64,000 bases of DNA from Herbidospora galbida (GTDB taxonomy: Bacteria > Actinomycetota > Actinomycetes > Streptosporangiales > Streptosporangiaceae). The stretch lies in assembly GCF_005233835.1 (NCBI RefSeq), contig NZ_SZQA01000001.1, positions 62,001 to 126,000 of the forward strand, read 5' to 3'. This document shows positions 1-64,000 of the stretch, piece by piece. The notes beneath the pieces were generated by a model, which worked only from the letters and a program-made list of their open reading frames with translations, ran no database searches and was not told the origin of the DNA. The stretch's first letter is position 1; each line of letters starts with the position of its first letter. Both the position numbers and the translations under genes were made by a program.

Positions 1-298
1 GCTGGGCACCGACTGCGTCGGCGAGCCCCGGCCGATGCGCTACTCGGAACTGGCCCGCCTGCTGGCCGGCATCAGCCAGAAGATGCTGACCCAGACGCTC
101 CGATCCCTGGAACGCGACGGCCTGGTGTCCCGCAGCGTGACCCCGACCGTGCCTGTCACGGTCACCTACGAGCTCACCGATCTCGGCCTGTCCCTGTACG
201 AGATGATGCGCGGGCTCAAGGCCTGGGCCGAGACGCACATGGACGAGGTACTCGCCAACCGCGAGACCTACGACCCGCGACCCGCACCGCCTGCGTGA
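1..298 (+). CDS. HxlR-family transcriptional regulator, 5' end outside window
   Basis: The frame is open from base 2, so the gene begins before the window. The visible part carries the HxlR winged-helix signature (RYSELARLLAGISQKMLTQT, then LRSLERDGLVSR) and a beta-wing region ending in VTYELTDLGLSL. Members of this family are short DNA-binding proteins of about 100-150 residues that often control a divergent redox or transport gene, which would lie to the left, outside the window. The stop overlaps the end of the convergent methyltransferase gene by 31 bp. The family call rests on the conserved recognition-helix and wing motifs; the inducer cannot be told. Confidence 0.85.
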   Translation, partial: LGTDCVGEPRPMRYSELARLLAGISQKMLTQTLRSLERDGLVSRSVTPTVPVTVTYELTDLGLSLYEMMRGLKAWAETHMDEVLANRETYDPRPAPPA

Positions 299-1137
299 CT
301 GCGGCGGGCGGCCCAGACGGTGCGCTTGGTGCGTACGGCGAGATCTTCGCGGCGCAGGATGCTGTTCGGGCTGCCGAGGTCCAGCAGCTCGTCGAGTGCG
401 GCGAGGTCCTCGGGGCTGAGGGCGGGGGCGGCGACGCCGCGGATGCGCCGCAGGCTGCCGTAGGCGTAGCGGCCGATCGCTTCGCCACGCCCTCCTTCGA
501 TGTCGACGGTGATGGTGCGGTGGTCCTCGACGGTGAAGCCGGCGGCGGTCAGCATCGGGCCCCAGTCGGCGCCGCGGTGCGGAACGTGCTCGGCGTGGAA
601 GCCGTCGGTCGCGGCATGGGCGCGCTCTTCTAGGCCGGGCCGGTTCTCCGGGGCGTGTGCGGGCAGGAAGCGGGGAAATCCCGCGAGCTCGACGACAGCG
701 AACAGGCCGCCAGGGGCGAGCAGTTCGCGGACGTTGCGCAGCGCGCCGTCGGGGTTGGCCATGTGGTGCATCGAGGCCGAGGCCCACACCAGATCCGGGC
801 TACCGAGGTCGGGCCAGTGGTCGGTGTCGAGGTCGGCCTGTACGGTCCGCACGCGCCCTTCGACGCCGCGGGCGCATGCCCTCTCGCGCAGGAGCTGAAG
901 GTGCCCGGCCGAGGTGTCGACGGCGGTGACGTGCGCCTCGGGGAAGCGTTCGAGGAGCGCGAAGGCGCCCGCGCCGGTGCCGCAGCCCAGGTCCACGATC
1001 TGGCGCGGCTCGCGCGTCAGCGGCAGCCAGGCGGTGATGGACGCTGTGTGCTCGGCCAGCACCTCCGCGTCCAGATCGAGGATCTCCGCATGTCCTTCAT
1101 CGCGGTCGGGCTGGGTGTGCCGATGTGTACGGGTCAT
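268..1137 (-). CDS. Class I SAM-dependent methyltransferase
   Basis: About 289 residues. The Rossmann methyltransferase motif I is clear (IVDLGCGTGAGAFALLERFP), followed by the acidic end of strand 2 (VTAVDTS), the motif around ASASMHHMANPDGALRNV, and the post-motif III segment LLAPGGLFAVVEL. The substrate cannot be inferred. I start at the ATG giving MTRTHRHTQ because the 28 upstream residues look unstructured and GGTGGTG lies just before this ATG. Its 3' end overlaps the convergent HxlR gene. It sits alone on the minus strand, about 120 bp downstream of an XRE-cupin regulator gene on the same strand. Confidence 0.8.
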   Translation of the reverse strand: MTRTHRHTQPDRDEGHAEILDLDAEVLAEHTASITAWLPLTREPRQIVDLGCGTGAGAFALLERFPEAHVTAVDTSAGHLQLLRERACARGVEGRVRTVQADLDTDHWPDLGSPDLVWASASMHHMANPDGALRNVRELLAPGGLFAVVELAGFPRFLPAHAPENRPGLEERAHAATDGFHAEHVPHRGADWGPMLTAAGFTVEDHRTITVDIEGGRGEAIGRYAYGSLRRIRGVAAPALSPEDLAALDELLDLGSPNSILRREDLAVRTKRTVWAARRSHAGGAGRGS

Positions 1138-1260
1138 GTCACCACCGTAAGGCTGCCATGCGCATGACGCATGACTGCTTGCGTGAAGCGCAAGAAGGTG
1201 GTGTGCCCCAATGCCCGCCACGCAATATCGCCCACCTTGGCGAGGGCCTCCGGCGGCCCG

Positions 1261-1878
1261 CTACGGACGGCGGGCCTGAGCGCCTCCGTAGTCGGATTCG
1301 TCGGTTCCGGCGTCCCTCTGATGGCCGCGGCGGGCGTCGCGGTCGAAGATGCCGATGATTTCGCATGGCCCGCCCTCGGCGCCGATGGCGTGCGGCATCA
1401 TCGTGGGAAACTCTGCGGCCTGGTTGGTTTCGATGCGAATGCGCCGGTGGCCGAGCATGAGGATGGCGGCGCCGGACAGGACGACGAGCCATTCGCGGCC
1501 GGGGTGGGCGCGCATGCGCGCAGGGCTGTCGGGTGGCGGATCGGTCATGCGCTGACGCATCACGCTCATGCCCGGGTCGCCCTTGATGGGCCAGCGCATC
1601 AGGCCGTGGGCGACGTCGACCATCGGGCTGATGACGACGTCGTCGGCGGCGTTCTCCACGAGCTGGTCCAAGGTGGTGTCCAGGGCGCGGGCGAGGGTGA
1701 CGAGCTGGTCCAGGGCGAGGCGGCGCCGGCCGTTCTCGATGCGGCTCAGAGAAGACTGGCTGAGGTTGGCCCGGGTGGCGAGTTCCTCCAGGGACCAGCC
1801 CTGCGCGACGCGCAGTGCGCGGATCCGTTTGCGCACGAGGCTGTCCAGCTGCTCATCTTCTTGCGTCATAGGCAACAT
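1261..1878 (-). CDS. XRE-family regulator with C-terminal cupin domain
   Basis: The protein has an N-terminal helix-turn-helix (LRVAQGWSLEELATRANLSQ, then SSLSRIENGRRRLALDQL) and a C-terminal small-barrel cupin segment (MRAHPGREWLVVLSGAAILM). This is the classic HTH plus cupin architecture, in which the barrel senses a small metabolite. Possible starts are a TTG at 1896, ATG at 1878 and ATG at 1869; 1878 is chosen because a weak ACAGG precedes it. The gene is divergent from the MFS transporter at 2117 with about 240 bp between them, so it may control that exporter; this is inference. Confidence 0.8.
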   Translation of the reverse strand: MLPMTQEDEQLDSLVRKRIRALRVAQGWSLEELATRANLSQSSLSRIENGRRRLALDQLVTLARALDTTLDQLVENAADDVVISPMVDVAHGLMRWPIKGDPGMSVMRQRMTDPPPDSPARMRAHPGREWLVVLSGAAILMLGHRRIRIETNQAAEFPTMMPHAIGAEGGPCEIIGIFDRDARRGHQRDAGTDESDYGGAQARRP

Positions 1879-2116
1879 GCTATGCCTGTGATGCAACCCC
1901 GGTTAGCGTCGACGACAAGACGCCCGGCACGAGGGGCCGGGACGACGGCGCCGCTGAGCCCACCGCTCCCCCGCTCGCCGCCGCACAAGATCAGCGGCTG
2001 AAGAACCGCGCGACCCCAGCTGGCCGCCCGCGCGGTGAGCGCGTTCCCCATCTCACCGATCTGGCGACCGGGCCTGTCTCAGCGCCGGTTCCGCACGCCT
2101 TCCAGGAAAGGAAACC

Positions 2117-3694
2117 ATGACCATCAACCAGCCTCCTCAGGCCGCGGCCGCGCCGGTCGGCGGCGGAGGGACGCCGGATGCGCGTCGACTGCGCGCGATC
2201 CTGATCGCCGTCTCGATCGCGCTGATGGCCGTCATCGCCTCCGTGTCCGGGCTGAACGTCGCCCAGACCCAGATGGCCGTCGAGTTCGGCGCCTCGCAGA
2301 CCACCGTCCTGTGGATCATCAACGTCTACACCCTCGCCCTGGCCGCGCTGCTGCTGCCGCTCGGCGCGATCGGCGACCGGCTGGGCCGCAAGCCCATGCT
2401 GATCACCGGACTGATCGTCTTCGGCGCCGCCGGCGCGGTGGCCGGCCTCGCCCCGTCGGCCGGGATCATGATCGCCGCCCGGGTGGCCGCCGGCATCGGC
2501 GCTGCGATGATCATGCCGATCACGCTGGCCGTCATCACCGCCACCTTTCCCGAGGAGGAGCGCGGCAAGGCCATCGGGGTGTGGACAGGGGTCGCCGGAG
2601 GGGGCGGCATCCTCGGGATGTTCCTCTCCGCCCTGCTGGTCGACGTCGCCGACTGGCGCTGGTTGTTCGTGCTGCCCGTGGTTCTCGTCGTCATCGCGCT
2701 GGCGATGACGCTGAAGTCGGTGCCCAACTCCCGCGAACGGTCCGCCCACGCCTTCGACACCATCGGCGCGCTGGTCTCCACCATCGCCGTGATCGCTCTC
2801 ATCTTCGTCCTGCAGGAAGGCCCCGAACGCGGCTGGACCGCCCCCATCACCCTGATCAGCCTCGCCGTCGGAGCCCTCGCCGCCATCGCCTTCGTGGCCT
2901 GGGAGTTGCACCGCCGCGACGCCTCCTTGCTGGACGTCCGCCTCTTCCGCGAGCGCGGCCTGGCCGCCGGCTCGATCACCCTGCTGGTCGTCTTCGGCGT
3001 TCAGGCCGGTGTCGCCGTCGTCCTCTTCCCGTTCTTCCAGGCCGTGCTCGGCTGGTCGGGGCTGTTGTCCACCGTGGCGATGATGCCCATGGCCGTCATG
3101 ATGATGATGGCCTCGGGCCTGGCCCCGAAGACGGCCGCCAAGATCGGCGCCCGCTCCACCATGACCGTCGGCGTCGCCCTGGCCACCCTCGGACTGGCGC
3201 TGATGGCGCTGTTCGTGTCCGTCTCCGGCGGCTACCCGTCCATCCTGGTCGGCATGCTCGCCATGGGCATCGGCATGGGTCTGTCGATGACGCCGTCCAC
3301 CGAGGCCATCACCGGCTCCCTCCCCCGCGCCGAGCAGGGCGTCGCCTCCGCCCTCAATGACGTCACCCGCGAGTTCGGCACGGCCCTCGGTGTCGCGATG
3401 CTGGGCGCGCTCCTGGCAGGCGGCTACCGCAGCGCCATCGACGGCAGGCTCGACGGCGTTCCCGCCGGTGCTGCGGACACCGCACGCGAAGGCGTCGCCA
3501 ACGCCGTCGAGGTCGCACCCATCGCCGGCGACCACGCCCGGGACCTGATCCACGCCGCGCAGCAGTCCTTCGTCGACGGCTGGCGGCAGTCCATGTGGGT
3601 CGGCGCCGCCGTCATGGCCGCCCTGCTTCTCTACGTCGCCCTGTACGGCCCGAAGCTCGACGCCGAGGCGGCGGACGACGTCGCCGCTCGCTGA
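2117..3694 (+). CDS. MFS transporter, DHA2 (EmrB/QacA-like) family
   Basis: A 525-residue, 14-segment-type major facilitator. The motif A loop is visible (GAIGDRLGRKPMLI), as is the motif C-like antiporter segment (GVWTGVAGGGGILGMFLS) in the fifth membrane helix, which marks drug/H+ antiporters. The N-terminus is cytoplasmic and proline/alanine-rich. The start is well supported by AGGAAAGGA eight bases upstream. Length matches the family. It is likely a proton-driven exporter of a hydrophobic compound in the cytoplasmic membrane. It is divergent from the XRE-cupin gene, a common arrangement for a regulator and its efflux pump. Confidence 0.88.
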   Translation: MTINQPPQAAAAPVGGGGTPDARRLRAILIAVSIALMAVIASVSGLNVAQTQMAVEFGASQTTVLWIINVYTLALAALLLPLGAIGDRLGRKPMLITGLIVFGAAGAVAGLAPSAGIMIAARVAAGIGAAMIMPITLAVITATFPEEERGKAIGVWTGVAGGGGILGMFLSALLVDVADWRWLFVLPVVLVVIALAMTLKSVPNSRERSAHAFDTIGALVSTIAVIALIFVLQEGPERGWTAPITLISLAVGALAAIAFVAWELHRRDASLLDVRLFRERGLAAGSITLLVVFGVQAGVAVVLFPFFQAVLGWSGLLSTVAMMPMAVMMMMASGLAPKTAAKIGARSTMTVGVALATLGLALMALFVSVSGGYPSILVGMLAMGIGMGLSMTPSTEAITGSLPRAEQGVASALNDVTREFGTALGVAMLGALLAGGYRSAIDGRLDGVPAGAADTAREGVANAVEVAPIAGDHARDLIHAAQQSFVDGWRQSMWVGAAVMAALLLYVALYGPKLDAEAADDVAAR

Positions 3695-3894
3695 CCTCGC
3701 AGCCGTCGGCGCGGCCATGTCAGGCGCCTCCGCGGATACGTGGAAGGTCTCGCGTCTTTCCAATGGTGTTTTTCATGGGGACGTCCGACATTCTGAAATT
3801 TGCCTGTCCATGCCAGCCTTCACGCGCGATCTTGACTGTTGATCACCATGGAAGGAAGATCCATTCATCCAAGATCCACCGAAGGGAGCTTGAA

Positions 3895-4257
3895 ATGCGC
3901 ATGAAGGGCAATCGAACGCTGTCCATTGCGACGGCGGCGATTACGATCGTCGCCACGCCCGTCGCCGCAACCTCTCCGAGCGCGGCGGCGACCGCGAAGG
4001 GCACCCAGGTCATGGCCGGATGCACGAGCTGGACGCCGCATATCCGGCGGGTCAGGGTCGGCAGCACCAAAGTGCACAGCAGCTACAGCTCGAAATCGAG
4101 TGTGAAAGCCACGTGGAAATACCGACAGCTTTTCCGCGTGAACAAGCGCTGTGTGAACAGCGCCGGAAACCTGTGGTGGCATTCGGACTGCTGCGCCGGT
4201 GTCACCGGTTATGTCTGGAACGACCACACGGAAATCTCCGGAACCGGATGGAGCTGA
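3895..4257 (+). CDS. Small secreted SH3-like protein
   Basis: 120 residues with a signal peptide: a basic start MRMKGNR, a hydrophobic stretch SIATAAITIVATPVAATSPS, and an Ala-X-Ala-type cleavage region near residue 31. The mature part resembles the short secreted actinobacterial SH3-like proteins: a W-rich middle (WKYRQLFRVNKRC), then NLWWHSDCC and GVTGYVWNDHTEI. Four cysteines could form two disulfides. GAAGGGAG precedes the ATG. It stands alone, about 200 bp after the MFS gene. Function unknown; cell-wall or extracellular binding is a guess. Confidence 0.65.
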   Translation: MRMKGNRTLSIATAAITIVATPVAATSPSAAATAKGTQVMAGCTSWTPHIRRVRVGSTKVHSSYSSKSSVKATWKYRQLFRVNKRCVNSAGNLWWHSDCCAGVTGYVWNDHTEISGTGWS

Positions 4258-4404
4258 GTCCTCTGCTGAAAAACGGCGACGATTCATCCCCCCGGCCCGT
4301 CCGGACGCGGACCCGCCGAGGCCGGATCGGCGGCGTCGCCCTCGGCTACTGAGCCCATCTCCCCGATTTCTTCGCCATCATGAAGGACAACGGGAGGGGA
4401 CACG

Positions 4405-5001
4405 TTGACCCTGGGGGTTCCGGCCGCCGGCAGGACGGCCGACACACTGAGTTATCCGCCGGGATCGCTGGTGATCCTGACCGGCCTGCCGGGCGCCGGG
4501 AAGACCACACTGCTGCGCCGCCTCTACGGCCTCAGCGGCGACGAGACCCGGCCCGTCGGCCGCGACGGCCTGACCGTCATCGACAGCTACCAGTCGCGGC
4601 TCCACTGGAGGGGCCGCATCCCCTGGGCCCCCAAACCGGTCCGCACCGCGATCACGTGGGTCACCCACATGTCCCGCATCTCCCGGGCCATGCGCACCGG
4701 CCCGGTGATCGCCCACAACCGGGGCTGCGGCGTCTTCGTGCTCTATGTGCTGGCCTGGCTGGCCGTCCGGCGCGGCACCCGGCTCCACCTGCTGATGCTC
4801 GACACCCCGCCCGACCTGGCGATGGCCGGGCAGCGGACCCGCGGGCGGGTGGTGCCCAAGGCCGCCTTCGGCCGGCACATCCGCAGGTGGGGGCGGCTTC
4901 TTGGCCGCGTACAGGAAGGAGACCCCGCGCCCGCCCTCACGGCCCACGTGCTGACCCGGGCCGGGGCCGACCGGCTCAAAGAGGTCAGGTTCGACCGCTG
5001 A
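4405..5001 (+). CDS. P-loop NTPase, small AAA/zeta-like kinase fold
   Basis: 198 residues starting at TTG with GGGAGGGG eight bases upstream. A Walker A motif (ILTGLPGAGKTTLLRRLYG) lies near residue 30. A hydrophobic strand (LHLLMLDTPP) near residue 130 fits a kinase-like P-loop fold, and RTRGRVVPKAAFGRH supplies arginines of a lid. This layout is typical of short ATP-binding proteins related to gluconate/zeta-toxin-like kinases; the substrate is unknown. Its 3' end overlaps the convergent DUF5946-type gene by 17 bp. Confidence 0.7.
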   Translation: MTLGVPAAGRTADTLSYPPGSLVILTGLPGAGKTTLLRRLYGLSGDETRPVGRDGLTVIDSYQSRLHWRGRIPWAPKPVRTAITWVTHMSRISRAMRTGPVIAHNRGCGVFVLYVLAWLAVRRGTRLHLLMLDTPPDLAMAGQRTRGRVVPKAAFGRHIRRWGRLLGRVQEGDPAPALTAHVLTRAGADRLKEVRFDR

Positions 5002-5455
5002 GCCGCTCGACGGTCGCCGCCGCGACGGCCTCGATCCGCCGCCCGTAGGCCTCGGGGCCGTCGAACACGAAACTGCCGCCGACCACGGGCAGCGCGCTGA
5101 ACGACGCCCCGAAATCGGTCGCCGCCCGGCCCGGCGGCAGCGGCGCGTAGCGCTCGAACGGGGTCATGTCGTAGCCCTGACGTGAGGCGTGCCGGTTGCG
5201 CGCGACCTGGTGGGCCGCCACGCGGATCACCGCATCGATCCCCTGGTCGAGCAGCAGCTGCAGCCAGCGGAACTGGACGTCGAGATGCTTCTCGTGGCCC
5301 TCGGCCGGGTGCTGCAGCAGGTAGGCGCAGACGACGGGGTTGTGCCAGCGGTACATGTCCGGGTCGCCCTGCTCCTCGGCCAGGATCGCGTGGTAGTAGT
5401 CGGCGCACCGGCCCAGCGGCCCGGCGGGCGCCCCGCAGTCACAGCGATCCGTCAT
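4985..5455 (-). CDS. DUF5946-like protein
   Basis: 156 residues. A cysteine cluster opens the protein (MTDRCDCGAPAGPLGRCADYY), followed by conserved-looking YRWHNPVVCAYLLQHPAEGH and HLDVQFRWLQLLLDQGID. This matches my recollection of the DUF5946 family, which has no assigned function. The start at the ATG of MTDRC is chosen because it leaves 18 bp to the divergent GntR start; an ATG four codons upstream is also possible. It shares its short upstream region with the GntR/UTRA regulator. Confidence 0.65.
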   Translation of the reverse strand: MTDRCDCGAPAGPLGRCADYYHAILAEEQGDPDMYRWHNPVVCAYLLQHPAEGHEKHLDVQFRWLQLLLDQGIDAVIRVAAHQVARNRHASRQGYDMTPFERYAPLPPGRAATDFGASFSALPVVGGSFVFDGPEAYGRRIEAVAAATVERLSGRT

Positions 5456-5473
5456 GGCCGAGATCATAGGGGG

Positions 5474-6238
5474 GTGGACGACCGTGACGTGCTCTACCGC
5501 CGGGTGGCGGCCGACCTCCGCGAGGCGGTCGCGGGCGGGGTCTACGGCTCCGACGGCAGGCTCCCGGCCGAGGCGGCGCTGGCCGAGCACTACGGCGTCT
5601 CCCGGGGCACGATCCGGCAGGCCCTGGCGCTGCTGCGGGCCGGCGGCGTGGTCACCTCGCGGCGCGGCACCCGGCGGGTGGTGCTCGGCGCGACCCCGGC
5701 GCAGAGCTTCGCCGAACTGCACAGCTTCACCGCCTGGGCCCGCTCGATCGGCGAGGAGCCGGGCGGGGTGCTCGAATCGCTGACCGTCCGGCCCGGCGAC
5801 CAGGAGGAACTGGCCCGGCTCCGGCTGCGCGCCGACTCGCAGGTGTACGCCGCCCTGCGGGTGCGGACCCTGTCGGGACGCCCCGTGATGATCGAACGGA
5901 CGACCTACCCGCCCCGCGTCGGCGAGATCGTGGCCCGGCTGCCCGCCGACACGGTGTCCTACACCGAACGGCTGCTCGACCACGGCATCGTCTTCGCCGA
6001 CGCCGAGCACACCATCGACCTCGCCTTCGCCGACCCGGACGACGCCCGCCTGCTCGGCTGCCCCGAGGGCGCCGCGCTGCTGCGCGAACGCCGCCGCACC
6101 ACCGACCCGGCCGGACGGCCGGTGGAGTGGTCCGAAGACCGCTACCTGCCGGGGACGGTGGCGTTCACCGTGCACAACTCGATCGCGACCTCGACACTGT
6201 CGCGGCTGCGGTCAGCGGCGCAGCAACGAGGCCAGTAG
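5474..6238 (+). CDS. GntR-family regulator with UTRA (PhnF/HutC-type) domain
   Basis: 254 residues from a GTG. The N-terminus is a GntR winged helix (LPAEAALAEHYGVSRGTIRQ, then ALALLRAGGVVTSRRGTR). The C-terminal two-thirds is a UTRA ligand-binding domain, seen in VYAALRVRTLSGRPVMIERT and GCPEGAALLRERRRTTDPAG with the closing YLPGTVAFTV. PhnF, a member of this class, controls phosphonate genes. The gene ends inside the convergent fused phosphonate-type oxygenase gene (27-bp overlap). It is the natural candidate to bind the palindrome at 7790-7807; ligand and target are inferred from context. Confidence 0.85.
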   Translation: MDDRDVLYRRVAADLREAVAGGVYGSDGRLPAEAALAEHYGVSRGTIRQALALLRAGGVVTSRRGTRRVVLGATPAQSFAELHSFTAWARSIGEEPGGVLESLTVRPGDQEELARLRLRADSQVYAALRVRTLSGRPVMIERTTYPPRVGEIVARLPADTVSYTERLLDHGIVFADAEHTIDLAFADPDDARLLGCPEGAALLRERRRTTDPAGRPVEWSEDRYLPGTVAFTVHNSIATSTLSRLRSAAQQRGQ

Positions 6239-7768
6239 CGGACGGAAGTGCGCGAAATCGGGCGTCGCCGCGCCCGCGACCTTGGCCGCGTCGTCCCACC
6301 GCCGGACCGCCACCGCGTCGGCCGCCCCCGGCAGCGCCGCGAAGGCGGCGGCCTGCGGCCCGGTCATCGGGCCGCCCTGCACCCGGAGGGTGAACTCCGA
6401 GGCCTCCGACAGCCGGGCCCGGTAGCCGGGATCGACCGCGCACAGGTACCGCTTGGCATCGACGTGCAGCCGAACCGGCTCGGTCACCTCCGGCCCGAAC
6501 CAGCGGGCCAGCACGTCGGCGCCGGTGTGGCTGTGCCGGTTGTCGACGCCGGACATGAGCTCCGCGCCGCCCTCCAGGTGGCCGATGTCGTGCAGCAGCG
6601 CCGCCGCGACCAGGTGCGCGGGCGCTCCGGCGGCCTCGGCGAGCGCGGCGGCCTGCCGCATGTGCTCGGCCATCGTGACCGGTTCGCCCAGGTAGTCGCC
6701 CGTGCCGGGACCGGTGAAGAGCGCCTCCAGCTCGTCCAGCGCCACGGTCCTGCCGAGCACCGCCAGCGTGCCGGCCAGGCCGTCGAGGTCGGCGTACGCG
6801 CCCTGCAGGTGCCGGGCGCCGTTCTGCTCGAAGGCGGTGCGGGCGTGCAGGAGCCGGGTGTTGTCGAAGATCAGGCAGTCGCCCGGCGCCAGCCGGAACG
6901 CCAGCATCAGCTCGGGCCGCGCCAGCACCTTGGCGAAGGCACGGTAGGCGTCGTAGAACGCGCCGGGCGGCCGGAGCGTGCCCAGCGACCGGTTGTTGAA
7001 CCGGACCTCGCGGATGCGCCCGAGAGGATCGACGTCGATGAGCGGCTTCACCGCCGTCAGTTCGGTGCGCGCGTCGCGGTAGACGAACGGCACCGGGGTC
7101 CGGGTCAGCACCGCGAACGCCTCGGGGTCCTCCGCGCGCAGCAGCGCCGCGGCGTGGAAACCGTCGACGAGCCCAGAGTCGCCGCCCTGCGCCGCGTTGG
7201 TCAGACAGTGCAGCAGCTGGATGGTCGGCACGGGGTCGCGGTAGGGGTTGTCGGTGTGCGGGGCGATGGCCCGCGAGGTGAAGGCCAGGTTGTCGGGGGC
7301 GGGCTCCACCCGGACGTCGAACAACCGCCCGTAGTTGGTCTCCCGGACGTACCCGAACGATCTCGCGACCTCCAGCACCCGGCCCTCCTCGACGGGCACC
7401 CCTCGGAGCAGCGCGAATCCGAGCCGTCGCACGGCCTCGAGGACGCGGACGCGTTCGGCGGGCACGGACAGGTAGGCGGACCAGTCGGCTTCAGGCGGGG
7501 TGGCCAGGTCCGCGGTGGCCCACAGACGCTTTCCGGCTTCGGTGCGGTGGTCCACCGGGGCCGGGGCGGTCAGCCAGTCGCGGCGGTAGACCGACCGGTG
7601 CCCGTCGGGGAACCAGGTCACCTCCACCTCCTCCGGCCGCTCGGCCACCGTGCCGACGGCCAGGTCGTCGGGCAGGTCGGTGATCTGGAAGAGCTTCTGG
7701 CCGCTGCGCGGGTCGCGGCACTCGGGGCACGGGCAGTTGTCCCGCAGCCACATCGGGTTGTCCAGCAT
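6212..7768 (-). CDS. Fused TauD-like 2OG oxygenase + PhnZ/TmpB-like HD oxygenase
   Basis: 518 residues, two non-heme-iron enzymes in one chain. Residues 1-70: a DUF971-type zinc-binding N-terminus (CPCPEC at 12-17). Residues about 100-330: a gamma-butyrobetaine-hydroxylase-like TauD domain with the iron triad H171, D173 and H308. Residues about 345-518: an HD domain matching PhnZ (Tyr24, Glu27, His34, His58-Asp59, His62, His104, Lys108, Asp161) at Y359, E362, H369, H393-D394, H397, H435, K439 and D492/493, with H414 near the His80 position, plus QGGPM. TmpA and TmpB, separate proteins elsewhere, oxidise and cleave trimethylaminoethylphosphonate to glycine betaine and phosphate. Here both activities appear fused. 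The ATG at 7768 has CGAGGA upstream. The substrate is inferred. Confidence 0.85.
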   Translation of the reverse strand: MLDNPMWLRDNCPCPECRDPRSGQKLFQITDLPDDLAVGTVAERPEEVEVTWFPDGHRSVYRRDWLTAPAPVDHRTEAGKRLWATADLATPPEADWSAYLSVPAERVRVLEAVRRLGFALLRGVPVEEGRVLEVARSFGYVRETNYGRLFDVRVEPAPDNLAFTSRAIAPHTDNPYRDPVPTIQLLHCLTNAAQGGDSGLVDGFHAAALLRAEDPEAFAVLTRTPVPFVYRDARTELTAVKPLIDVDPLGRIREVRFNNRSLGTLRPPGAFYDAYRAFAKVLARPELMLAFRLAPGDCLIFDNTRLLHARTAFEQNGARHLQGAYADLDGLAGTLAVLGRTVALDELEALFTGPGTGDYLGEPVTMAEHMRQAAALAEAAGAPAHLVAAALLHDIGHLEGGAELMSGVDNRHSHTGADVLARWFGPEVTEPVRLHVDAKRYLCAVDPGYRARLSEASEFTLRVQGGPMTGPQAAAFAALPGAADAVAVRRWDDAAKVAGAATPDFAHFRPLLASLLRR

Positions 7769-7789
7769 GATCGTCCTCGTCGGTTCGCC

Positions 7790-7807
7790 AAGTTGTATAG
7801 CCAACTT
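7790..7807. promoter_or_regulatory. Palindromic operator candidate, oxygenase/TauE intergenic
   Basis: AAGTTG-TATAGC-CAACTT is a perfect 6-bp inverted repeat with a 6-bp centre, 22 bp before the fused-oxygenase ATG and 55 bp before the divergent TauE gene. The core GTATAGCC is one base from GTATAGAC, a form of the published HutC-subfamily GntR consensus GTMTAKAC. It is a likely site for the GntR/UTRA protein at 5474-6238. Confidence 0.6.
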
Positions 7808-7862
7808 CTTGGTCCGAGATGTCCGGAAAGTGAAATTCGGTTGAGCGGGACGCGCCCTGTTC

Positions 7863-8582
7863 ATGAGGCTGGGGTGTGTGCTTCTGTTCGGGATCGTCGT
7901 GGTGGGGGCGTCCGTGCAGCGGCTCGCCGGGATCGGGTTCGCGCTGGTCGGGGTGCCCGCGATGGCGCTCCTGCTGGGCCCCGCCGAAGGGGTGCGGCTG
8001 GCCAACTGCGGCGCGCTGGTCATCAGCGCCGTCGGGCTCGCGGGCACCTGGGGGTCGGTCCGGCCCGGCGCGATGATCCCGCTGGTGGTCGCGGCGGCGG
8101 CGGCCGTACCGGCCGGAGCCTGGGTCTCCCGCACCCTGCCCGAACCCGCGCTGCTCGCCGTCACCGGAGCCCTCGTCAGCGCCGCCGCCCTGCTGGTGAT
8201 GAGCGGGCTCCGGGTGCGGTCGCTGCGCGGGCGCGGCGGCGCGCTCGCGGCCGGCGCCGCGAGCGGGTTCCTCAACGCCTCGGCCGGCGTGGGCGGCCCC
8301 GCCGTCTCCCTTTACGCCGTCAACGCCGGCTGGACGGTACGGGAGTTCGTCCCCAACGCCCAGTTCTACGGCGTCGTCGTGAACGTCTTCTCGATCGCCG
8401 CCAAAGGACTCCCCCAGCTCGGCGGCCCCACGTGGGCCCTGGTCGGCGTCGGGATCGCGGCCGGGCTGGCGATCGGATCGATCGTGGCCCGGCACGTGCC
8501 CGAACGCCCCGCCCGGTGGATCGTGCTGTCACTCGCGCTGGCGGGGGGTCTCACGACGCTGGCGAAAGGCCTGTGGGGCTGA
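7863..8582 (+). CDS. TauE/SafE-family membrane permease
   Basis: 239 residues, almost entirely hydrophobic with about seven to eight membrane helices. The two internal repeats of the TauE/SafE fold are visible: QRLAGIGFALVGVPAMALLL in the first and ASGFLNASAGVGGPAVSLYA in the second, the latter being the family's most conserved motif. Members move sulfite, sulfonates or other organic anions. Divergence from the oxygenase gene across a palindrome suggests uptake or export of a phosphonate-related anion; that is inference. The end overlaps the convergent methyltransferase by 32 bp. Confidence 0.85.
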   Translation: MRLGCVLLFGIVVVGASVQRLAGIGFALVGVPAMALLLGPAEGVRLANCGALVISAVGLAGTWGSVRPGAMIPLVVAAAAAVPAGAWVSRTLPEPALLAVTGALVSAAALLVMSGLRVRSLRGRGGALAAGAASGFLNASAGVGGPAVSLYAVNAGWTVREFVPNAQFYGVVVNVFSIAAKGLPQLGGPTWALVGVGIAAGLAIGSIVARHVPERPARWIVLSLALAGGLTTLAKGLWG

Positions 8583-9192
8583 CGGTGGCGCTCCCCCGCG
8601 CGTGGAACGACCAGGGGGTGCGGACCGGCGGGAAGTTGTAGCGGTGCACGCCGGTGACCGTGAACCCGCCCCGCTCCAGCAGTTCGACGGTGTCACGGCC
8701 GGTGTGGCAGCCGCCCGCGAGAGGGGGCCAGACGGTGGCGTCGAGGGCGCGCTGCATGCGTACAAGACCGGGAGAATCGGCCCTCCCGTGCTCCAGGAAC
8801 CGCACCTGACCACCCGGCCTGAGCACCCTCCTGGCCTCGGCGAGTGCCTGGCCGACATCGGGAATCGAGCACAGGACCAGGCAGAACACCACGGCGTCGA
8901 CACTGGCGTCGAGCGCGGGCAACCGGCCCGCCGTCCCCGCGCTCACCTCGACGGGCACCGGCGCCGCGGCGGCCGAGGTGGCGGCGTGCCGCCGCAGCAG
9001 CGCCTCGGGCTCCACCGCCAGCACCCGCGTCACGGCCGGCGGATAGTACGCGAAGTTCGCGCCGTCGCCCGCCCCGACCTCCACGACCTGCCCCGACAAT
9101 CCCGCGAGCAGCGCGCGGCGGTGCTCGGCCATGCCACGACGGTCCATGGTCTGCCGCAGACGCGGCCACATCCGGGCGAAGAGCTTCGGCAT
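8551..9192 (-). CDS. Class I SAM methyltransferase (UbiE/Methyltransf_11 type)
   Basis: 213 residues. Motif I (VVEVGAGDGANFAYYPP), the acidic strand-2 end (VLAVEPE), motif IV region (DAVVFCLVLCSIPDVGQALA) and the post-motif VLRPGGQVRFLEHG are all present. The C-terminal half (GCHTGRDTVELLERGGFTVT) is typical of this group. The start MPKLFARM is preferred over an ATG seven codons upstream that lies closer to the divergent VOC gene. Substrate unknown. Confidence 0.82.
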   Translation of the reverse strand: MPKLFARMWPRLRQTMDRRGMAEHRRALLAGLSGQVVEVGAGDGANFAYYPPAVTRVLAVEPEALLRRHAATSAAAAPVPVEVSAGTAGRLPALDASVDAVVFCLVLCSIPDVGQALAEARRVLRPGGQVRFLEHGRADSPGLVRMQRALDATVWPPLAGGCHTGRDTVELLERGGFTVTGVHRYNFPPVRTPWSFHARGSATVSPTGLSPAS

Positions 9193-9225
9193 GACTCCAT
9201 TAGACCCACGCATAAGATCGTCTGC

Positions 9226-9963
9226 ATGGCGACGAGGCTGGTACAGATTCACATGAAGGCCGCAGACGACGAGGCGGTCGGCCATTTCTGGGCGCAGGCC
9301 CTCGGATGGGGCGTCTCCAGCGAGGGACCGGGCGTGACCAACCTCGAACCCGTCGGCTTCGCCTACCCCGACCCGACGGCCGTGTGCATCGACGTCGTCC
9401 ACGACCCGAACCCCAAAACGGTCAAGAACCGCGTCCACGTCGACCTCGCCACCACCTCGCCCGCCCACCAGGCCGAACTGGTCGAGCGCCTGCGCTCCCT
9501 GGGCGCGACCCCGATCGACGTGGGCCAGGGCGACGTGCCGTGGACGGTCCTGGCCGACCCCGAAGGCAACGAGTTCTGCGTCCTGGAACCCCGGGAGATC
9601 TACGGTGACACCGGCCCCATCGCCGCGGTCGTCGTCGACTGCACCGACCCGCGCGCCATGGCCCGGTTCTGGGACGCGGCGATCGACTGGACCCTCCACG
9701 AGGTGACCGACGACCACGCGCGGCTCCGCTCGGCCAAGGGCGTCGGCCCCTACCTGGAGTTCGTCCGCACCCCTGACGTGAAGACGGTGAAGAACCGGGT
9801 CCACCTCGACCTGCGCCCCTACCCCGGCCAGGAACAGGCGGCCGAAGCGGCCCGCATCCGCGCCCTCGGCGCCGTCGACGTCAACATCGGCCAGGTCGAC
9901 GTGCCGTGGACGGTCTTCGCCGACCCCGAGGGCAACGAGTTCTGCGTGCTGACCCCGCTCTAG
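9226..9963 (+). CDS. VOC-superfamily protein, tandem glyoxalase-like domains
   Basis: 245 residues made of two similar halves. Each half ends in the same block: DVPWTVLADPEGNEFCVLEP near residue 120 and DVPWTVFADPEGNEFCVLTP at the C-terminus. Each also has KTVKNRVHVDL or KTVKNRVHLDL in the middle, so the gene is an internal duplication of one glyoxalase-like domain. Such actinobacterial proteins are common and mostly uncharacterised. The gene is divergent from the methyltransferase with only 33 bp between starts. Confidence 0.82.
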   Translation: MATRLVQIHMKAADDEAVGHFWAQALGWGVSSEGPGVTNLEPVGFAYPDPTAVCIDVVHDPNPKTVKNRVHVDLATTSPAHQAELVERLRSLGATPIDVGQGDVPWTVLADPEGNEFCVLEPREIYGDTGPIAAVVVDCTDPRAMARFWDAAIDWTLHEVTDDHARLRSAKGVGPYLEFVRTPDVKTVKNRVHLDLRPYPGQEQAAEAARIRALGAVDVNIGQVDVPWTVFADPEGNEFCVLTPL

Positions 9964-10052
9964 AAAATCGTTTGTGTCCTCGTCTGTCGGAGTCGTAGGT
10001 TGCCTGCGGCCCCGAGACGTGAGGACAACCCGCGTGACCCCGCCTGCTTTCC

Positions 10053-10177
10053 AGATCTGACACGTAACTTCCGCACACCGTCAGCCGACTCTGCCGTCGG
10101 CTCCGCCGGGCTGCCCTCTGTGAGCGCCCGGTCATACGGCGTCTGAGGCCGCGCGCAATCGGCCTCGTGTCAGATCT
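10053..10177. repeat. 11-bp perfect inverted repeat in an otherwise empty 223-bp gap
   Basis: AGATCTGACAC (10053-10063) and its exact reverse complement GTGTCAGATCT (10167-10177) flank 103 bp and end nine bases before the DUF1062 start codon. Between genes (9964-10186) I see no ORF or RNA gene. It could be a tiny non-autonomous insertion or a looping operator. Confidence 0.5.
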
Positions 10178-10186
10178 AGAGAGATC

Positions 10187-10747
10187 ATGTCTTCACAACC
10201 TCATATCGTGCTGCCCTGGACCGTCCGCCGGACCAGGCTGCCCTTGCTCTTCTTCCGCTGCGTCGACTGCGGGTGCGAGTCGGCGACCACCGGGGCGGGC
10301 CGGTTCCGGGTCAACGCCAACGGGAAACTGCTGGACGTGTGGCTGCTGGTGCGGTGCGTGTCCTGTAACCGCACGAGCAAGCTGACCGTTCACGAGCGGG
10401 TGCCGGTCACGGGCCTGGACCCGGGGGCGCTTCGCGGGTATCGCTGCAACGACCCTGACCTGGTGGCTTCGACGCTGCTGGATCCGCTGTTCGGGCGCCG
10501 TAACCGGTTCACCCTCGACTGGGCTGGTGCCTGGCGGCTGGACTGCGGGTCTGTCTGGGTCGACAGCGGGTGGCCGGTGCGGGTGGAGGTGACCTTCGAC
10601 GATCCGGTGCCGGTGCGGCCGGATCGGCTCATTGCCCAGGGGTTGGGGTTCAGCCGGGGCGAGGTGGTGCGGCGGGTCAAGAGTGACGTTTCGCTGCGGC
10701 ATCAGAGGAGCAGCGGGTTCGCCTTCACGGTGATGGCCGGGGAGTAA
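10187..10747 (+). CDS. DUF1062 family protein
   Basis: 186 residues. Two CxxC pairs near the N-terminus (FFRCVDCGCES and VRCVSCNRTSK) suggest a zinc ribbon; the body follows the DUF1062 pattern (KLLDVWLLVRC, GYRCNDPDLVAS, then SGWPVRVEV and RLIAQGLGFSRGEVVRRVKS). Family function is unknown; members are short cytoplasmic proteins. GAGAG precedes the ATG. The gene stands alone, with hairpins downstream at 10979-11075 that may end transcription. Confidence 0.75.
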   Translation: MSSQPHIVLPWTVRRTRLPLLFFRCVDCGCESATTGAGRFRVNANGKLLDVWLLVRCVSCNRTSKLTVHERVPVTGLDPGALRGYRCNDPDLVASTLLDPLFGRRNRFTLDWAGAWRLDCGSVWVDSGWPVRVEVTFDDPVPVRPDRLIAQGLGFSRGEVVRRVKSDVSLRHQRSSGFAFTVMAGE

Positions 10748-10978
10748 CGGCCTTCTCTCCTGGAGATCGACGGGAGAGCTGATCGGTGCCACCGGTGCCG
10801 CTGCGGCTTCCCCACTCCGCAGGCCGGTCGTGCGCTGTCCTCGATGATCCGGGGATGCGATGTGTCTGCGGCGTCAGCATCAGAGTCGTCGCGTGTGGGG
10901 CCGGGCGTCCATCGGGCATTAGGCCAGGGTCGGAGGGTCGCCCCCCACCCGGCGGAGGGCTGTGCCGGGCAGGGTGAC

Positions 10979-11075
10979 GTGCATCCTCATCGCCCGGGGG
11001 GATGCAGGCGCCGGCCTGGCGGGTGACAGCGGCAGGCTGATGTTCCTGCATCCCTCCCTCACGCGAGGGGTGCAG
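10979..11075. repeat. Two related hairpins in the 10748-11118 gap
   Basis: 10979-11007 contains TGCATCC paired with GGATGCA. 11046-11075 contains a 10-bp stem (TGCATCCCTC against GAGGGGTGCA, one G-T pair). The two units look alike and lie about 38 bp apart, between two convergent genes. They are best read as a bidirectional terminator region. The rest of the 371-bp gap holds no supported gene. Confidence 0.45.
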
Positions 11076-11118
11076 GCCACGAGCTTGGTGAATCGACAAC
11101 GCCTGCCACATGCGGGCC

Positions 11119-12294
11119 TCAGCCGTCGGCGGCCGGGGCGGACCTGAGTTCAGCCGCGACCGCCCGCTCCCGCAGCACAGCCGCCTCCGTACGAGCCGAC
11201 TCCAGCTCCGATCGCAGGTCACTCAGCCGGGCCCGCTCCAACGCGAGCTCGGCGCGCAGCGTGGCGAGGCTCTCCTGGGCGGCCGCACGTTCGGCCCCGA
11301 GCCGGGTCGCCTCGGCCTGGGCCGCCTCCCCCGACGTCCTGAGCGCGGCCGCCTCGGCCTGGCTGCTGTTCAGCGCCGCGGCCAGCGCGTCCCGATCCTT
11401 CCGGGCCTCGGCCATCGCCTTCTCCGACTCGGCCAGCAACCCGGTGACCCGGGACACCTCCGCCTTGGCCTCGGTGGCACTCGCGGCGGCATCGGCGCGG
11501 GCCTGATCGGCGACCTCCGCCCGCGTGATGGCCCGGTCACGCTCGGACTCGGCCGCGTCGGCGCGCGCCGACGCCGCGGCGGCCGCCTTCTCGGCGGTGG
11601 CCACGTCTTTGCGCGCCTCCTGGACGTCCCGCTGCGCGGCGGCCGCCTTGGCCTCCGCCCGCCGGGCCTTCTTCTCGGCCTCGGTGGCGGCCGCGCGCGC
11701 CTCCTGTGTCTCGGCCTCCGCGTGATCCCGCCGGGACTCCGCCTGCTCGGCCCGTCGACGAGCCTCATCGGCGGCCTGCTTGGCGACCCGCTCGGTCGCC
11801 GCCGCCTCACGGAGCGCGGCCAGCGCCTGTTCGCGTGCGTTCTCCGCGTCGGTGAACGCGTTGTCACGCTCGGCCACCGCCTCCTCGGCGCGCTGCTCGG
11901 CCTGCTGAGCGTTCCTGCGCGCGTCTTCGGTGGCGGCGCGGGCCAGCCGTACCTGCTCGAAGGCCTGTTCACGCTCGGCCCGGGCGACGGCCACGCGGGT
12001 GTGCGCTTCGGCCTGCACCGCGCTGAGCCGCGCCTCGACCCCGGCCGGCGAGAGCTCGTCGGCGAGGACCTGGGCCAAGGGGGCGATCGCCGCGGCCAGG
12101 CCTTTCTCCATGCGCTCGTAGAGCTCTTCGGCGCGGGCCAGGGAGCCGTCGAGGCCGGGGGTGGATCGGCGGAGTTCGCGCGATTTCTTGGCGGCGGCCT
12201 GGCAGTCGCTCTCGGGACAGTACTCCTTCGGACGGCCTCGTCCTTGGCGTTGCTCCAAGGGCCTGCCGCAGTGCTTGCACGTCACGAAGATCAC
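11119..12294 (-). CDS. Zinc-ribbon plus long coiled-coil protein, KfrA-like
   Basis: 391 residues. The first 35 hold a putative zinc finger (CKHCGRPLEQRQ, then C and C in EYCPESDC). From about residue 45 to the end it is an almost unbroken Ala/Glu/Arg-rich coiled coil. The plan resembles plasmid KfrA proteins (DNA-binding head, alpha-helical tail), although the head here is a Cys ribbon rather than the usual KfrA helix-turn-helix. Such proteins accompany plasmids and integrative elements, and recombinase debris lies just upstream. The start is GTG, with a perfect palindrome eight bases upstream that could be an autoregulatory operator. Confidence 0.7.
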   Translation of the reverse strand: MIFVTCKHCGRPLEQRQGRGRPKEYCPESDCQAAAKKSRELRRSTPGLDGSLARAEELYERMEKGLAAAIAPLAQVLADELSPAGVEARLSAVQAEAHTRVAVARAEREQAFEQVRLARAATEDARRNAQQAEQRAEEAVAERDNAFTDAENAREQALAALREAAATERVAKQAADEARRRAEQAESRRDHAEAETQEARAAATEAEKKARRAEAKAAAAQRDVQEARKDVATAEKAAAAASARADAAESERDRAITRAEVADQARADAAASATEAKAEVSRVTGLLAESEKAMAEARKDRDALAAALNSSQAEAAALRTSGEAAQAEATRLGAERAAAQESLATLRAELALERARLSDLRSELESARTEAAVLRERAVAAELRSAPAADG

Positions 12295-12301
12295 CCTAGC
12301 A

Positions 12302-12331
12302 TTTCGATTTTCTGGAAACAGAAAATCGAAA
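12302..12331. promoter_or_regulatory. Perfect 13-bp-arm palindrome upstream of coiled-coil gene
   Basis: TTTCGATTTTCTG, a GAAA loop, then the exact reverse complement. It is AT-rich in a GC-rich setting and sits 8-37 bp before the GTG start of the minus-strand gene. It could be a KfrA-type operator or an mRNA hairpin in the leader. Confidence 0.6.
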
Positions 12332-12367
12332 ATAGAGATCCGTTGTGTCGGAGGTGTAGATGATCTT

Positions 12368-12391
12368 CCAACATAATCCTCGTTATGTTGG
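12368..12391. promoter_or_regulatory. Second perfect palindrome upstream of coiled-coil gene
   Basis: CCAACATAA-TCCTCG-TTATGTTGG has 9-bp arms with a 6-bp centre, 74-97 bp before the same start codon. Its distance suits a promoter operator. Confidence 0.5.
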
Positions 12392-12526
12392 GTGGCGAAG
12401 TGCCGTGACTCTGCATGTGAGTGGTCCCGGCTGTCCCGGCCGGTGTTGAGCGCCGATTTGATGTCACCACGAGGCCCGGCCCGAACCTGACTCTCCGCAC
12501 CGGGCCGGGTACCTGTTTTCGCAGGT

Positions 12527-12590
12527 TCAGAGGCCCACGTTGCGCATCGCGTTGTCGCGCCAGCGGTCGACCGCGCGGATGAGGCTTGTC
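12527..12590 (-). pseudogene. Tyrosine-recombinase C-terminal tail, remnant
   Basis: On the minus strand this reads IRAVDRWRDNAMRNVGL then stop, the end of a phage-type integrase. The same tail, stop and downstream DNA recur at 26741-26880. Everything 5' of about 12590 has been replaced by an unrelated reading frame on the other strand. Confidence 0.65.
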
Positions 12591-12691
12591 ACAAAGTTGT
12601 CCCGGGCTTTTGTCACCGCACGTCAGCAGGCGTCGACGACACGCTCCTGCTGCCCTTCGTCCTGGCCGAGGGGCGCCCGCCGCTGCTCGAC

Positions 12692-13186
12692 GTGGCGCTG
12701 AGGTGGGCGGAGCAGGCCAGGTCACTGCTCGACCTGGCCGGCCGGTCCCACCCCCGGCTGGCCACGGCCACCGACCCGCTGCGCTCCCACTTCGCCGTGT
12801 ACCGCTGCTACCTCCACAACGTCCGGGGACTGGCCAACCGCCTGCACGGTCGCTACGAGGAGGCGGTCATGGACTACTGGGCCGCCGCGCGCCTCTATCG
12901 GGACATCGGCGCGGTCAACCTGGAGGCGATGACGCTGGCGCACATCATCCCGATCTTTCCCGGCGTCGACCCTCGCTGGCCGGTCGCCGGTCGCACTCTC
13001 CCTCTCGCCGAGGCCGACGCCGCGTTGCTGCGCGCCACGCGGGATGAGCGGGTGCATCCCCAGCTGCGCCGCGCGATCGCGGTGAGCACCGCGCTGTTGC
13101 GGGCCACCTACGGAGATCTCCGGTCCGCCGAGGAACTCCTGCGGCGCGGCGCCGCGATTCCCCTCGGACAGCGGAAACAACGGTGA
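12692..13186 (+). CDS. 5'-truncated hypothetical protein with helical repeats
   Basis: The frame is open upstream to about 12590, where it meets the recombinase remnant, and carries plausible protein (AGVDDTLLLPFVLAEGRPPL) before the GTG used here. The rest (YRCYLHNVRGLANRLHGRYE, DYWAAARLYRDIGAVNLEAM) looks like TPR-type helix pairs. It overlaps the next gene by GTGA. It is probably the 3' part of a larger gene cut by recombination. Function unknown. Confidence 0.5.
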   Translation: MALRWAEQARSLLDLAGRSHPRLATATDPLRSHFAVYRCYLHNVRGLANRLHGRYEEAVMDYWAAARLYRDIGAVNLEAMTLAHIIPIFPGVDPRWPVAGRTLPLAEADAALLRATRDERVHPQLRRAIAVSTALLRATYGDLRSAEELLRRGAAIPLGQRKQR

Positions 13187-14094
13187 TGGGGCTGGAGACG
13201 GTGGAGGTCAGTGCGACCAGGGTTCTGGTAGGGCTCGGGTCGCACTTCCAGCATTTGGCGCGCGACGTCGTCGACTACGGCCCGCTTCTGCGCGGAGAGG
13301 CCCAGGCCGCGGACTTCCTGCCGGCCGCGCATCTGAGCAACCTGTGGATCGTCACCGAGATCCTCACGGGTGCCGCCCCGATCCCCGGCCGCCGCCGGCT
13401 TAACCGCGGCATGACCGGCGGAATCCGCGACGGCCGCTTTTGGCTGGAGGTACCCGATACCCGGGTCATCGAGAAGTGGATCGAACAGACCGAGAACCGC
13501 GGCGGTTTCGCGATGACCGCCCAGTTCCACGAGTTACTCGGCCTGCAGCTCAGGACCCTCGACCCCTACCCGGCCGCCGGCCATCTGATGGCCGCCCTCA
13601 CCCACCTGCAGACGGTGCACTTCGGCATCGTCGACGACGAACTGCGCGGTGCGGCGCGCGGCGCGGCCGAGAACTTCGCCGAACTCGTCATCGACCACCT
13701 GGCCACCCTGGCCGGCCGGCCCGTCCCTACCGAAGCCGAACCCCATCCCGCGAACCTGGGGCTCTACGCCGTCCAATCGGTCAAGTCCAGGGCGCTAGCC
13801 GAGCTGCTCGGCGAGACCGTCCCGGGTCAGGGCGACCACCCGCTGATATCCCGCGAGCAGGAGGCCCACCAGCGCTACCGGAACGCACGTGACAGACGTG
13901 ACCACCGCGCCCTCCGCGAGGCCAGGGAGGAACTCGAACACTGCTGGAACGAACTCGCCGAGCTCGGGGGACCCGCCGCGGAGTACGCCGCCCTCCGGGC
14001 CGGCGTCCCCGTCGAGCCGGGCCGCCTGGCCCCGATGCTCGCCCAGCTCGCCGTTCCTCAGTCGTCGCTCCCGAAAACCGGGCAGAACCAGTAG
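13183..14094 (+). CDS. Hypothetical protein, translationally coupled to upstream gene
   Basis: 303 residues starting at GTG inside the stop of the preceding gene (an ATG follows directly). It is soluble and mostly helical, with no motif I recognise. Recognisable landmarks are RDVVDYGPLLRGEAQAADFL, a Trp-rich RFWLEVPDTRVIEKWIEQ and a charged helical C-terminus (RYRNARDRRDHRALREAREE). Codon use is normal for the genome, so it is likely a real gene, but its partner upstream is truncated. A neighbouring 3' fragment (14144-14278) suggests this block was once a larger cluster. Confidence 0.55.
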   Translation: MMGLETVEVSATRVLVGLGSHFQHLARDVVDYGPLLRGEAQAADFLPAAHLSNLWIVTEILTGAAPIPGRRRLNRGMTGGIRDGRFWLEVPDTRVIEKWIEQTENRGGFAMTAQFHELLGLQLRTLDPYPAAGHLMAALTHLQTVHFGIVDDELRGAARGAAENFAELVIDHLATLAGRPVPTEAEPHPANLGLYAVQSVKSRALAELLGETVPGQGDHPLISREQEAHQRYRNARDRRDHRALREAREELEHCWNELAELGGPAAEYAALRAGVPVEPGRLAPMLAQLAVPQSSLPKTGQNQ

Positions 14095-14143
14095 ATCAAC
14101 GCGCCGACCGCCAGCAGCCCGTCCGTGGCCGCGCCAGCCAGCA

Positions 14144-14278
14144 ATCATCACCCGCCTGGAACCGCGCTGGCCGGTGCCGCTGAATGAGGTACTGGCCGCC
14201 CGGATCGGCGACCCACTGTGGCTGCTGGCCCGGCAGTGGCAGCTCGGTGAGTTGCGGAAGGCACGTTCTGTTCTGTGA
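14144..14278 (+). pseudogene. N-terminal fragment of a conserved hypothetical
   Basis: The frame reads IITRLEPRWPVPLNEVLAAR then IGDPLWLLARQWQLGEL before running into unrelated sequence and a stop. The DPLWLLARQWQLGE motif is a familiar N-terminal block of large actinobacterial proteins of unknown role. Only this block remains. Confidence 0.45.
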
Positions 14279-14476
14279 GCTCAGCCCGGCTGAGCTGGGC
14301 GAACGTGCTCGTTTAGGCCTGGTGACACGATTCTGACCGACACCCCCGTAAGGAGCGCGACGAGTTGCTGCGCCGCAACCCGTAAGGCGGCGAGGAATGG
14401 ACAGCTATCGAGCGCTTGCGCTGTCACCTGCAACCGGCCAGGTAGGCGCGCTGAGCCCTCCACCATCGCGCCATGA

Positions 14477-14635
14477 GTGCTGGACGGCTGGTTCACCTGC
14501 GGGTTTCTCCCGAGACAGCGATGGTGTGCGGAGCTCGCCGACGCCGAGACAATCGCCGGGCGGATCGAGTGGAGCCGTCGGGAAGCCGCGTTCACCGCGA
14601 AGCACCGCGAAATCTTCGAAGCTGCCCTCGTCTGA
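14477..14635 (+). CDS. Possible 52-residue small protein
   Basis: A GTG-started frame reading LDGWFTCGFLPRQRWCAELA then a charged helix (RIEWSRREAAFTAKHREIFE). Composition is protein-like while neighbouring frames are not. No clear ribosome site is visible; it may instead be the end of a truncated gene. Confidence 0.3.
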   Translation: MLDGWFTCGFLPRQRWCAELADAETIAGRIEWSRREAAFTAKHREIFEAALV

Positions 14636-14720
14636 CCACCGGAGCCGGGTCACCGGGTCTTGCCGCAGGCGGTTGGGCTACCACGGCGCTGTGACGCTCA
14701 ACGGCCATCGGCCCGAAGCC

Positions 14721-14974
14721 TCACCTGTGGATGGAGGTGTTGCTTGTCTTGAACAGGTCGCGGGTGGGGATGGCGAGAGCATCGGCGATCTGGAACACCT
14801 TGTCGAGGTGCGGGCTGTACATGCCGTTCTCGATGCGGTTGATCGTCTTGCGGTCCACGTCGGCCATTTCGCCGAGTTGTTCCTGGGGCAGCCGCGCCCT
14901 TCGCGGAGTTCACGCAAGCGTGTGCCGAACTGTCTGCGCAGTTCAGCCAGGCGTGGCCTGATCGGATTGGGCAC
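14721..14974 (-). pseudogene. XRE-family helix-turn-helix protein, frameshifted
   Basis: From a GTG the frame reads PNPIRPRLAELRRQFGTRLR and ELREGRG. The sequence then continues in another frame as LPQEQLGEMADVDRKTINRI, ENGMYSPHLDKVFQIADALA and IPTRDLFKTSNTSIHR to a TGA at 14721. One missing base near 14895 explains the break. The joined product would be a normal, roughly 85-residue XRE regulator. It is a pseudogene unless the base is a sequencing error. Confidence 0.65.
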
Positions 14975-15142
14975 TCACCAACGCTTGCGCGCATGATCCC
15001 CAAAGGTCTGTACCAACGTCGGTACAAATGATGATTGCGGAGAGTGCGTAGGTGTCAGCGCGCTGCGAGCATTCGGTCGCGTCCGCCCAGGCGACCACGA
15101 GGGGCATGAATAAACCGACTTCGACGCGACGACCACCCGCGG

Positions 15143-15713
15143 ATGGTCACTCCGCCACGTCGTGAACTGCACGGCGGGGCCTCCCCCGCCTGGCTGCTGA
15201 CTCAGGCGGCCCGGCTGTCCTGGGAAGTCACCAGCATCCTGCAGCTGATCAACGGCATGCGCCTGAATCTCAGCGACGAACTGCTGGACGCCGCCCACGC
15301 CACCGCCATCGTAGAGTCACGGCTGCCCTTGGCACCCGCCTGGGGAAACGGCCCGCCCCGACGGCGCTCCATCTTCGCCCAGGCCCGCGAGGCGGGAACC
15401 GACCCGTCCGCAGCCTACGTCGATGTGATGATGATCCGCCGCCCGCCCATCGACCGGCGCTTCAACGACGACATCGCCGCAGCCAGCCGCCCACCCGCGA
15501 GCCCAGTGCGCCGGCATCACCCTGAAGCACCAGCGCTGCACTAAGACGATCTTCACCGGTATCGGGTCGGCGCACTGTGCCACGCACATGACCGCCGCTG
15601 AGAAGACCCGGCGTGACCAGCTGCGGGCTGCTCAGGACCGCAAGATGGAGGCGGTGCTGGACGCCCTGGAGGACCAGCGCCTGGCGCTGGCCAATGAGTG
15701 GATCGACCGGTAA
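15143..15713 (+). pseudogene. Degraded small gene(s) of unknown function
   Basis: The first frame (15143-15544) reads WLLTQAARLSWEVTSILQLI and a charged tail. A second frame downstream reads AQCAGITLKHQRCTKTIFTG then EKTRRDQLRAAQDRKMEAVL and ends at the TAA at 15711-15713, with no good start of its own. A frameshift between the two frames near 15440-15490 would join them. Family not recognised. Confidence 0.35.
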
Positions 15714-16048
15714 GGGCGTCGGCCCCACCGGGTGGAGCTGCCGAGCCGGCCAGCAGGCCGGTCCCGGCTTTCCTCGACGATCCGGGCGAGGACGAGTCGA
15801 GCGTGCCCGAGTGGGCGATGCTGGCTCTGTATGAGACCGGATGGCCGCAGTTGTGCCCGCTCAGCCCTGTCGGCCCCGCCGTGTACTGCCGGATCGCTAC
15901 TGCCGGATCGGCAGGCCAGTGGCGGGGGCGAACGGCTCCGACCGTCCGTTGCTCGACGGTCTGCCGCGCCCCCTGGTCGAGCTGGGCCGCCACACGTGTT
16001 GCCCCTCGTAGTAGCGCTACTGGAGCCGGTCCAGGCACAGGTTGGTGA
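15698..16048 (+). CDS. Hypothetical protein, low support
   Basis: GTG start overlapping the previous frame's end by 16 bp. The first 70 residues look protein-like (PVPAFLDDPGEDESSVPEWA, MLALYETGWPQLCPLSPVG), while the C-terminal third has poor codon bias. It may be another partial gene in this worn stretch. Confidence 0.3.
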   Translation: MDRPVRASAPPGGAAEPASRPVPAFLDDPGEDESSVPEWAMLALYETGWPQLCPLSPVGPAVYCRIATAGSAGQWRGRTAPTVRCSTVCRAPWSSWAATRVAPRSSATGAGPGTGW

Positions 16049-16099
16049 CGACCTTGGTCAGCGATGCTTCCGGCACCTTGATCCGCTGCCGGTCAGCGG

Positions 16100-17305
16100 T
16101 TACGCGAGCGCCTTCTCGGCGGACGCATCCGGCGCGGCGGCCAGGCGGCGCTTGCGCTTGGGCAGGCCGAAGGTCGGGTGCGAAATGCCCCACAGCGAGA
16201 TCTGGAGGATGCCCGTCTTGATCCGCGCGGCCTTCCGGCCGCCCACGTACTTCGGCTTTGCTCGCGCTTTCTCGTCGACCATCTGCAGGATCCCGTCCCG
16301 TCGTCCGAGGCTGATGTGATTGCCCGGGTAGTCCAGCTTGCCCTTCGCAATCTTGCGGCCGGTAAGGCGTCCCACGATCGCGTCCGTGGCCTGCCGGCCG
16401 GTGGAGCCGGCCGACGCGCAGGACATCGGCAGCGGTCGGCCGTTGTCGCCGATGGCGTAGGCGCTGTCGCCGGCGGCGTAGACGTTCGGGTGCGAGACCG
16501 ACCGCATGGTGTCATCGACGACGATCTGACCGTTCTCGGTGACCTCCAGCTCGCTGGCGGCGGCGATGGGGGTGACCGCGAACCCGGCCGTCCACACGGT
16601 CGCGTCGGATGCCAGGGTGGTGCCGTCGGCGCACAGCACCCGCGTCGCTTCGACGGCTTCGACGCTGGTGTGCTCCAGGACCGTGATGCCCAGCCGGTCG
16701 CAGGCCTGGCGCAGATGGCCGCGGGCTCCGGTGGAGAGCCGGGCGCCCAGCTCGCCGCGGGCGATGAGCGTCACTGACAGGCCCGGCCGGGCTTCGGCGA
16801 ACTCGGTGGCGGTCTCGATGCCGGTCAACCCGTCGCCGACGACCAGAACTCTCCCGCCTTCGCCACGCCTGTCCAAGTTGTCCAGGCGTTCGCGCAGGCG
16901 CAGCGCTGCGGGCCGGCTGGTGACGTGAAAGGCGTGCTCGGCCACGCCGGGGACGCCGCCGTCGGCGACGTGGCTGCCGAGCGCGTAGACGAGCATGTCG
17001 TAGCCGAGCTCGCCGCCGCCGCCGCCGTCGGCGTCAGCGATGGCGACGAGATGGCGCTCGGGGTCGACGGCGGTGACCCGGGCCAGGCGCAGCCGTATGT
17101 CCGTGCCCGCGAAGACGTCGGCCAGTTTTGGAGCCTTGATCTGCTGGCCGGCCGCGAGCTGGTGCAGCCGCAGCCGCTCGACGAAGTCCGGCTCGGCGTT
17201 GACCACGGTGATCTCGGTGTCCGCCGGGGACAGCCGGCGGGCCAGGTTCCCGGCCACGTAGGCCCCGGCATACCCGGCGCCGAGGACGACGATGCGGTGC
17301 TTCAT
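16100..17305 (-). CDS. NAD(P)/FAD-dependent oxidoreductase, NDH-2-like
   Basis: 401 residues of the two-dinucleotide-fold disulfide-reductase superfamily. An FAD-binding GxGxxG lies at the N-terminus (IVVLGAGYAGAYVAGNLARR) and a second NAD-binding GDGLTGIETATEF near residue 160. The FAD-closing motif VYAAGDSAYA lies near residue 275. No membrane segment is visible; the basic, hydrophobic C-terminus (ILQISLWGISHPTFGLPKRK) could attach to the membrane as in type II NADH dehydrogenases. It follows the SDR gene by 51 bp and probably shares its SigJ-type promoter; oxidoreductases are typical ECF41 partners. Confidence 0.85.
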   Translation of the reverse strand: MKHRIVVLGAGYAGAYVAGNLARRLSPADTEITVVNAEPDFVERLRLHQLAAGQQIKAPKLADVFAGTDIRLRLARVTAVDPERHLVAIADADGGGGGELGYDMLVYALGSHVADGGVPGVAEHAFHVTSRPAALRLRERLDNLDRRGEGGRVLVVGDGLTGIETATEFAEARPGLSVTLIARGELGARLSTGARGHLRQACDRLGITVLEHTSVEAVEATRVLCADGTTLASDATVWTAGFAVTPIAAASELEVTENGQIVVDDTMRSVSHPNVYAAGDSAYAIGDNGRPLPMSCASAGSTGRQATDAIVGRLTGRKIAKGKLDYPGNHISLGRRDGILQMVDEKARAKPKYVGGRKAARIKTGILQISLWGISHPTFGLPKRKRRLAAAPDASAEKALA

Positions 17306-17356
17306 GTGGTGCTCCTGTCGATTCGCTTGCTCTGGGTGAGTTGACTCGGCCCTGGG

Positions 17357-18208
17357 TCACCGATTTTCTTGATCGAGGTCGCCGTGAGCCTGCGCCGAAA
17401 GGTCCTGCCAGTCGGCCCAGGTCTTGAGGCGGTCGGCGTAGACCTGCTGGAGCATCGGGTAGAAGCCCAGGCCGAAGAGCACCCGCAGGGGCGGGTTGTC
17501 GGATTCGACGATCTTGAGGAGTGCCTGGGCTGCGGCGGCCGGGTCGCCGGCGGGCTGCTTGCCCGCGAACGCGGCGATGCGCTGGCGAAGGCCGTCGTAG
17601 GTCGGATTGGGTTCGGACAGGTGACCGTTGGCGAGGGGGTCGGGGTTCTTGCCGGACCGGGTGGCGAAGCCGCCGGGCTCGATCACGGTCACCTTGATGC
17701 CGAAGTCGGCAACCTCTTGGGCGAGGGATTCGTTCAGGGCTTCCAGGGCCCACTTGGAGGCGCTGTAGGCGCCGCTGAGCGGCATCGCCATGACCCCGGC
17801 GGCCGAGGACAGCTGGATGATGTGCCCCGAGCCCTGTTCGCGCAGGTGGGGCAGCGCGGCCTGGATCACCCACAGCGCGCCGAACAGGTTGGTCTCCAGC
17901 TGGTCGCGCAAGTCCTGCTCGGCCAGCTCCTCGATCGCGCCGACCTGGGCGTAGCCCGCGTTGTTGACGATGACGTCGAGGCGGCCGAAGTGCTCCCTGG
18001 CCCGCTTGACGCTCTCGAAGACGGCGACCTTGTCGGTCACGTCCAGCTCCAGCGGAAGGACCGCCTCGCCGTAGGCGGCGACCAGCTCATCAAGGCTCGC
18101 GGCGGTTCGGGCGGCCGCGGCCACCTTGTCGCCACGCGACAGGGCGGCCGCGACGAAGTTGCGGCCGAGGCCGCGAGACGAACCGGTGACGAACCAGACC
18201 TTGCTCAT
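17357..18208 (-). CDS. SDR-family oxidoreductase
   Basis: 283 residues. The classical short-chain dehydrogenase features are all present: TGSSRGLGRNF cofactor loop, NNAG (VIVNNAGYAQVG), and the catalytic Ser-Tyr-Lys in QLSSAAGVMAMPLSGAYSAS followed by KWAL. C-terminally extended relative to minimal SDRs (about 250). The start MSKVWFVTGSS is the family-consistent ATG. It is the first gene of a two-gene minus-strand unit divergent from sigJ, with an ECF41-type promoter at 18332-18358. Substrate unknown. Confidence 0.88.
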   Translation of the reverse strand: MSKVWFVTGSSRGLGRNFVAAALSRGDKVAAAARTAASLDELVAAYGEAVLPLELDVTDKVAVFESVKRAREHFGRLDVIVNNAGYAQVGAIEELAEQDLRDQLETNLFGALWVIQAALPHLREQGSGHIIQLSSAAGVMAMPLSGAYSASKWALEALNESLAQEVADFGIKVTVIEPGGFATRSGKNPDPLANGHLSEPNPTYDGLRQRIAAFAGKQPAGDPAAAAQALLKIVESDNPPLRVLFGLGFYPMLQQVYADRLKTWADWQDLSAQAHGDLDQENR

Positions 18209-18331
18209 GATGTCTTTCCGTTCCTTTTTCGGTGGCGGTGGCGCGGCGGTTACCACGCAACCGGCCGAGGCGATCAACTCGGGGAGTTGTGTGCTGCGGG
18301 AATCGTTCGCGCGGCGTCCTGACGACCATGA

Positions 18332-18358
18332 GGCGCCGGCACCCCCAACTTTGTGACA
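18332..18358 (-). promoter_or_regulatory. ECF41-type promoter for the SDR/NDH-like unit
   Basis: On the minus strand: TGTCACA (18358-18352), exactly 16 bp, then CGCC (18335-18332). The published ECF41 consensus is TGTCACA with a CGTC -10; one base differs here. It mirrors the promoter at 18393-18419 with identical spacing. Confidence 0.65.
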
Positions 18359-18392
18359 GTGCGGCCATGTGACGTGAGTCACCGAACACGGG

Positions 18393-18419
18393 TGTCACAC
18401 AGCGGTGGGCGCCGGCGCC
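18393..18419 (+). promoter_or_regulatory. ECF41-type promoter for sigJ
   Basis: TGTCACA (18393-18399), 16 bp, CGCC (18416-18419), with the same GCCGG before the -10 as in the opposite promoter. This suggests autoregulation of the sigma factor. Confidence 0.65.
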
Positions 18420-18464
18420 TTATGCATGGAGTAGGAGTTGCGGGTGAACAGGCAGGAGCCAGGT

Positions 18465-18512
18465 ATGAACGAGCGAGCCAACGACGGGCACAGCCGAGCC
18501 GATGGCTGGTGA
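18465..18512 (+). CDS. Leader ORF overlapping the sigJ start
   Basis: A 15-codon frame (MNERANDGHSRADGW) with AGGAG at good distance before its ATG. Its TGA overlaps the sigJ start codon region, while sigJ itself has no clear ribosome site. It may couple or tune sigJ translation. Confidence 0.35.
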   Translation: MNERANDGHSRADGW

Positions 18513-19410
18513 CGGCCGGATGGACTCCGCCACCGAGGCGACCGAGGCATTCCTCGCTTACCGCAACCTGCTGTTCACCGTTGCCTACGAGATGCTCGGC
18601 TCGGCCGCCGACGCCGAGGACGTCCTGCAGGAGACCTGGCTGCGGTGGATGAAGGTCGACCTGGAGCAGGTGCTCGACCAGCGCGCCTACCTGGTGCGGA
18701 TCGCCACCCGGCGCTCGCTGGACCGGCTGCGCACCATGAAGCGCCGCAAGGAGGCGTACGTCGGCCCCTGGTTGCCCGAACCGCTGCTCACCGCGCCGGA
18801 CGTGGCCGAGGACGTCGAACTCGCCGAGAGCGTGTCGATGGCGCTGATGCTCGTCCTGGAGACGCTGTCGCCGACCGAGCGCGCGGTCTTCGTCCTGCGC
18901 GAGGTCTTCGACGTCGGCTACGACGAGATCGCGGCCGCGGTCGGCAAGACCCCGGCGACCGTGCGCCAGATCGCGCACCGCGCCCGGCGGCACGTCGATG
19001 CCCGCCGCCCGCGCGAGGTGGTCTCCCCGAGCCAGACCCGGGCGGTGCTGGCCTCGTTTCAGCGCGCGGTCGAAACCAGAGACCTGCAGGGCCTGCTTGA
19101 TGTGCTCGCCCCCGAGGTCGTCCTGATCAGCGACGGCGGCGGCGTCAAGCAGGCCGCTCCGCAGCCGATCATCGGCGCCGGCAAGGTGGCCCGCATGATC
19201 GTCAGCGGCCTCGGCAAGGCCCAGATCGCGCTCGCCGGCGAACCCACCGTGGTCAACGGCAACCCGGCACTCCTCCTGCGCGTGGACGGCGACATCGACG
19301 GCGTCATAGCAGTCCGTGTCGAGGACGCCCGCATCACCGGCCTCTACTACGTCCGCAACCCGCGCAAGCTGACCCGCATCGCCTCCGAGACCCCACTCAC
19401 GCTGAGGTAA
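18502..19410 (+). CDS. sigJ: RNA polymerase sigma factor SigJ (ECF41 group)
   Basis: 302 residues. Region 2 (YEMLGSAADAEDVLQETWLR) and region 4 (LSPTERAVFVLREVFDVGYD, EIAAAVGKTPATVRQIAHRA) are followed by a SnoaL-like C-terminal domain of about 110 residues. That domain carries the ECF41-type motifs LAPEVVLISDGGG and the near-terminal YYVRNPRKLTRI, and in characterised members it replaces an anti-sigma factor. The neighbours (SDR, NADH-dehydrogenase-like) are typical of ECF41 groups. Starts at 18502 or 18520 are possible; the first overlaps a leader ORF. Likely autoregulated. Confidence 0.9.
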   Translation: MAGDGRMDSATEATEAFLAYRNLLFTVAYEMLGSAADAEDVLQETWLRWMKVDLEQVLDQRAYLVRIATRRSLDRLRTMKRRKEAYVGPWLPEPLLTAPDVAEDVELAESVSMALMLVLETLSPTERAVFVLREVFDVGYDEIAAAVGKTPATVRQIAHRARRHVDARRPREVVSPSQTRAVLASFQRAVETRDLQGLLDVLAPEVVLISDGGGVKQAAPQPIIGAGKVARMIVSGLGKAQIALAGEPTVVNGNPALLLRVDGDIDGVIAVRVEDARITGLYYVRNPRKLTRIASETPLTLR

Positions 19411-19451
19411 TCGTTCAGCCAGCGTGCCGCCACCGTCGCCACGGGCCTTCT

Positions 19452-19542
19452 GAGGACGGCCGCATCACCGGCCTCTCCTACGCGTCCGCAACCCGGAGCT
19501 GTTGTTGCCAGCGAATCCGAGACTCCGCTCACCCTGCGATGA
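19452..19542 (+). pseudogene. Duplicated 3' end of a sigJ gene
   Basis: About 90 bp downstream of the sigJ stop the sequence again reads like the sigJ 3' end (EDGRITGL, then an NP-rich region, then SETPLTLR-type ending and TGA), with small indels. It is a partial second copy, most likely left by recombination or a lost paralogue. Confidence 0.55.
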
Positions 19543-19702
19543 ACACCGGTGACGAGCCGGCCCACAGCCTTGGAGCGATATGGACCTGACGGTGGCGCAA
19601 CAGGCGCCTGTCGTCCTACGCGGAACCGGCGGTGTAGATCACGCTCCCGAGGCCGCGACAAGCAGAACACATTCCGCCAGATCTCATACTGGAAGGTCAT
19701 TC

Positions 19703-20932
19703 ATGACAAAGAACGTCGCCGACATCGGCGAACTCACCGGTCTACAACTGCCGGTCGAGCGGGGTTGCCCGTTCGACCCGCCCGACGCCTACGAGCGGCT
19801 GCGCGAGCAGGCGCCGATCAACAAGATCCGCCTGGCCAGTGGTGGAGAGGCGTGGTGGGTGGCCGGGCATGAGGAGGCCCGGGCCGTCCTCGTCGACGGC
19901 CGCTTCTCCTCTGACAAGCGCAAGGACGGCTTCCCGCTCTTCACCCTCGACGCGGCGACCCTGCGGCAGCTGCGCAGCCAGCCGCCGTTGATGCTCGGCA
20001 TGGACGGCGCGGAACACTCCGCGGCCCGGCGCGCGGTGATCGGCGAGTTCACTGTGAGGCGGTTGGCCGCGCTGCGCCCGCGCATTCAGGACATCGTTGA
20101 CCACTTCATCGACGACATGCTCGCCACCGACCAGCGGCCGGTCGACCTGGTGCAGGCGCTGTCCCTGCCGGTGCCCTCCCTGGTGATCTGCGAACTGCTC
20201 GGCGTCCCGTACACCGACCACGACTTCTTCCAAAGCCGCACCACCATGATGGTGAGCCGCACCTCGCTGGAAGAGCGCCAGCGAGCCTTCGCCGAACTGC
20301 GCGCCTACATCGACGACCTGATCACCCGCAAGGAGTCCGAACCCGGCGACGACCTGCTCAGCCGGCAGATCGCCCGGCAACGCCAGGAGGGCACCCTCGA
20401 CCACGCGAGCCTGGTCAGCCTGGCCTTCCTACTGCTGACCGCCGGACACGAGACCACCGCGAACATGATCTCGCTCGGCGTCGTCGGGCTGCTCACCCAC
20501 CCCGAGCAACTGGCCGCGGTCAAAGCCGACCCGGACAGGACGCCCATGGCCGTGGAGGAACTGCTGCGCTACTTCACCATCGCCGACGGGGTCACCTCCC
20601 GGCTGGCCACCGAAGACGTACAGATCGGCGGGGTGGGCATCAAGGCCGGCGAGGGCATAATCGTCTCGATGCTGTCGGCCAACTGGGACCCGGCGGCGTT
20701 CGTAGACCCGGGCGAACTGGATGTCGAGCGCGGAGCCCGCCACCACCTCGCCTTCGGGTTCGGCCCGCACCAGTGTCTCGGCCAGAACCTGGCCCGGATG
20801 GAGCTGCAGATCGTCTTCGACACGCTGTTCCGCCGCATCCCCACCCTGGGGCTCGCCGCACCTGCCGAGGACCTGCCGTTCAAGACCGACGCCGTCATCT
20901 ACGGCGTTCACGAACTCCCGGTCACCTGGTGA
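19703..20932 (+). CDS. Cytochrome P450
   Basis: 409 residues of the soluble bacterial type. The I-helix oxygen-binding motif (LLLTAGHETTANMISLG), the K-helix ExxR (EELLRYF) and the heme-thiolate loop (FGFGPHQCLGQNLAR) are all intact. A GGAAGG ribosome site precedes the ATG; a longer upstream frame is ignored. The next gene, seven bases on, is its likely ferredoxin partner. Overall motif style resembles CYP105-like enzymes, which hydroxylate varied hydrophobic substrates; the substrate here is unknown. Confidence 0.92.
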   Translation: MTKNVADIGELTGLQLPVERGCPFDPPDAYERLREQAPINKIRLASGGEAWWVAGHEEARAVLVDGRFSSDKRKDGFPLFTLDAATLRQLRSQPPLMLGMDGAEHSAARRAVIGEFTVRRLAALRPRIQDIVDHFIDDMLATDQRPVDLVQALSLPVPSLVICELLGVPYTDHDFFQSRTTMMVSRTSLEERQRAFAELRAYIDDLITRKESEPGDDLLSRQIARQRQEGTLDHASLVSLAFLLLTAGHETTANMISLGVVGLLTHPEQLAAVKADPDRTPMAVEELLRYFTIADGVTSRLATEDVQIGGVGIKAGEGIIVSMLSANWDPAAFVDPGELDVERGARHHLAFGFGPHQCLGQNLARMELQIVFDTLFRRIPTLGLAAPAEDLPFKTDAVIYGVHELPVTW

Positions 20933-20939
20933 GCAGGAC

Positions 20940-21137
20940 ATGATGCGAATCAAGGCGGACACCCATCTCTGCGTCGGCTCCGGCCAGTGCGTCCTGACCG
21001 AACCGGCCGTCTTCGACCAGGATGAGGACGGCATCGTGGCCCTGCTGACCGATCACCTCGACGACCAGAGCGCCGCACAGGCACGCCACGCCGTCATCTT
21101 GTGCCCATCCCGAGCCCTGTCCATCCTGCAGGAGTAA
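20940..21137 (+). CDS. Ferredoxin, [3Fe-4S] type, P450 partner
   Basis: 65 residues. Cysteines in CVGSGQC and later ILCPS give the Cx5C...CP pattern of actinobacterial three-iron ferredoxins, with acidic loops around FDQDEDG. It starts seven bases after the P450 stop and must be cotranscribed. It would pass electrons from a ferredoxin reductase to the P450; no reductase gene is in the window. Confidence 0.9.
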   Translation: MMRIKADTHLCVGSGQCVLTEPAVFDQDEDGIVALLTDHLDDQSAAQARHAVILCPSRALSILQE

Positions 21138-21189
21138 GCCCTCCCCCGGGTGGACCACGCGTCCGTCCGTGCCCGTAGCGGGCGGGTAG

Positions 21190-22540
21190 GTCAGACCTTG
21201 CCTCCAATGTCAACGCCGCGGCGTTCAGCCCGGACGGAGACACCATCGCTACCACCGGCAACGACAGGACCGTTCGGCTGTGGGATACCCGGAGCTTCCG
21301 GCAAAAGGCCATGCTGACCGGCCATTTCGGGGCCCTGACCGGGACCGGGACCGCGTTCGGTCCCGGCGGGCATATTCTCGCGACGGTCAGTGTGGATGGC
21401 ACCGCCCGGTTGTGGGACATCCGGCGCCAGGAGACGGTCGCCACTCTGTCCGGCCACACCGGTGCGGTGTGGGGGTCGCGTTCAGCCCCGACGGGAACGC
21501 CTTGGCCACCACCAGCAACGACGACAGTGTGGTGCTCTGGAGTCTCAACGGCGCGGTTCTGCTGCCCTTTCCAGCGGCGCCGATGAAAAGAGTGGCGTTC
21601 AGCCCTAACGGCAGAACCTTGGCCAGCGCCACTACCAGCGGTCTCACCCGGTTGTGGGATATGGCGAACCACACTGTGATTGCTCTGCCGGGTCACACCG
21701 ATGCCGTATGGGGAGTCGCGTTCAGCCCCGGCGGGCATACCCTCGCCACCAACAGCAGCGACAGCACGATCCGGTTATGGGAGGCGGGCCGTCGCCGCCT
21801 TTCCACGACTTTGTTCCACCCGGGCACAGACGAACCGGTTTTCTGGGTCTGGCGGTGGAGTTCAGCCCAGACGGACGAACTCTCGCCGTCGCCCGCGATA
21901 ACGGCACGGCGCAGCTGTGGAATGTGGCCCGGCGTGAAGTCATCGCCATCTTGGAGACCTCCGGCGAAGTCATGCGCAGTGTCTGGGATAGAGCGTTCAG
22001 TCCGGACGGCCGGATTCTCGCCACGGTCGGCGGCAACAAAATGCTCGAATTGTGGGACATCACCAGCGGTGCGGAAATCGCCGCCCTGAAGGGCCACACC
22101 GGCGCCGTCTACAGCGTGACGTTCAGCCCCGACGGGAAGACCCTCGCCCACAGCCGGCGACGACAAGGTCGTTCAGTAGTGGGACCTCGCCCGGCGCACG
22201 CCGATCGCCACGCTGACCGGACACGCCGACGCCATCTGGGACGTCGCCTTCAGCCCGACGGGCGCACGCTCGCCACCGCGAGCGCCGACCGGACGGCCAG
22301 ACTGTGGGACCTCACCCGCCGCGAGGCCATCGCCGTCCTGAACGGCCACACGAGCGCCGTCAACGGCCTGGCGTTCAGCCCCGACGGAACCACCCTGGCC
22401 ACCGTCGGCAACGACGGCACCGCACGGTTCTAGGACACCGATCCCGCCCGCGTCACCGCGCGCGGTTGTCACCTCGTCGGGCCCGTCAGCCTCGCTCGCT
22501 GGGCCCAGCTGATCCCCGCCGTGCCCTACCGGCCGTGCGG
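21190..22540 (+). pseudogene. WD40-repeat protein, multiply frameshifted
   Basis: At least seven WD40 blades can be read by switching frames (for example GNDRTVRLWDTRSF, VDGTARLWDIRRQE, NDDSVVLWSLNG, ITSGAEIAALKGHTGAVYSV and ADRTARLWDLTRREAIAVLN). Breaks occur near 21475, 21840 and 22150. A TAG replaces the Trp of the last LWD at about 22432, after which the expected tail (DTDPARVTARGCHLVGPVSL) continues. The 5' effector domain is missing. Such proteins in actinobacteria are often NTPase or kinase fused to WD40; this copy is dead. Confidence 0.8.
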
Positions 22541-22689
22541 CTCGTGGGCTCTCGCCGTCCGGGAGGAAGGACGCGAGGGCCCGGCCCTGTTCGGCCACGG
22601 CGTCTCGGTCGACCGGGGCGAAGTCGCGCGGCGGGGTGACGGCCTGAACCCCGACACCCGCATCTTGGGCGTCTGCCACATGCCTTACA

Positions 22690-22958
22690 TGCCTAACAAG
22701 ATCACATCGCTCTGACTTGCGAGAAGAACCTTCAACCCCAGATAACGATCGGAGGCCGAGCTCGGCCACCGCAGGGCCTGCGAGCACGGAGGCGGCGGCC
22801 TCGACGTCGCACACCTGCGGGAGGTCGGCGAGCGAGCCGACGACGTCCGCAGAGGTCGGGAAGATCGCCGGGAACGTGACAGCGAGCCGTTCGCGCTCCT
22901 GATCGTCCAGGGACAGGGCATCGCGCAGCGCGTTCACGACGCCGTGTAGCCCCTCCAC
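22690..22958 (-). pseudogene. Fragment of unrecognised gene next to IS5-family element
   Basis: The minus strand reads LHGVVNALRDALSLDDQERE then RLAVTFPAIFPTSADVVGSL with protein-like composition, ending in noise near 22690. It may be a piece of a regulator cut by the insertion element at 22986. Confidence 0.3.
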
Positions 22959-22985
22959 CGCGTTGGCCGCGCGGCCGCGGAGCTA

Positions 22986-23992
22986 GGACCTGTTTCAAAG
23001 TCGGCCTGGCGGCGTGTCGCGGAGCCTGACGCGGTGAGTCTCCGGTAAAGGGTTTAACGACCAAGAAGAACCTTTGCTCCCGGAGACCTCGTGACCACCT
23101 TAACGGTGACGCGGCGGCTCGACCTGACCGACGAACAATGGGCGCTGCTGGAGCCGCTGCTGCCCGTGCCCAGTCGGCCGGGCCGACCGCCGATGTGGAA
23201 CAAACGCCAGCTGATCGATGGCATCCGCTGGCGGATCCGGGTCGGCGCGCCCTGGCGGGACGTGCCCGACTGTTATGGCTCCTGGCAGGCGGTCTATGCG
23301 CTGTTTCGCCGCCGGCAGCGTGCCGGTATCTGGCGGCAGATCATGACCAGGGTGCAGCAGTTGGCCGATGCGGCCGGCCGGATCCGGCTGGGACGTCGGT
23401 GTGGACTCCACGATCTGCCGGGCTCACCAGCACGCCGCCGGAGCCGCCCGCAACGGCGATCGGCAGGCCGAACCGCCCGGCGGGACCACGACCGAACCGG
23501 CCGATCACGGTCTGGGGCGCTCGCGCGGAGGCTGGTCCACCAAGCTGCATCTGGCCTGTGAGCAGGGTCAGCGGCTGTTGTCGCTGGTGGTGACCGGCGG
23601 GCAACGCGGGGACGCGCCTCAGTTCCCCGCGGTCATGTCAGGGATCAGTGTTCCCCGCACAGGTCCGGGACGACCACGGACGCGGCCGCGCGTGGTGCGG
23701 GCCGACAAGGCCTACTCCTCCCGCGCGATCCAGGTCCACCTGCATCAAGGCCACGATTCCCGAACCGGCTGACCGCATCACCGGCCGGTTACGCCGCGGC
23801 AGCCGAGGCGGCAGACCGCCCAACTTCGACCCGGTCGACTGCCGACTGCGGTCTGCCGTGGAATGCGGCATCAACCGGCTCAAACGCCACCGCGCCATCG
23901 CGACCAGATACGACAAGCTCGCCGTCCGCTACACCGCCACGATCCAGATCGCCGCCATCTGCGACTGGCTCACCCGACTTTGAAACACGACC
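22986..23992 (+). mobile_element. IS5-family (IS427-like) insertion sequence
   Basis: The ends are imperfect inverted repeats: GGACCTGTTTCAAAGTCGG at 22986-23004, and at 23974-23992 the reverse complement of GGTCGTGTTTCAAAGTCGG (2 mismatches in 19). Both ends are flanked by TA within CTAG, fitting the TA target preference of IS427-type elements. Element length is 1,007 bp, which suits the family. Confidence 0.8.
23091..23983 (+). pseudogene. IS5-family transposase, two frame breaks
   Basis: The product starts with the family's N-terminal block (LTDEQWALLEPLLPVPSRPG, RPPMWNKRQLIDGIRWRIR). It continues in a second frame (DSTICRAHQHAAGAARNGD, HLACEQGQRLLSLVVTGGQ, VRADKAYSS) and ends in a third (RPPNFDPVDCRLRSAVECGI, NRLKRHRAIATRYDKLAVRY). 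Both shifts are in the +1 sense and the second also lacks several residues after AIQVHL. A single programmed frameshift therefore cannot rescue it, and the element is probably immobile. Confidence 0.7.
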
Positions 23993-24024
23993 TAGCCGCG
24001 ACCACACCCCAGTCTCTGGCGCGA

Positions 24025-24501
24025 TCACGGCCGATGGCGGAAGCTGATGCGCATCAGCCGACTGTCGGCCCAGTCTACGAGCCGAGTCGGCCGGATGGTG
24101 CCGGGGTCGTGGGGCTGATTGAGATCCGCGACGATCTCCGTCAGCACGGCCTGACGTTCAGCCGGGGCGGTGACCGGCGTGGCCAGTGCTGGCAGATCTG
24201 CACGGATCCCGTTCTTGAGGTGGAAGGTGAAGGCGGGATTGGCGAGAAGGTTCGCATACCAGTCGGTAGCGCCCCCGCCGGCGCCGCTACACAGGTAGGT
24301 GGAGCCCGCAGCTCGGTAGAAGAAGATCTCGATGCGGCGTGGTCGGCCGGTGCGGCGCCCCAGCGTCGTGATGTCGATGATCCGTTCGCTGGTGCCTGCG
24401 GCGGGTGTGATCTCGAGGGCTCGCCGGATGTGATCGGGCAGGTGCGACAAAGACGCGTCCCGTGCGGACTCGTTCCATCCGGTCGTGTCTGGACTGCTCA
24501 T
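24025..24501 (-). CDS. Nitroreductase/DDN-family F420-type oxidoreductase
   Basis: 158 residues. The deazaflavin (F420)-dependent nitroreductase signature is visible: IIDITTLGRRTGRPRRIEIF then YLCSGAGGGATDWYANLLAN followed by PAFTFHLKNG. Such split-beta-barrel proteins reduce quinones or other acceptors with F420H2. The start codon overlaps the stop of the upstream SDR gene (ATGA), so the two are translationally coupled and probably act on the same compound, under the TetR repressor at 25421. Confidence 0.85.
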   Translation of the reverse strand: MSSPDTTGWNESARDASLSHLPDHIRRALEITPAAGTSERIIDITTLGRRTGRPRRIEIFFYRAAGSTYLCSGAGGGATDWYANLLANPAFTFHLKNGIRADLPALATPVTAPAERQAVLTEIVADLNQPHDPGTIRPTRLVDWADSRLMRISFRHRP

Positions 24502-25277
24502 GCGGTCTCCATCTGAAGGGCGGGCCCGAGGAGGAGTCCACCGTCGATGACGTACTCCGACCCCGTGATGAACGACGCCTCTGATGACGCGAGGAACAGG
24601 AGAAGCCGGGTGACGTCGGACGGCTCTCCAAGTCGGGGGATGGCGAACGGCTCGGGTGAGTAGAAGTCGGCGATGGCCGCGGTGGCGCCGGCCGCTGGTT
24701 CTTGGATGAAGGAGGTCGCGATCACGCCGGGGTGGATGGTGTTCACGCGGATGTGGTCCCGGCCGAGCTCGAGCGCCGCCGTTTGGGTGAGACCGCGCAC
24801 GGCCCACTTGCTGGCGACGTACGGCGCGTAGTGCGCCGTACCGCCCAAGCCCATCGTCGAGGCGATGTTGACGATGGCTCCCCCTGTTGCGCGGCGCAGA
24901 GCGGGGGCGGCGACCTTGATGCCGAGGAAGGTCCCTGTGAGGTTGATGTCGAGGATGCGCGACCACGTGGCCTGGTCCGTCTTCTCAATCGGCGCCGGCG
25001 GGTTCTGGACGCCCGCGTTGTTGACGAGCACGTTCAGGGCGCCAAAGGCGCTCTCGGCGGCCAGCACAGCGGCGGACCACGAGCTCTCATCGGTGACGTC
25101 GAGGCGGGTGAATCGAGCGCGGGTCCCGAGCTCGGCGGCGAGAGCGGCGCCGCGTTCGGCGTCGATGTCGCCGATCACCACGTTCGCTCCCTCCGCATGA
25201 AAGGCACGTACGTGGCTCGAGCCTTGGCCGCCGGTCCCACCGGTCACGAGCACGGTCTGGTCGTCGAAGCGGCGCAT
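24498..25277 (-). CDS. SDR-family oxidoreductase
   Basis: 259 residues with the classical SDR set: TGGTGGQGSSHVRAF cofactor loop, DIDAERG (NAD-type acidic end of strand 2), NNAGVQNP, and Ser/Tyr/Lys in NIASTMGLGGTAHYAPYVAS followed by K. The C-terminal ITGSEYVIDGG is typical of 3-oxoacyl-ACP-reductase-like SDRs. It is coupled by ATGA to the F420-type gene and divergent from tetR across two palindromes that likely repress it. Confidence 0.88.
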   Translation of the reverse strand: MRRFDDQTVLVTGGTGGQGSSHVRAFHAEGANVVIGDIDAERGAALAAELGTRARFTRLDVTDESSWSAAVLAAESAFGALNVLVNNAGVQNPPAPIEKTDQATWSRILDINLTGTFLGIKVAAPALRRATGGAIVNIASTMGLGGTAHYAPYVASKWAVRGLTQTAALELGRDHIRVNTIHPGVIATSFIQEPAAGATAAIADFYSPEPFAIPRLGEPSDVTRLLLFLASSEASFITGSEYVIDGGLLLGPALQMETA

Positions 25278-25335
25278 CAGATGTTCCTTCGCTATGTGGG
25301 TGACTGACCGGGATCATCTGTGATGAACGGCGGCC

Positions 25336-25361
25336 AATGGTGAGCCGAGTGACTCACCATT
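25336..25361. promoter_or_regulatory. TetR operator candidate 1
   Basis: AATGGTGAG, 8 bp, CTCACCATT: perfect 9-bp arms between the divergent SDR and tetR genes. It shares the core GGTGAG...ACTCACC with the second site 47 bp away, centre to centre. Confidence 0.75.
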
Positions 25362-25385
25362 CCCCGACAGTAGGTGGGCGGCAAT

Positions 25386-25405
25386 GGTGAGTCAAGCCAC
25401 TCACC
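25386..25405. promoter_or_regulatory. TetR operator candidate 2
   Basis: GGTGAGT-CAAGCC-ACTCACC is a perfect 20-bp palindrome lying where the -35 region of tetR should be. It suggests autorepression. Confidence 0.75.
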
Positions 25406-25408
25406 TCG

Positions 25409-25414
25409 TATACT
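25409..25414 (+). promoter_or_regulatory. -10 element of tetR, leaderless transcript
   Basis: TATACT ends six bases before the tetR ATG, placing transcription start at or beside the A of the start codon. No ribosome site precedes the ATG. Confidence 0.5.
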
Positions 25415-25420
25415 CAGCCT

Positions 25421-26038
25421 ATGAGCGGGGTCGTGACGACGTATCACCAGCGCATCGCCCAGGAGAAGCGCGCGCTGATCGTGAGGGCCGCGACCGCTTT
25501 GTTCCTCGAGTTGGGCTACGACCGGACGTCGCTGGCGCGGATCGCAGAGCGCTCGGGCGTTTCCCGGGCCACCTTGTTCAAGCAGTTTCCGAGCAAGGCC
25601 GCCCTGTTCGACGCCATGGTCACCGAGTCCTGGTCAACCGCTCACGAAGAGGATCCTCCGCCGGCGGGCAACGTCGTCGACGGGCTCAGCACCATCGGTC
25701 GCCGCTACGCCGAGTTGTTGAGCCGCGCCCAGATGACCGACTTGTTCCGAATCGTCATCGCCGAGCTGCCGCGATTCCCCGAACTCGCCAACGCGCAGTT
25801 CTCACACGGGAAGATGCCCTACTTCGAGTCCGTACGCGGCTACCTCCTGGCCGAGCACGAGGCGGGGACGGTGCGAGTCGAAGACGTGGACCTCGCAGCC
25901 ACCCAGTTCCTGGGCATGATCTCCAACTACGTCTTCTGGCCGACACTCCTGGTGCCGGGCTGGCAGGTGAGCGCCGAACGCGTCGCTCAGGTGGTCGACG
26001 AGGCCGTCCGCACCATCGTCGCCCGGTACGCCGTCTGA
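25421..26038 (+). CDS. TetR-family transcriptional regulator
   Basis: 205 residues. The N-terminal helix-turn-helix is canonical (ALFLELGYDRTSLARIAERS, GVSRATLFKQFPSKAALFDA). The C-terminal half is helical and hydrophobic, as expected for a ligand pocket (FRIVIAELPRFPELANAQFS). It is divergent from the SDR/F420-oxidoreductase unit with two GGTGAG-type palindromes between, so it most likely represses that unit and itself. Confidence 0.9.
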   Translation: MSGVVTTYHQRIAQEKRALIVRAATALFLELGYDRTSLARIAERSGVSRATLFKQFPSKAALFDAMVTESWSTAHEEDPPPAGNVVDGLSTIGRRYAELLSRAQMTDLFRIVIAELPRFPELANAQFSHGKMPYFESVRGYLLAEHEAGTVRVEDVDLAATQFLGMISNYVFWPTLLVPGWQVSAERVAQVVDEAVRTIVARYAV

Positions 26039-26049
26039 CAGATAACGCC

Positions 26050-26290
26050 AGGTCGCTTAATGTCTGATAGCAACGCTTCGGCCCGCCGGTGCAGCCGCCA
26101 CACTAAGGCGGTAAGGCCGGCGCCGCGGGCATCGGCGGCTTTGCGGGCCTCGACCGCGACGACGTCGACCGCGAAGGCATCGACCGACAGCGCCGCACGG
26201 ATCCCGGCCACCACGTCGCCGTCGTCCATGTGCCGTGCAGCAGCAACACCTCGATCAGCACGCGGGTCGCGGCGAGCTCACCCAGCGCGC
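26050..26290 (-). pseudogene. IS21-family IstA transposase, C-terminal remnant
   Basis: The minus strand reads LAATRVLIEVLLLH, then after a frameshift MDDGDVVAGIRAALSVDAFA and VDVVAVEARKAADARG, resembling the end of IstA. A central IstA fragment lies at 28725-29105 on the same strand, so the two could be halves of one interrupted gene. Confidence 0.5.
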
Positions 26291-26299
26291 GGCGCGCTG

Positions 26300-26740
26300 C
26301 TGACCAAATCGCTGGGTGTTGCTGTGACCTGCAGATTTCTGCCCTGCAGATTCGTCACAAGGCTTCAGTGGTTCCGTCACCGGGCTTCAGTAAGATCACC
26401 ATCTTCCCTTCCCGTGCTGTTTCCCCTGGTCAGAAACGGTGCGGCTTGCCCGCCAGCCACCCGTCTGCGTCTACGGCGACCGGGAGATGCGCCTGTGCAG
26501 GCTCATGCAGGGAGGTCTGGTCCCACTCCCGCTGGCGCGGGATCGAGGTAGGGCTATGGCCACACGGCCAACGAGACCGTCACATCGGTCGTATCGGGCT
26601 GCCAGCCTCCTGCGCGACTCGTCAGAGCCGCTGAAAGTGGCTGAAGAATCGCCGCTGAAAGAAATCTGCAGAGCGGCGTCTGACCTGTGGATTCGTCAGC
26701 ATCCGTCAGTGAAAAATCGTCGTCGAACCTTCAGCAAGAT
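26300..26740. other. Gap without recognisable gene
   Basis: About 440 bp of AT-richer sequence with several CAGATTTCTG/GCTTCAG-type short repeats. No frame on either strand has convincing protein features. It lies between an IS21 remnant and a recombinase remnant. Confidence 0.4.
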
Positions 26741-26824
26741 CGGTGTTGAGCGCCGATTTGATGTCGCCACGAAGTCAGGGCGGAGCCCGGTTCTCCGCGT
26801 TGCGTTGGGTTCCTGTTCCCCTGG

Positions 26825-27118
26825 TCAGAGGCCGACGTTGCGCATGGCGTTGTCGCGCCAACGATCTACGGCGCGGATGTGGCCCAGCACCACCGGGGAA
26901 TTCGGAGCCCAGCGGCCGTGTGCGGCGATGACTGAGACCGGCACGCCTGCGGCGTAGGCGACGGTCGCTTCGCCGGCGCGCAGGCTGCGCGGTGACCGCC
27001 TCGGCATTGGGAACCCCGGCCCGGACGGCCAGATCGCCCACGCCGACGTTCACCGACTCGCCGCTCAGCGAGGGGCCGATGGTGCCGTGCCGGTCGACCC
27101 GGCGCAGCAGCCGCCCGC
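26825..27118 (-). pseudogene. Tyrosine recombinase, C-terminal remnant
   Basis: Reads LLRRVDRHGTIGPSLSGES, then NVGVGDLAVRAGVPNAEAV, a frame break, then SLRAGEATVAYAAGVPVSVI, AAHGRWAPNSPVVLGHIRAV and DRWRDNAMRNVGL to a stop. The SLRAG and HGRW motifs are catalytic-domain landmarks of phage-type integrases. The tail and 3' flank are duplicated at 12441-12590. Confidence 0.7.
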
Positions 27119-27395
27119 CGCAGTGATCCGCGGCTTGCGGCCTACTCCGGGCCGGTCACCCAATCCGGCCAGCCCCTCGGCGTTGGACCGGTCGAGCCGC
27201 TCGCGCACGGTCTGAATGTGGCAGCCTGGCTTGGCTGCGATCGCGCTGGTCCGCAGCCCCTGCCAACTCGATACGATCATCTGCGCCCGCATGATCCAGT
27301 CGCTCGGGCCGTGCCGCGCTCCGGCCAGCTTGCGGATCTTGCGTTCCTCGTCCGCGTTCTGCGGCGGCGCGCGAACAGCAGCTTCGGCATGGCGG
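27119..27395 (-). pseudogene. IS630-family transposase, N-terminal remnant
   Basis: A helix-turn-helix segment (IRKLAGARHGPSDWIMRAQM, IVSSWQGLRTSAIAAKPGCH, IQTVRERLDRSNAEGLAGLG) ends in DRPGVGRKPRIT, the usual N-terminal domain of IS630-type transposases. A frameshift lies close to its start. It abuts the recombinase remnant directly, so the DDE domain is gone. Confidence 0.65.
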
Positions 27396-27469
27396 TCCCC
27401 TGCAACCATCATTCCCCCAGCTCGTCTGGTGCAAGACCTGCCGACGGGCGAGCGCTCGGCTCGTAGCCG

Positions 27470-28252
27470 TCAGCCGGTTGTGAGGATCTCCACGCCGCGC
27501 GCCGTGAGCCGTTCGACGACTGCGTCATGGGGGTCGGCGTCGGTGATCAGTCCGCTGATCTCTTCCCAGGGCAGGACGCGGAACCGCGAAGCTGTGCCGA
27601 GCTTCTCGGAGGAGGCGAGGATGTAGGTGTCCGCCGCGCGTGCGGCCAGTGCACGCTTCATCGCGGCCTCCTCGGCGTCGCCGGTGGTCAGTCCCGCCTC
27701 AGGGTGTACGCCGGTGACGCCGAGCAGGCAGAGGTCGGCGGAGACGTTCTGTGCGGCCTCGACCGCGGCCGCACCGCAGGCGACCGCCGAGTGCTTGAAG
27801 ATGCGGCCACCGAGCAGGAAGAGCTCCGTCTGCGGATGGTCGAGCAGCGCGGCGGCAATGGTCGGGCTGTGGGTGATCACGGTGCAGGCCAGGTCCTGAG
27901 GGAGCGCGCGGGCGACGGCGAGGGCGGTGGTGCCGCCGTCGAGAATCAGCGCACCGCCCGGCCGCACCAGCCCGGCAGCCACCGAAGCGACCTTCCGCTT
28001 GCCGTCCGGGGCTACGGTCTGCCGGGCGGCATAGCCGACCAGCGCGGGCGAAGCAGGCAAGGCGCCGCCGTAGACCCGCTGGCACAGTCCCTCGGAGGCG
28101 AGATCGCGCAGGTCGCGCCGCACGCTGTCCTCGGAGATCCCCAGTTCGGCGGCGACGTCCTTGGCGACGATCTTGCCCTCACGGGCGAGCAGATCGAGCA
28201 GATGGTCGCGCCGTTCAGCAGCCAGCATGCGCACTCTTTCCCGTTCTTGCAC
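27470..28252 (-). CDS. DeoR-family transcriptional regulator
   Basis: 260 residues from GTG. The N-terminal winged helix (RRDHLLDLLAREGKIVAKDV, AAELGISEDSVRRDLRDLAS) is followed by the DeoR-type sugar-phosphate-binding domain with ILDGGTTALAVARALP, LFLLGGRIFK and TGDAEEAAMKRALAARAADT. These regulators usually respond to phosphorylated sugars or nucleosides. It is divergent from the DUF4406 gene with only 24 bp between starts, so it likely controls that gene. It appears intact despite the debris on both sides. Confidence 0.9.
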   Translation of the reverse strand: MQERERVRMLAAERRDHLLDLLAREGKIVAKDVAAELGISEDSVRRDLRDLASEGLCQRVYGGALPASPALVGYAARQTVAPDGKRKVASVAAGLVRPGGALILDGGTTALAVARALPQDLACTVITHSPTIAAALLDHPQTELFLLGGRIFKHSAVACGAAAVEAAQNVSADLCLLGVTGVHPEAGLTTGDAEEAAMKRALAARAADTYILASSEKLGTASRFRVLPWEEISGLITDADPHDAVVERLTARGVEILTTG

Positions 28253-28276
28253 GTTTTTGCATGTATCTTAGTACCC

Positions 28277-28660
28277 GTGACCGACAAACCCATGCTCATC
28301 CTGATCGCCGGCCCCTACCGTTCCGGCACCAACGGCGACCCGCAGGCCATGGCCGCCAATCTTGCCCGCCTCGAAGCCGCCGCCTGGCCGGTCTTCGCCA
28401 CCGGCCACCTCCCCGTGATCGGGGAATGGATCGCCCTGCCCGTCCTGCGCTCCGCCGATGCGGGCCCCACCGACCCCCTCGCCGACCAGGTGCTGTACCC
28501 GACCGCCGACCGACTGCTCGCCCATTGCGACGCCGTGCTGCGCCTACCCGGCGACTCTTCCGGAGCCGACCAGGACGTCGCCACCGCCCGCCACCGCGGC
28601 CTGCCCGTCTACCACGACGTGGCCGAGATTCCCCGCCGCACCCCGCAGGAGACCGCGTGA
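28277..28660 (+). CDS. DUF4406 / nucleoside deoxyribosyltransferase-like protein
   Basis: 127 residues from GTG. The N-terminus LILIAGPYRSGTNGDPQAMA and the later DAVLRLPGDSSGADQDVATA, RHRGLPVYHDVAEIP match the Rossmann-like nucleoside 2-deoxyribosyltransferase group (DUF4406). The divergent DeoR regulator fits a role in nucleoside or sugar-phosphate metabolism. Its stop overlaps a new GTG start (GTGA) for a gene that has been cut off. Confidence 0.75.
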   Translation: MTDKPMLILIAGPYRSGTNGDPQAMAANLARLEAAAWPVFATGHLPVIGEWIALPVLRSADAGPTDPLADQVLYPTADRLLAHCDAVLRLPGDSSGADQDVATARHRGLPVYHDVAEIPRRTPQETA

Positions 28661-28730
28661 CAAGCCACCCAGGCATCGACACCCCGACCATCGCGGCCGC
28701 ACCGGCCTCGACCAGGCCGGCCATGATCCC
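28657..28730 (+). pseudogene. Truncated gene start, coupled to DUF4406 gene
   Basis: GTG overlapping the upstream stop begins TSHPGIDTPTIAAAPASTRP and then runs into IS21 istA sequence. Only about 25 codons of the original gene remain; its identity is lost. Confidence 0.4.
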
Positions 28731-29105
28731 GGCCAGCCGGACCCACAGCTCCCCGAAATCGACCTCGGCCTCCCGGCCCGGCGGATGGTGCTGGGCGATG
28801 AATACCTGAGCCGGACCGCGCCCTTCCTCGATCCAGATCTCGGGCTTGCGCCGGACCACGTAGTCACGCACCGCCGAGTAGGACATCTTGCCCATGCCCT
28901 GTTCGTCCATCAGGCGGCAGTGAATTCGCGTTGAGGTGTGCCGCTGCTTGCGAGGTGCGTCCAGGTCGGCGCGCAGCCACTCGCCGATGACTTTCTTGAA
29001 GGGCTCCAGCTGTGCCGACCGCATCTGGAGAGTCTTCCTCGGGGGCGGCTCCGCGCGGGTCAGCGCCTCACGTACCAATACCCACGCCTTCCGCAGGGAC
29101 CGGTT
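28725..29105 (-). pseudogene. IS21-family IstA transposase, internal remnant
   Basis: The minus strand reads KTLQMRSAQLEPFKKVIGEW, LRADLDAPRKQRHTSTRIHC, MSYSAVRDYVVRRKPEIW and AEVDFGELWVRLAG, the segment of IstA up to the first catalytic Asp (VDFGE). It lacks start and end. Confidence 0.65.
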
Positions 29106-29278
29106 GAGGGCATAGCTGTTCCCCTCCGCTGTCCATCGCGGCCAGCATGCAGATGCCGTTCGGTGCGAATGGGGTCCGTTCCCCTGCGGAAATGGGTGCT
29201 GGACCCGATGGTGATGCCGCCAGGCCCATGTGATTGTGGCATAGAGCCCCTGACCTGCCGGTCCCGGAAGGAGGAGCC

Positions 29279-29713
29279 ATGGCACAGTCCGGCACCGATC
29301 CACTGCACGCTCTTGAGGAGCAGATGCAGCGAGGCGATCCGCATGGCGCTCCCGCTCTGGAAGCAGGGCGCCCGCGCCGGCCGCGCGCCTACCGACGACG
29401 GCGCGGCCTAGCCTTGGCTCTGCTGGCGGTCTCTGTGGCGATGCTGGTCACGGGCATGATGCTGCCGCAGGGCCTGCTGCTGGCGGCGGGCCTGGTCACG
29501 GCGCCGTTGGCGATGCATCTGCTCACACCTCCGCAGAACCCCCGCCGCCCGGCCTCCCCGAACAGGCAGCGGCGCAGCCCATCGCGGCGGCGCCGATCGA
29601 AGCGATCATCAGTGCCTGACCGGGCCCGGGAACGACGGCCCATCCGTTCCGGCCGGTTGCGACCCACTGGGCCCTCCGCGCTGCGGAAGGTGGTGACCGG
29701 TGGGACATGCTGA
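29279..29713 (+). CDS. DUF3040-like small membrane protein
   Basis: 144 residues with GGAGGAG directly before the ATG. The soluble head (DPLHALEEQMQRGDPHGAPA) and a basic patch (RRPRAYRRRR) precede two membrane helices (GLALALLAVSVAMLVTGMML and LLLAAGLVTAPLAMHLL). The C-terminal 60 residues are Arg/Ser/Pro-rich and look disordered, possibly a frame-shifted tail. The head and helix layout recalls DUF3040 membrane proteins of actinobacteria. Function unknown. Confidence 0.5.
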   Translation: MAQSGTDPLHALEEQMQRGDPHGAPALEAGRPRRPRAYRRRRGLALALLAVSVAMLVTGMMLPQGLLLAAGLVTAPLAMHLLTPPQNPRRPASPNRQRRSPSRRRRSKRSSVPDRARERRPIRSGRLRPTGPSALRKVVTGGTC

Positions 29714-29859
29714 CACTCGGAGCCGACGCCTTGGGGTTGCGCACGGCAGCGCACAGCTCGGCCATGGCCTCCGGATCGTCGCGGACGGCGTAGGCCTTGC
29801 CGGCGGCCCCATGTGAGGCGGCCTCCAGCCGGTTGGGCGGCTCAGCCCCGACAGGTCGG

Positions 29860-30117
29860 TCACGCGGCGTTCGGTGGCGTCGTGGGTGGTGTGGGCGGCG
29901 CTGAGCTCCTGGTGGTGGCGGCGGAAGGCCAGAGCCAGGGTGCCCGCCCCGGCAGGCTGCCCGGCGCGGAAGGAACTGGAGGTGCCTGGGCGGCCAGGTC
30001 GGCCAGCAGCCACCACAGCGTGCCGCCCACTGTGCCGCCGACCAGCAGAACTGCGAGGGAGATCCACCAGAACGCCGCCCTCTGGCTGAAGCGTTCATAG
30101 CCGACGTGCGCGGACAA
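29860..30117 (-). CDS. Possible single-pass membrane protein, degraded
   Basis: 85 residues: MSAHVGYERFSQRAAFWWIS then a clear membrane helix (LAVLLVGGTVGGTLWWLLAD). After about residue 45 the frame becomes Pro/Ser-rich while another frame looks better (LALAFRRHHQELSAAHTTHD), so a frameshift is likely. The whole 29714-30189 gap holds nothing else I can support. Confidence 0.3.
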   Translation of the reverse strand: MSAHVGYERFSQRAAFWWISLAVLLVGGTVGGTLWWLLADLAAQAPPVPSAPGSLPGRAPWLWPSAATTRSSAPPTPPTTPPNAA

Positions 30118-30189
30118 CGCCGCGCGTTGCCAGGACCCGGTGGGCCGGGGTGATGATCTGAGCCAACGGACCGATGCCCCGGAGGCGCC

Positions 30190-31293
30190 ATGCGTCTGGC
30201 TCGCGCACTGCTGGCCCTACTCGCGTTCACAGCCGTCGTCGCCGTTTCACCGGCCCATGCCTCGACTCTCGGGAAAGGCACCCTCGTCCGGGTCGAAGCG
30301 CTGACCGGAAACCTGAAGCTCGCGGGTTCCGGCCCCTCGTGGCGAGTCTGGTACGTGTCCTCGGCCTGGAACCGGCAACCGACGGTGATCAGCGGCACGA
30401 TCTCGCTTCCCCTGGGCCGGCCACCCGCGAGCGGCTGGCCGATGATCAGCTTCGGGCACGGCTTCGGCGGGGTGGCGGACTCCTGCGCGGTCTCCCGCAC
30501 CGGCGGTGCCCCCGGGGAACGCACTCTCCAGGAAGCCTTGATCGGAGCCGGGTACGCGGTGGCCGTCACCGATTTCCAAGGCATCGGCACACCGGGAGAA
30601 AGTCCGGGCGTGGACGGCCCCTCGGCGGCGTACGCGATGATCGACATTGTCCGTGCGGCCAGGAGGCTGGGGCCGGTGTCGCGGTCCTGGCTGCCGGTCG
30701 GGTACTCGCTCGGCGGGCACGCCGCGCTCTGGTCCGGCGCGCTCGCCGCCTCCTACGCGCCCGAACTGGCGGCCAAAGGCACGATCGCCCTGGCGCCTTT
30801 CACACAGTGGCAGCTCCAGGTCGGTTCGCCCCTTGTACGCGACCCGGCCGGAGCGGCCAGCTTCGTCGTGCCCTACTCGGGGCGGGCGCTCCCGATCACC
30901 CACGATTTCCGGCCCGCCCGCTGGTTCACCCGCAAAGGCCTGGAGCTGATCGGTCTGGCCGGGCGGCTCTGCGTGGATGAGATGGTCGCGGCCGTCGCCG
31001 GGCTGACCAACGCCGACATACTGAAGGATCCGGTCGCAGCCAGCGATGAGTTCGTCCGCCTGTTCGCCGAGGAGGAGGCACCGCTCACCGGATACACCCG
31101 CCCGGTCCAGCTCATCCACGGCACCGCCGACACGCTCCCCGCCGTCTTCAGCGAGATCACGACAGGTCAGCTCGCGGGGGCCGGCCTGGATGCGACGTAC
31201 ACGCCTGTGGACGGCGCCGACCACTTCACCCTGCTCCCAGCGGTGGCGGCCGACGTGGTGACACGGGCAGAGGCGTTCTTCGCGAACCCATAG
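30190..31293 (+). CDS. Secreted lipase / alpha-beta hydrolase
   Basis: 367 residues. Signal peptide MRLARALLALLAFTAVVAVS with cleavage after SPAHA. The nucleophile elbow is GYSLGG (near residue 178), followed later by a catalytic Asp region (LIHGTADTLPAVF) and His (GADHFTLLP). An upstream oxyanion loop is seen in FGHGFGGVADSC. This is the secretory-lipase (LIP-type) arrangement found in actinobacteria. It probably hydrolyses esters outside the cell. It stands alone among transposon fragments. Confidence 0.85.
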   Translation: MRLARALLALLAFTAVVAVSPAHASTLGKGTLVRVEALTGNLKLAGSGPSWRVWYVSSAWNRQPTVISGTISLPLGRPPASGWPMISFGHGFGGVADSCAVSRTGGAPGERTLQEALIGAGYAVAVTDFQGIGTPGESPGVDGPSAAYAMIDIVRAARRLGPVSRSWLPVGYSLGGHAALWSGALAASYAPELAAKGTIALAPFTQWQLQVGSPLVRDPAGAASFVVPYSGRALPITHDFRPARWFTRKGLELIGLAGRLCVDEMVAAVAGLTNADILKDPVAASDEFVRLFAEEEAPLTGYTRPVQLIHGTADTLPAVFSEITTGQLAGAGLDATYTPVDGADHFTLLPAVAADVVTRAEAFFANP

Positions 31294-31435
31294 GAAATAG
31301 CGGGTGACGCGTTCGCCGACCATCCCGCCGCTGTCGAACGCGCGGAACGGCTGGGCTCGCCCGGCGAAGGCCTCCGATCCGCGCCACCGCATTGGCGCCG
31401 TAACCGAACCCCCGCCGACATACCGGCGGCCACCA

Positions 31436-33134
31436 TGCCCCCTCGATCCGTCGGTGCTGCCTGCGGAGCGACGCCGATTCCTGGCGACCGTCGGCCGACG
31501 CTTGACCGCGCAGGCGTTGCAACGCCTTGAACCGCAACGCCGCCATCCGATCCTGTTGACCCTGCTGGCACAGTCGGCGACCGACGTGCTGGACGAGGTC
31601 GTGCAGTTGTTCGACCAGGCCGTCTCGGCGCGGGAGGGCAAGGCCGCGCACAAGATGCGCGACGCGCTGGCCGAGCGCGGCAAGGCAGGAAAGGACCGCC
31701 AGGCCCTGCTGGACGCGATCCTGGCCATCGTTGCCGACCCGGCGATTGCAGATGAGGACGTGGGCGGGCTGATCCGCGGAGAGAAGATCGGCTGGCAGCG
31801 GCTGCGCTCGGCGCAGGCCTCCACGCTGCCTCCGCTGCCGCGCGATCACGGCCACCTGGCCGCGCTGGACAGCTCCTACGGTTACCTGCGGCAGTTCACC
31901 CCACAGGTCCTGGACACGGTGCGGTTCGCCGACGGCACCGCCGCAACCAGACTCCTGGCGGCGGTCGAAATCCTGCGAGAGCTCAACACCACTGGTGCCC
32001 GGAAGGTGCCGGGCAACGCGCCGACCGACTTCGTACCGGCCCGCTGGCGCGGCTACCTGGACGCTGCGGCAAAGGACGGCAACCTCCCCGCCTACCGCCA
32101 TTACTGGGAACTGTGCGTCCTGCTGGCGTTACGCGACGGGCTGCGCACCGGCGACGTGTTCGTACCCGGCTCGCGCCGTTACTCCGACCCGGCCGCCTAT
32201 CTGCTCACCCCGGCCAAGTGGGCCGATCACCGGGTGGAGTTCTGCCGCCTGGTCGGCAAACCCGCCGACGCCGACACAGCTGTGACTCAAGCCGAGGACG
32301 AACTGCACACCGCGCTGGAAGAGTTGGAGCAGACCCTGGCGGCCGGCGACGGCCCGGTCCGCCTGGACGACGACGGAGACCTGGTGATCTCCCCGCTGTC
32401 TGCGGAGGACGTGCCGGCCGAGGCGCTGGCGCTCAAAGCGGAGCTGACCGAGATGCTGCCATTCGCGCCGATCGTGTCTCTGCTGATCGAGCTGGACAAA
32501 CGCACCGGCTTCCTGGACTGCTTCACCCACGCCGACGGCAAGCAGTCCCGCAGCCCGGAGCTGAAACGGAACCTGATGGCGGTGCTGCTCAGCCACACCA
32601 CCAACCTCGGTCTGACCCGGATGGCCGATGCCTGCGGCATCTCCTACGACATCCTGGCCTGGACCTCGGAGTGGTACGTGCGAGAGGGAGACGCTGCGCG
32701 CGGCGAACCTGGCGCTCATCGGCTACCACGGCACCCTGTCGCTGACCTCGATCTTCGGGTCCGGCACCCTGTCCTCCTCTGATGGCCAGCGTTTCCCCAT
32801 CCGCGGGAAGTCAGTGACCGCGCGGGCGTTGAGCCGTTATTTCGCGCACGAGGGCCTGTCGACCTACACGCAAGTGACCGACCAGCACACCACCTACGGC
32901 ACGAAGGTGATCGTCACGACCAAGCGGGAAGCCCACTACGTGCTGGATGAGATCCTCGGCGACGCCACCGACATCCCGATCACCGAGCACGCCACCGACA
33001 CGCACGGGGTGACGCTGGTCAACTTCGGCCTGTTCGACCTGCTCGGGTTGCAGCTGTCCCCACGCATCCGGGATCTCGGCAAGATCAGCCCCACCGGCTA
33101 CCGGCCGCTGCGGGTCCGCGACACCCTCTTCTGA
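31436..33134 (+). pseudogene. Tn3-family transposase, truncated and frameshifted
   Basis: Reads LPAERRRFLATVGRRLTAQA, then HLAALDSSYGYLRQFTPQVL, NLMAVLLSHTTNLGLTRMAD and DILAWTSEWYVRE. A frame change near 32690 follows, then NLALIGYHGTLSLTSIFGSG, YTQVTDQHTTYGTKVIVTTK and LVNFGLFDLLGLQLSPRIRD. These are the central and DDE-type C-terminal parts of a TnpA. The N-terminus and extreme C-terminus are missing, and no Tn3 terminal repeats are evident. Confidence 0.85.
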
Positions 33135-33200
33135 CCCACCCCCTTGGGGAGGATCGGCCCGGCCTTGGAAGGCAGCTCGCCGCTGCGGGGGATGTGTTGG

Positions 33201-33480
33201 TCAGCGCGGTCTGCGCCTGGCGGCAGGGTCGGCTTCGGCGGTGACGCGGGCGGCGGTTTCGTCGCTGAGCCGGACATAGTGGCCGAGGCTGGCCAGGTGC
33301 TGGTGGCGGGACTTGGCCTGAAGTTCAGGAGCGGTACGGCCGGCTCGGGCCAGGTGCTGGCGCGCGGAGTGCCGCAGCTGGTGCAGCGACCAGCAGGCCC
33401 CGGGCGGTCGAGCGCGGCGGAGGCCTGCTTGAACAGGTACTCGGCGTCCCGCGGGCATCACGGGAGCCGGGCTCAGGGTG
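33201..33480 (-). pseudogene. Tyrosine recombinase C-terminal remnant (second type)
   Basis: Reads SLHQLRHSARQHLARAGRTA, PELQAKSRHQHLASLGHYVR and LSDETAARVTAEADPAARRR to a stop. HQLRHS is the catalytic HxxR region and HQHLASLGHY the final His-Tyr region. It is unrelated in sequence to the recombinase tails at 12.5 and 26.8 kb. Confidence 0.6.
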
Positions 33481-33659
33481 GGGTCAGCGGTGGGTGATCC
33501 ACCAGATGGATCGGGGCGGTGGCCAGAGCCGCTGACCAGCATCAAGGCGCACCGCCGAGCACGAAAGGAGTGACCGTGCCATCCCCACGGCCAAACGAAA
33601 AGGATGATCAGGTGGAAAAACGCCGCGAAGACGAGTAGTTCCCTCAACTCGACCAAGAC

Positions 33660-33780
33660 CTGAGTCATCGAGGTCGGTGATCACGAAACGGGCGGCCGTT
33701 GCCCCACTGCGTCGGCAACAACGGCGCGATCCGCTCCCACGTCTGGTCCGACAACACCTGATCACGGGTCACGCGCCCAG
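33660..33780 (-). pseudogene. IS5-type transposase N-terminal remnant
   Basis: The minus strand reads RDQVLSDQTWERIAPLLPTQ then WGNGRPF, the standard opening of IS5-family transposases, before losing frame. Confidence 0.5.
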
Positions 33781-33781
33781 C

Positions 33782-34813
33782 TCAGCGCCTCACCGGGGGA
33801 GTACGCCCCAGTTGACGGCGCAGCCATGCCACTCGAGCCGCGATGGCGTCCTGCGAGAGCACGGCATGGGGAACCACGACCTCGAACCCGTGAAACCCGC
33901 CGGGCCAGACGTGCAGTTCGACGTTGCCGCCCGCCTGCCACATGCGGCTGGCGTAGGCGACGTCCTCGTCCCGGAACGTTTCGGCCGACCCGACGTCGAC
34001 GAACGTGGAGGGCAGGCCGGAGAGGTTTGCGGCGCGGGAAGGCGCGGCGTACGAAGACACGTCCGGTCCTCCGCGAACGCCGTCGCCGAGGAGCGCGTTC
34101 CACCCGGTCTCGTTCGAGGAGCTGTCCCAGATGCCGAGGCCGCGCATCTGCTGAGCGGAGGGCGAATCGTTGCGGTCGTCCAGCATCGGCGACAGGAGCA
34201 GCTGGGCCAGGATGGCCGGGCCGTTGCGGTCGCGTGCCATCAGGGTGACAGCCGCCGCGAGGCCGCCGCCGGCGCTCGCACCGCCGATGACGATGCGCTC
34301 AGGGTCGATGTTGAGCTCGTGGGCGTGATCCGACACCCACACCAGGCCCGCGTAGCAGTCCTCGACGGGACCGGGGTGGGGTGTCTCGGGTGCGAGCCGG
34401 TACTCGACCGAGACCACCGCCATGCCCATCGGTTCGGCCAGGTTCAGCATCTCGACCAGGCCGAACCGGTTGTCTCCGACGATCATGCCGCCTCCGTGGA
34501 CGTGATAGATCGCCGGAGTCGGGGTCGCCGCGTGCTTCGGGAGACAGATCAGCAGCGAGATGTCCGGGTCCCCGTCCGGCCCTGGCACCGCCCGCTCCTG
34601 CACGCTGTAGGCGCCACCGCGCGAGAGGATCTCGTCGGTCGGGGTCTCCACCCCGGGGACGGGCTTGCGCATCTCGACGATGTTGTCCGAACGGTACGCG
34701 TCGGGAGGGCGCAGGCCGGTCAGCATCTCAACGACAGGAGCGAGCTCCGGATCGAAGGGTGGTGGCGGTCCGACCGGCTGGGTGGAGGACCGGTCCGTGA
34801 CTTGCGCAGTCAT
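33782..34813 (-). CDS. Alpha/beta hydrolase, HSL/acetyl-esterase family
   Basis: 343 residues. The HSL oxyanion motif YHVHGGGMIVGDN, the nucleophile elbow IGGASAGGGLAAAVTLMARD, and the C-terminal catalytic His (WPGGFHGFEVVVP) are all present; the Asp region is VDVGSAETFRDED. AAGGAGA precedes the ATG. Cytoplasmic, no signal peptide. It probably hydrolyses short acyl esters. It lies downstream of an SDR gene on the same strand (189 bp gap), but shared transcription is uncertain. Confidence 0.88.
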   Translation of the reverse strand: MTAQVTDRSSTQPVGPPPPFDPELAPVVEMLTGLRPPDAYRSDNIVEMRKPVPGVETPTDEILSRGGAYSVQERAVPGPDGDPDISLLICLPKHAATPTPAIYHVHGGGMIVGDNRFGLVEMLNLAEPMGMAVVSVEYRLAPETPHPGPVEDCYAGLVWVSDHAHELNIDPERIVIGGASAGGGLAAAVTLMARDRNGPAILAQLLLSPMLDDRNDSPSAQQMRGLGIWDSSSNETGWNALLGDGVRGGPDVSSYAAPSRAANLSGLPSTFVDVGSAETFRDEDVAYASRMWQAGGNVELHVWPGGFHGFEVVVPHAVLSQDAIAARVAWLRRQLGRTPPVRR

Positions 34814-35002
34814 ATGTTCTCCTTGCGGCAAGAGACCGGACGTCTGCCTGCCCCAGGTCATAGGTGATCGATATGTGTCAGGTGGTGGATGTGGCCCGCC
34901 AACTGGCAGGCCGAGGTGGGCGTTCGAGTTCTGCTTGCGCAGGAGGGGTTCGGCAGCCGGATCGAACCGTTAGCGAGTGGCTGCTCGGAACCGCCTCCTG
35001 GC

Positions 35003-35791
35003 TCAGACGGTCGGAACAGTCCCGCCGTCGATCACGTACTCGGCGCCCACGATCGCCGAGGCGCGGTCCGACACCAGGAACCCGACCAGGTCCGCGATTT
35101 CCTCGGTGTTCGCGAATCGCCCCAGGGGTACTCCTCCCAGGGAGTCGTAGATGGTCTGCTTGGCCGCTTCACGCGTGAGTCCGTTGCCCTCGGCGATCCG
35201 GTCCACGAATCGTTCGTAGGCTTCGGTCTCGATCCCGCCGGGGCTGATCGCGTTTACCCGCACGCCGCGCGGCGCGAGCTCGTTGGCAAGTCCTTTGCTG
35301 TACGTGCGCAGAGCAGCCTTCGCTGCCGCGTACGCCAGGGACGCGTCGTACTGGGGTAGTTCACGCTGGATCGAGGTGAAGTGCAGCACCACGCCCGCCC
35401 CAGACTCGATCATCGCCGGGAGAAGAGCTCGATCGAGCCGCACCGCTCCCAGGAAGTTGAGGTTCAACTCGGTGAGCCACTGGTCATTGGTGATGACCGC
35501 GAACCCACCGGCCGGCGTCGACGCACCTCCGACGACGTGCACCAGGATGTCGAGTGCGCCGCCTGCCTCACCGATTCGAGCGGCCACGGCATCGGTGCCC
35601 TCGATCGTCGTCACGTCCGCTTCGATGAATCGGTCGGGGTGCTCGTACCCGTCGGGCATCGTTCGCGCCGTCACGTATACGTCGGCACCCATTTCTCGGA
35701 GCCTCTCCACGACGGCCTTGCCCGAGCCCTTCGAGCCGCCCGTGACCAGCGCCCGGCGACCGTCGAGACGATCGCGATCTGAACTAGACAT
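35003..35791 (-). CDS. SDR-family oxidoreductase
   Basis: 262 residues. [15 protein letters not shown] cofactor loop, VGGAS in place of the usual NNAG, and the catalytic residues in [20 protein letters not shown] then AK. The C-terminal [11 protein letters not shown] is typical. GAGAGAG precedes the chosen ATG; an upstream ATG adds four residues. It follows the SnoaL-like gene by 38 bp and is probably cotranscribed with it from the MerR-type promoter at 36199-36229. Confidence 0.87.
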
Positions 35792-35829
35792 TTCTCTCTC
35801 CACTGAAGATCGACGTAGCGCGGATTCGG

Positions 35830-36192
35830 TCAGGCTGTGTGGTTGGCGATGACGAGTTCGGCGACGAGGCCATCCCGCAACGCGAACCGGTAGTCGAGTT
35901 CGGCGACGCCACCCGGGAAGGTGCCCTCGAGCCGCACGGTCACCACCCAGTGGGCGTCATCGACGCGGCGAGCGCCGATCTGTTCGGTCGTGTACTCGAA
36001 CTCGGACCCGGCGTCCCGCAGGAACGCGTGGACCTCTTCTCGGCCCCGGAAGGTCTCGCCCTGGTCGACGACCACCGCGTCCTCGGTGAGGAACGACGAG
36101 GCGGTGTCGGCGTCGTGGACGACGTGGGCGGCGAAGAACTCGCGCACGGTGGTCGGGAGCAGATCGGACGGAAGATCGGTGTGCTGTGTCAT
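35830..36192 (-). CDS. SnoaL-like (NTF2-fold) protein
   Basis: 120 residues. The NTF2-like pattern is visible: an N-terminal helix ([20 protein letters not shown]), [20 protein letters not shown] and the curved sheet ending [15 protein letters not shown]. Such proteins include polyketide cyclases, isomerases and binding proteins. The ATG lies six bases after a -10-like CACGGT, so the transcript is probably leaderless. First gene of the SnoaL-SDR unit, divergent from merR. Confidence 0.78.
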
Positions 36193-36198
36193 GAGCCC

Positions 36199-36229
36199 AC
36201 CGTGCGACCTCACGGTGCGGGAGGGTCAA
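36199..36229 (-). promoter_or_regulatory. MerR-type promoter for the SnoaL-SDR unit
   Basis: On the minus strand TTGACC (36229-36224), 19-bp spacer, weak CACGGT (36204-36199), then six bases to the ATG at 36192. The over-long spacer with CCTCCC...GTGAGG half-sites is the hallmark of MerR-controlled promoters. Confidence 0.55.
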
Positions 36230-36233
36230 GCCC

Positions 36234-36264
36234 TGGACTCTCCCCCTGGGAGAGGGTCCAGAAT
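36234..36264 (+). promoter_or_regulatory. MerR-type promoter for merR
   Basis: TGGACT (36234-36239), 19-bp spacer containing CTCTCCC-CCT-GGGAGAG (36238-36254), CAGAAT (36259-36264), then six bases to the GTG at 36271. It suits MerR-mediated autoregulation and a leaderless mRNA. Confidence 0.6.
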
Positions 36265-36270
36265 GTGGGG

Positions 36271-37065
36271 GTGCTGACCATCGGGGAGTTCTCGCGGCTG
36301 ACCCACTTGAGCGTGCGGACACTGCGTCGGTATCACGAGGCGGCCCTGCTGGAACCCGCCGTGGTGGACGAGATCACCGGTTACCGCTACTACGGCGTCG
36401 ACCAGATCCCGACCGCGCAGGTCATCCACCGGCTCCGCGAACTCGACGTCCCCCTGAGCGATGTTCAGCGAATCCTGCGGACCCCCGACCCCGGTGTCCG
36501 GGCGGCCCTGGTCGCGGACCACCTGCAACGCCTCGAGGACGAGCTCGACCGCACCAGGGCCGCAGTCGTGTCGCTGCGGCGCCTGCTCCGGCCCGACCCC
36601 GCGCCGATCGACGTCGAGCTGCGTGCGCAGCCCGCCCGGACCGTCGCGGCGGTGGAGGCCGTAGTCAGAGGTCGCGACGTCGCGACCTGGTATGCAGGCG
36701 CGATGGCCGAACTGGAGGCGGCCGTCGGCGCCGCCGCGACCGGACCGCCGGGCGGCTGCTACGACAACGTCCTCTTCGAACAAGAGCGCGGTCACGCGCT
36801 CGTCTACCTACCGACCGCTGCGCCACCTTGCACCGGACGCGTGCACCCCGCAACTCTCCCGGCCGCGGAACTGGCCGTCACCACCCACGTCGGCGAGCAC
36901 GACGGCATCGAGGTCACGTACGGCGCACTCGGGACCTGGGTGGTGGAGAACGCGATGTCGGTGGCCGGGCCGGTGCGGGAGGTCTACGTCGTCGGCCCTC
37001 GTGACACAAGCGATCCCGCAGCGTGGCGCACCGAGATCGGCTGGCCGGTCTTTCGCGTCACCTGA
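36271..37065 (+). CDS. MerR-family regulator with GyrI-like effector domain
   Basis: 264 residues from GTG. The N-terminal MerR domain is clear (LTIGEFSRLTHLSVRTLRRY, HEAALLEPAVVDEITGYRYY), followed by the linker helix (LVADHLQRLEDELDRTRAAV). The C-terminal half (IDVELRAQPARTVAAVEAVV ... VTYGALGTWVVENAMSVAGP) looks like a GyrI/SOUL-type small-molecule-binding domain, as in BmrR-like regulators. It is divergent from the SnoaL-SDR unit; both promoters have the 19-bp MerR spacing. Confidence 0.88.
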   Translation: MLTIGEFSRLTHLSVRTLRRYHEAALLEPAVVDEITGYRYYGVDQIPTAQVIHRLRELDVPLSDVQRILRTPDPGVRAALVADHLQRLEDELDRTRAAVVSLRRLLRPDPAPIDVELRAQPARTVAAVEAVVRGRDVATWYAGAMAELEAAVGAAATGPPGGCYDNVLFEQERGHALVYLPTAAPPCTGRVHPATLPAAELAVTTHVGEHDGIEVTYGALGTWVVENAMSVAGPVREVYVVGPRDTSDPAAWRTEIGWPVFRVT

Positions 37066-37089
37066 AGCGAACAGTTGTGGGACTGCGTT

Positions 37090-37435
37090 GTGATTGACGT
37101 CCGTTCACGTACAAGATCACCGCGCCGGGGGCCTCCCGGGGGATGATGGGCGCGGACAAGGCCTACTCCTCCACGGGCAACCGCGCTTACCCGCGCCCAC
37201 GCCGGATCACCGCGGTCATTCCGAGAAGAGCGACCAGCAGGCCAACCGGAAGAGGAAGGGTTCAGCCGGTGGGCGGCCGGTCGGTTTCGACCCGAACCTG
37301 TATCGGTAGCGCAACACCGTCGAACGCTGCTTCCAGAAGATCAAGACTTGGCGCGGGTTAGCCACCCGCTACGACAAATCCCCCGAAAGCTATGAGGCCG
37401 GGCTGCACCTTCGAGGCTCGATCATATCCGCCGCA
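37090..37435 (+). pseudogene. IS5-family transposase remnant A
   Basis: Across frames: MGADKAYSSTGNRAYPR, RRITAVI, EKSDQQANRKRKGSAGGRPV, GFDPNLY then a TAG, RNTVERCFQKIKTWRGLATRYDK. This is the C-terminal half of an IS5-type transposase containing the last catalytic Glu region, with several disruptions. Confidence 0.65.
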
Positions 37436-37436
37436 T

Positions 37437-37656
37437 GGCCCGCGCCCTTCAGATCCGCCCGCTGATCGCCCGCCGAAGCACACCGCACGGCTCCGGCCTG
37501 GGCAAACAGCGCTGGGTCGTCGAGCAGACCTTCGCGTTGCTGCACGCTTTCCGGCGATTACGGATCCGTTGGGAAGCCCGGGCGGACATCCACGAGGCCT
37601 TCCTCAAACTGGCCTGCGCCCTCATCTGCTGGCGACGACTCAACTCATTTTGTTAG
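37437..37656 (+). pseudogene. IS5-family transposase remnant B
   Basis: Reads IARRSTPHGSGLGKQRWVVE, QTFALLHAFRRLRIRWEARA and FLKLACALICWRRLNSF to a stop: the C-terminus of a different IS5-group transposase, joined end to end with remnant A. Confidence 0.7.
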
Positions 37657-37865
37657 GAGCTCTAAGCGTGTTCTGCCGTGACGCTTGGGAGGAGCGGACA
37701 CCTGGAGTGGAAAAGTTGGCCCAAGTGTCGTGGTGACCAGGTGGCCGATCGTCTTTCAAGTGAGGCTTGGCTCTGCCGACCTGCGCGAACAGCGGCCGAG
37801 GCCTCGTCCACTCACGCTCCTGTAGGAGCACGAAGGATCCACTCAGTGGAGGAAGAGGGCACATC

Positions 37866-38261
37866 ATGAATCCGACGTTGAACACGATCGACATCGTGGT
37901 CTCCGACATGGCGGCGTCCGTGGAGTTCTACGCCCGCCTCGGGCTCGACTTCAAGCTCGACCCCCACTCCCCCGAGCACGCCGGTTGCGATCTGCCCAAC
38001 GGGCTGCACCTCATGCTCGACACCGAGTCCTTCCGCACCCCGTTCCTGCCCGGGTGGAAGGCCCCGGTCGGCGGCCCGCGCACCCTGCTGTGCTTCCAGT
38101 TCGAAATCCCGGCCGAGGTCGACACCGCCTACGCGGAGCTGACCGGTGCCGGATACAAGGGCTTGGCCGAGCCGTTCGACGCCTTCTGGGGTCATCGGTA
38201 CGCCACCATCGCCGACCCCGACGGCAACGGCGTCGACCTCTACGCGACGCTGCCGGCCTGA
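37866..38261 (+). CDS. VOC-family (glyoxalase/bleomycin-resistance-like) protein
   Basis: 131 residues, a single VOC module pair: IDIVVSDMAASVEFYARLGL at the start and ATIADPDGNGVDLYATLPA at the end, with GLHLMLDTE in the middle. Such proteins bind divalent metals and act on small molecules; substrate unknown. It is the first gene before the DGPF-domain gene and the ECF42 sigma factor, all within a tight run, and VOC proteins are frequent ECF42 companions. Confidence 0.85.
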   Translation: MNPTLNTIDIVVSDMAASVEFYARLGLDFKLDPHSPEHAGCDLPNGLHLMLDTESFRTPFLPGWKAPVGGPRTLLCFQFEIPAEVDTAYAELTGAGYKGLAEPFDAFWGHRYATIADPDGNGVDLYATLPA

Positions 38262-38292
38262 CGAGACCGACCAGGGTAAGGGGGGAGCCGAA

Positions 38293-38634
38293 GTGAAGTA
38301 CGTCCTGATGTTCGTGGAGACCGAAGAGTTCGCCAAGGAACTGGAGACGATGGGCGATCCGGAGCGGGAGAACGCCTACGCGGCCGTCGGCCGCTGGTTC
38401 GCCGAACACGGAAGCAAGATCACCCACCACGCGCATCTGGCGCCGGTGCACACCGCCACCACCATGCGGCTGCGGCGCGGTGAGGAGCCGGTGGTGACCG
38501 ACGGCCCGTTCGTGGAGGGCAAGGAAGTGGTCAGCGGGTTCGCCGAAGTGGAGGTCGCCGACCTCGACGAGGCCCTGAAGATAGCCAGGTCGTGGCCCGC
38601 CTGCCCGATCGTGGAGATCCGCCCCGTCTCGTGA
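38293..38634 (+). CDS. YCII/DGPF-domain protein
   Basis: 113 residues from GTG. The DGPF motif is explicit (VVTDGPFVEGKEVVSGF), along with the opening KYVLMFVETEEF and the ending EVEVADLDEALKIARSWPAC. Proteins of this kind are the signature partner of ECF42 sigma factors. Its stop overlaps the sigma-factor start (GTGA), so translation is coupled. Biochemical role unknown. Confidence 0.88.
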   Translation: MKYVLMFVETEEFAKELETMGDPERENAYAAVGRWFAEHGSKITHHAHLAPVHTATTMRLRRGEEPVVTDGPFVEGKEVVSGFAEVEVADLDEALKIARSWPACPIVEIRPVS

Positions 38635-39845
38635 CCGCTTCGAACTCCGGACCGAACTCCGAACAGGCGCTGGCCCACGTGGTGCGCGACCACGCGGGCC
38701 GGCTCGCCGCGTCTCTGGTCTCGCTGCTGGGCGATTTCTCGGCAGCGGAGGATCTCGTCCAGGACGCCGTCGAGACGGCGCTGCGGCGGTGGCCGGTGGA
38801 GGAGGTGCCGGAGCGTCCGGACGCGTGGTTGTTCACCGTGGCCCGCAGGCGCGGGCTCGACGTGCTGCGCCGCGAGACGAACTACCGCGCCAAGCTGGCC
38901 CAGATGACCTGGGTCGAGCCGTCTCAGAGGGACGACCGGCTGCGGCTGATCTTCACCTGCTGCCACCCGGCGTTGTCCCGCGCGGCCCAGATCGCGCTCA
39001 CACTGCGGGTGGTGTGCGGGCTGAGCACGGCGCAGATCGCCGCGGCGTTCGTCGTCCCCGAGACCACGGTGGCCCAGCGGCTGACCCGGGCCAAACGGAA
39101 GATCACCGAGGCGGGCATCCCCTACCGGATCCCTGACGTCGACGACCTGCCCGCACGGCTCGACGGCGCGCTCGCCGTCATCTACCTGCTGTTCAACGAG
39201 GGTTACCTGTCGAGCAGCGGCGTCCATGCGCAGGCGCGTGACCTCGTCGACGACGCCGAATATCTGGCGAGCCTGCTGGCCGGGCTCATGCCGGACGAGC
39301 CCGAGGTGGCCGGGCTGCTGGCGCTCATCCGGCTTCACCGGGCTCGTGGGGCGGCCCGGTTCGACGACCGCGAGCAGCTCGTGCTGCTGGCTGACCAGGA
39401 CCGCACCCTGTGGGACCACGAGGCGATCGGCGCGGCGACCGCGCTGCTGGTGCGCGCCGCCCGCGCTCACCGTCGGCCGGGGCCCTACCAGCTACAGGCG
39501 GCGATCGCCGCCTGCCATGCCGAGGCCGAGAGCTTCGAGAGCACCGACTGGCCCCAGATCGTGGTCCTGTACGACATGCTGCTGCATCTGGCGCCCTCGC
39601 CGATCACCAGGCTGCACCGGGCGATCGCGTTGCGATACGCCTCCAGCCCGGGGGCGGCGCTGGACGAGCTCAAGGATCTCGACCGGGTATTGGAGAATTA
39701 TCTGCTTCTGCACGCCACCCGCGCCGACCTGTTGCGGGCGGTGGGCCGGAACGCGGAGGCCAGGGAGTGCGATGAGCGGGCGCTGGCACTGACCGCCAAC
39801 CCCGCTCAGCAGGCACTGCTGGAAGAGCGGCTGAGCTGGAGCTGA
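38631..39845 (+). CDS. ECF42-group RNA polymerase sigma factor with TPR-like C-terminus
   Basis: 404 residues. Region 2 (LLGDFSAAEDLVQDAVETAL) and region 4 (ALTLRVVCGLSTAQIAAAFV, VPETTVAQRLTRAKRKI) are followed by a long extension. The extension begins YRIPDVDDLPARLDGALAVI, YLLFNEGYLSSSG and continues as TPR-like helices (QLQAAIAACHAEAES ... LYDMLLHLAPSPITRLHRAI). This architecture, without an anti-sigma factor, defines ECF42. DGPF genes lie on both sides, one coupled and one convergent. Confidence 0.92.
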   Translation: MTASNSGPNSEQALAHVVRDHAGRLAASLVSLLGDFSAAEDLVQDAVETALRRWPVEEVPERPDAWLFTVARRRGLDVLRRETNYRAKLAQMTWVEPSQRDDRLRLIFTCCHPALSRAAQIALTLRVVCGLSTAQIAAAFVVPETTVAQRLTRAKRKITEAGIPYRIPDVDDLPARLDGALAVIYLLFNEGYLSSSGVHAQARDLVDDAEYLASLLAGLMPDEPEVAGLLALIRLHRARGAARFDDREQLVLLADQDRTLWDHEAIGAATALLVRAARAHRRPGPYQLQAAIAACHAEAESFESTDWPQIVVLYDMLLHLAPSPITRLHRAIALRYASSPGAALDELKDLDRVLENYLLLHATRADLLRAVGRNAEARECDERALALTANPAQQALLEERLSWS

Positions 39846-39850
39846 CGGGC

Positions 39851-40177
39851 TCACGTGGCCGGACGGATCTCCACGACCGGGCAGGCCGGCCAGGATCTGG
39901 CCAGCCGCAGGGCCTCGTCGAGGTCGGCGACCTCCACCTCGATGTAGCCGCTGAACGTTTCGGGGCCGTCGCCGGCGGGCCCGTCGACGATCGCGTCGAG
40001 CCGGATGGTGGTGGCGGTGTGGGGGTGCTTCAACCGGGTCTGATGGGTGATCTTTTCGGCGTGTTCGGCTAACCACCGTCCGACCGCCTCGTAGGCGACG
40101 TCCTGTTCCGTGGCGCCCTTGGCTCGCATCTCGCTGACGTAGGAATCGGTTTCGAAGAACATCAGGACGTATTTCAT
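39851..40177 (-). CDS. YCII/DGPF-like domain protein
   Basis: 108 residues, paralogous to the product at 38293: KYVLMFFETDSYVSEMRAKG, EAVGRWLAEHAEKITHQTRL and EVEVADLDEALRLARSWPAC. The DGPF loop is altered to DGPAGDGPETFSGY. It is convergent with the sigma-factor gene (5 bp apart). It is probably a second member of the ECF42 regulon. Confidence 0.82.
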   Translation of the reverse strand: MKYVLMFFETDSYVSEMRAKGATEQDVAYEAVGRWLAEHAEKITHQTRLKHPHTATTIRLDAIVDGPAGDGPETFSGYIEVEVADLDEALRLARSWPACPVVEIRPAT

Positions 40178-40264
40178 GACATGTCCTCCCCTGTCGGCGT
40201 TTCCGGCCTTCATGGGGAAGACGATCGGGAACCGGTCCGATACGACATCGGCGGAGATTTCCCT

Positions 40265-41380
40265 CTATCGCTGAGTGAGCAGGGCGGCGGCGTGGTCGAT
40301 TTCCGCTCCGGTCGTCCATCGGCCGAGGGACAGGCGGATCGCGGCCAGGGCTCGGTCGCGGTCGAGACCCATCGCGGTGAGCACCGCGGACGGCTCCGGA
40401 TCTCCGGTGTGGCAGGCAGATCCGGTCGCGGCCACCAGCTCGGGAAGGCCCGCGAGCAGATCACGGCCGACGACACCGGGAAGGCTGACATTGAGTGTGC
40501 CGGGCAGGCGGTGGTCGGGATGGCCGTTCAGCTGGACCTCGCCGAGCCGGTTGTGCAGGCGGTCGCGGAGTTCGACGATCCGGGCGGCTTCGACGTCGAG
40601 ACTCTCGCTCGCGAGGCGGGCGGCTTCTCCGAGGGCCACGGCGAAGGCGACGTTCTCGGTCCCGGATCGGCGGCCGTCTTCCTGTCCGCCACCGGAAATG
40701 AGCGGTTCGAGGGTGAGGCCGCGGCGGACGTACAGGGCGCCGATGCCTTTCGGGGCATACAGCTTGTGGCCCGCGATGGTGAGCAGGTCGACGCCCAGGT
40801 CGGTGACCGACACCGGGATCTTGCCGACGGCCTGGGCGGCGTCGGTGTGGAACAGGGCGCCGTGCTCGCGGGCGATCGCGGCGAGTTCGGCGACGGGCTG
40901 GATGGTGCCGGTCTCGCCGTTGGCGAGCATGACCGACACCAGGCGGGTCTGGGGGGTGAGGGTCCGGCGCAATTCGGCCGGCTCGACCAGCCCGAACCGG
41001 TCGACGGAGAGCAGGGTCACCCGGACGCCGGCGCGTTCCAGGGCGGCGCAGGTGCGCAGCACCGCCGGATGCTCGGTGACCTGAGTGATCAGGTGATCGT
41101 CCGGGGCGAGGGCCGGGCCGCGCAGCGCGAGGACGTCGGATTCCGAGCCGCCGCTGGTGAAGACGATCTCACCGGGCTCGGCGCCGATCAGCTCCGCCAC
41201 GTGGCCGCGGGCCTCGTGGAGGGCCCGGCGGGGCGCCTCGGCGTAGGCGCCCGTGGTCGAGGGGTTGCCGAAGTGCGTTTCGATGTACGGCCGGGCCGCC
41301 TCCGCCACCCGGGGGTCGACCGGGGTGGTGGCGTTGTGGTCGAGGTAGACGACGTCGTCGCGGAGGCCCGGCGGTCTCAT
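40265..41380 (-). CDS. Cysteine desulfurase (NifS/IscS-type)
   Basis: 371 residues. Motifs: YLDHNATTPVDPRV at the N-terminus, TSGGSESDVLALRG, HTDAAQAVGKIPV, the PLP lysine in TIAGHKLYAPKGIGALYV, SGGGQEDGRRSGTENV, and the catalytic cysteine loop TGSACHTGDPEPS near residue 325. It removes sulfur from cysteine as an enzyme-bound persulfide, and such enzymes can also handle selenocysteine. It is coupled (ATGA) behind an ArsR-rhodanese gene, so the pair probably hands persulfide sulfur between them. The catalytic Cys codon is TGC. Confidence 0.9.
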   Translation of the reverse strand: MRPPGLRDDVVYLDHNATTPVDPRVAEAARPYIETHFGNPSTTGAYAEAPRRALHEARGHVAELIGAEPGEIVFTSGGSESDVLALRGPALAPDDHLITQVTEHPAVLRTCAALERAGVRVTLLSVDRFGLVEPAELRRTLTPQTRLVSVMLANGETGTIQPVAELAAIAREHGALFHTDAAQAVGKIPVSVTDLGVDLLTIAGHKLYAPKGIGALYVRRGLTLEPLISGGGQEDGRRSGTENVAFAVALGEAARLASESLDVEAARIVELRDRLHNRLGEVQLNGHPDHRLPGTLNVSLPGVVGRDLLAGLPELVAATGSACHTGDPEPSAVLTAMGLDRDRALAAIRLSLGRWTTGAEIDHAAALLTQR

Positions 41381-42036
41381 GAGGCGATCGGCAGTCCCTC
41401 GGCGTGCCACTGCGGCCAGCCGTCGACCAGGAGGCGGGCGTCGAACCCGGCCGAGCGCAGCAGCCGCACGGCCTCCGGCGCCATCACGCAGAACCGGCCG
41501 CGGCAGTAGGCCACGATGAGGCTGGTCTTCGGCAGCTCGGTCAGCCGGGCGGCGACCTGGTCGTGCGGGATGGACAGCGCGCCCGCGATGTGACCGGCGG
41601 CGTACTCCTCGGCGGGGCGCACGTCGACCACGACGACCTCGCCCCGGGCGATCAGCTCGGTCAGTTCGCCGCGCCCGACCGGCTCCAGGACGGAGACGTC
41701 GCCCAGGTAGTCACGGGCCGCCTTCTCGGCGTCAGGCAAGGTCTCGGTCGCCAGGGCCTTCAGGGTTTCGACGAAGTCGTGCACCGACGGGTCGGCCAGC
41801 CGATAGAAGATCTTGACCCCGGACCGTCTCGTCTTCAGCAACCCGGCGTGCTGCAGCACCTTGAGCTGGGCGGAGGTGTTGCTGAGCTTCCACCCGCAGG
41901 AGGTGGCCAAATCGTCGACGCTGCGCTCCCCTTGAGCCAGCACGTCGATCAGTTCCAGCCGCAGAGGGTTGGCCAGAGCCTTGCCCATGCGCGCGAACTG
42001 TTCGTACAGCAGCAGCTTGCGTTCGCGGTCGCTCAT
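41377..42036 (-). CDS. ArsR-type regulator fused to rhodanese domain
   Basis: 219 residues. Residues 1-100 form an ArsR winged helix (ERSVDDLATSCGWKLSNTSA, QLKVLQHAGLLKTRRSGVKI). Residues 115-215 are a rhodanese with the active-site loop YCRGRFCVMAPEAVRLL. A Cys in the recognition region (ATSCGW) plus the rhodanese Cys suggests sensing of reactive sulfur or selenium, which is inference. It is divergent from the persulfide-dioxygenase/rhodanese gene with an AT-rich 56-bp gap, and coupled to the desulfurase gene. Confidence 0.9.
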   Translation of the reverse strand: MSDRERKLLLYEQFARMGKALANPLRLELIDVLAQGERSVDDLATSCGWKLSNTSAQLKVLQHAGLLKTRRSGVKIFYRLADPSVHDFVETLKALATETLPDAEKAARDYLGDVSVLEPVGRGELTELIARGEVVVVDVRPAEEYAAGHIAGALSIPHDQVAARLTELPKTSLIVAYCRGRFCVMAPEAVRLLRSAGFDARLLVDGWPQWHAEGLPIAS

Positions 42037-42092
42037 CTATAATCCTCCAAATACTTATGGAATATCGTAACAGCCGTCCGGGAGGTAGCACA

Positions 42093-43409
42093 GTGGACAC
42101 GAACATCATCCCGCTCGTGGACGAAGGGCTCGGCAACACCGCCTACCTCACCGACCTGGGCGACGGCCGCGCTCTGGCCGTCGACGCCTCACGTGACCTT
42201 CGGCAGCTCAGGGCAGCCGCCGAACGCCGGGGGCTGAAGATCGCCTACGCGGCGGAGACCCACCTGCACGCCGACTTCCTGTCGGGAGCCCGCCAGCTCG
42301 CCGCCGACGACGGGGCGACGATCCTCGCCTCGGCCGAGGGGGGACGCGAGTTTCCCCATGTGGGTCTGCGCGATGAGGAGGAGGTCGACCTCGGCGGGCC
42401 GACGCTCCGGGTTCTGACCACTCCGGGGCACACGCTGGAACACATCGTGTACGTGCTCCTCGACGGCGACCGGCCACTCGGCGTCTTCACCGGAGGCTCC
42501 CTGATCGTCGGCTCTGCCGCACGGACCGACCTGGTCGACCCCGACCGGACGATCGAACTCGCCCACGCCCAGTACGCGTCGTTACGCCGCCTCACCACAC
42601 TGCCCGACGAGACCCACGTCTGGCCCACCCACGGAGCGGGTTCCTTCTGCTCGGCGCCTCCCGGAGCCGAGCGCACCTCCACGATCGGCGCCGAGAAGCA
42701 GGCCAACGCCTTACTCCGCTCACCCGATCCAGCCGCCTTCGCCGAACGCCTGCTCGCCGGGATGGGTTCACATCCGTCCTACTTCGCCGACCTGCCCGAG
42801 GTGAACCGGACGGGCCCGGCCGTGGTGGCCGGACGGCCGCCGCTGGGCCTCGTCGACCTCGCGACCGTGGCCCGTGCGGGCGGGGTCGTGGTCGACGTGC
42901 GGCCGGTGCTCGACTTCGCGCGCGGGCACGTGCCGGGATCGGTCTCCATCCCGCTGCGCGGTCAGTTCGCCACGTGGCTGGGCTGGACGGTGCCCGCCGG
43001 AACCCCGGTGGCGTTCGTGCGCAACGCGGCGCAGGACGCCGACGAGATCGTGTGGCAGGCACTCAAGGTCGGATACGACACCATTCTGGGCGAGGTGGCC
43101 GGCGACCGGCAGGCGACGGTCGACGTGATCGGGCCCGCCGAAGTAGGCGCCGGCCAGGTGATCGACGTGCGTCAGGAGTCGGAGTTCGAGACCGGTCACC
43201 TGCCGGGGGCGCGCAACGTGGAACTCGGCCGGATCGAGACGCTCCCTCCGGGCGGTGAACCCCTCGTGGTGATGTGCGGTCACGGCGAGCGTGCCGCGAC
43301 GGCCGCCAGCCTGCTGATGCGGGCTGGCCACCGGAACGTGCGCATCCTGTCGGGTGGGCCGGGTGACTGGTCCCGGCTGACCGGTCTGACCCTGGAGCGC
43401 GGCCGATGA
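42093..43409 (+). CDS. Persulfide dioxygenase-like MBL fold fused to two rhodanese domains
   Basis: 438 residues from GTG behind GGGAGGT. The N-terminal metallo-beta-lactamase fold has ETHLHADFLSGARQLA, TPGHTLEHIVYVL and WPTHGAGSFC, as in ETHE1/CstB persulfide dioxygenases. A first rhodanese (VVDVRPVLDFARGHVPGSVS) lacks a catalytic Cys; the second (VIDVRQESEFETGHLPGARN) has the active loop MCGHGERAAT. It would oxidise low-molecular-weight persulfides to sulfite and transfer sulfane sulfur. The stop overlaps the MFS start (ATGA), suggesting export of a product such as sulfite. Confidence 0.9.
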   Translation: MDTNIIPLVDEGLGNTAYLTDLGDGRALAVDASRDLRQLRAAAERRGLKIAYAAETHLHADFLSGARQLAADDGATILASAEGGREFPHVGLRDEEEVDLGGPTLRVLTTPGHTLEHIVYVLLDGDRPLGVFTGGSLIVGSAARTDLVDPDRTIELAHAQYASLRRLTTLPDETHVWPTHGAGSFCSAPPGAERTSTIGAEKQANALLRSPDPAAFAERLLAGMGSHPSYFADLPEVNRTGPAVVAGRPPLGLVDLATVARAGGVVVDVRPVLDFARGHVPGSVSIPLRGQFATWLGWTVPAGTPVAFVRNAAQDADEIVWQALKVGYDTILGEVAGDRQATVDVIGPAEVGAGQVIDVRQESEFETGHLPGARNVELGRIETLPPGGEPLVVMCGHGERAATAASLLMRAGHRNVRILSGGPGDWSRLTGLTLERGR

Positions 43410-44644
43410 CAGGTGGGCCTCGCCTCGGCCTGCGCGCGAACCTTCCCCAGTTCTCTCTGCTCGTCGTCGTCAACGCAATGGTCGGCGGCATGCTCGGTCA
43501 GGAACGCACCGTTCTCCCGTTGCTGGCCGAGCAGGTGTTCTCCCTGAGTGCCTACACGGCCGTGCTGACGTACATCCTGGCCTTCGGCCTGTCGAAGGCG
43601 ATCGCCAACCTCTTCGCGGGTTCCCTCTGCGACCGCTACGGCCGCAGGCCGGTTCTGGTCGCGGGCTGGCTGGTCGGGCTCCCGGTGCCGCTTCTGATCA
43701 TCTGGGCGCCCGAGTGGGGCTGGGTCATCGCGGCGAACGTGCTGCTCGGGGTCAATCAAGGGCTGACGTGGTCGACCACGGTCATCATGAAGATCGACCT
43801 GGTCGGGCCGGAGCGTCGCGGCTTGGCGATGGGCTTCAACGAGTCGGCCGGCTACCTCGCCGTGGCGGCCACGGCCCTCGTCACCGGCTACCTGGCGGAG
43901 GCGCACGGGCTCCGGCCCGCGCCCTTCCTGCTCGGCCTGGCCTACGCGGTGATCGGGCTCGGGCTCTCCGTGGTCTTGGTCAGGGAGACGCGCGGATTCG
44001 TCTCCTTGGAGACGCGCGGTCACGATCGGCGTTCGGCCCGCGAGATCTTCGTGACGACGAGTTTCCGCGATCGCTCGTTGTCGGCGGTCAGCCAGGCCGG
44101 CCTGGTGAACAACCTCAACGACGGCGTGGCGTGGGGCCTGTTCCCCGTGCTGTTCGCGGTCGAGGGGCTGACTCTGGCCGAGATCGGGATCCTGACGGCC
44201 GTGCTCCCGGCCGTGTGGGGGCTGGGCCAGATCGCGGCGGGCGCGCTTTCAGACAGGTGGGGCCGCAAACGCCTCATCACCGGAGGGATGCTGCTTCAGG
44301 GCGCCGCGCTGGCGTGGGTCGCCGCCGCGGACGGCTTCGTCCCGTGGGCGATCGGCGCCGCTCTCATCGGCGCGGGCACCGCGATGGTCTACCCGACGTT
44401 GCTGGCGGCCGTCGCCGACGTCGCTCATCCCTCGTGGCGGGCGCGCGCGGTGGGGGTCTACCGGTGGTGGCGCGACTTCGGGTTCGCCGTTGGCGCGGTG
44501 CTCGCCGGGGTCGTCGCCGACCGGTTCGGCGTCCACGCCGCAGTGGCCGCCACAGCCGTGGTGACGGCCCTGTCCGGCCTGGTAGTGGCGGTACGGATGA
44601 AGGAGACGCGACCTGGTCAAACGCCGGATAGAACGTTGCTTTAG
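43406..44644 (+). CDS. MFS transporter, coupled to persulfide dioxygenase gene
   Basis: 412 residues, twelve-helix type. Motif A appears twice as expected: AGSLCDRYGRRPVLVAGWL after helix 2, and AGALSDRWGRKRLITGGML after helix 8. VNQGLTWSTTVIMKIDLVGP is in helix 4-5. The ATGA overlap with the upstream gene implies a joint task in sulfur metabolism; the substrate is not known. It ends directly before an AT-rich regulatory region that serves the next gene. Confidence 0.88.
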   Translation: MTGGPRLGLRANLPQFSLLVVVNAMVGGMLGQERTVLPLLAEQVFSLSAYTAVLTYILAFGLSKAIANLFAGSLCDRYGRRPVLVAGWLVGLPVPLLIIWAPEWGWVIAANVLLGVNQGLTWSTTVIMKIDLVGPERRGLAMGFNESAGYLAVAATALVTGYLAEAHGLRPAPFLLGLAYAVIGLGLSVVLVRETRGFVSLETRGHDRRSAREIFVTTSFRDRSLSAVSQAGLVNNLNDGVAWGLFPVLFAVEGLTLAEIGILTAVLPAVWGLGQIAAGALSDRWGRKRLITGGMLLQGAALAWVAAADGFVPWAIGAALIGAGTAMVYPTLLAAVADVAHPSWRARAVGVYRWWRDFGFAVGAVLAGVVADRFGVHAAVAATAVVTALSGLVVAVRMKETRPGQTPDRTLL

Positions 44645-44655
44645 ATTCATATAGC
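44638..44655. promoter_or_regulatory. Shared 18-bp operator, site a1
   Basis: GCTTTAGATTCATATAGC, a variant of the motif found before several genes of the Se region. It overlaps the end of the MFS gene, 55 bp before the aminotransferase ATG. Confidence 0.6.
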
Positions 44656-44665
44656 ACGATGTTAC

Positions 44666-44683
44666 GCTTGATAAATCTATAGC
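44666..44683. promoter_or_regulatory. Shared 18-bp operator, site a2
   Basis: GCTTGATAAATCTATAGC lies 28 bp after site a1, start to start, and 27 bp before the aminotransferase ATG. It keeps the GCT...AGC ends and AT-rich core. Confidence 0.5.
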
Positions 44684-44709
44684 TCGCTCTGCCCTGTGCA
44701 GGAGGCGTC

Positions 44710-46065
44710 ATGACCGACCCCGCGAAGACCGTTCACCGCCGCTCCCTCCTCCTGGGCGCCGCCCTGGCGGGTGGCGGGCTGCTGACCGGCGCGTGCACGA
44801 CCGCGAACGCCGGCGCGGCCGGGGCCGGAGGAGCCCCGTCGCCCCCTCCGGCTCCGAAGTTCGACCCGCGCGACTGGAAGTCCGTCCGGGCGCAGTTCCC
44901 GCTGACGCCGAACCTGGCGCACTTCTCGGCGTTCATGCTGTCCTCTCACCCGGCCACGGTGACCGCCGCGATCACCGGGTTCCGGCAGGGCCTGGACAGC
45001 AACCCGATCGAGTTCGGCATGGGCATGGCCGACTTCGAGTTCAGCTCCCGGGCCCGCCAGGCCCTGGCCAAGTACATCGGCACCCGCCCCGACGAGATCG
45101 CCCTCACCGACAGCGCCACCATGGGCATCGGCCTCATGTACGGGGGTCTGGTGCTCAAGGAGGGCGACGAGATCGTCACCACCGCCCACGAGTTCTACTC
45201 CACCTACGAGGCGGTGCGCTTACGCGCCACCGCGACCGGCGCCAAGGTCCGCACCATCCGCCTCTACGACGACCCCGCCCAGGCGCGGGCCGACCAGATG
45301 GTGGCCAAGCTGAAGGCGGTGATCACCCCCAGGACGCGGGTGCTCGCGATGACCTGGGTGCACTCGATCACCGGCGTCAAGGTCCCGATCAAGCAGGTCG
45401 CCGACATGCTCGCGACGATCAACGCCGGCCGGCGGGAGCCCGAGCGAGTGCTGCTGTGCGTCGACGGGGTGCATGGCTTCGCCGCCGAGGCCGCCACCGT
45501 GAAGGACCTGGGCGCCGACTTCTTCGTCACCTCCACTCACAAGTGGCTGTTCGGGCCGCGCGGCACGGGGTTCGTGTGGGGCACCCCGGCGGCGTGGCGG
45601 CGGCACCGGCAGATCATCCCGAGCTTCTCCATGCCGGCCTTCCAAGGCTGGTTCACCGGCCAGCCGCCCGGCGGCGCCCCCGGCGACCTGGCCACGCCCG
45701 GCGGCTATCACACCTTCGAGCACCGGTGGGCGCTGCCGGCGGCCGTGGAGTTCCACCAGGCCATCGGCCCCGCCCGGGTGGCCGAGCAGATCAGGACCCA
45801 GGCCGAGCAGCTCAAGGCCGGGTTGGCCGGGCTGCGGCACGTCCGCCTGGTCACCCCCCGGTCGGCCGAGGTGTCCTCGGGGATCATCTGCTGCGCCGTC
45901 CAGGGGCTGCACCCCGAAGCCGTGGCCGAACGCTTGGTCAAGGAGCATCAGGTCGCGGCGGCGGCGACGCCCTACCGGGAGAGCTATGTGCGGTTCGGAC
46001 CGAGCATGGTGACCACCTCGCAGGAGGTCGACAAGGCGATCTCCGCGATGGCGGCGCTGGCCTGA
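44710..46065 (+). CDS. Tat-exported class V aminotransferase (cysteine-desulfurase-like fold)
   Basis: 451 residues. The N-terminus is a twin-arginine signal (VHRRSLLLGAALAGGGLLTG) with a lipobox-like LTGAC. The PLP domain shows LTDSATMGIGLMYGG, CVDGVHGFAAEA with the cofactor Asp, and the Schiff-base lysine in TSTHKWLFGPRGTGFVWG. It resembles isopenicillin-epimerase/cysteine-desulfurase-type enzymes, which are rarely exported; Tat export would move it folded with PLP. Two copies of the shared AT-rich operator precede it. A role in extracytoplasmic sulfur or selenium handling is inference. Confidence 0.88.
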   Translation: MTDPAKTVHRRSLLLGAALAGGGLLTGACTTANAGAAGAGGAPSPPPAPKFDPRDWKSVRAQFPLTPNLAHFSAFMLSSHPATVTAAITGFRQGLDSNPIEFGMGMADFEFSSRARQALAKYIGTRPDEIALTDSATMGIGLMYGGLVLKEGDEIVTTAHEFYSTYEAVRLRATATGAKVRTIRLYDDPAQARADQMVAKLKAVITPRTRVLAMTWVHSITGVKVPIKQVADMLATINAGRREPERVLLCVDGVHGFAAEAATVKDLGADFFVTSTHKWLFGPRGTGFVWGTPAAWRRHRQIIPSFSMPAFQGWFTGQPPGGAPGDLATPGGYHTFEHRWALPAAVEFHQAIGPARVAEQIRTQAEQLKAGLAGLRHVRLVTPRSAEVSSGIICCAVQGLHPEAVAERLVKEHQVAAAATPYRESYVRFGPSMVTTSQEVDKAISAMAALA

Positions 46066-46073
46066 GGACGAAA

Positions 46074-46108
46074 GGAACCGGCCGGGCCCTGGGCGCCCGG
46101 CCGGTTCC
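46074..46108. terminator. Bidirectional terminator hairpin
   Basis: Perfect 14-bp stem (GGAACCGGCCGGGC and its complement) with a 7-base loop between the convergent aminotransferase and DsrE genes, followed by a short T-rich run. Confidence 0.85.
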
Positions 46109-46122
46109 GTCTTTCCGGGAGG

Positions 46123-46473
46123 TCAGACGTTGATCGTGCGGTCGGCCCACATCGTCCAGGTGGCCAGTTCCTTCATCGAGGAGCGGTGGGTGCCGCGCGC
46201 GACGCTGTCCTCGTTGATGCCGCGGGCGTCCAGGCAGGTGCCGCACGAGCCGACCTCGGCGTTCTTGGACACCAGTCCGCGGATCATGTTGCCCACGTTG
46301 TAGTAGCCGTCGGGGGTCTTCTGCCCGGACATCACCGCCGAGACGGCGTCACCGAACATGAAGACCTTGACCTCGTTGCCGTCGTCCTCCAGCATCTGCC
46401 GGGCCCAGCGGATGCCGTTGTAGGTGCGCTCACTGCCGTAGGGGGCGTCGTGCAGGACGAAAAGAAGCTTCAT
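46123..46473 (-). CDS. DsrE-family sulfur-relay-like protein
   Basis: 116 residues. MKLLFVLHDAPYGSERTYNG, VKVFMFGDAVSAVMSGQ and the Cys pair in GSCGTCLDARGI match the DsrE/DsrF-like fold, whose cysteines can carry persulfide. GGAGGAG precedes the ATG, which overlaps the stop of the permease gene (ATGA). As the last gene of the ACAD-PhnD-PhnC-PhnE-DsrE run, it may accept the imported element. DsrE-like proteins have been linked to selenium traits by gene context in the literature. Both Cys codons are TGC. Confidence 0.87.
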   Translation of the reverse strand: MKLLFVLHDAPYGSERTYNGIRWARQMLEDDGNEVKVFMFGDAVSAVMSGQKTPDGYYNVGNMIRGLVSKNAEVGSCGTCLDARGINEDSVARGTHRSSMKELATWTMWADRTINV

Positions 46474-47345
46474 CGCGGGCTCCTCCAGAGGGATCGAATC
46501 GCGGACGGCAGGCCGCCGCCCGTACGTTCGGAGGCCGCCCCGAGGCGCCCCCGGAAAATCTTCGAGATCCGGTCCACGGCGATGACGAGGATCACCACCG
46601 AGGCCATGAGCGTGGCCAGTTCCTGGTAGCGGAACAGGTGCAGGGCGATGCCGAGGGCCTGCCCGATGCCGCCCGCGCCGACGAAACCGATGACCACCGA
46701 GCTGCGGATGTTGCACTCCCACTGGTAGAGGATCTGGGAGGCGATCACCGCGCGGGCCTGCGGCACGATGCCGAGCAGGGCCGTCGTGGTCCGGGAGCCG
46801 CCGGTCAGCCGCATCGCCTCGACCGGGCCGGGGTCGACGGCCTCCAGTTGTTCGGAGCAGAGTTTGGCCAGCACGCCCGCCGAGTGCAGGGCGATGGCGT
46901 ACACCCCGGCCGCCGGGCCGAGCCCGACCGTGGCGACGAACAGCAGCGCCCACAGCAGTTCGTGCACGCTGCGCAGGGTGGTCGCAACGGTCCGGGCGCC
47001 CGCGGACAACCAGCGCGGCGCCTGCACGTTCCCGGCCATCAGCACCGCCAGCGGCAGGCCGATGAGCACGCCGATCACCAGCGCCGCGACCGAGATCTGC
47101 ACGGTCTCCACGGCCGCGGTCACGACCCGGCCGAGCAGGTCGGCGTCCAGGTCCGGTGGGAACAGCCCGCTGATGATCTGTACGGCGCCCTCCCGGCCCT
47201 CGATCAGGGAACCGAGACCGATCCCGGTCCCGACGACCGACCAGCCGATGACGCCCAGAGCGAGCAGCGCGACCACGACGCGGGGACCGCGACGGGGCCC
47301 GATCGGAGTCGGAGTGGTGCGCACGCGTTCCTGTTGGAGGGTCAT
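46470..47345 (-). CDS. ABC transporter permease, PhnE-like
   Basis: 291 residues with about six membrane helices. The EAA-type cytoplasmic loop is seen in EQLEAVDPGPVEAMRLTGGS, and the C-terminal block SSVVIGFVGAGGIGQALGIA is typical of phosphonate/phosphite (PhnE/PtxC) permeases. Overlaps by four bases with both the ATPase gene upstream and the DsrE gene downstream. With its partners it forms a complete importer. The substrate may be phosphonate-like or a selenium/sulfur oxyanion; context favours the latter, but this is inference. Confidence 0.88.
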   Translation of the reverse strand: MTLQQERVRTTPTPIGPRRGPRVVVALLALGVIGWSVVGTGIGLGSLIEGREGAVQIISGLFPPDLDADLLGRVVTAAVETVQISVAALVIGVLIGLPLAVLMAGNVQAPRWLSAGARTVATTLRSVHELLWALLFVATVGLGPAAGVYAIALHSAGVLAKLCSEQLEAVDPGPVEAMRLTGGSRTTTALLGIVPQARAVIASQILYQWECNIRSSVVIGFVGAGGIGQALGIALHLFRYQELATLMASVVILVIAVDRISKIFRGRLGAASERTGGGLPSAIRSLWRSPR

Positions 47346-48094
47346 GACATCGACTCCGCGGGTGTGCCGTAGATCCGCTCCAGCCGACCGGCGTCGGGCG
47401 GGTCGCCGTCGTGCACGACCTGCCCGTCGCGCAACGCGACGACGCGGTCGAAGCGGCGAGCCACATCCAGGTCGTGGGTGGTGGCGATCAGGGTGGCGCC
47501 GCTGCCGGTCAAATGGTCCAGGGCGACGGCCGCACGGACCGGGTCGAGACCGGAAGTGGACTCGTCGGCGAGCAGCAGGCCGGGCGCGGTGAACAGGGCA
47601 CGGGCCAACGCGACACGCTGCCTCTCCCCGCCGGAGAGGCGCTCGACGCGGGCGCGCAGCAGAGCGGTGATGTCGTGGATGGCGGCCAGTTCCGAAAGCC
47701 GCGCGGCGAACCGCGAAGGCACTCCGCCGGCCAGCACCACGGCCCAGTCGGTGGGCCGCCAGGCATGGGCGACCCCCGCGAGGATGTTGGTGCGGGCGGT
47801 GAGACCGACGATCAGGTCGTCGCGCTGGCGTACACACCCGATCCCGCGTCGGAGCCGGGTGACGTCGGCGCGACGCCCGAAGGGGTCGGCGCCATCGATG
47901 GAGACCTCGCCTTCGGCGGGGCGGACCGCGCCGATGATGACACGGAGCAGCGTGGTCTTGCCCGCTCCCGATGGACCGAGCAGCGCGACCCGCTCTCCCG
48001 GCCCGACCTTGAGATGCACACCGGACAGGACGGTGCGGCCGGCGAACGCCACTGTGACCCCGCCGACGTGCACCTCCATGGGCTGTCCCGTCAT
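47342..48094 (-). CDS. ABC transporter ATP-binding protein, PhnC-like
   Basis: 250 residues. Walker A (LLGPSGAGKTTLLRVIIGAV), Q-loop region (GCVRQRDDLIVGLTA), signature (VERLSGGERQRVALARALFT), Walker B (GLLLADESTSGLDP) and switch His (IATTHDLDVARRFD) are intact. Closest in style to the phosphonate ATPase PhnC. Overlaps by ATGA with the permease and binding-protein genes, so subunits are made in step. Confidence 0.9.
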   Translation of the reverse strand: MTGQPMEVHVGGVTVAFAGRTVLSGVHLKVGPGERVALLGPSGAGKTTLLRVIIGAVRPAEGEVSIDGADPFGRRADVTRLRRGIGCVRQRDDLIVGLTARTNILAGVAHAWRPTDWAVVLAGGVPSRFAARLSELAAIHDITALLRARVERLSGGERQRVALARALFTAPGLLLADESTSGLDPVRAAVALDHLTGSGATLIATTHDLDVARRFDRVVALRDGQVVHDGDPPDAGRLERIYGTPAESMS

Positions 48095-48996
48095 GGCTGG
48101 CCTTGCTTGGGGGTCAGCAGCCCGAGGGTCGCGGCCTGCGTGCGTACCTCGTCGTAGTCCGCCGCGGTCACGGGCGCGAACTTCTTGGCCCGCATCAGGT
48201 CGAGCAGTTGGGGCTGGTCGATCGCGAGGAAGGCGTCGGTGACGGCGGTGCGGGTCGCCTCCGGCAAGTTGGGATGGGCCACCCAGGGATAGCCCATGAC
48301 GTTGCGGGTCTCGACGACCCGCAGAGCGCCGGTGGGGACGCTCCCCTGTTTCTCCAGGCGGTGCAGGATGCGCAGTTCGATGCCTCCGGCCTCGACGTCG
48401 CCCTTGGCGACCGCCTGCGCGGTGGCGTCGTGCCCGCCGGTGAAGGTGACCGCCTTGAGCGGCGGGCAGGCCATCAGGTCGCCGGTGTCGCAGTGGGCGC
48501 CCGCCTCACTGATCATGATGCGGGGGTAGAGGCTGCCCGACGTCGAGCTGATGTCGCCGAAGGCGAACGCGCCGCCGCCGTCGACGACCTCCTTGGTCGT
48601 CTGGTACGCCGAGTCGGCCTTCACCACGATGGCTGAGAGGTATTCGGGCGTGCCGGTCTCCTGGTCGACCTCGGTGACCAGCGGCACGATCTTCGTCTGC
48701 GCCTCGGCCTGGACGTAGGTCAGCCCGCCGAGGTAGGCGACGTCGAGCCGCCCGGCCGTGAGCGCGGCGACCACTCCGGCGTAGTTGGTGGCCACGAACA
48801 GCTCGACGTCGGTGCCGAGCTTCCCGGCCAGGTAGGCGCGCAGGGGTTCGTACTGCGCGCGCTGCTTCTCAGGGGAAATGTTCGGCACCACGCCGACCCG
48901 CAACTTGCCTTGGCCGTGGCCCGCGTGGCCGCCGGATCCGCATCCGACGGCGGTGAGCAAGAGGACGGCGAACGCGGCGATCAGTCTCCGGGTCAT
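48091..48996 (-). CDS. PhnD-like substrate-binding lipoprotein
   Basis: 301 residues. Lipoprotein signal MTRRLIAAFAVLLLTAVGCG with the lipobox Cys at residue 19. The mature part matches PhnD-family binding proteins: LRVGVVPNISPEKQRAQYEP, LAGRLDVAYLGGLTYVQAEA, FAFGDISSTSGSLYPRIM and GGIELRILHRLEK. An extra internal Cys pair (HCDTGDLMACPPL) is unusual. It delivers the ligand to the PhnE/PhnC pair. ATGA overlaps on both sides. The ligand is unknown, and the Cys loop hints at a reactive or soft ligand. Confidence 0.88.
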   Translation of the reverse strand: MTRRLIAAFAVLLLTAVGCGSGGHAGHGQGKLRVGVVPNISPEKQRAQYEPLRAYLAGKLGTDVELFVATNYAGVVAALTAGRLDVAYLGGLTYVQAEAQTKIVPLVTEVDQETGTPEYLSAIVVKADSAYQTTKEVVDGGGAFAFGDISSTSGSLYPRIMISEAGAHCDTGDLMACPPLKAVTFTGGHDATAQAVAKGDVEAGGIELRILHRLEKQGSVPTGALRVVETRNVMGYPWVAHPNLPEATRTAVTDAFLAIDQPQLLDLMRAKKFAPVTAADYDEVRTQAATLGLLTPKQGQP

Positions 48997-50204
48997 CGCC
49001 CCTCACCACCGGGGATCACGAACGGCGCGACCGGGGCGAGTTCGACGCCGAGCGTGCTGGCGCCGATCAGCTCACGGCCGGTGCGGTTGTTGATGGGCAT
49101 GAACAGACCCGCCTGCACGTCCCGCCAGATGCGCTCATAAGCCGAGCCGCGCCGGTAGGCGGCGCCGCCGACGACGTCGATCAGCCGGGTCAGGACGGCC
49201 GCCGCGTTGTTGGTGCACACGTTCTTGACCAGCGCGCAGCGGGCCAGTCCTTCCTGTACGGGCAACTGGGAGACCAGCGCGCCGCTCATGACGTCTGCGG
49301 CGTGGCGCTGGAGCAGGGCCCTGCTGGTCTCGATGGCGATCTCGGCGTCGGCGACGGCGTCCTGGACGCGGGTGTCACGCTCCAGGCCGTTGCGGCGGGC
49401 GATGTCGACGGCGAAGTCGAGGGCGGCGACGGCCAGGCCGGTGTAGACCGCGCCGAAGCTGGGCGTGGTCCACGACAGGATCATGTCGAGCACCTGGACG
49501 TCGAAGTGGCCGACCGGGATCGACTGGAGCACGGCCATGTCGGGCACGAACATGCCCTCGAACACGATGTCGTCGCTGCGGGTGGCCCGCATGCCGAGCG
49601 TGTCCCAGGTCTGCTCGATCCGCACGCCGGGCATGGTCGGGTCGATCATCACGATCAGGACCTGCGGCCCGCCGGGGGCCTCGTCCCAGCGGGCGGTGGC
49701 GGCCCACATCGTGGCGATGGCGCTGTTGGTGCCGAAGATCTTGCGGCCGTGCAGATGGAAGCCGCCGTCGACCTTGGTGGCACGGGTCTTCGCGTCCATG
49801 AACAGGGCGGGGATGCCGGGTTCGCTGGCGATCGCGGCCAGCACCAGGCCGTCCTGGCCCGCGATCCGCAGGACCTGCTCCAGCGGGGGCGCACCGGTGC
49901 GCCGCCAGGTGTGCGCCCACGATCCGAGGGGGGCGGCGTGCATGGCGTACGACAGAGCGGTGGCGCCGTCGGCGGTGGCCAGGCGTTCCAAGACGCGCAG
50001 CAGTTCGCCCTGTCCCGCGCCGAGCCCGCCGAGTTCCTCGGGCACGGTGAGCCGGAGCAGGCCGCCCGCACGCAGGTCGTCGTAGTTGTCGGCGGGGAAG
50101 GTGTTGTCCCGGTCGTGGCGCGCCGCGCGTTCGCCGAGGGCCGGGAGGACCTTGTCGGCGAGGGCGAGGAACGACTGTTCGCGTTCCGTCAGGAGCTGAC
50201 GCAT
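48993..50204 (-). CDS. Acyl-CoA dehydrogenase-like flavoprotein
   Basis: 403 residues. N-terminal helices (RAGGLLRLTVPEELGGLGAG), the flavin strand segment (GRKIFGTNSAIATMWAATAR, FEGMFVPDMAVLQSI) and the C-terminal helical bundle ending VVGGAAYRRGSAYERIWRDV. The architecture is that of acyl-CoA dehydrogenases/DszC-like monooxygenases. The usual catalytic Glu is not obvious, so a flavin monooxygenase role of the sulfur-compound type is equally possible. It is coupled by ATGA to the phnD-like gene and may process what the transporter imports. Start chosen at MRQLLTERE. Confidence 0.82.
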   Translation of the reverse strand: MRQLLTEREQSFLALADKVLPALGERAARHDRDNTFPADNYDDLRAGGLLRLTVPEELGGLGAGQGELLRVLERLATADGATALSYAMHAAPLGSWAHTWRRTGAPPLEQVLRIAGQDGLVLAAIASEPGIPALFMDAKTRATKVDGGFHLHGRKIFGTNSAIATMWAATARWDEAPGGPQVLIVMIDPTMPGVRIEQTWDTLGMRATRSDDIVFEGMFVPDMAVLQSIPVGHFDVQVLDMILSWTTPSFGAVYTGLAVAALDFAVDIARRNGLERDTRVQDAVADAEIAIETSRALLQRHAADVMSGALVSQLPVQEGLARCALVKNVCTNNAAAVLTRLIDVVGGAAYRRGSAYERIWRDVQAGLFMPINNRTGRELIGASTLGVELAPVAPFVIPGGEGR

Positions 50205-50270
50205 GGGTGATATCTCCTCGAGACTCGATGAGATGGCCGGAAGCGACGGCGGGGGTGCCGCCACCCGGGG

Positions 50271-51584
50271 TCATGGACGGTTCGTGAGCGCGTCGTCGCT
50301 GACGTGCCGGGACAGCAGGAACAGAGCGGTGAGGCCGGACAGGACGGCCACCGCGGTCAGCGCCGTGGCCGCGGTGGTGAGGGCGCCGGGCCCCTGCTGG
50401 GCGATGCCGCCGATCACGGCGACGCCGAGCAGGGAGGCCGCCTGACGGGCGGTGTTGAGCACCCCTGATGCGGCGGGCACCAGGTCGGGGGCCAGCCGCC
50501 GGATGGCCTCGGTGCTGGCCGGAGCCATGACCAGCCCCACGCCCAGACCGGCCACCGCCAGCGCCGCCACGGCCGGACCCCACGTGGACAGCGCGAACCC
50601 GATCGCCCCGGCGCCGAGCGCGAGCATTCCGGCGGCCATGATCGGCCCGCCGCCGATCCGGTCGCTGAGCCACCCGGCGACCGGAGAGGCGAACCCCGCC
50701 GCCACCGCCATGGGCAGCAGCGCCAGCCCGGTGTCGATCGCGTCGCCGCCGAGCTCTCCCTGGACGCGTACGGAGACCAGGAGCATCAGGCCCGCGAGCA
50801 CGCCGAACTGGGCGGCGCCCACCCATCCGGCGACCAGGAAAGCGCGGTCGCGGAACACCTGGGGCGGCATCAGCGGCGCCCGGTGACCCCGTTGCCGCAG
50901 CGCGAAGACGGCGACGAGCACGGCGGCGGGCACGAGCCACAGCAGCCGCTCGGGGGTGAGCAGCGCGTAGGACGCGACAGCCAGTCCGGTGCCGATGAGG
51001 ACGACGCCACCCCAGTCCAGCTCACCCCCGGAGGCCGTGGCACCCGGTGGCAGCCGGCGCAGGGCCAGCACCACGGCGGCCAGGCAGAGAGGCACGTTGA
51101 TCAGGAAGACCCACCGCCAGCCCCAGGTCGTGACGATCAAGCCGCCGCCGACAGGCCCGAGCACGGCTGCCAGGGCCATCGTGGCGCTGACCAGGCCGAG
51201 CGCGGTGCCACGTCTTTCCGCAGGGAAGACGGCAGCGATCAGGGTGAGCGTCTGTGGCACGATCATCGCCCCGCCGACGCCCTGCGCCACCCGGGCGGCG
51301 ACCAGCTGCGGCAGCGCCGTCGCCAGCCCGCCGGCCAGAGACGCCAGGGCGAACACGACCAGGCCCGCGACCAGCAGGCGGCGCGGACCGTGCACCCCGC
51401 CGAGTCGCCCGGCGGTGATGAGGAGGGCGGCGTAGGCGATGACGAACCCGTTGAAGACCCACAGCACGTCGTCGAGCCCGGCGCCGAAGGAGACGGTCAG
51501 AGCGGGGACCATCACCTGGACGACGGTGGAGTCGATCATCACGACGAAGGCGGAGAGACAGAGAACGGCGACCGCACTGAACAT
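50271..51584 (-). CDS. MFS transporter, DHA2 family
   Basis: 437 residues with about 14 helices. ITAGRLGGVHGPRRLLVAGL is motif A; ATMALAAVLGPVGGGLIVTT is the antiporter motif C. The start at MFSAVAV has GGGAG six bases upstream; an upstream in-frame ATG lies inside a palindrome. The gene is first in a likely unit with the ACAD-PhnD-PhnC-PhnE-DsrE run (66-bp gap) and has the shared 18-bp operator 37 bp upstream. One Cys near the start uses the TGT codon. Likely an efflux protein. Confidence 0.86.
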   Translation of the reverse strand: MFSAVAVLCLSAFVVMIDSTVVQVMVPALTVSFGAGLDDVLWVFNGFVIAYAALLITAGRLGGVHGPRRLLVAGLVVFALASLAGGLATALPQLVAARVAQGVGGAMIVPQTLTLIAAVFPAERRGTALGLVSATMALAAVLGPVGGGLIVTTWGWRWVFLINVPLCLAAVVLALRRLPPGATASGGELDWGGVVLIGTGLAVASYALLTPERLLWLVPAAVLVAVFALRQRGHRAPLMPPQVFRDRAFLVAGWVGAAQFGVLAGLMLLVSVRVQGELGGDAIDTGLALLPMAVAAGFASPVAGWLSDRIGGGPIMAAGMLALGAGAIGFALSTWGPAVAALAVAGLGVGLVMAPASTEAIRRLAPDLVPAASGVLNTARQAASLLGVAVIGGIAQQGPGALTTAATALTAVAVLSGLTALFLLSRHVSDDALTNRP

Positions 51585-51600
51585 GCGCACTCCCGGAAGC

Positions 51601-51620
51601 ATTCAAAACATTCTTTGAAT
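51601..51620. promoter_or_regulatory. Palindrome beside operator b
   Basis: ATTCAAA-ACATTC-TTTGAAT, perfect 7-bp arms, between the MFS start and the shared operator. It overlaps the -10 region, so it could be a second regulator's site. Confidence 0.5.
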
Positions 51621-51638
51621 ACTTTAGAATTATATAGT
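51621..51638. promoter_or_regulatory. Shared 18-bp operator, site b
   Basis: ACTTTAGAATTATATAGT. On the minus strand the -35-like ATGACT overlaps its edge, and TCAAAG lies 17 bp downstream as the -10 candidate. It covers the end of the ABC1-kinase gene. Confidence 0.7.
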
Positions 51639-52880
51639 CATATTCTCTGGGGCTCCCGGCGCTGTCAAGGCCCCCGTAAGGAGGCCTTGCATTACGTAGG
51701 GAGCCGCCTCGATCTGGAAATCCATCAGCGGATGAAGCCGCCGTACCGTTCCTTCCAGGGCCAGCAGGCACAGCAGCGGGAACACGAATTCGGGTTCGGC
51801 GAAAACGGCGTGGCCGCGCTGCAGGTCGAAGAGCCGGACCGCGAACGGCCCCAGCTCGAAGTCCTGCGCGACCGCCCCGGAACTGCGATTCACCAGGTCG
51901 GCGACCTCGCGCTGGAACCCGGCCACGTCGGCGCCCTCGGCCACGCCGCGCGCGCTGGCCAGCAGAATGCGCGCGCAGAACTCGCCATCACCTTTGATCA
52001 TGCCGCCGAAGAATCGCGTGAAGCTGGTCCGCGCCATTTCACTGAGCGGGAACATGAATCCGGCGTCGAGGATGACGACCTCGCCGCCGGGACGGATGTA
52101 GGCGTTTCCCTGATGCAGGTCGACGTGAATGAATCCGCGCACGAACAGCATGTGATAAACCGTGCGAACCAGCGTCGTCACGCCGCGTTCCGTCGATTCG
52201 GGGTCGCCGGGCTCCTTGGTCAGCCCTTCGGCGAACGTCATCGTGATGACGCCGCCGGCGGTCAGTTCGTCGACGGGCTCGGGGACGACCACGCCGTCCA
52301 CGTCCGCGAGGTCGGCGCGCAGCCGATGGAGGTAGCGCGTCTCCTGCGCGAAGTCGAGCTGGCCGCGCAGCGCCTCACCCAACTGGCCGACGATGTCGGT
52401 CATCGGCAGCCTGGCCAGGCGGGGAACACGCGCGGCGAGCCGGGCGAAGCCCGAGACGATCGCGGTGTCGGCGGCGAAGCGGCGGATCACGTCCGGCCGC
52501 CTGACCTTGACCGCGAGGTCACGGCCCTGCCACGTCATCCGGTAGACGCACGCGATCGACCCGCTGGCGATGGGCGGCCGGGCCAGGGCCGCGAGCATCT
52601 CCGGCGGCGGGTCCGCGAAGGCCTGCCGGGCGGCGAGCAGGGCGTGCCTCGACGGCATCGGCGCCACGCTGTCGTGCAGGCGGCCCAGTTCGGCCGCCAA
52701 GGTCTCCCCCACGACGTCGACCCGGGTGGCCAGCAGTTGGCCCGCCTTGAGAAAGGCGCCGCCGAGCCGTTCGAGCAGCCGGGCGACCTCGGCGGCCCTG
52801 GCCGGCCGTCGCCAGGCGACCAGGGCCAGCCCGATCAGCACGTGGAAGCCCACCTGGACGAGGCGGATGGCGACCGTCAT
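51630..52880 (-). CDS. ABC1/UbiB-family atypical kinase
   Basis: 416 residues. The UbiB signature is visible: KAGQLLATRVDVVGETLAAE, the Ala-rich nucleotide loop IASGSIACVYRM, AVKVRRPDVIRRFAADTAIV, the catalytic HVDLHQGNAYIRPGGE and the metal site VILDAGFMFPL. A basic, partly hydrophobic N-terminus (LVQVGFHVLIGLALVAW) may anchor it. ABC1 kinases/ATPases act in quinone and lipid metabolism. It is coupled by ATGA to the LolA-fold gene. Why it sits in this region is unclear. Confidence 0.88.
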   Translation of the reverse strand: MTVAIRLVQVGFHVLIGLALVAWRRPARAAEVARLLERLGGAFLKAGQLLATRVDVVGETLAAELGRLHDSVAPMPSRHALLAARQAFADPPPEMLAALARPPIASGSIACVYRMTWQGRDLAVKVRRPDVIRRFAADTAIVSGFARLAARVPRLARLPMTDIVGQLGEALRGQLDFAQETRYLHRLRADLADVDGVVVPEPVDELTAGGVITMTFAEGLTKEPGDPESTERGVTTLVRTVYHMLFVRGFIHVDLHQGNAYIRPGGEVVILDAGFMFPLSEMARTSFTRFFGGMIKGDGEFCARILLASARGVAEGADVAGFQREVADLVNRSSGAVAQDFELGPFAVRLFDLQRGHAVFAEPEFVFPLLCLLALEGTVRRLHPLMDFQIEAAPYVMQGLLTGALTAPGAPENMTI

Positions 52881-53593
52881 CGCCGCGCCTCCGCCCCGGC
52901 CAGGGCGTTCTCGACCGCCTCACGCAGTGTTTCGGGGCTGTCGTCGAAGTCCTCGCAGGCCAGCGGCACGGCCGGGCCACTCCGCGTGAAATCGGTCCAG
53001 TGGCCGCTGTCGAGCCGCGACACCCGGACACGGCGGGGCAGCCAGTCCTCAGCCTGCCCGCCCAGCTCCAGGGCCTCCCACCGGCGGATCGGCTCCCCGC
53101 GCTGCTCCACGACCCGGTCGACGACCACGCCGGTGCCGGGCACGGAGCACTCCCGCACCACCAGGGCGTCCAGTCGGGCCGGGCCTCGGTAGACGCGGGT
53201 GCCCGTGCCCGGCTCTCCGGCGCCGGAGAGCTGAAGCACGGGATGCGGCCACGCCATCAGGTCGACGTAGCCGATGTCGGTGAGGGGCAGGCAGTCGAAC
53301 GCCAGCCGGTCGACGACTTGGATGGGCCTGCGCATGGTCGGCAGGTAGGTGCTGATCCGGCACTCGCCGGCGTCACGCTCCTCCTCCATCCAGACGTAGG
53401 TGCCGAACAGCACATCGGGTTTGATCACGAAGATCGCGGTCACCGCGCGTTCCGGGGAGGCGGAGAAGCGGCGCGCGAACAGGTACCGCATCGGGTTGTT
53501 GCCGATGGCGGCCTCGACACCGAAGGCATAGGACGCGAGCCGGCCCGCGCGGAAATTCGCCCGAGCCGGCCCGGCAACACGCACGTCATCCAT
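52877..53593 (-). CDS. Outer-membrane-lipoprotein-sorting-like (LolA-fold) protein
   Basis: 238 residues without an obvious signal peptide. The segment FVIKPDVLFGTYVWMEEERD, CRISTYLPTMRRPIQVVDRL and FDCLPLTDIGYVDLMAW resembles the LolA-fold lipoprotein-sorting-like family also found in bacteria without outer membranes. Overlaps the kinase start by ATGA; upstream neighbour ends 12 bp away. It probably binds a lipid or quinone, with the ABC1 kinase as partner; inference only. Confidence 0.7.
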   Translation of the reverse strand: MDDVRVAGPARANFRAGRLASYAFGVEAAIGNNPMRYLFARRFSASPERAVTAIFVIKPDVLFGTYVWMEEERDAGECRISTYLPTMRRPIQVVDRLAFDCLPLTDIGYVDLMAWPHPVLQLSGAGEPGTGTRVYRGPARLDALVVRECSVPGTGVVVDRVVEQRGEPIRRWEALELGGQAEDWLPRRVRVSRLDSGHWTDFTRSGPAVPLACEDFDDSPETLREAVENALAGAEARR

Positions 53594-53605
53594 CGCTAGG
53601 GGTGC

Positions 53606-54337
53606 CTACGCCAGCAGTCGTGCCAGCTCGGCGGGGATCACCGCGCTGGCGATCGGGACGTGGTGCAGGAGGTTCCCGATCTCGATGTCGGCGGCCAGGA
53701 GCTCACCGACCTGACGGCCTTCGCTGTCGTACAGCGCGTAGTGCTTGTTCGTTCGCGACACGTCCCCGATCGGGGGGACCATCGCGACCCGCGACTCCAG
53801 ACGGACCACCTGGTCGCCCGTGTCGACGGTCGTGCCGAGCTGCTCTACCTCGAACCGAGGATAGATCATGGTGATACAGTCCTTGATGGGCATCGGTGTC
53901 CCATCGTCCGGGGTCGGACTCGGCTTGACCCGCGCCCCTTCCGACTTGCCAGGCGTGTTCGAGACCTTGACCTGGCCGAAGAGCTCGCTGTGCCCCGTCA
54001 CCTGAAGCGACAGGAACTGGGCCGTGATCGTGGCGCTGGCCCAGTTCAGCTCGCCGGCGGCGTGCGGGTCGTGGCGACGGTAGATCGCCATGCCGTGGAG
54101 GTCGACGATGTCCTCACCGAGACCGTCGATGCGCACGTGGATGCGCTCGCGGACGATGAACGTCTCCAGAGCCGACGGCGTCAGCGTGTAAGGGCGGATG
54201 GGGTAGAGGTTCCCCGGCCCTCCCCACGCGGAGTCGTGGCCCCGGACGACCTCCGCCGGAGAGAGGGTCGCGGGGTCGATGTCCGCCGCGACACCCCTCT
54301 CCAGGAGTTGTCTGAGGATTCCCTGTGGTTCGCTCAC
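53606..54337 (-). CDS. Conserved hypothetical protein (DUF6073-like)
   Basis: 243 residues, soluble, beta-rich: VRERIHVRIDGLGEDIVDLH, LNWASATITAQFLSLQVTGH and SRTNKHYALYDSEGRQVGEL. I recall a DUF6073 family of this type, with no known function. One Cys in KDCITMIYPRFEVEQLG is encoded by TGT, of interest because the local tRNA-Sec has an ACA anticodon; nothing else marks it as a selenoprotein. Second gene of the unit starting at 54831. Confidence 0.6.
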   Translation of the reverse strand: MSEPQGILRQLLERGVAADIDPATLSPAEVVRGHDSAWGGPGNLYPIRPYTLTPSALETFIVRERIHVRIDGLGEDIVDLHGMAIYRRHDPHAAGELNWASATITAQFLSLQVTGHSELFGQVKVSNTPGKSEGARVKPSPTPDDGTPMPIKDCITMIYPRFEVEQLGTTVDTGDQVVRLESRVAMVPPIGDVSRTNKHYALYDSEGRQVGELLAADIEIGNLLHHVPIASAVIPAELARLLA

Positions 54338-54387
54338 AGTTCAACCTTTCGAGTGAGAGCGATGATGAGTGCCCTGCGCCGCCCTCG

Positions 54388-54831
54388 TCAGTTGTCGAGA
54401 GAGGCCATCAGGGCGTCGAGCGAATCGATGACGTGCGCGAAGTCCACGGTCCGCTCGCGGAGGCGGGTCTTGTCGACCGTCTGGTCGCCAAGCTCGACCG
54501 CGAGCACCTCGATCAGCCGATCGAGGTTGTTGTAAGCGACGCTCACCGGGAAGTGGGCCAGCGGCGTCTCGTGCCGGGGGTCGGCGGGCGGGCCGCCGGA
54601 CTCCAGCAGTCCCGTCGATCCGCTCTGCTCCCGCCAGGCCCGCTCCACCGTCACGTCGTACTGGTGGAAGGTCCCGTAGTAGTGCGGCTTCCAGCGTTCG
54701 CGGAGCTCGTTGGCGCTGATGCGCCGCTCGAGGTAGTCCACCGCGGCGGGGACGAACACCTCGCGGTACTGCTTGAGCAGAGGACCGACGTCCGGCGATG
54801 TCGTCGGCAGCGGACTGTCAGCGATGGTCAT
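54388..54831 (-). CDS. Hypothetical protein, first gene of unit under operator c
   Basis: 147 residues, no signal peptide or membrane helix. Landmarks: PLLKQYREVFVPAAVDYLER, RWKPHYYGTFHQYDVTVERA and LAHFPVSVAYNNLDRLIEVL. Acidic, helical, family not recognised. The ATG gives MTIADSPLP; a start four codons earlier is possible. Its promoter overlaps the shared 18-bp operator at 54884-54901, so it belongs to the same candidate regulon as selD/selA. Confidence 0.6.
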   Translation of the reverse strand: MTIADSPLPTTSPDVGPLLKQYREVFVPAAVDYLERRISANELRERWKPHYYGTFHQYDVTVERAWREQSGSTGLLESGGPPADPRHETPLAHFPVSVAYNNLDRLIEVLAVELGDQTVDKTRLRERTVDFAHVIDSLDALMASLDN

Positions 54832-54875
54832 GTCGTCTCCCAACCAGGGCTCGGTAGGTCTGAACGTCGATCCTC

Positions 54876-54904
54876 AGTTGATTACTTTAAATTCATATAG
54901 TCAA
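54876..54904 (-). promoter_or_regulatory. Shared 18-bp operator, site c, with promoter
   Basis: Operator ACTTTAAATTCATATAGT at 54884-54901. On the minus strand TTGACT (54904-54899) is the -35, 17 bp, then TCAACT (54881-54876). The operator covers the -35 edge and spacer, a repressor-like placement. Confidence 0.75.
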
Positions 54905-54995
54905 GCGTCGGATATGTCCGAGCGTTCCAAAGAACAAACCACCCTTTGAATAGCCTGTTCAGCGCGCCTACCAGCGGAAACCTTTGATGGCGCGG

Positions 54996-55025
54996 TTGAC
55001 GGCACGCGCTCCAATATCGTTAGTT
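54996..55025 (+). promoter_or_regulatory. Promoter of the tRNA-Sec gene
   Basis: TTGACG (54996-55001), 18 bp, TTAGTT (55020-55025), seven bases before the first base of the mature tRNA. Confidence 0.55.
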
Positions 55026-55032
55026 ACTTCAT

Positions 55033-55125
55033 GGAGGCGTTGGGTGCCTGGTGGCCCTCCCGGTCTACAAAACCGATGGGGCGGCGTTCGGCGTCGCCGG
55101 CGGGTTCGATTCCCGTTCGCCTCCG
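55033..55125 (+). tRNA. selC: tRNA-Sec (selC) with anticodon ACA
   Basis: A 93-base selenocysteine tRNA: an acceptor of 7 pairs plus a T-T eighth position (55033-55040 with 55117-55124), 6-bp D stem, 6-bp variable-arm stem (55080-55085 with 55093-55098) and 5-bp T stem, ending in discriminator G without encoded CCA. The anticodon loop (55065-55071) is CTACAAA, so the anticodon (55067-55069) is ACA instead of the TCA that reads UGA. It should pair with UGU. Imperfect pairs at 55045/55056, 55060/55076 and 55040/55117 leave decay possible. selB begins 46 bp later with no terminator between. Confidence 0.9.
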
Positions 55126-55170
55126 CTTTTCGCACCACCGCGGGATTCTTCAGGGTGAGGAGTGGCGCGC

Positions 55171-56928
55171 ATGCACGTAGTGGCGACCGCCGGTCACGTC
55201 GACCACGGCAAGTCGACCCTCGTCCGCGCCCTCACCGGAATGGAGCCCGACCGCTGGGCCGAGGAACGCCGGCGGGGCCTGACGATCGACCTGGGGTTCG
55301 CCTGGCGCACCATGCCCTCGGGACGCTCGCTCGCCTTCGTCGACGTTCCCGGCCACGAGCGGTTCGTGACCAACATGATGGCCGGGATCGGGCCGGTGCC
55401 CGCCGTACTCATCGTCGTCGCCGCCGACGAGGGGTGGATGCCCCAGTCGGCCGAGCACCTGGCCGTCATCGACGCGCTCGGCGTACACCACGGACTGCTG
55501 GTCGTCACCCGGTCAGACCGCGGCGACGCCGACCTGGCCATCGAGGAGGCCCGGCTGGAACTGGCCGAATCCTCCCTGGCCGACGTGCCGGCCGTGGCCG
55601 TCAGCAGCATCACCGGCGAGGGCATCGACGACCTGGTGACCGCCCTCGACGAGTTGGTGGCCTCGCTGCCCGCCCCCGACGACGCGGCGCCGGTCCGGTT
55701 GTGGATCGACCGCGCGTTCACCATCAAGGGCATGGGCACCGTCGTCACCGGCACCCTGCCCGCCGGGACCGTGAACGCCGGAGACGAACTCCAGCTCAGC
55801 CCGTCAGGACGGATCGTGAAGATCCGCGGCATGGAGTCGCTCAAGCGCAAGGTCGAGACGGTGACCGGCGTGGCCCGGGTCGCCCTCAACCTCAAAGGCG
55901 TCGACCTGGACGAGTGCCGGCGCGGGATGGCCCTGATCACCCCCGGCCGGTGGAGCGACACCGACACCCTCGACGTGCGGCTGCGGGCCGGGACCTCTGA
56001 CCTGCTCCCCCGCGAGTCGTTGCTGCACGTCGGCTCGGCGTCGGTGAGCGTCCGGATCCGCCGCCTGGGCGAGACGACCGCCCGGCTCACCCTCGAGCAT
56101 CCGTTGCCGATGCACGTCGGCGACCGGGTGATCCTCCGCGACCCGGGCTCGCGCCGGGTGACCGGCTTGACCGTGCTCGATGTCCGGCCGCCGCCTTTCC
56201 ACGGCCGGGGCGCGGCGGCCCGGGCGGCCGACGAACTGGCCGAGTGGCCCGACCCGCCGACCGCCCACCACCTGCTGGCCCGCCACCACTATCTGAAGGT
56301 GGCCGACTTCGGTCTCATGGGTCTCCCCCCGGTCGGCCGGACGGCCGACGGCGACTGGCGGGTGGACCTCGGTTGGCGGGTCAGCCAGTCTCAGCGCCTC
56401 AGCGCCCTCGCCAAGGACCACGCCCTGGCCAACCCCCTCGCTCCGACTCTTCCCGTCGAGGTGGCCCGGCAACTGCTCGGCCTCCCCGACCGGCGGCTCG
56501 TGGAGGCGCTGGTCCGGCCGCCGCTGCGGGTCGAGGGAGGGCGGATCCACCGGCCCGCCGACCGGCCCAAGCTCCCCGAGGCGATCGCCGCCGCCGTGCG
56601 TCGTCTGGAGCGGGAGCTGGAGTCGACGCCGTTCCAGGCGCCGGAGGCGGGCCGGCTCGCCCAGCTCGGGCTCGACTCACGGGCCGCCATCGCCGCGCAC
56701 AAGGTCGGGGCCGTCCTGCGGCTGGCCGAAGGCGTCGTACTCCCCCTGACGGCCGAGCCGCGAGCGGTGGAGATCCTCGGCGACCTGCCGCAGCCGTTCA
56801 CCGCGAGCGAGGCCCGCAGCGCCCTGGGCACCAGCCGTCGTGTGGTGATCCCCTTGCTGGAGTATCTGGACGAGCGGGGTCACACGATGCGGGTCGACAA
56901 CACGAGCCGGCGGATGCGCCCCAACTGA
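55171..56928 (+). CDS. selB: Selenocysteine-specific elongation factor SelB
   Basis: 585 residues. GTPase motifs: VVATAGHVDHGKSTLVRALT (G1), DVPGHERFVTNMMAGIGPVP (G3), and TRSD in place of NKxD (G4). Elongation-factor domains 2-3 follow (RAFTIKGMGTVVTGTLPAGT), and a winged-helix C-terminal half (LAEWPDPPTAHHLLARHHYL ... ALGTSRRVVIPLLEYLDERG) should bind the SECIS hairpin of selenoprotein mRNA. The ATG giving MHVVATAG is chosen; GAGGAG is well placed before it and a GTG three codons upstream is less likely. It probably shares a transcript with the tRNA-Sec gene. Confidence 0.93.
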   Translation: MHVVATAGHVDHGKSTLVRALTGMEPDRWAEERRRGLTIDLGFAWRTMPSGRSLAFVDVPGHERFVTNMMAGIGPVPAVLIVVAADEGWMPQSAEHLAVIDALGVHHGLLVVTRSDRGDADLAIEEARLELAESSLADVPAVAVSSITGEGIDDLVTALDELVASLPAPDDAAPVRLWIDRAFTIKGMGTVVTGTLPAGTVNAGDELQLSPSGRIVKIRGMESLKRKVETVTGVARVALNLKGVDLDECRRGMALITPGRWSDTDTLDVRLRAGTSDLLPRESLLHVGSASVSVRIRRLGETTARLTLEHPLPMHVGDRVILRDPGSRRVTGLTVLDVRPPPFHGRGAAARAADELAEWPDPPTAHHLLARHHYLKVADFGLMGLPPVGRTADGDWRVDLGWRVSQSQRLSALAKDHALANPLAPTLPVEVARQLLGLPDRRLVEALVRPPLRVEGGRIHRPADRPKLPEAIAAAVRRLERELESTPFQAPEAGRLAQLGLDSRAAIAAHKVGAVLRLAEGVVLPLTAEPRAVEILGDLPQPFTASEARSALGTSRRVVIPLLEYLDERGHTMRVDNTSRRMRPN

Positions 56929-56948
56929 TCGTTTTCTCGGACTCGCCG

Positions 56949-56975
56949 CCTCACACTTTTCCGGCCTGCGTCGTC
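56949..56975 (+). promoter_or_regulatory. ECF41-type promoter for the NAD(P)-binding gene
   Basis: CCTCACA (56949-56955), 16 bp, CGTC (56972-56975), 45 bp before the ATG at 57021. It has the same spacing as the two promoters at 18.3-18.4 kb and the consensus CGTC -10. Confidence 0.5.
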
Positions 56976-57020
56976 CTGTTGGTGAGGGCAGCGACCGGCG
57001 GCCCGGAACGGAGTGCGGAA

Positions 57021-57755
57021 ATGAAGGTTTTCATCGCTGGTGGGCACGGCCGTGTCGGGTCCCGCCTTGCTGACAACCTGGAGGCCAAGGGCATCGAGGT
57101 GGTCTCGGGAGGACTTGAGGACGGGGTCGACGTGATCTCGGGCAAGGGGCTCGCCGAGGCTCTCGTCGGAGCCGACACCATCGTGAACGTCCTCAACACC
57201 CCCCGCTTCGACGCGGAGGGGGCGATCTCGTTCTTCGAGGGAGCGATCGACAACCTGACCGCGGAGGGCGAGCGGGCAGGTGTGCGTCACCACGTCGTGC
57301 TCTCCATCGTCGGCGTCGGGGAAGGGGACGCATCTGAGATCGGGTATTACCTCGGCAAGGTGGCGCAGGAGAAGGCCGTGCGATCCGCGTCGATCCCCGC
57401 CACCATCATTCGGGCCACCCAGTTCCAGAGCTACATTCCGGTCCTCATCGACCAGCACACCGTGGACGGAAAGGTTCTCGCTCCGAGGTCGTTCATCCAG
57501 CCGGTCGAGCTGGAGGAAGTCGTCGAACTGCTCGCCGAGGCCGTCACGACGCTGGAGCCGGGAAGTGCGGTCGAGATCGCCGGACCCGACCGGTTCTTCC
57601 ACGACGACCTCTTCCGCGCCACCCTGGCCGATCGCGGAGACGATCGTGAGGTGGTGACCGTGGACGGGCAGGAGCCCCTCGACGCCATGGTTCCGCGCGG
57701 CGCGTTCCGGACGGGCACCGTGCGGTACCCGATTACGGGGATCCCCACCGCCTGA
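57021..57755 (+). CDS. NmrA/NAD(P)-binding Rossmann protein, SigJ partner
   Basis: 244 residues of atypical SDR type: VFIAGGHGRVGSRLADNLEA at the N-terminus, VVLSIVGVGEGDASEIGYYL, GKVAQEKAVRSASIPATIIR and QFQSYIPVLIDQH. NmrA/epimerase-like proteins are one of the three partner types that typify ECF41 sigma genes, and a SigJ gene follows 43 bp downstream. The promoter upstream fits ECF41 control. Substrate unknown. Confidence 0.87.
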   Translation: MKVFIAGGHGRVGSRLADNLEAKGIEVVSGGLEDGVDVISGKGLAEALVGADTIVNVLNTPRFDAEGAISFFEGAIDNLTAEGERAGVRHHVVLSIVGVGEGDASEIGYYLGKVAQEKAVRSASIPATIIRATQFQSYIPVLIDQHTVDGKVLAPRSFIQPVELEEVVELLAEAVTTLEPGSAVEIAGPDRFFHDDLFRATLADRGDDREVVTVDGQEPLDAMVPRGAFRTGTVRYPITGIPTA

Positions 57756-57798
57756 ATGCGATAGTGGAGAAAGGCGGCAAGGTGCGTGCCGCGCTCCA

Positions 57799-58749
57799 AT
57801 GGGAAAGGGCTCCATGCCGGAAGATCTTCCTGCCGAAAAATCACCGGCTCTCGATTCGGTCATGGCGGAGCGGCATCGTCTGCTGTCGTTGGCCTTTCGC
57901 ATGATGGGCACCTTGGCCGACGCCGAGGACGTCGTTCAAGAGACATATGTGAGGTGGTACCGCCTTGAGCCCAGGGAACGCGACGAAATCGCCACGCCGG
58001 CAGCATGGCTGATTCGAGTAGCGAGCCGCATCTCACTCGACCTGCTGGGTTCCGCGCGGGCGCGGCGGGAGACGTACGTCGGACAGTGGCTGCCGGAGCC
58101 GGTTCCCGCCGATCTCTTCGCCGGCACGGCCATCACGCCGCTGAACTCCAGTGATCTCGCTGCCGATCCACTCGAACGTGTCACCCTCGACGATGCCGTC
58201 AGCATGGCATTGCTGACGGTCCTCGAAGCCATGACCCCGGCAGAGCGCGTGACGTTCGTCCTGCACGATGTGTTCGGCGTCCCGTTCGACGAGATCGCCG
58301 GCGTCGTAGGTCGTTCGGCAGCGGCGACGAGGCAACTGGCGACGTCCGCACGCCGCCACGTCCGACGAGGAAGACGCGCACGGGTTTCTCCTCGCCAGCA
58401 CGATGAGGTCGTGCGGGCATTCCGTGGCGCGACCGCCAGAGGGGACATCGAGGACCTGCTCCGCGTGTTGGCTCCGGACGTCGAACTACGAGTAGACGGC
58501 GGCGGCTTCGTCAACGCCGCACCCCGGGTCATCCGTGGATCGGATCATGTGGCCCGGTGGTTCATGGGAGTGATGCGCAAGCAGCCCGCCCTCCGTCTTG
58601 AGCGACGCGACACGGCTGACGGTCTCGGATACATTCTTCGAAATGAGGGGCTTCGATACGGAATTCTTACCTTTGACGTCAGCGATGAAGGCGTCACGAA
58701 TGTATGGCTGATGCTGAATCCAATAAAGCTGACGAATTGGTCACTCTGA
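57799..58749 (+). CDS. sigJ: RNA polymerase sigma factor SigJ (ECF41 group), second copy
   Basis: 316 residues. Region 2 (FRMMGTLADAEDVVQETYVR), region 4 (MTPAERVTFVLHDVFGVPFD, EIAGVVGRSAAATRQLATSA) and a SnoaL-like C-terminal domain (LAPDVELRVDGGGFVNAAPR ... WLMLNPIKLTNW) match ECF41. It differs enough from the copy at 18.5 kb to be a separate paralogue. The start may be at 57799 or at the ATG five codons later. It sits inside the selenium region but, with its NmrA partner, is most likely a separate module. Confidence 0.9.
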   Translation: MGKGSMPEDLPAEKSPALDSVMAERHRLLSLAFRMMGTLADAEDVVQETYVRWYRLEPRERDEIATPAAWLIRVASRISLDLLGSARARRETYVGQWLPEPVPADLFAGTAITPLNSSDLAADPLERVTLDDAVSMALLTVLEAMTPAERVTFVLHDVFGVPFDEIAGVVGRSAAATRQLATSARRHVRRGRRARVSPRQHDEVVRAFRGATARGDIEDLLRVLAPDVELRVDGGGFVNAAPRVIRGSDHVARWFMGVMRKQPALRLERRDTADGLGYILRNEGLRYGILTFDVSDEGVTNVWLMLNPIKLTNWSL

Positions 58750-58869
58750 ACCGCTTTGGGATAAGTGGAGCTGAGCGTAATAGAGGGCTTCATGCTCGGC
58801 AGGCGGGATGCGGCAGATCGCGGTGTGCGAGCGCTGATGACTGCGCCATCGGCGAGCCTTTCCAGGATG

Positions 58870-59050
58870 GTTTGATCGGTTCGATCGCGCGCGAGCACAT
58901 ATCGACCCCGAAGGCGACGCACTGACGCCCAGCCCCGCCGCGATGGCTTTCATCACGGTTCACTCGGTGGGGTAGGTCGGCCGGACTTCCGGGACCAGGC
59001 GCACCGCACGTTCACGAAGCTCGGGAAGGTAGGGGGACGGGCGCGACATG
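58870..59050 (-). pseudogene. IS3-family OrfA remnant
   Basis: The minus strand reads SRPSPYLPELRERAVRLVPE, VRPTYPTE, a TGA stop, then TVMKAIAAGLGVSA, the helix-turn-helix head of an IS3 OrfA. The rest of the 58750-59077 gap carries no gene I can support. Confidence 0.6.
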
Positions 59051-59077
59051 AATCGAATCTCCATCAGACCCGTTCGG

Positions 59078-60475
59078 TTACGGCAGCGCCGCCAGTAGCG
59101 CCTTCTCCAGAACGTCGTCCTCCTCGGGCGCCACGGTACGCAGGTCGACCAGTACCCGCCCCCGTTCGGCCCGCACGATCACCGGCGTCTCTCCGGCGCG
59201 CAGCGCCCCCATGACGGCCGACTCGCCCGACGGCCCGCAGCTGAGCTCGACCAGCACCGACGGAAGCCGCTCGACGGGCAGGCTGCCGCCGCCCACCATG
59301 CCCGCGCCGTCCCGGACCCGGGCCCGCCGCCCGATCGAGCGCGCCAGCCGGTCGGCCCGGCGGGTGAGCTCCTCGATCGGCGCGTCGAGCATGCGCCATA
59401 CGGGCAGCTCGCCGCGACGTCCGCCCAGATGGGACAACAACGTGGCTTCCAGAGCGGCCAGGGTGAGTTTGTCGATGCGCACGGCACGGGCGATCGGATG
59501 CCGGGACAGCCGCTGCACCATCGTCTCGTCGCCGACGACGATTCCGGCCTGGGGGCCGCCGAACAGCTTGTCGCCGGAGAAGACGGTCAGGTCGGCTCCC
59601 GCCGCCATGCTCTCCCGCAGCGTCGGCTCGTCGCCCAAATCGCCGGTGAGCAGGCCCGATCCCAAATCGTGCAGGAGCGGGAGGCCCGCCTCGCGTGCGG
59701 CGGCGACCAGGGCGGCCAGCGGCGGCGCGGCCGTGAAGCCCTCGATGCGGTAGTTCGACGGGTGCACCACGAGGATCATCGCGGTGCGGTCGGTGATGGC
59801 GTTGACGTAGTCGGCCAGGTGGGTGCGGTTGGTCGAGCCGACCTCGACGAGCCGCGCTCCGGCGGCCTCCATGATGGACGGGATGCGGAACTCGCCGCCG
59901 ATCTCCACCAGTTCGCCGCGCGAGACGATGACCTCCCGGTCGCGGGCGAAGGCGCCGAGCGCCAGGAAGAGCGCCGCGGCGGCGTTGTTGACCGCCAGGG
60001 CGCCGGGAGCGCCGCTCAGCTCGCGCAGCAGGGTGTTCACGGTGGCGCCGCGTTTGCCTCGGCCGCCGGTGGCCAGGTCGAACTCGACCGTGGAGTATCC
60101 GGCGGCGGCGTTGACGGCGGCCCGGGCCGCCTCCGACAAGGGGGCCCGGCCGAGGTTGGTGTGCAGGACGACGCCGGTGGCGTTGATGACGGACCTGACC
60201 CGGCCCGCGTCCAACGTGGCCAGCGCGTCGGCCACCTTGCCGGCGATCTCGTCGGGGGACGGCACGGTCCCGCCTCCGCCCACCGCACAGCGGGCCTCGT
60301 CGAGCACCCGGCGGACCTTCTCGGTCACCAGCGGGCGGCCCCATGTGGCTGCCAGCTCGCCCATCAGGGGCAGAGAGAGGACGGCGTCGGTCTTCGGCAG
60401 CGCGCGGCGGGGATCGGCGGGAGGAGTAGCTCGTGGCACTTCAACAGGTGCGGCCGGGCCGGAATCCATGATCAT
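59078..60475 (-). CDS. selA: L-seryl-tRNA(Sec) selenium transferase SelA
   Basis: 465 residues. The N-terminal domain carries RRALPKTDAVLSLP; the PLP core shows RSVINATGVVLHTNLGRAPL, YSTVEFDLATGGRGKRGA, ALAVNNAAAALFLALGA, GEFRIPSIMEAAGARLVEVG and the cofactor lysine in LTVFSGDKLFGGPQAGIVVG. It converts seryl-tRNA(Sec) to selenocysteinyl-tRNA(Sec) using selenophosphate. The ATG at 60475 has GAGGGG upstream and lies 10 bp after the selD stop. Its Cys in DEARCAV is a TGT codon. All key residues appear intact, which argues against decay of the pathway. Confidence 0.94.
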   Translation of the reverse strand: MIMDSGPAAPVEVPRATPPADPRRALPKTDAVLSLPLMGELAATWGRPLVTEKVRRVLDEARCAVGGGGTVPSPDEIAGKVADALATLDAGRVRSVINATGVVLHTNLGRAPLSEAARAAVNAAAGYSTVEFDLATGGRGKRGATVNTLLRELSGAPGALAVNNAAAALFLALGAFARDREVIVSRGELVEIGGEFRIPSIMEAAGARLVEVGSTNRTHLADYVNAITDRTAMILVVHPSNYRIEGFTAAPPLAALVAAAREAGLPLLHDLGSGLLTGDLGDEPTLRESMAAGADLTVFSGDKLFGGPQAGIVVGDETMVQRLSRHPIARAVRIDKLTLAALEATLLSHLGGRRGELPVWRMLDAPIEELTRRADRLARSIGRRARVRDGAGMVGGGSLPVERLPSVLVELSCGPSGESAVMGALRAGETPVIVRAERGRVLVDLRTVAPEEDDVLEKALLAALP

Positions 60476-60485
60476 CGTGATCCCC

Positions 60486-61547
60486 TCAAGCGCCCGCGTG
60501 GACGGAGATGTGACCGGGCCGTCCCGCGACCGCCTGGCCGATGACGGCCGTGGACCGGTCGTGTTCACGCAGGCGGTCGACCAGGCCGGCCGCCGACGGC
60601 GGCACAGCGAGCAGCAGGCCGCCCGACGTCTGCGCGTCGTGCAGCAGGATCGCGACCTCCTCGTCGACCGACACCGCGACGTCCACCCAGTCGGCCAGGA
60701 AGCTCATGTTCGCCTTGGTCCCGCCGGGCACGAAACCCTTGGCCGCCAGCTCACGCGCGTCGGGCAGCAGGGGCACGCGGTCGGCGTCGACTGTCGCGGC
60801 CAGGCCGCTGGCGCTGAGCATGCGCCGCAGGTGCCCAAGCAGCCCGAAACCGGTCACGTCGGTGGCTGCGAGCACTCCGGCGGCCACTGCGGCGCGGGCG
60901 GCGTTCGCGTTGAGCGTCGTCATCGAGGCGACGGCCTCGGCGAGGGTGGCGGGGTCGGCGGCGTCCTGTTTGAGGGCGGTGACGATGACGCCGGTGCCCA
61001 GTGGTTTGGTCAGCACGAGCAGGTCGCCGGGGCGCACCTTGTCGATCGTCATCAGGTGGTCGGGGTCGGCCAGGCCGATGACGGCCATGCCGTATTTCGG
61101 GACGGGGTCGGCGATGGTGTGGCCGCCGACCACGGCGCAGCCGCCCTCGGCGGCTTTGGTGGCGGCGCCGCGCATGACGTCGGCCAGTAGGTCGAGCGGC
61201 AGGCCGTCGCCCGGCCAGGCGGCCAGGTTGAGCGCGGCGACGGGGCGGCCGCCCATGGCGTACACGTCGGACAGGGCGTTGGCCGCGGCGACGCGGCCCC
61301 AGTCGTAGGGGTCGTCGAGGACGGGGGTGAAGAAGTCGGTGGTCAAGATGAGTGCCTGGCCGTCGCCCAGGCGCAGCACCGCTGCGTCGTCGCCTTCGGG
61401 CAGGCCCACCAGCAGGTCGTCGGCGGCTTGGGCGCCGAACCCGTTGAGGCTGGTCATGAGCGTTTCGAGTGACGCCTGCGGCAGTTTGCAGGCGCATCCG
61501 GCGCCGGGTGACAACGTGGTCAGTCGGACGGTGGTGTTTTCCCTCAT
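60486..61547 (-). CDS. selD: Selenide, water dikinase SelD
   Basis: 353 residues. The catalytic N-terminus is SPGAGCACKLPQ, with C18 and K21 at the positions of E. coli Cys17 and Lys20; the Cys form, codon TGC. Further landmarks: GDDAAVLRLGDGQALILTTD, ANALSDVYAMGGRPVAALNL, GGHTIADPVPKYGMAVIGLA and the C-terminal HDAQTSGGLLLAVPP. It makes selenophosphate from selenide and ATP. It is in one unit with selA downstream and follows the AhpD-like gene, from which a strong hairpin separates it. Confidence 0.94.
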   Translation of the reverse strand: MRENTTVRLTTLSPGAGCACKLPQASLETLMTSLNGFGAQAADDLLVGLPEGDDAAVLRLGDGQALILTTDFFTPVLDDPYDWGRVAAANALSDVYAMGGRPVAALNLAAWPGDGLPLDLLADVMRGAATKAAEGGCAVVGGHTIADPVPKYGMAVIGLADPDHLMTIDKVRPGDLLVLTKPLGTGVIVTALKQDAADPATLAEAVASMTTLNANAARAAVAAGVLAATDVTGFGLLGHLRRMLSASGLAATVDADRVPLLPDARELAAKGFVPGGTKANMSFLADWVDVAVSVDEEVAILLHDAQTSGGLLLAVPPSAAGLVDRLREHDRSTAVIGQAVAGRPGHISVHAGA

Positions 61548-61587
61548 GGGGCCCTTCCCGGACGTGCGTCGGCGGAGCGGGGCGGCC

Positions 61588-61616
61588 GGTCCCGGCGGCT
61601 GGGGGCCGCCGGGACC
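61588..61616 (-). terminator. Strong hairpin between AhpD-like gene and selD
   Basis: Perfect 12-bp GC stem with a 5-base loop in the 84-bp gap, about 40 bp before the selD ATG. No T-run follows on the minus strand, so it may be an attenuator, a processing site or an mRNA stabiliser rather than a full terminator. Confidence 0.5.
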
Positions 61617-61631
61617 ACCACCTGGGGGCCG

Positions 61632-62183
61632 TCAGTGGCCGGTGGCGCACATCCGGTAGCCGTCGTTGATGATCATCTGGGCCATGCCGGCGTAGGCTCG
61701 CGGGTCGTCGGGGACGATGGCCGCCAGCCCGTCGCAGTAGCGGTTGAACATGCAGAACGCCGCCGAGATGAGCACCGAGTCGTGGATCTCGGTGTCGGTG
61801 GCGCCGGCCTGCCGGGCCGCGTCGACCAGCTCGGCGGTGACGGCGTGGCCGCCTTCGACGGTCGCTCCGGCGATCTTGATCAGGGCGCGGAGCTTGGGCG
61901 AGATCGGGGCGCTGTCGACGTCGTCGAGGACCTTGTCGACCAGGGCCCTGCCGCCGTCGATCTGGGCGGCGCTGACCTCGGAATGGGTGGAGCTGCAGAA
62001 CTTGCAGTGGTTGAGCACCGACACGTAGGTCGCGATGAGCTCGCGGTCCCCACGCCCCAGCGAGTGGGGGCTGCGCAGCAGCGTCTCGGCGAGCTCGCCG
62101 AGGGGGCGCCCCGTCTCCGGACGGTACTGGAACAGACCGGGCGTGCCGGGGGCAAGCTCGGGGGACATGGCGATGTGCGGCAT
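61632..62183 (-). CDS. Carboxymuconolactone-decarboxylase/AhpD-like protein
   Basis: 183 residues. The AhpD active-site pattern is present: SVLNHCKFCSSTHSE with a CxxC and downstream His. A helical body follows (LVDAARQAGATDTEIHDSVL, AAFCMFNRYCDGLAAIVP). Such proteins reduce peroxides through the Cys pair; selenoprotein forms exist in other bacteria, but here both codons are TGC. It heads the unit leading to selD and selA and has the shared 18-bp operator in its promoter. Confidence 0.88.
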   Translation of the reverse strand: MPHIAMSPELAPGTPGLFQYRPETGRPLGELAETLLRSPHSLGRGDRELIATYVSVLNHCKFCSSTHSEVSAAQIDGGRALVDKVLDDVDSAPISPKLRALIKIAGATVEGGHAVTAELVDAARQAGATDTEIHDSVLISAAFCMFNRYCDGLAAIVPDDPRAYAGMAQMIINDGYRMCATGH

Positions 62184-62259
62184 TGATCTCTCCTCTGGAA
62201 ATGGCGAGTACGCCCGCGGAGCCGCCGGACGAGCGTCAGGTTTGGACCCGACTCTTCCC

Positions 62260-62288
62260 AGTAGAGGACTTTAAGTTTATATAGTCAA
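62260..62288 (-). promoter_or_regulatory. Shared 18-bp operator, site d, with promoter of AhpD-selD-selA
   Basis: Operator ACTTTAAGTTTATATAGT at 62268-62285. On the minus strand TTGACT (62288-62283), 17 bp, TCTACT (62265-62260). This is the same geometry as site c, and the best promoter of the set. Confidence 0.8.
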
Positions 62289-62347
62289 TATGAGCTACTT
62301 GATCCTTGAGATCGGATCTCCCGATGACCGCTACATGGATGTCAAGC

Positions 62348-63007
62348 TCATCCGATCGGCGACGCCATCAGCCCGAGCAGGACGCTGGAGCGCACGATGG
62401 CGTCGGTGTCGCCGACCAGCTGCAGCCTTCCGGAGGCCAGCGCCTCGAACGGGGTCAGCCGCTTGGCGCCTATTTCGACGAAGGTGCGCGCGTCGGTGCG
62501 GGCCACCACGGCGGGGTCCCCTTCGGCCGGGCCGTCGAGCGCGACCGGCTTGCCGTCGGTGACGGCGATGTGGAAGACCACGTCGTCGACGCGGAACTCG
62601 TAGGACTCGTCGATGTCGGTGGCCCGGTCGGGGTCGATCATCGCCTGTACCGCGAGGAAGCCCCAGTGGGCGCGGACCTCGACGTCGTCCGCCGGCGCGT
62701 CGATGAAGTGGAGGCCCCAGCGGGCCATCGAGAGCACCGGTTCGCGCAGCTCCCGGCCGAGGTCGGTCAGCGCGTAGCCCTGGTCGCGGGTCTGCGGGCG
62801 GGTGACGACCCCCAGTTCGTGAAGCACCTTGAGGCGCTCGGCGAGCAGGTTGGTGCCGATGCCGGGCAGTTCCTCCAGCAGCTCGCCGTAGCGGCGCGGG
62901 CCCAGCAGCAGTTCCCGGACGATGAGCAGCGTCCAGCGCTCTCCGATGACGTCGAGGGCCGCCGCCAGCCCGCAGTACTGGCCGTAGTTACGCCGGACGT
63001 GACCCAT
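62348..63007 (-). CDS. HxlR-type regulator with C-terminal SCP2-like domain
   Basis: 219 residues. The HxlR winged helix covers residues 10-110: YCGLAAALDVIGERWTLLIV, LGPRRYGELLEELPGIGTNL, LAERLKVLHELGVVTRPQTR. The second half (HIAVTDGKPVALDGPAEGDP, ARTFVEIGAKRLTPFEALAS, GRLQLVGD) looks like a sterol-carrier-type ligand-binding domain. A Cys at residue 12 sits where HxlR redox sensors carry theirs. It lies between two AhpD-like genes, and an operator-like site is in its own promoter; it is the best candidate to bind the shared motif. Confidence 0.85.
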   Translation of the reverse strand: MGHVRRNYGQYCGLAAALDVIGERWTLLIVRELLLGPRRYGELLEELPGIGTNLLAERLKVLHELGVVTRPQTRDQGYALTDLGRELREPVLSMARWGLHFIDAPADDVEVRAHWGFLAVQAMIDPDRATDIDESYEFRVDDVVFHIAVTDGKPVALDGPAEGDPAVVARTDARTFVEIGAKRLTPFEALASGRLQLVGDTDAIVRSSVLLGLMASPIG

Positions 63008-63032
63008 GGCAGCCTCCTTGCTTCGCCTGGTT

Positions 63033-63050
63033 ACTTTAATTATACATAGA
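63033..63050. promoter_or_regulatory. Shared 18-bp operator, site e (divergent)
   Basis: ACTTTAATTATACATAGA lies between the divergent HxlR-type and second AhpD-like genes, overlapped by ACATA-GAA-TATGT. It is the weakest match, but it is placed for autoregulation. Confidence 0.5.
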
Positions 63051-63086
63051 ATATGTAAGTTGTCCCGGCAACCCTGAGGAGCGCGC

Positions 63087-63677
63087 ATGACCCCCGGCTC
63101 TCCCGGCGTCAACGTCCCGATCGTTACCGAGGCCGCCGCCACCGGCGATGTCGCCGAACTCTACGGCGAGATCCGCGATCACTTCGGGCTCGGGCTGGTG
63201 CCCGACGTCTTCAAGCTCGTCAGCACTCGCTCACGATTTCTCAAGGTGTTCTGGGACGGCTACCGGTCGGTCTTCGACGAGGGAGAGCTGTCCCGCGACG
63301 TCAAGGAGCTCATCGCGGCGTTCGTGGCCCGGGAGGTCTCCTGCCACTACTGCGTCGACGCGCATACGCTCTTCCTCGACCTGCTGGGCGCCGACGCCGC
63401 GCTGAAGGCGAGCCTGTCGGTGGCGGAGGTGGAGCAGATGGATCTGCCCGAACCGGTGCGCGAGCTGCTGCGGCTGGCCAAGCGCATCACGGATGAGTCC
63501 CACCGCGTCACCGAAGCCGACTTCGCCAAGGCGCGCGCCTGCGGCTGGAGCGACGCGCAGATCCTGGAGGCGCTCTGGACGGCCTGCCAGTTCAACTGGG
63601 TGACCCGCATGGTGAGCGCAGCCGGCCTGGTTTCCCTGGGGCAGCTCGCCGAGTTCGAACCGGCTACAGGACGGTGA
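63087..63677 (+). CDS. Carboxymuconolactone-decarboxylase/AhpD-like peroxidase-related protein
   Basis: 196 residues. Active-site block FVAREVSCHYCVDAHTLFLD (CxxC plus His) in the middle, then RELLRLAKRITDESHRVTEA and ILEALWTACQFNWVTRMVSA. This is the peroxidase-related AhpD subgroup, usually about 190 residues. Both Cys codons are TGC. It is divergent from the HxlR-type gene; its 3' end overlaps the convergent Clp gene by 14 bp. Likely a thiol peroxidase linked to the regulator. Confidence 0.86.
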   Translation: MTPGSPGVNVPIVTEAAATGDVAELYGEIRDHFGLGLVPDVFKLVSTRSRFLKVFWDGYRSVFDEGELSRDVKELIAAFVAREVSCHYCVDAHTLFLDLLGADAALKASLSVAEVEQMDLPEPVRELLRLAKRITDESHRVTEADFAKARACGWSDAQILEALWTACQFNWVTRMVSAAGLVSLGQLAEFEPATGR

Positions 63678-64000
63678 AGGAGAGCGACGGGTGCTCCCCG
63701 TCGCTCACTCCGAACAGGACCGTCCGCCCGGCGGTGAGCCGCCCGCTCAGCACCTGGGCCGACAGGGTGTCGTCAAGTTCACGCTGGACGGTTCCGCGCA
63801 GGGGCCGCGCGCCCATGGCCGGGTCGTTCCCGAGCTTGGCGAGGAACTCCTTGGCGGGGGCGGTCACCTGAAGCCGTACACCCGCGCTTTCAAAAAGGCG
63901 CTGGGCCAGGTCCTCGACGGCCATGTCGACGATGCGCAGCAGTTCGGCATGGCCGAGCCGGGCGAAGACGACGACGTCGTCGAGCCGGTTGAGGAACTCG
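63664..64000 (-). CDS. Clp-family ATPase (ClpB/ClpC-like), C-terminal part
   Basis: The gene continues beyond the window. Visible are the end of the second AAA domain (EFLNRLDDVVVFARL) and the D2-small domain with AKEFLAKLGNDPAMGARPLR, GTVQRELDDTLSAQVLSGRL. The GARPLR arginine (sensor 2) is intact. It unfolds proteins with ATP. ClpB versus ClpC cannot be settled from this part. Confidence 0.88.
   Translation of the reverse strand, partial: EFLNRLDDVVVFARLGHAELLRIVDMAVEDLAQRLFESAGVRLQVTAPAKEFLAKLGNDPAMGARPLRGTVQRELDDTLSAQVLSGRLTAGRTVLFGVSDGEHPSLSFTVL

Follow-up and report, generated by a model that had tools for sequence, protein, structure and literature searches.

A selenocysteine tRNA with anticodon ACA and a hairpin-marked UGU codon point to a second, sense-codon selenocysteine cassette in Herbidospora galbida

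The window analysed here, 64,000 nucleotides of a Herbidospora galbida contig (NZ_SZQA01000001.1, positions 62,001 to 126,000), contains a tRNA gene that resembles a selenocysteine (Sec) tRNA and lacks the usual anticodon UCA, raising the question of whether such a tRNA is in use and which codon, in which gene, it would read. The gene (55033-55126, plus strand) is the sole tRNA of the window in ARAGORN, which called it tRNA-Cys. It gave a full-length match to the Rfam tRNA-Sec model RF01852 (model positions 1-91) at 55033-55124 (plus strand), with 66.8 bits against a gathering cut-off of 47. The anticodon loop CTACAAA occupies 55065-55071, with ACA at 55067-55069 in place of UCA, which is typical of tRNA-Sec and not defining; tRNA-Sec species with non-UCA anticodons have been described (PMC7609411, PMC8124441). 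The selB gene follows after a gap of 37 nt, and the original prediction of a tRNA-Sec fold with anticodon ACA beside selB was thus confirmed.

Three sel genes accompany the tRNA. The selB gene (55162..56928, plus strand) encodes a Sec-specific elongation factor of the sense-codon type (TIGR00475, 304.5 bits, cut-off 242) with a winged-helix domain (PF09107). The selA gene (59078..60568, minus strand; TIGR00474, 491.7 bits) probably has its true start further downstream, since most relatives align from residue 52, and selD (60486..61547, minus strand; TIGR00476, 372.9 bits) encodes a Cys (TGC) at the usual Sec/Cys position. All three pass their NCBIfam cut-offs, in agreement with the earlier description of intact motifs in SelA, SelB and SelD. 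Two further genes, SDR-like and sigma-factor-like by eye, lie between selB and selA at 57081-58749 and were matched only in the window and in H. daliensis.

When genome contigs were scanned for sites that resemble tRNA-Sec and have ACA, CCA or GCA as anticodon, 81 stretches were obtained, and 80 of them (L029-L108) were examined. A tRNA-Sec(ACA) was found in four of them, from Herbidospora yilanensis, H. daliensis, Nonomuraea wenchangensis and Planomonospora parontospora; the remainder were tRNA-Cys(GCA) resembling selC*, tRNA-like matches without assignment, or coding sequence. Nitrospirota and Cloacimonadota records supplied the tRNA-Sec-like tRNA-Cys(GCA) genes (L032, L038, L052, L079 and others like them), which are probably selC* tRNA-Cys. 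The discriminator U73 given for selC* tRNA-Cys (PMC7609411) was not seen in the window tRNA, which has G at 55125, just past the acceptor stem.

In the family set the exact ACA pattern was present in 5/341 genomes. A free-anticodon pattern with up to two mismatches matched 130/341, and among the matches listed the anticodon was ACA in six genomes, ATA in one and, apart from a match in G195 that is probably due to chance, TCA in the rest. Class-wide, 49/394 genomes matched the tRNA-Sec pattern, and only the window's own was not TCA. Genomes G043, G039 and G188 were taken as H. yilanensis, H. daliensis and N. wenchangensis, respectively, the first two being congeneric with the window genome, and Planomonospora was counted apart from the family set. 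Besides the window's, the genomes with an ACA cassette are G039, G043, G165, G166, G188 and Planomonospora; G030 carries the AUA form.

The original prediction had noted one mismatched position each in the acceptor, D stem and anticodon stem. All three are present, but the odd pairs of the acceptor and D stem are common to the TCA tRNA-Sec genes of the same genome and two relatives. The C.A mismatch of the anticodon stem occurs only in ACA copies, with A.A in G166 and a U-A pair in G030. This mismatch, together with a complete TCA copy elsewhere in the genome, is what favours regarding the tRNA as a tRNA-Sec(UCA) copy that is in decay or was read wrongly. Such an origin is extremely improbable, as ACA recurs in 6/341 family genomes and in Planomonospora, across three genera and in a cloverleaf that is otherwise kept; SelA, SelB and SelD are open along their matched length wherever covered by the examined stretch, and the DUF6073 codon described below tracks the tRNA anticodon. 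A read error is excluded because the same ACA tRNA recurs in other genera. Judged by its sequence and its relatives, the tRNA-Sec(ACA) gene is real and neither decayed nor misread, and the conservation of ACA across genera and the covariation of codon and anticodon uphold the earlier preference for use over decay.

A tRNA-Sec(TCA) also exists in the window's genome (8.3 Mb, 116 contigs), at C97:13809-13900; the one further match above the Rfam cut-off is a tRNA-Ser. A second selD, a selA and the N-terminal part of a selB were found on contig C100, and the C-terminal end of selB lies on C97 beside the TCA tRNA. The two sel sets are 51-58% identical across their matched parts. A normal tRNA-Sec(TCA) elsewhere had been named beforehand as evidence against a UGU-reading tRNA; such a gene is indeed present, but it is not decisive because it belongs to this separate selD-selA-selB set. 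An in-frame UGA in fdhA, named in the same way, was not seen: none of the seven Molybdopterin matches of the genome (PF00384, FdhA-type) has an internal stop.

The second set has a candidate UGA client of its own within 3 kb of the TCA tRNA, a hydrophobic protein with the motif GFSLSGSV-UGA-SLNSA and a hairpin with loop GGUCU. The scan for UGA clients yields many chance frames, and only the frame recurring across genomes was taken. This client and its hairpin were found in five loci of five genomes (L009, L158, L159, L160 and L162). In L009 (C97, minus strand) the TGA is at 11124, in GFSLSGSV-U-SLNSADLLTS, with the GGUCU-loop hairpin 32 nt downstream. A related UGA gene, with loop GGUCC, is present in L160 and L163, and the part past the UGA gave no Pfam match in the three copies of the client that were tried.

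A TCA tRNA-Sec was also found in 5/6 ACA genomes of the family set. The exception was N. wenchangensis (G188), in which none was detected at up to two mismatches and one SelB only was found, plus EF-like matches of 35-36%. Several variations on the UGA system were observed among the relatives. In H. yilanensis the selB of the TCA set is missing (L159, 10132-10202), with about 70 nt and no N between selA and tRNA-Sec(TCA); the only SelB found in this genome is that of the cassette (plus a 34% EF-like match), the UGA gene and its hairpin are kept, and the cassette SelB may serve both systems. G166 carries a SelB remnant with two in-frame TGA near its TCA tRNA-Sec (G166:C1:8525540-8525797) and another SelB at 944973. 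In G017 (L166, L167) there are two tRNA-Sec(TCA) genes, both with an adjacent selB; one of the two SelBs is closest kin to those of the sense-codon type, and no UGA client was recognised in its vicinity.

The ACA tRNA lies within a conserved cluster of 17 genes (44710-63677), whose order in the window is kept in H. daliensis, H. yilanensis, G165 and N. wenchangensis. Gene order is altered in G166, with 16/17 cluster genes, and on the G030 contig, with 10/17 (PhnD partial); the 8 kb locus of Planomonospora covers 7/17. All eight cassette genomes are related, and the window differs hardly at all from H. daliensis. The left end of the cluster as examined is a PvdN-like PLP enzyme (44710..46065, plus strand; PF00266; NF051467 at 356 bits, under the cut-off of 650). 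It is followed on the minus strand by genes for a DsrE-like protein (46123..46488; PF02635), a PhnE-like permease (46470..47345; PF00528), a PhnC-like ABC ATPase (47342..48094), which was named from its reading frame and is present in cluster relatives including G166, and a PhnD-like substrate-binding protein (48091..48996; TIGR01098, 176 bits, over its cut-off). The last reached 151.7 bits with TIGR04553 (putative selenate binding), under the cut-off of 250. Further minus-strand genes encode an SfnB-like member of the acyl-CoA dehydrogenase family (48993..50264; profile match, conserved in the cluster), an MFS transporter (50271..51602; PF07690), found in six genomes and unmatched in G166 and G030, and a conserved ABC1-type atypical kinase (51630..52880; PF03109). 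Next come a conserved gene at 52877..53593 with no Pfam or NCBIfam family match, the DUF6073 gene, and an adjoining conserved gene at 54388..54843 that contains no Cys and gave no Pfam or NCBIfam match at E 0.01; the first and last of these three are present in 8/8 cassette genomes. To the right of the sel genes are an AhpD-like protein (61632..62183, minus strand; TIGR01926, 84.8 bits; PF02627), an HxlR-type regulator whose start is probably internal (62348..63142, minus strand; PF01638) and, at the right end as examined, a second AhpD-like protein (63087..63677, plus strand; TIGR01926, 92.1 bits). Any function of DUF6073 in redox chemistry or selenium handling, in the company of such genes, is conjecture.

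In phylogenetic analysis the cassette SelBs, ACA and AUA together, group in a single clade (97/95), whose closest outgroups are the TCA-type SelBs of G017 and G136; within it, G030 (AUA) and G166 (ACA) are paired at 90/89, below the starred support level. In the SelA tree the ACA and AUA sequences all fall to one side of a 100/100 branch.

The best candidate for a gene read by this tRNA is the DUF6073 gene (53606..54337, minus strand; PF19550, 299 bits), a putative UGU-encoded selenoprotein with Sec or Cys at residue 154. Codon 154 (53876..53878, minus strand) is TGT, the gene's sole Cys codon; it is TGT in 7/8 cassette genomes and TAT in the AUA genome. Conserved Cys columns were defined as those covered in at least five genomes with at most one residue other than Cys, and codon 154 of DUF6073 is the only one of 35 such columns in the cluster that is never TGC in the eight cassette genomes. 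In the other cluster genes TGT makes up 25/249 Cys codons (six genomes). The remaining TGT codons tried as clients (PhnC-87, MFS-15, SelA-94 and HxlR-33) were rejected, since TGT is not kept in all relatives. The redox Cys codons of SelD, the DsrE-like protein (both codons of its CxxC) and the AhpD-like proteins are TGC in the window; SelD and AhpD-like proteins, which had been put forward as clients in the original prediction, are thereby set aside. As a separate observation, SelD of G166 (L143, 9234) and G030 (L145, 239) has TGT at the usual Sec/Cys position, which in G030 should be Cys because the tRNA there is AUA.

Codon 154 is followed directly on its 3' side by ATCACCATGATCTATCCTCGGTTCGAGGTAGAG. 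G165, Planomonospora and all three Herbidospora copies share this sequence unaltered, and the N. wenchangensis copy carries a single change. The stretch contains codons that are locally rare (CCT, 6.8%; TAT, 10.8%; GTA, 3.1%). The region is predicted to fold into a SECIS-like hairpin (53844..53865, minus strand) of 8 bp with a bulged U (53861), the loop GGUUC and 19 nt from codon to loop. Bacterial SECIS elements, such as that of E. coli fdhF in the canonical UGA system, have a bulged U and a GGU-type apical loop about 16-37 nt from the codon, and the DUF6073 hairpin agrees with this rule in bulge, loop and distance; the bulge is C in G030. Standard pairs fill 97.5% of 40 cells in six cassette sequences (five distinct rows) and 62.5% of 40 cells at the same site in five TGC orthologues, H. 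daliensis and H. yilanensis being left out of these counts. The G166 hairpin has one mismatch. Stem variation is one-sided, with no pair changed on both sides, and shuffles do not separate it (500/500). In random synonymous recodings that preserved the peptide and drew on local codon usage, the motif arose in 166/20000 cases and a fold as stable in 293/20000, so that the hairpin alone is moderately unlikely by chance, which is suggestive and not proof. A covariance model of codon and hairpin found DUF6073 once per genome in five genomes, at E of about 1e-17 or better. No second client was found below E 0.2 in these genomes; because the model differs little from a sequence model and 150 candidates were scored per genome, clients with a different hairpin would be missed. 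A second stretch of DUF6073, codons 57-84, shows synonymous conservation about as strong as that at the hairpin.

The distribution of DUF6073 allowed the codon to be compared with the anticodon. Matches were found in 20 of 338 family genomes, 12 of them strong (71-100% identity); among 394 class genomes at E 1e-10 only the window's own genome matched, and plasmids gave one weak match (24.7%). The eight weak DUF6073-like matches (L135-L142, 22-26% identity) were omitted from the codon comparison; L138-L141 have Cys at the place of codon 154, in an uncertain alignment. The cassette is present in seven of the 12 strong matches, namely the six ACA genomes, with TGT, and G030 (AUA), with TAT. In G030 the tRNA-Sec(AUA), the DUF6073 gene with its TAT codon and the same hairpin lie on one contig of 27.9 kb, and binning cannot explain the pairing because tRNA and gene share that contig; the UAU case is this one contig of one genome, which is 83% complete. 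The five strong matches outside the cassette (G017, G246, G247, G009 and G267) all have TGC at codon 154 and no hairpin. In these genomes no tRNA-Sec was detected within 20 kb around the DUF6073 gene and no ACA or ATA tRNA-Sec by genome pattern search; TCA copies occur elsewhere in G017 and G009. With Planomonospora included, the pattern holds in 8/8 cassette genomes against 0/5 others (p = 1/1287 if the genomes were independent, but they are related). No TGA form of DUF6073 was seen among the matches. The series probably ran from a TCA ancestor to ACA and then to AUA, each step with a single base change in the tRNA and another in the codon.

These comparisons bear on whether TGT and hairpin coincide by chance, the tRNA reading another gene or none. 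For such a coincidence it can be said that the motif appears in 0.8% of synonymous codings, that DUF6073 is well conserved overall, and that the search for clients covered the cluster genes and used a single hairpin model close to the sequence itself. It is nevertheless highly unlikely given TGT in 7/7 ACA genomes, TAT in the AUA genome and TGC in 5/5 close orthologues without the cassette, and given that codon 154 is the sole such column of 35. The same counts bear on a variant of Sec insertion at UGU, in which A34, as encoded in the tRNA gene, is converted to inosine. Inosine can pair with U, C and A, and one tRNA (ICA) could then read UGU, UGC and, weakly, UGA; the consistent use of TGT, not TGC or TGA, in 7/7 ACA genomes and the preference of bacterial TadA for ACG anticodons make this variant unlikely.

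We therefore favour, with a probability of roughly 0.92, the insertion of Sec at UGU codon 154 of DUF6073 by tRNA-Sec(ACA), and at the same level consider that the window holds a self-contained second Sec-insertion cassette, serving one SECIS-marked sense codon and co-resident with the UGA system. The features of a sense-codon tRNA-Sec can be read directly from the sequences: the tRNA and its anticodon, full selA, selB and selD with the tRNA here and in relatives, the in-frame TGT with its hairpin, their conservation, and the covariation of codon and anticodon with one switch of both. In the proposed mechanism, SelD would make selenophosphate, SerRS would charge tRNA(ACA) with Ser and the cassette SelA would convert Ser to Sec. 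The cassette SelB would then bring Sec-tRNA(ACA) to the ribosome while its winged-helix end holds the DUF6073 hairpin, and UGU 154 would be read as Sec in competition with Cys-tRNA(GCA); UGU codons without a hairpin would remain Cys. Charging, delivery, the Sec residue, the Sec:Cys share and the reading of unmarked UGU as Cys are modelled on the known bacterial Sec pathway. The earlier proposal that UGU is assigned to Sec is thus retained for one SECIS-marked codon in DUF6073, but not as a reassignment of UGU, because UGU occurs elsewhere in the cluster and no second strong hairpin match was found in five genomes.

The tRNA borne by SelB might instead insert another amino acid at the marked codon, either Ser or, as a selC* tRNA-Cys, Cys. 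A Cys codon with a SelB-type carrier recalls the selC* tRNA-Cys (PMC7609411), and orthologues without the cassette have Cys at this place; however, the cassette keeps its own selA and selD, which neither Ser nor Cys insertion would need, and no special tRNA is needed for Cys at UGU, so that this alternative is very improbable. The likeness to selC* tRNA-Cys with SelB*, as described in PMC7609411, consists of a tRNA-Sec-like tRNA for a Cys codon and an additional SelB, whereas here selA and selD are present, and the base past the acceptor stem is G and not U. The cluster genes showed no special CysRS.

Sec insertion at a Cys codon has precedents. In Aeromonas salmonicida UGU is read as Sec (PMC10778597, citing Mukai et al. 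2016, Angew Chem 55:5337), and a tRNA with anticodon GCA reads UGC as Sec (PMC11415595); ten sense codons were recoded to Sec in Mukai et al. 2016, according to citing papers (PMC10778597, PMC8124441, PMC11415595). As reported in these papers, UGU-to-Sec recoding is itself already known. Those systems and the reading proposed here have in common an anticodon-changed tRNA-Sec, SelB, a SECIS and the reading of a Cys codon as Sec; the present case differs in the anticodon ACA, its occurrence in Actinomycetes, the co-resident TCA tRNA-Sec, the single neighbouring client and the UGU/UAU switch. With the canonical UGA selABCD system it shares SelA, SelB, SelD, the tRNA-Sec cloverleaf and a bulged-U hairpin with a GGU-type loop close behind the codon; unlike that system, a sense codon takes the place of a stop, and the competitor would be Cys-tRNA and not a release factor. 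Literature searches found nothing on Herbidospora with selenocysteine, on DUF6073 or on a second selB with a sense codon, and among the matches listed nothing of this kind for tRNA-Sec or selB in Streptosporangiaceae, Nonomuraea or Planomonospora; for UAU or a tyrosine codon with tRNA-Sec, the 'UAU codon' match among those listed concerned an engineered initiator tRNA. Relative to the literature found, the dual system, the DUF6073 client and the UGU/UAU switch appear new, although the 2016 survey may include UAU or these genera.

The predicted structure of DUF6073 was not usable (pLDDT 31.8). Its sequence matches DynF (6ubl, E 2.6e-5), a dynemicin-pathway protein forming a dimeric eight-stranded barrel that binds palmitic acid, with residue 154 aligned with a DynF Cys; nothing on Sec appears in the passages of the DynF description covered here (PMC8725005).

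Taken further, the cassette is quite likely a portable one with a private codon: UGA and hairpin-marked UGU would both mean Sec in one cell, and neither system would share its tRNA, SelA, SelB, SelD or client with the other. In one lineage, paired changes in tRNA and client would have shifted the codon from UGU to UAU. In N. wenchangensis, where neither a TCA tRNA-Sec nor a second SelB was found, Sec may be encoded by the sense codon alone. Routine annotation would overlook such a system, as the gene looks like that of an ordinary Cys protein and the tRNA is called tRNA-Cys. The locus would serve as a natural example of a codon and an anticodon changing in step, and as a ready-made sense-codon Sec cassette for code-expansion work. 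If the reading is true, DUF6073, an unstudied family, would be a selenoprotein, two selenocysteine codes would stand side by side in one cell, a sense codon would be privately re-read at one marked site with its meaning kept elsewhere, and such a private codon could drift from one codon to another.
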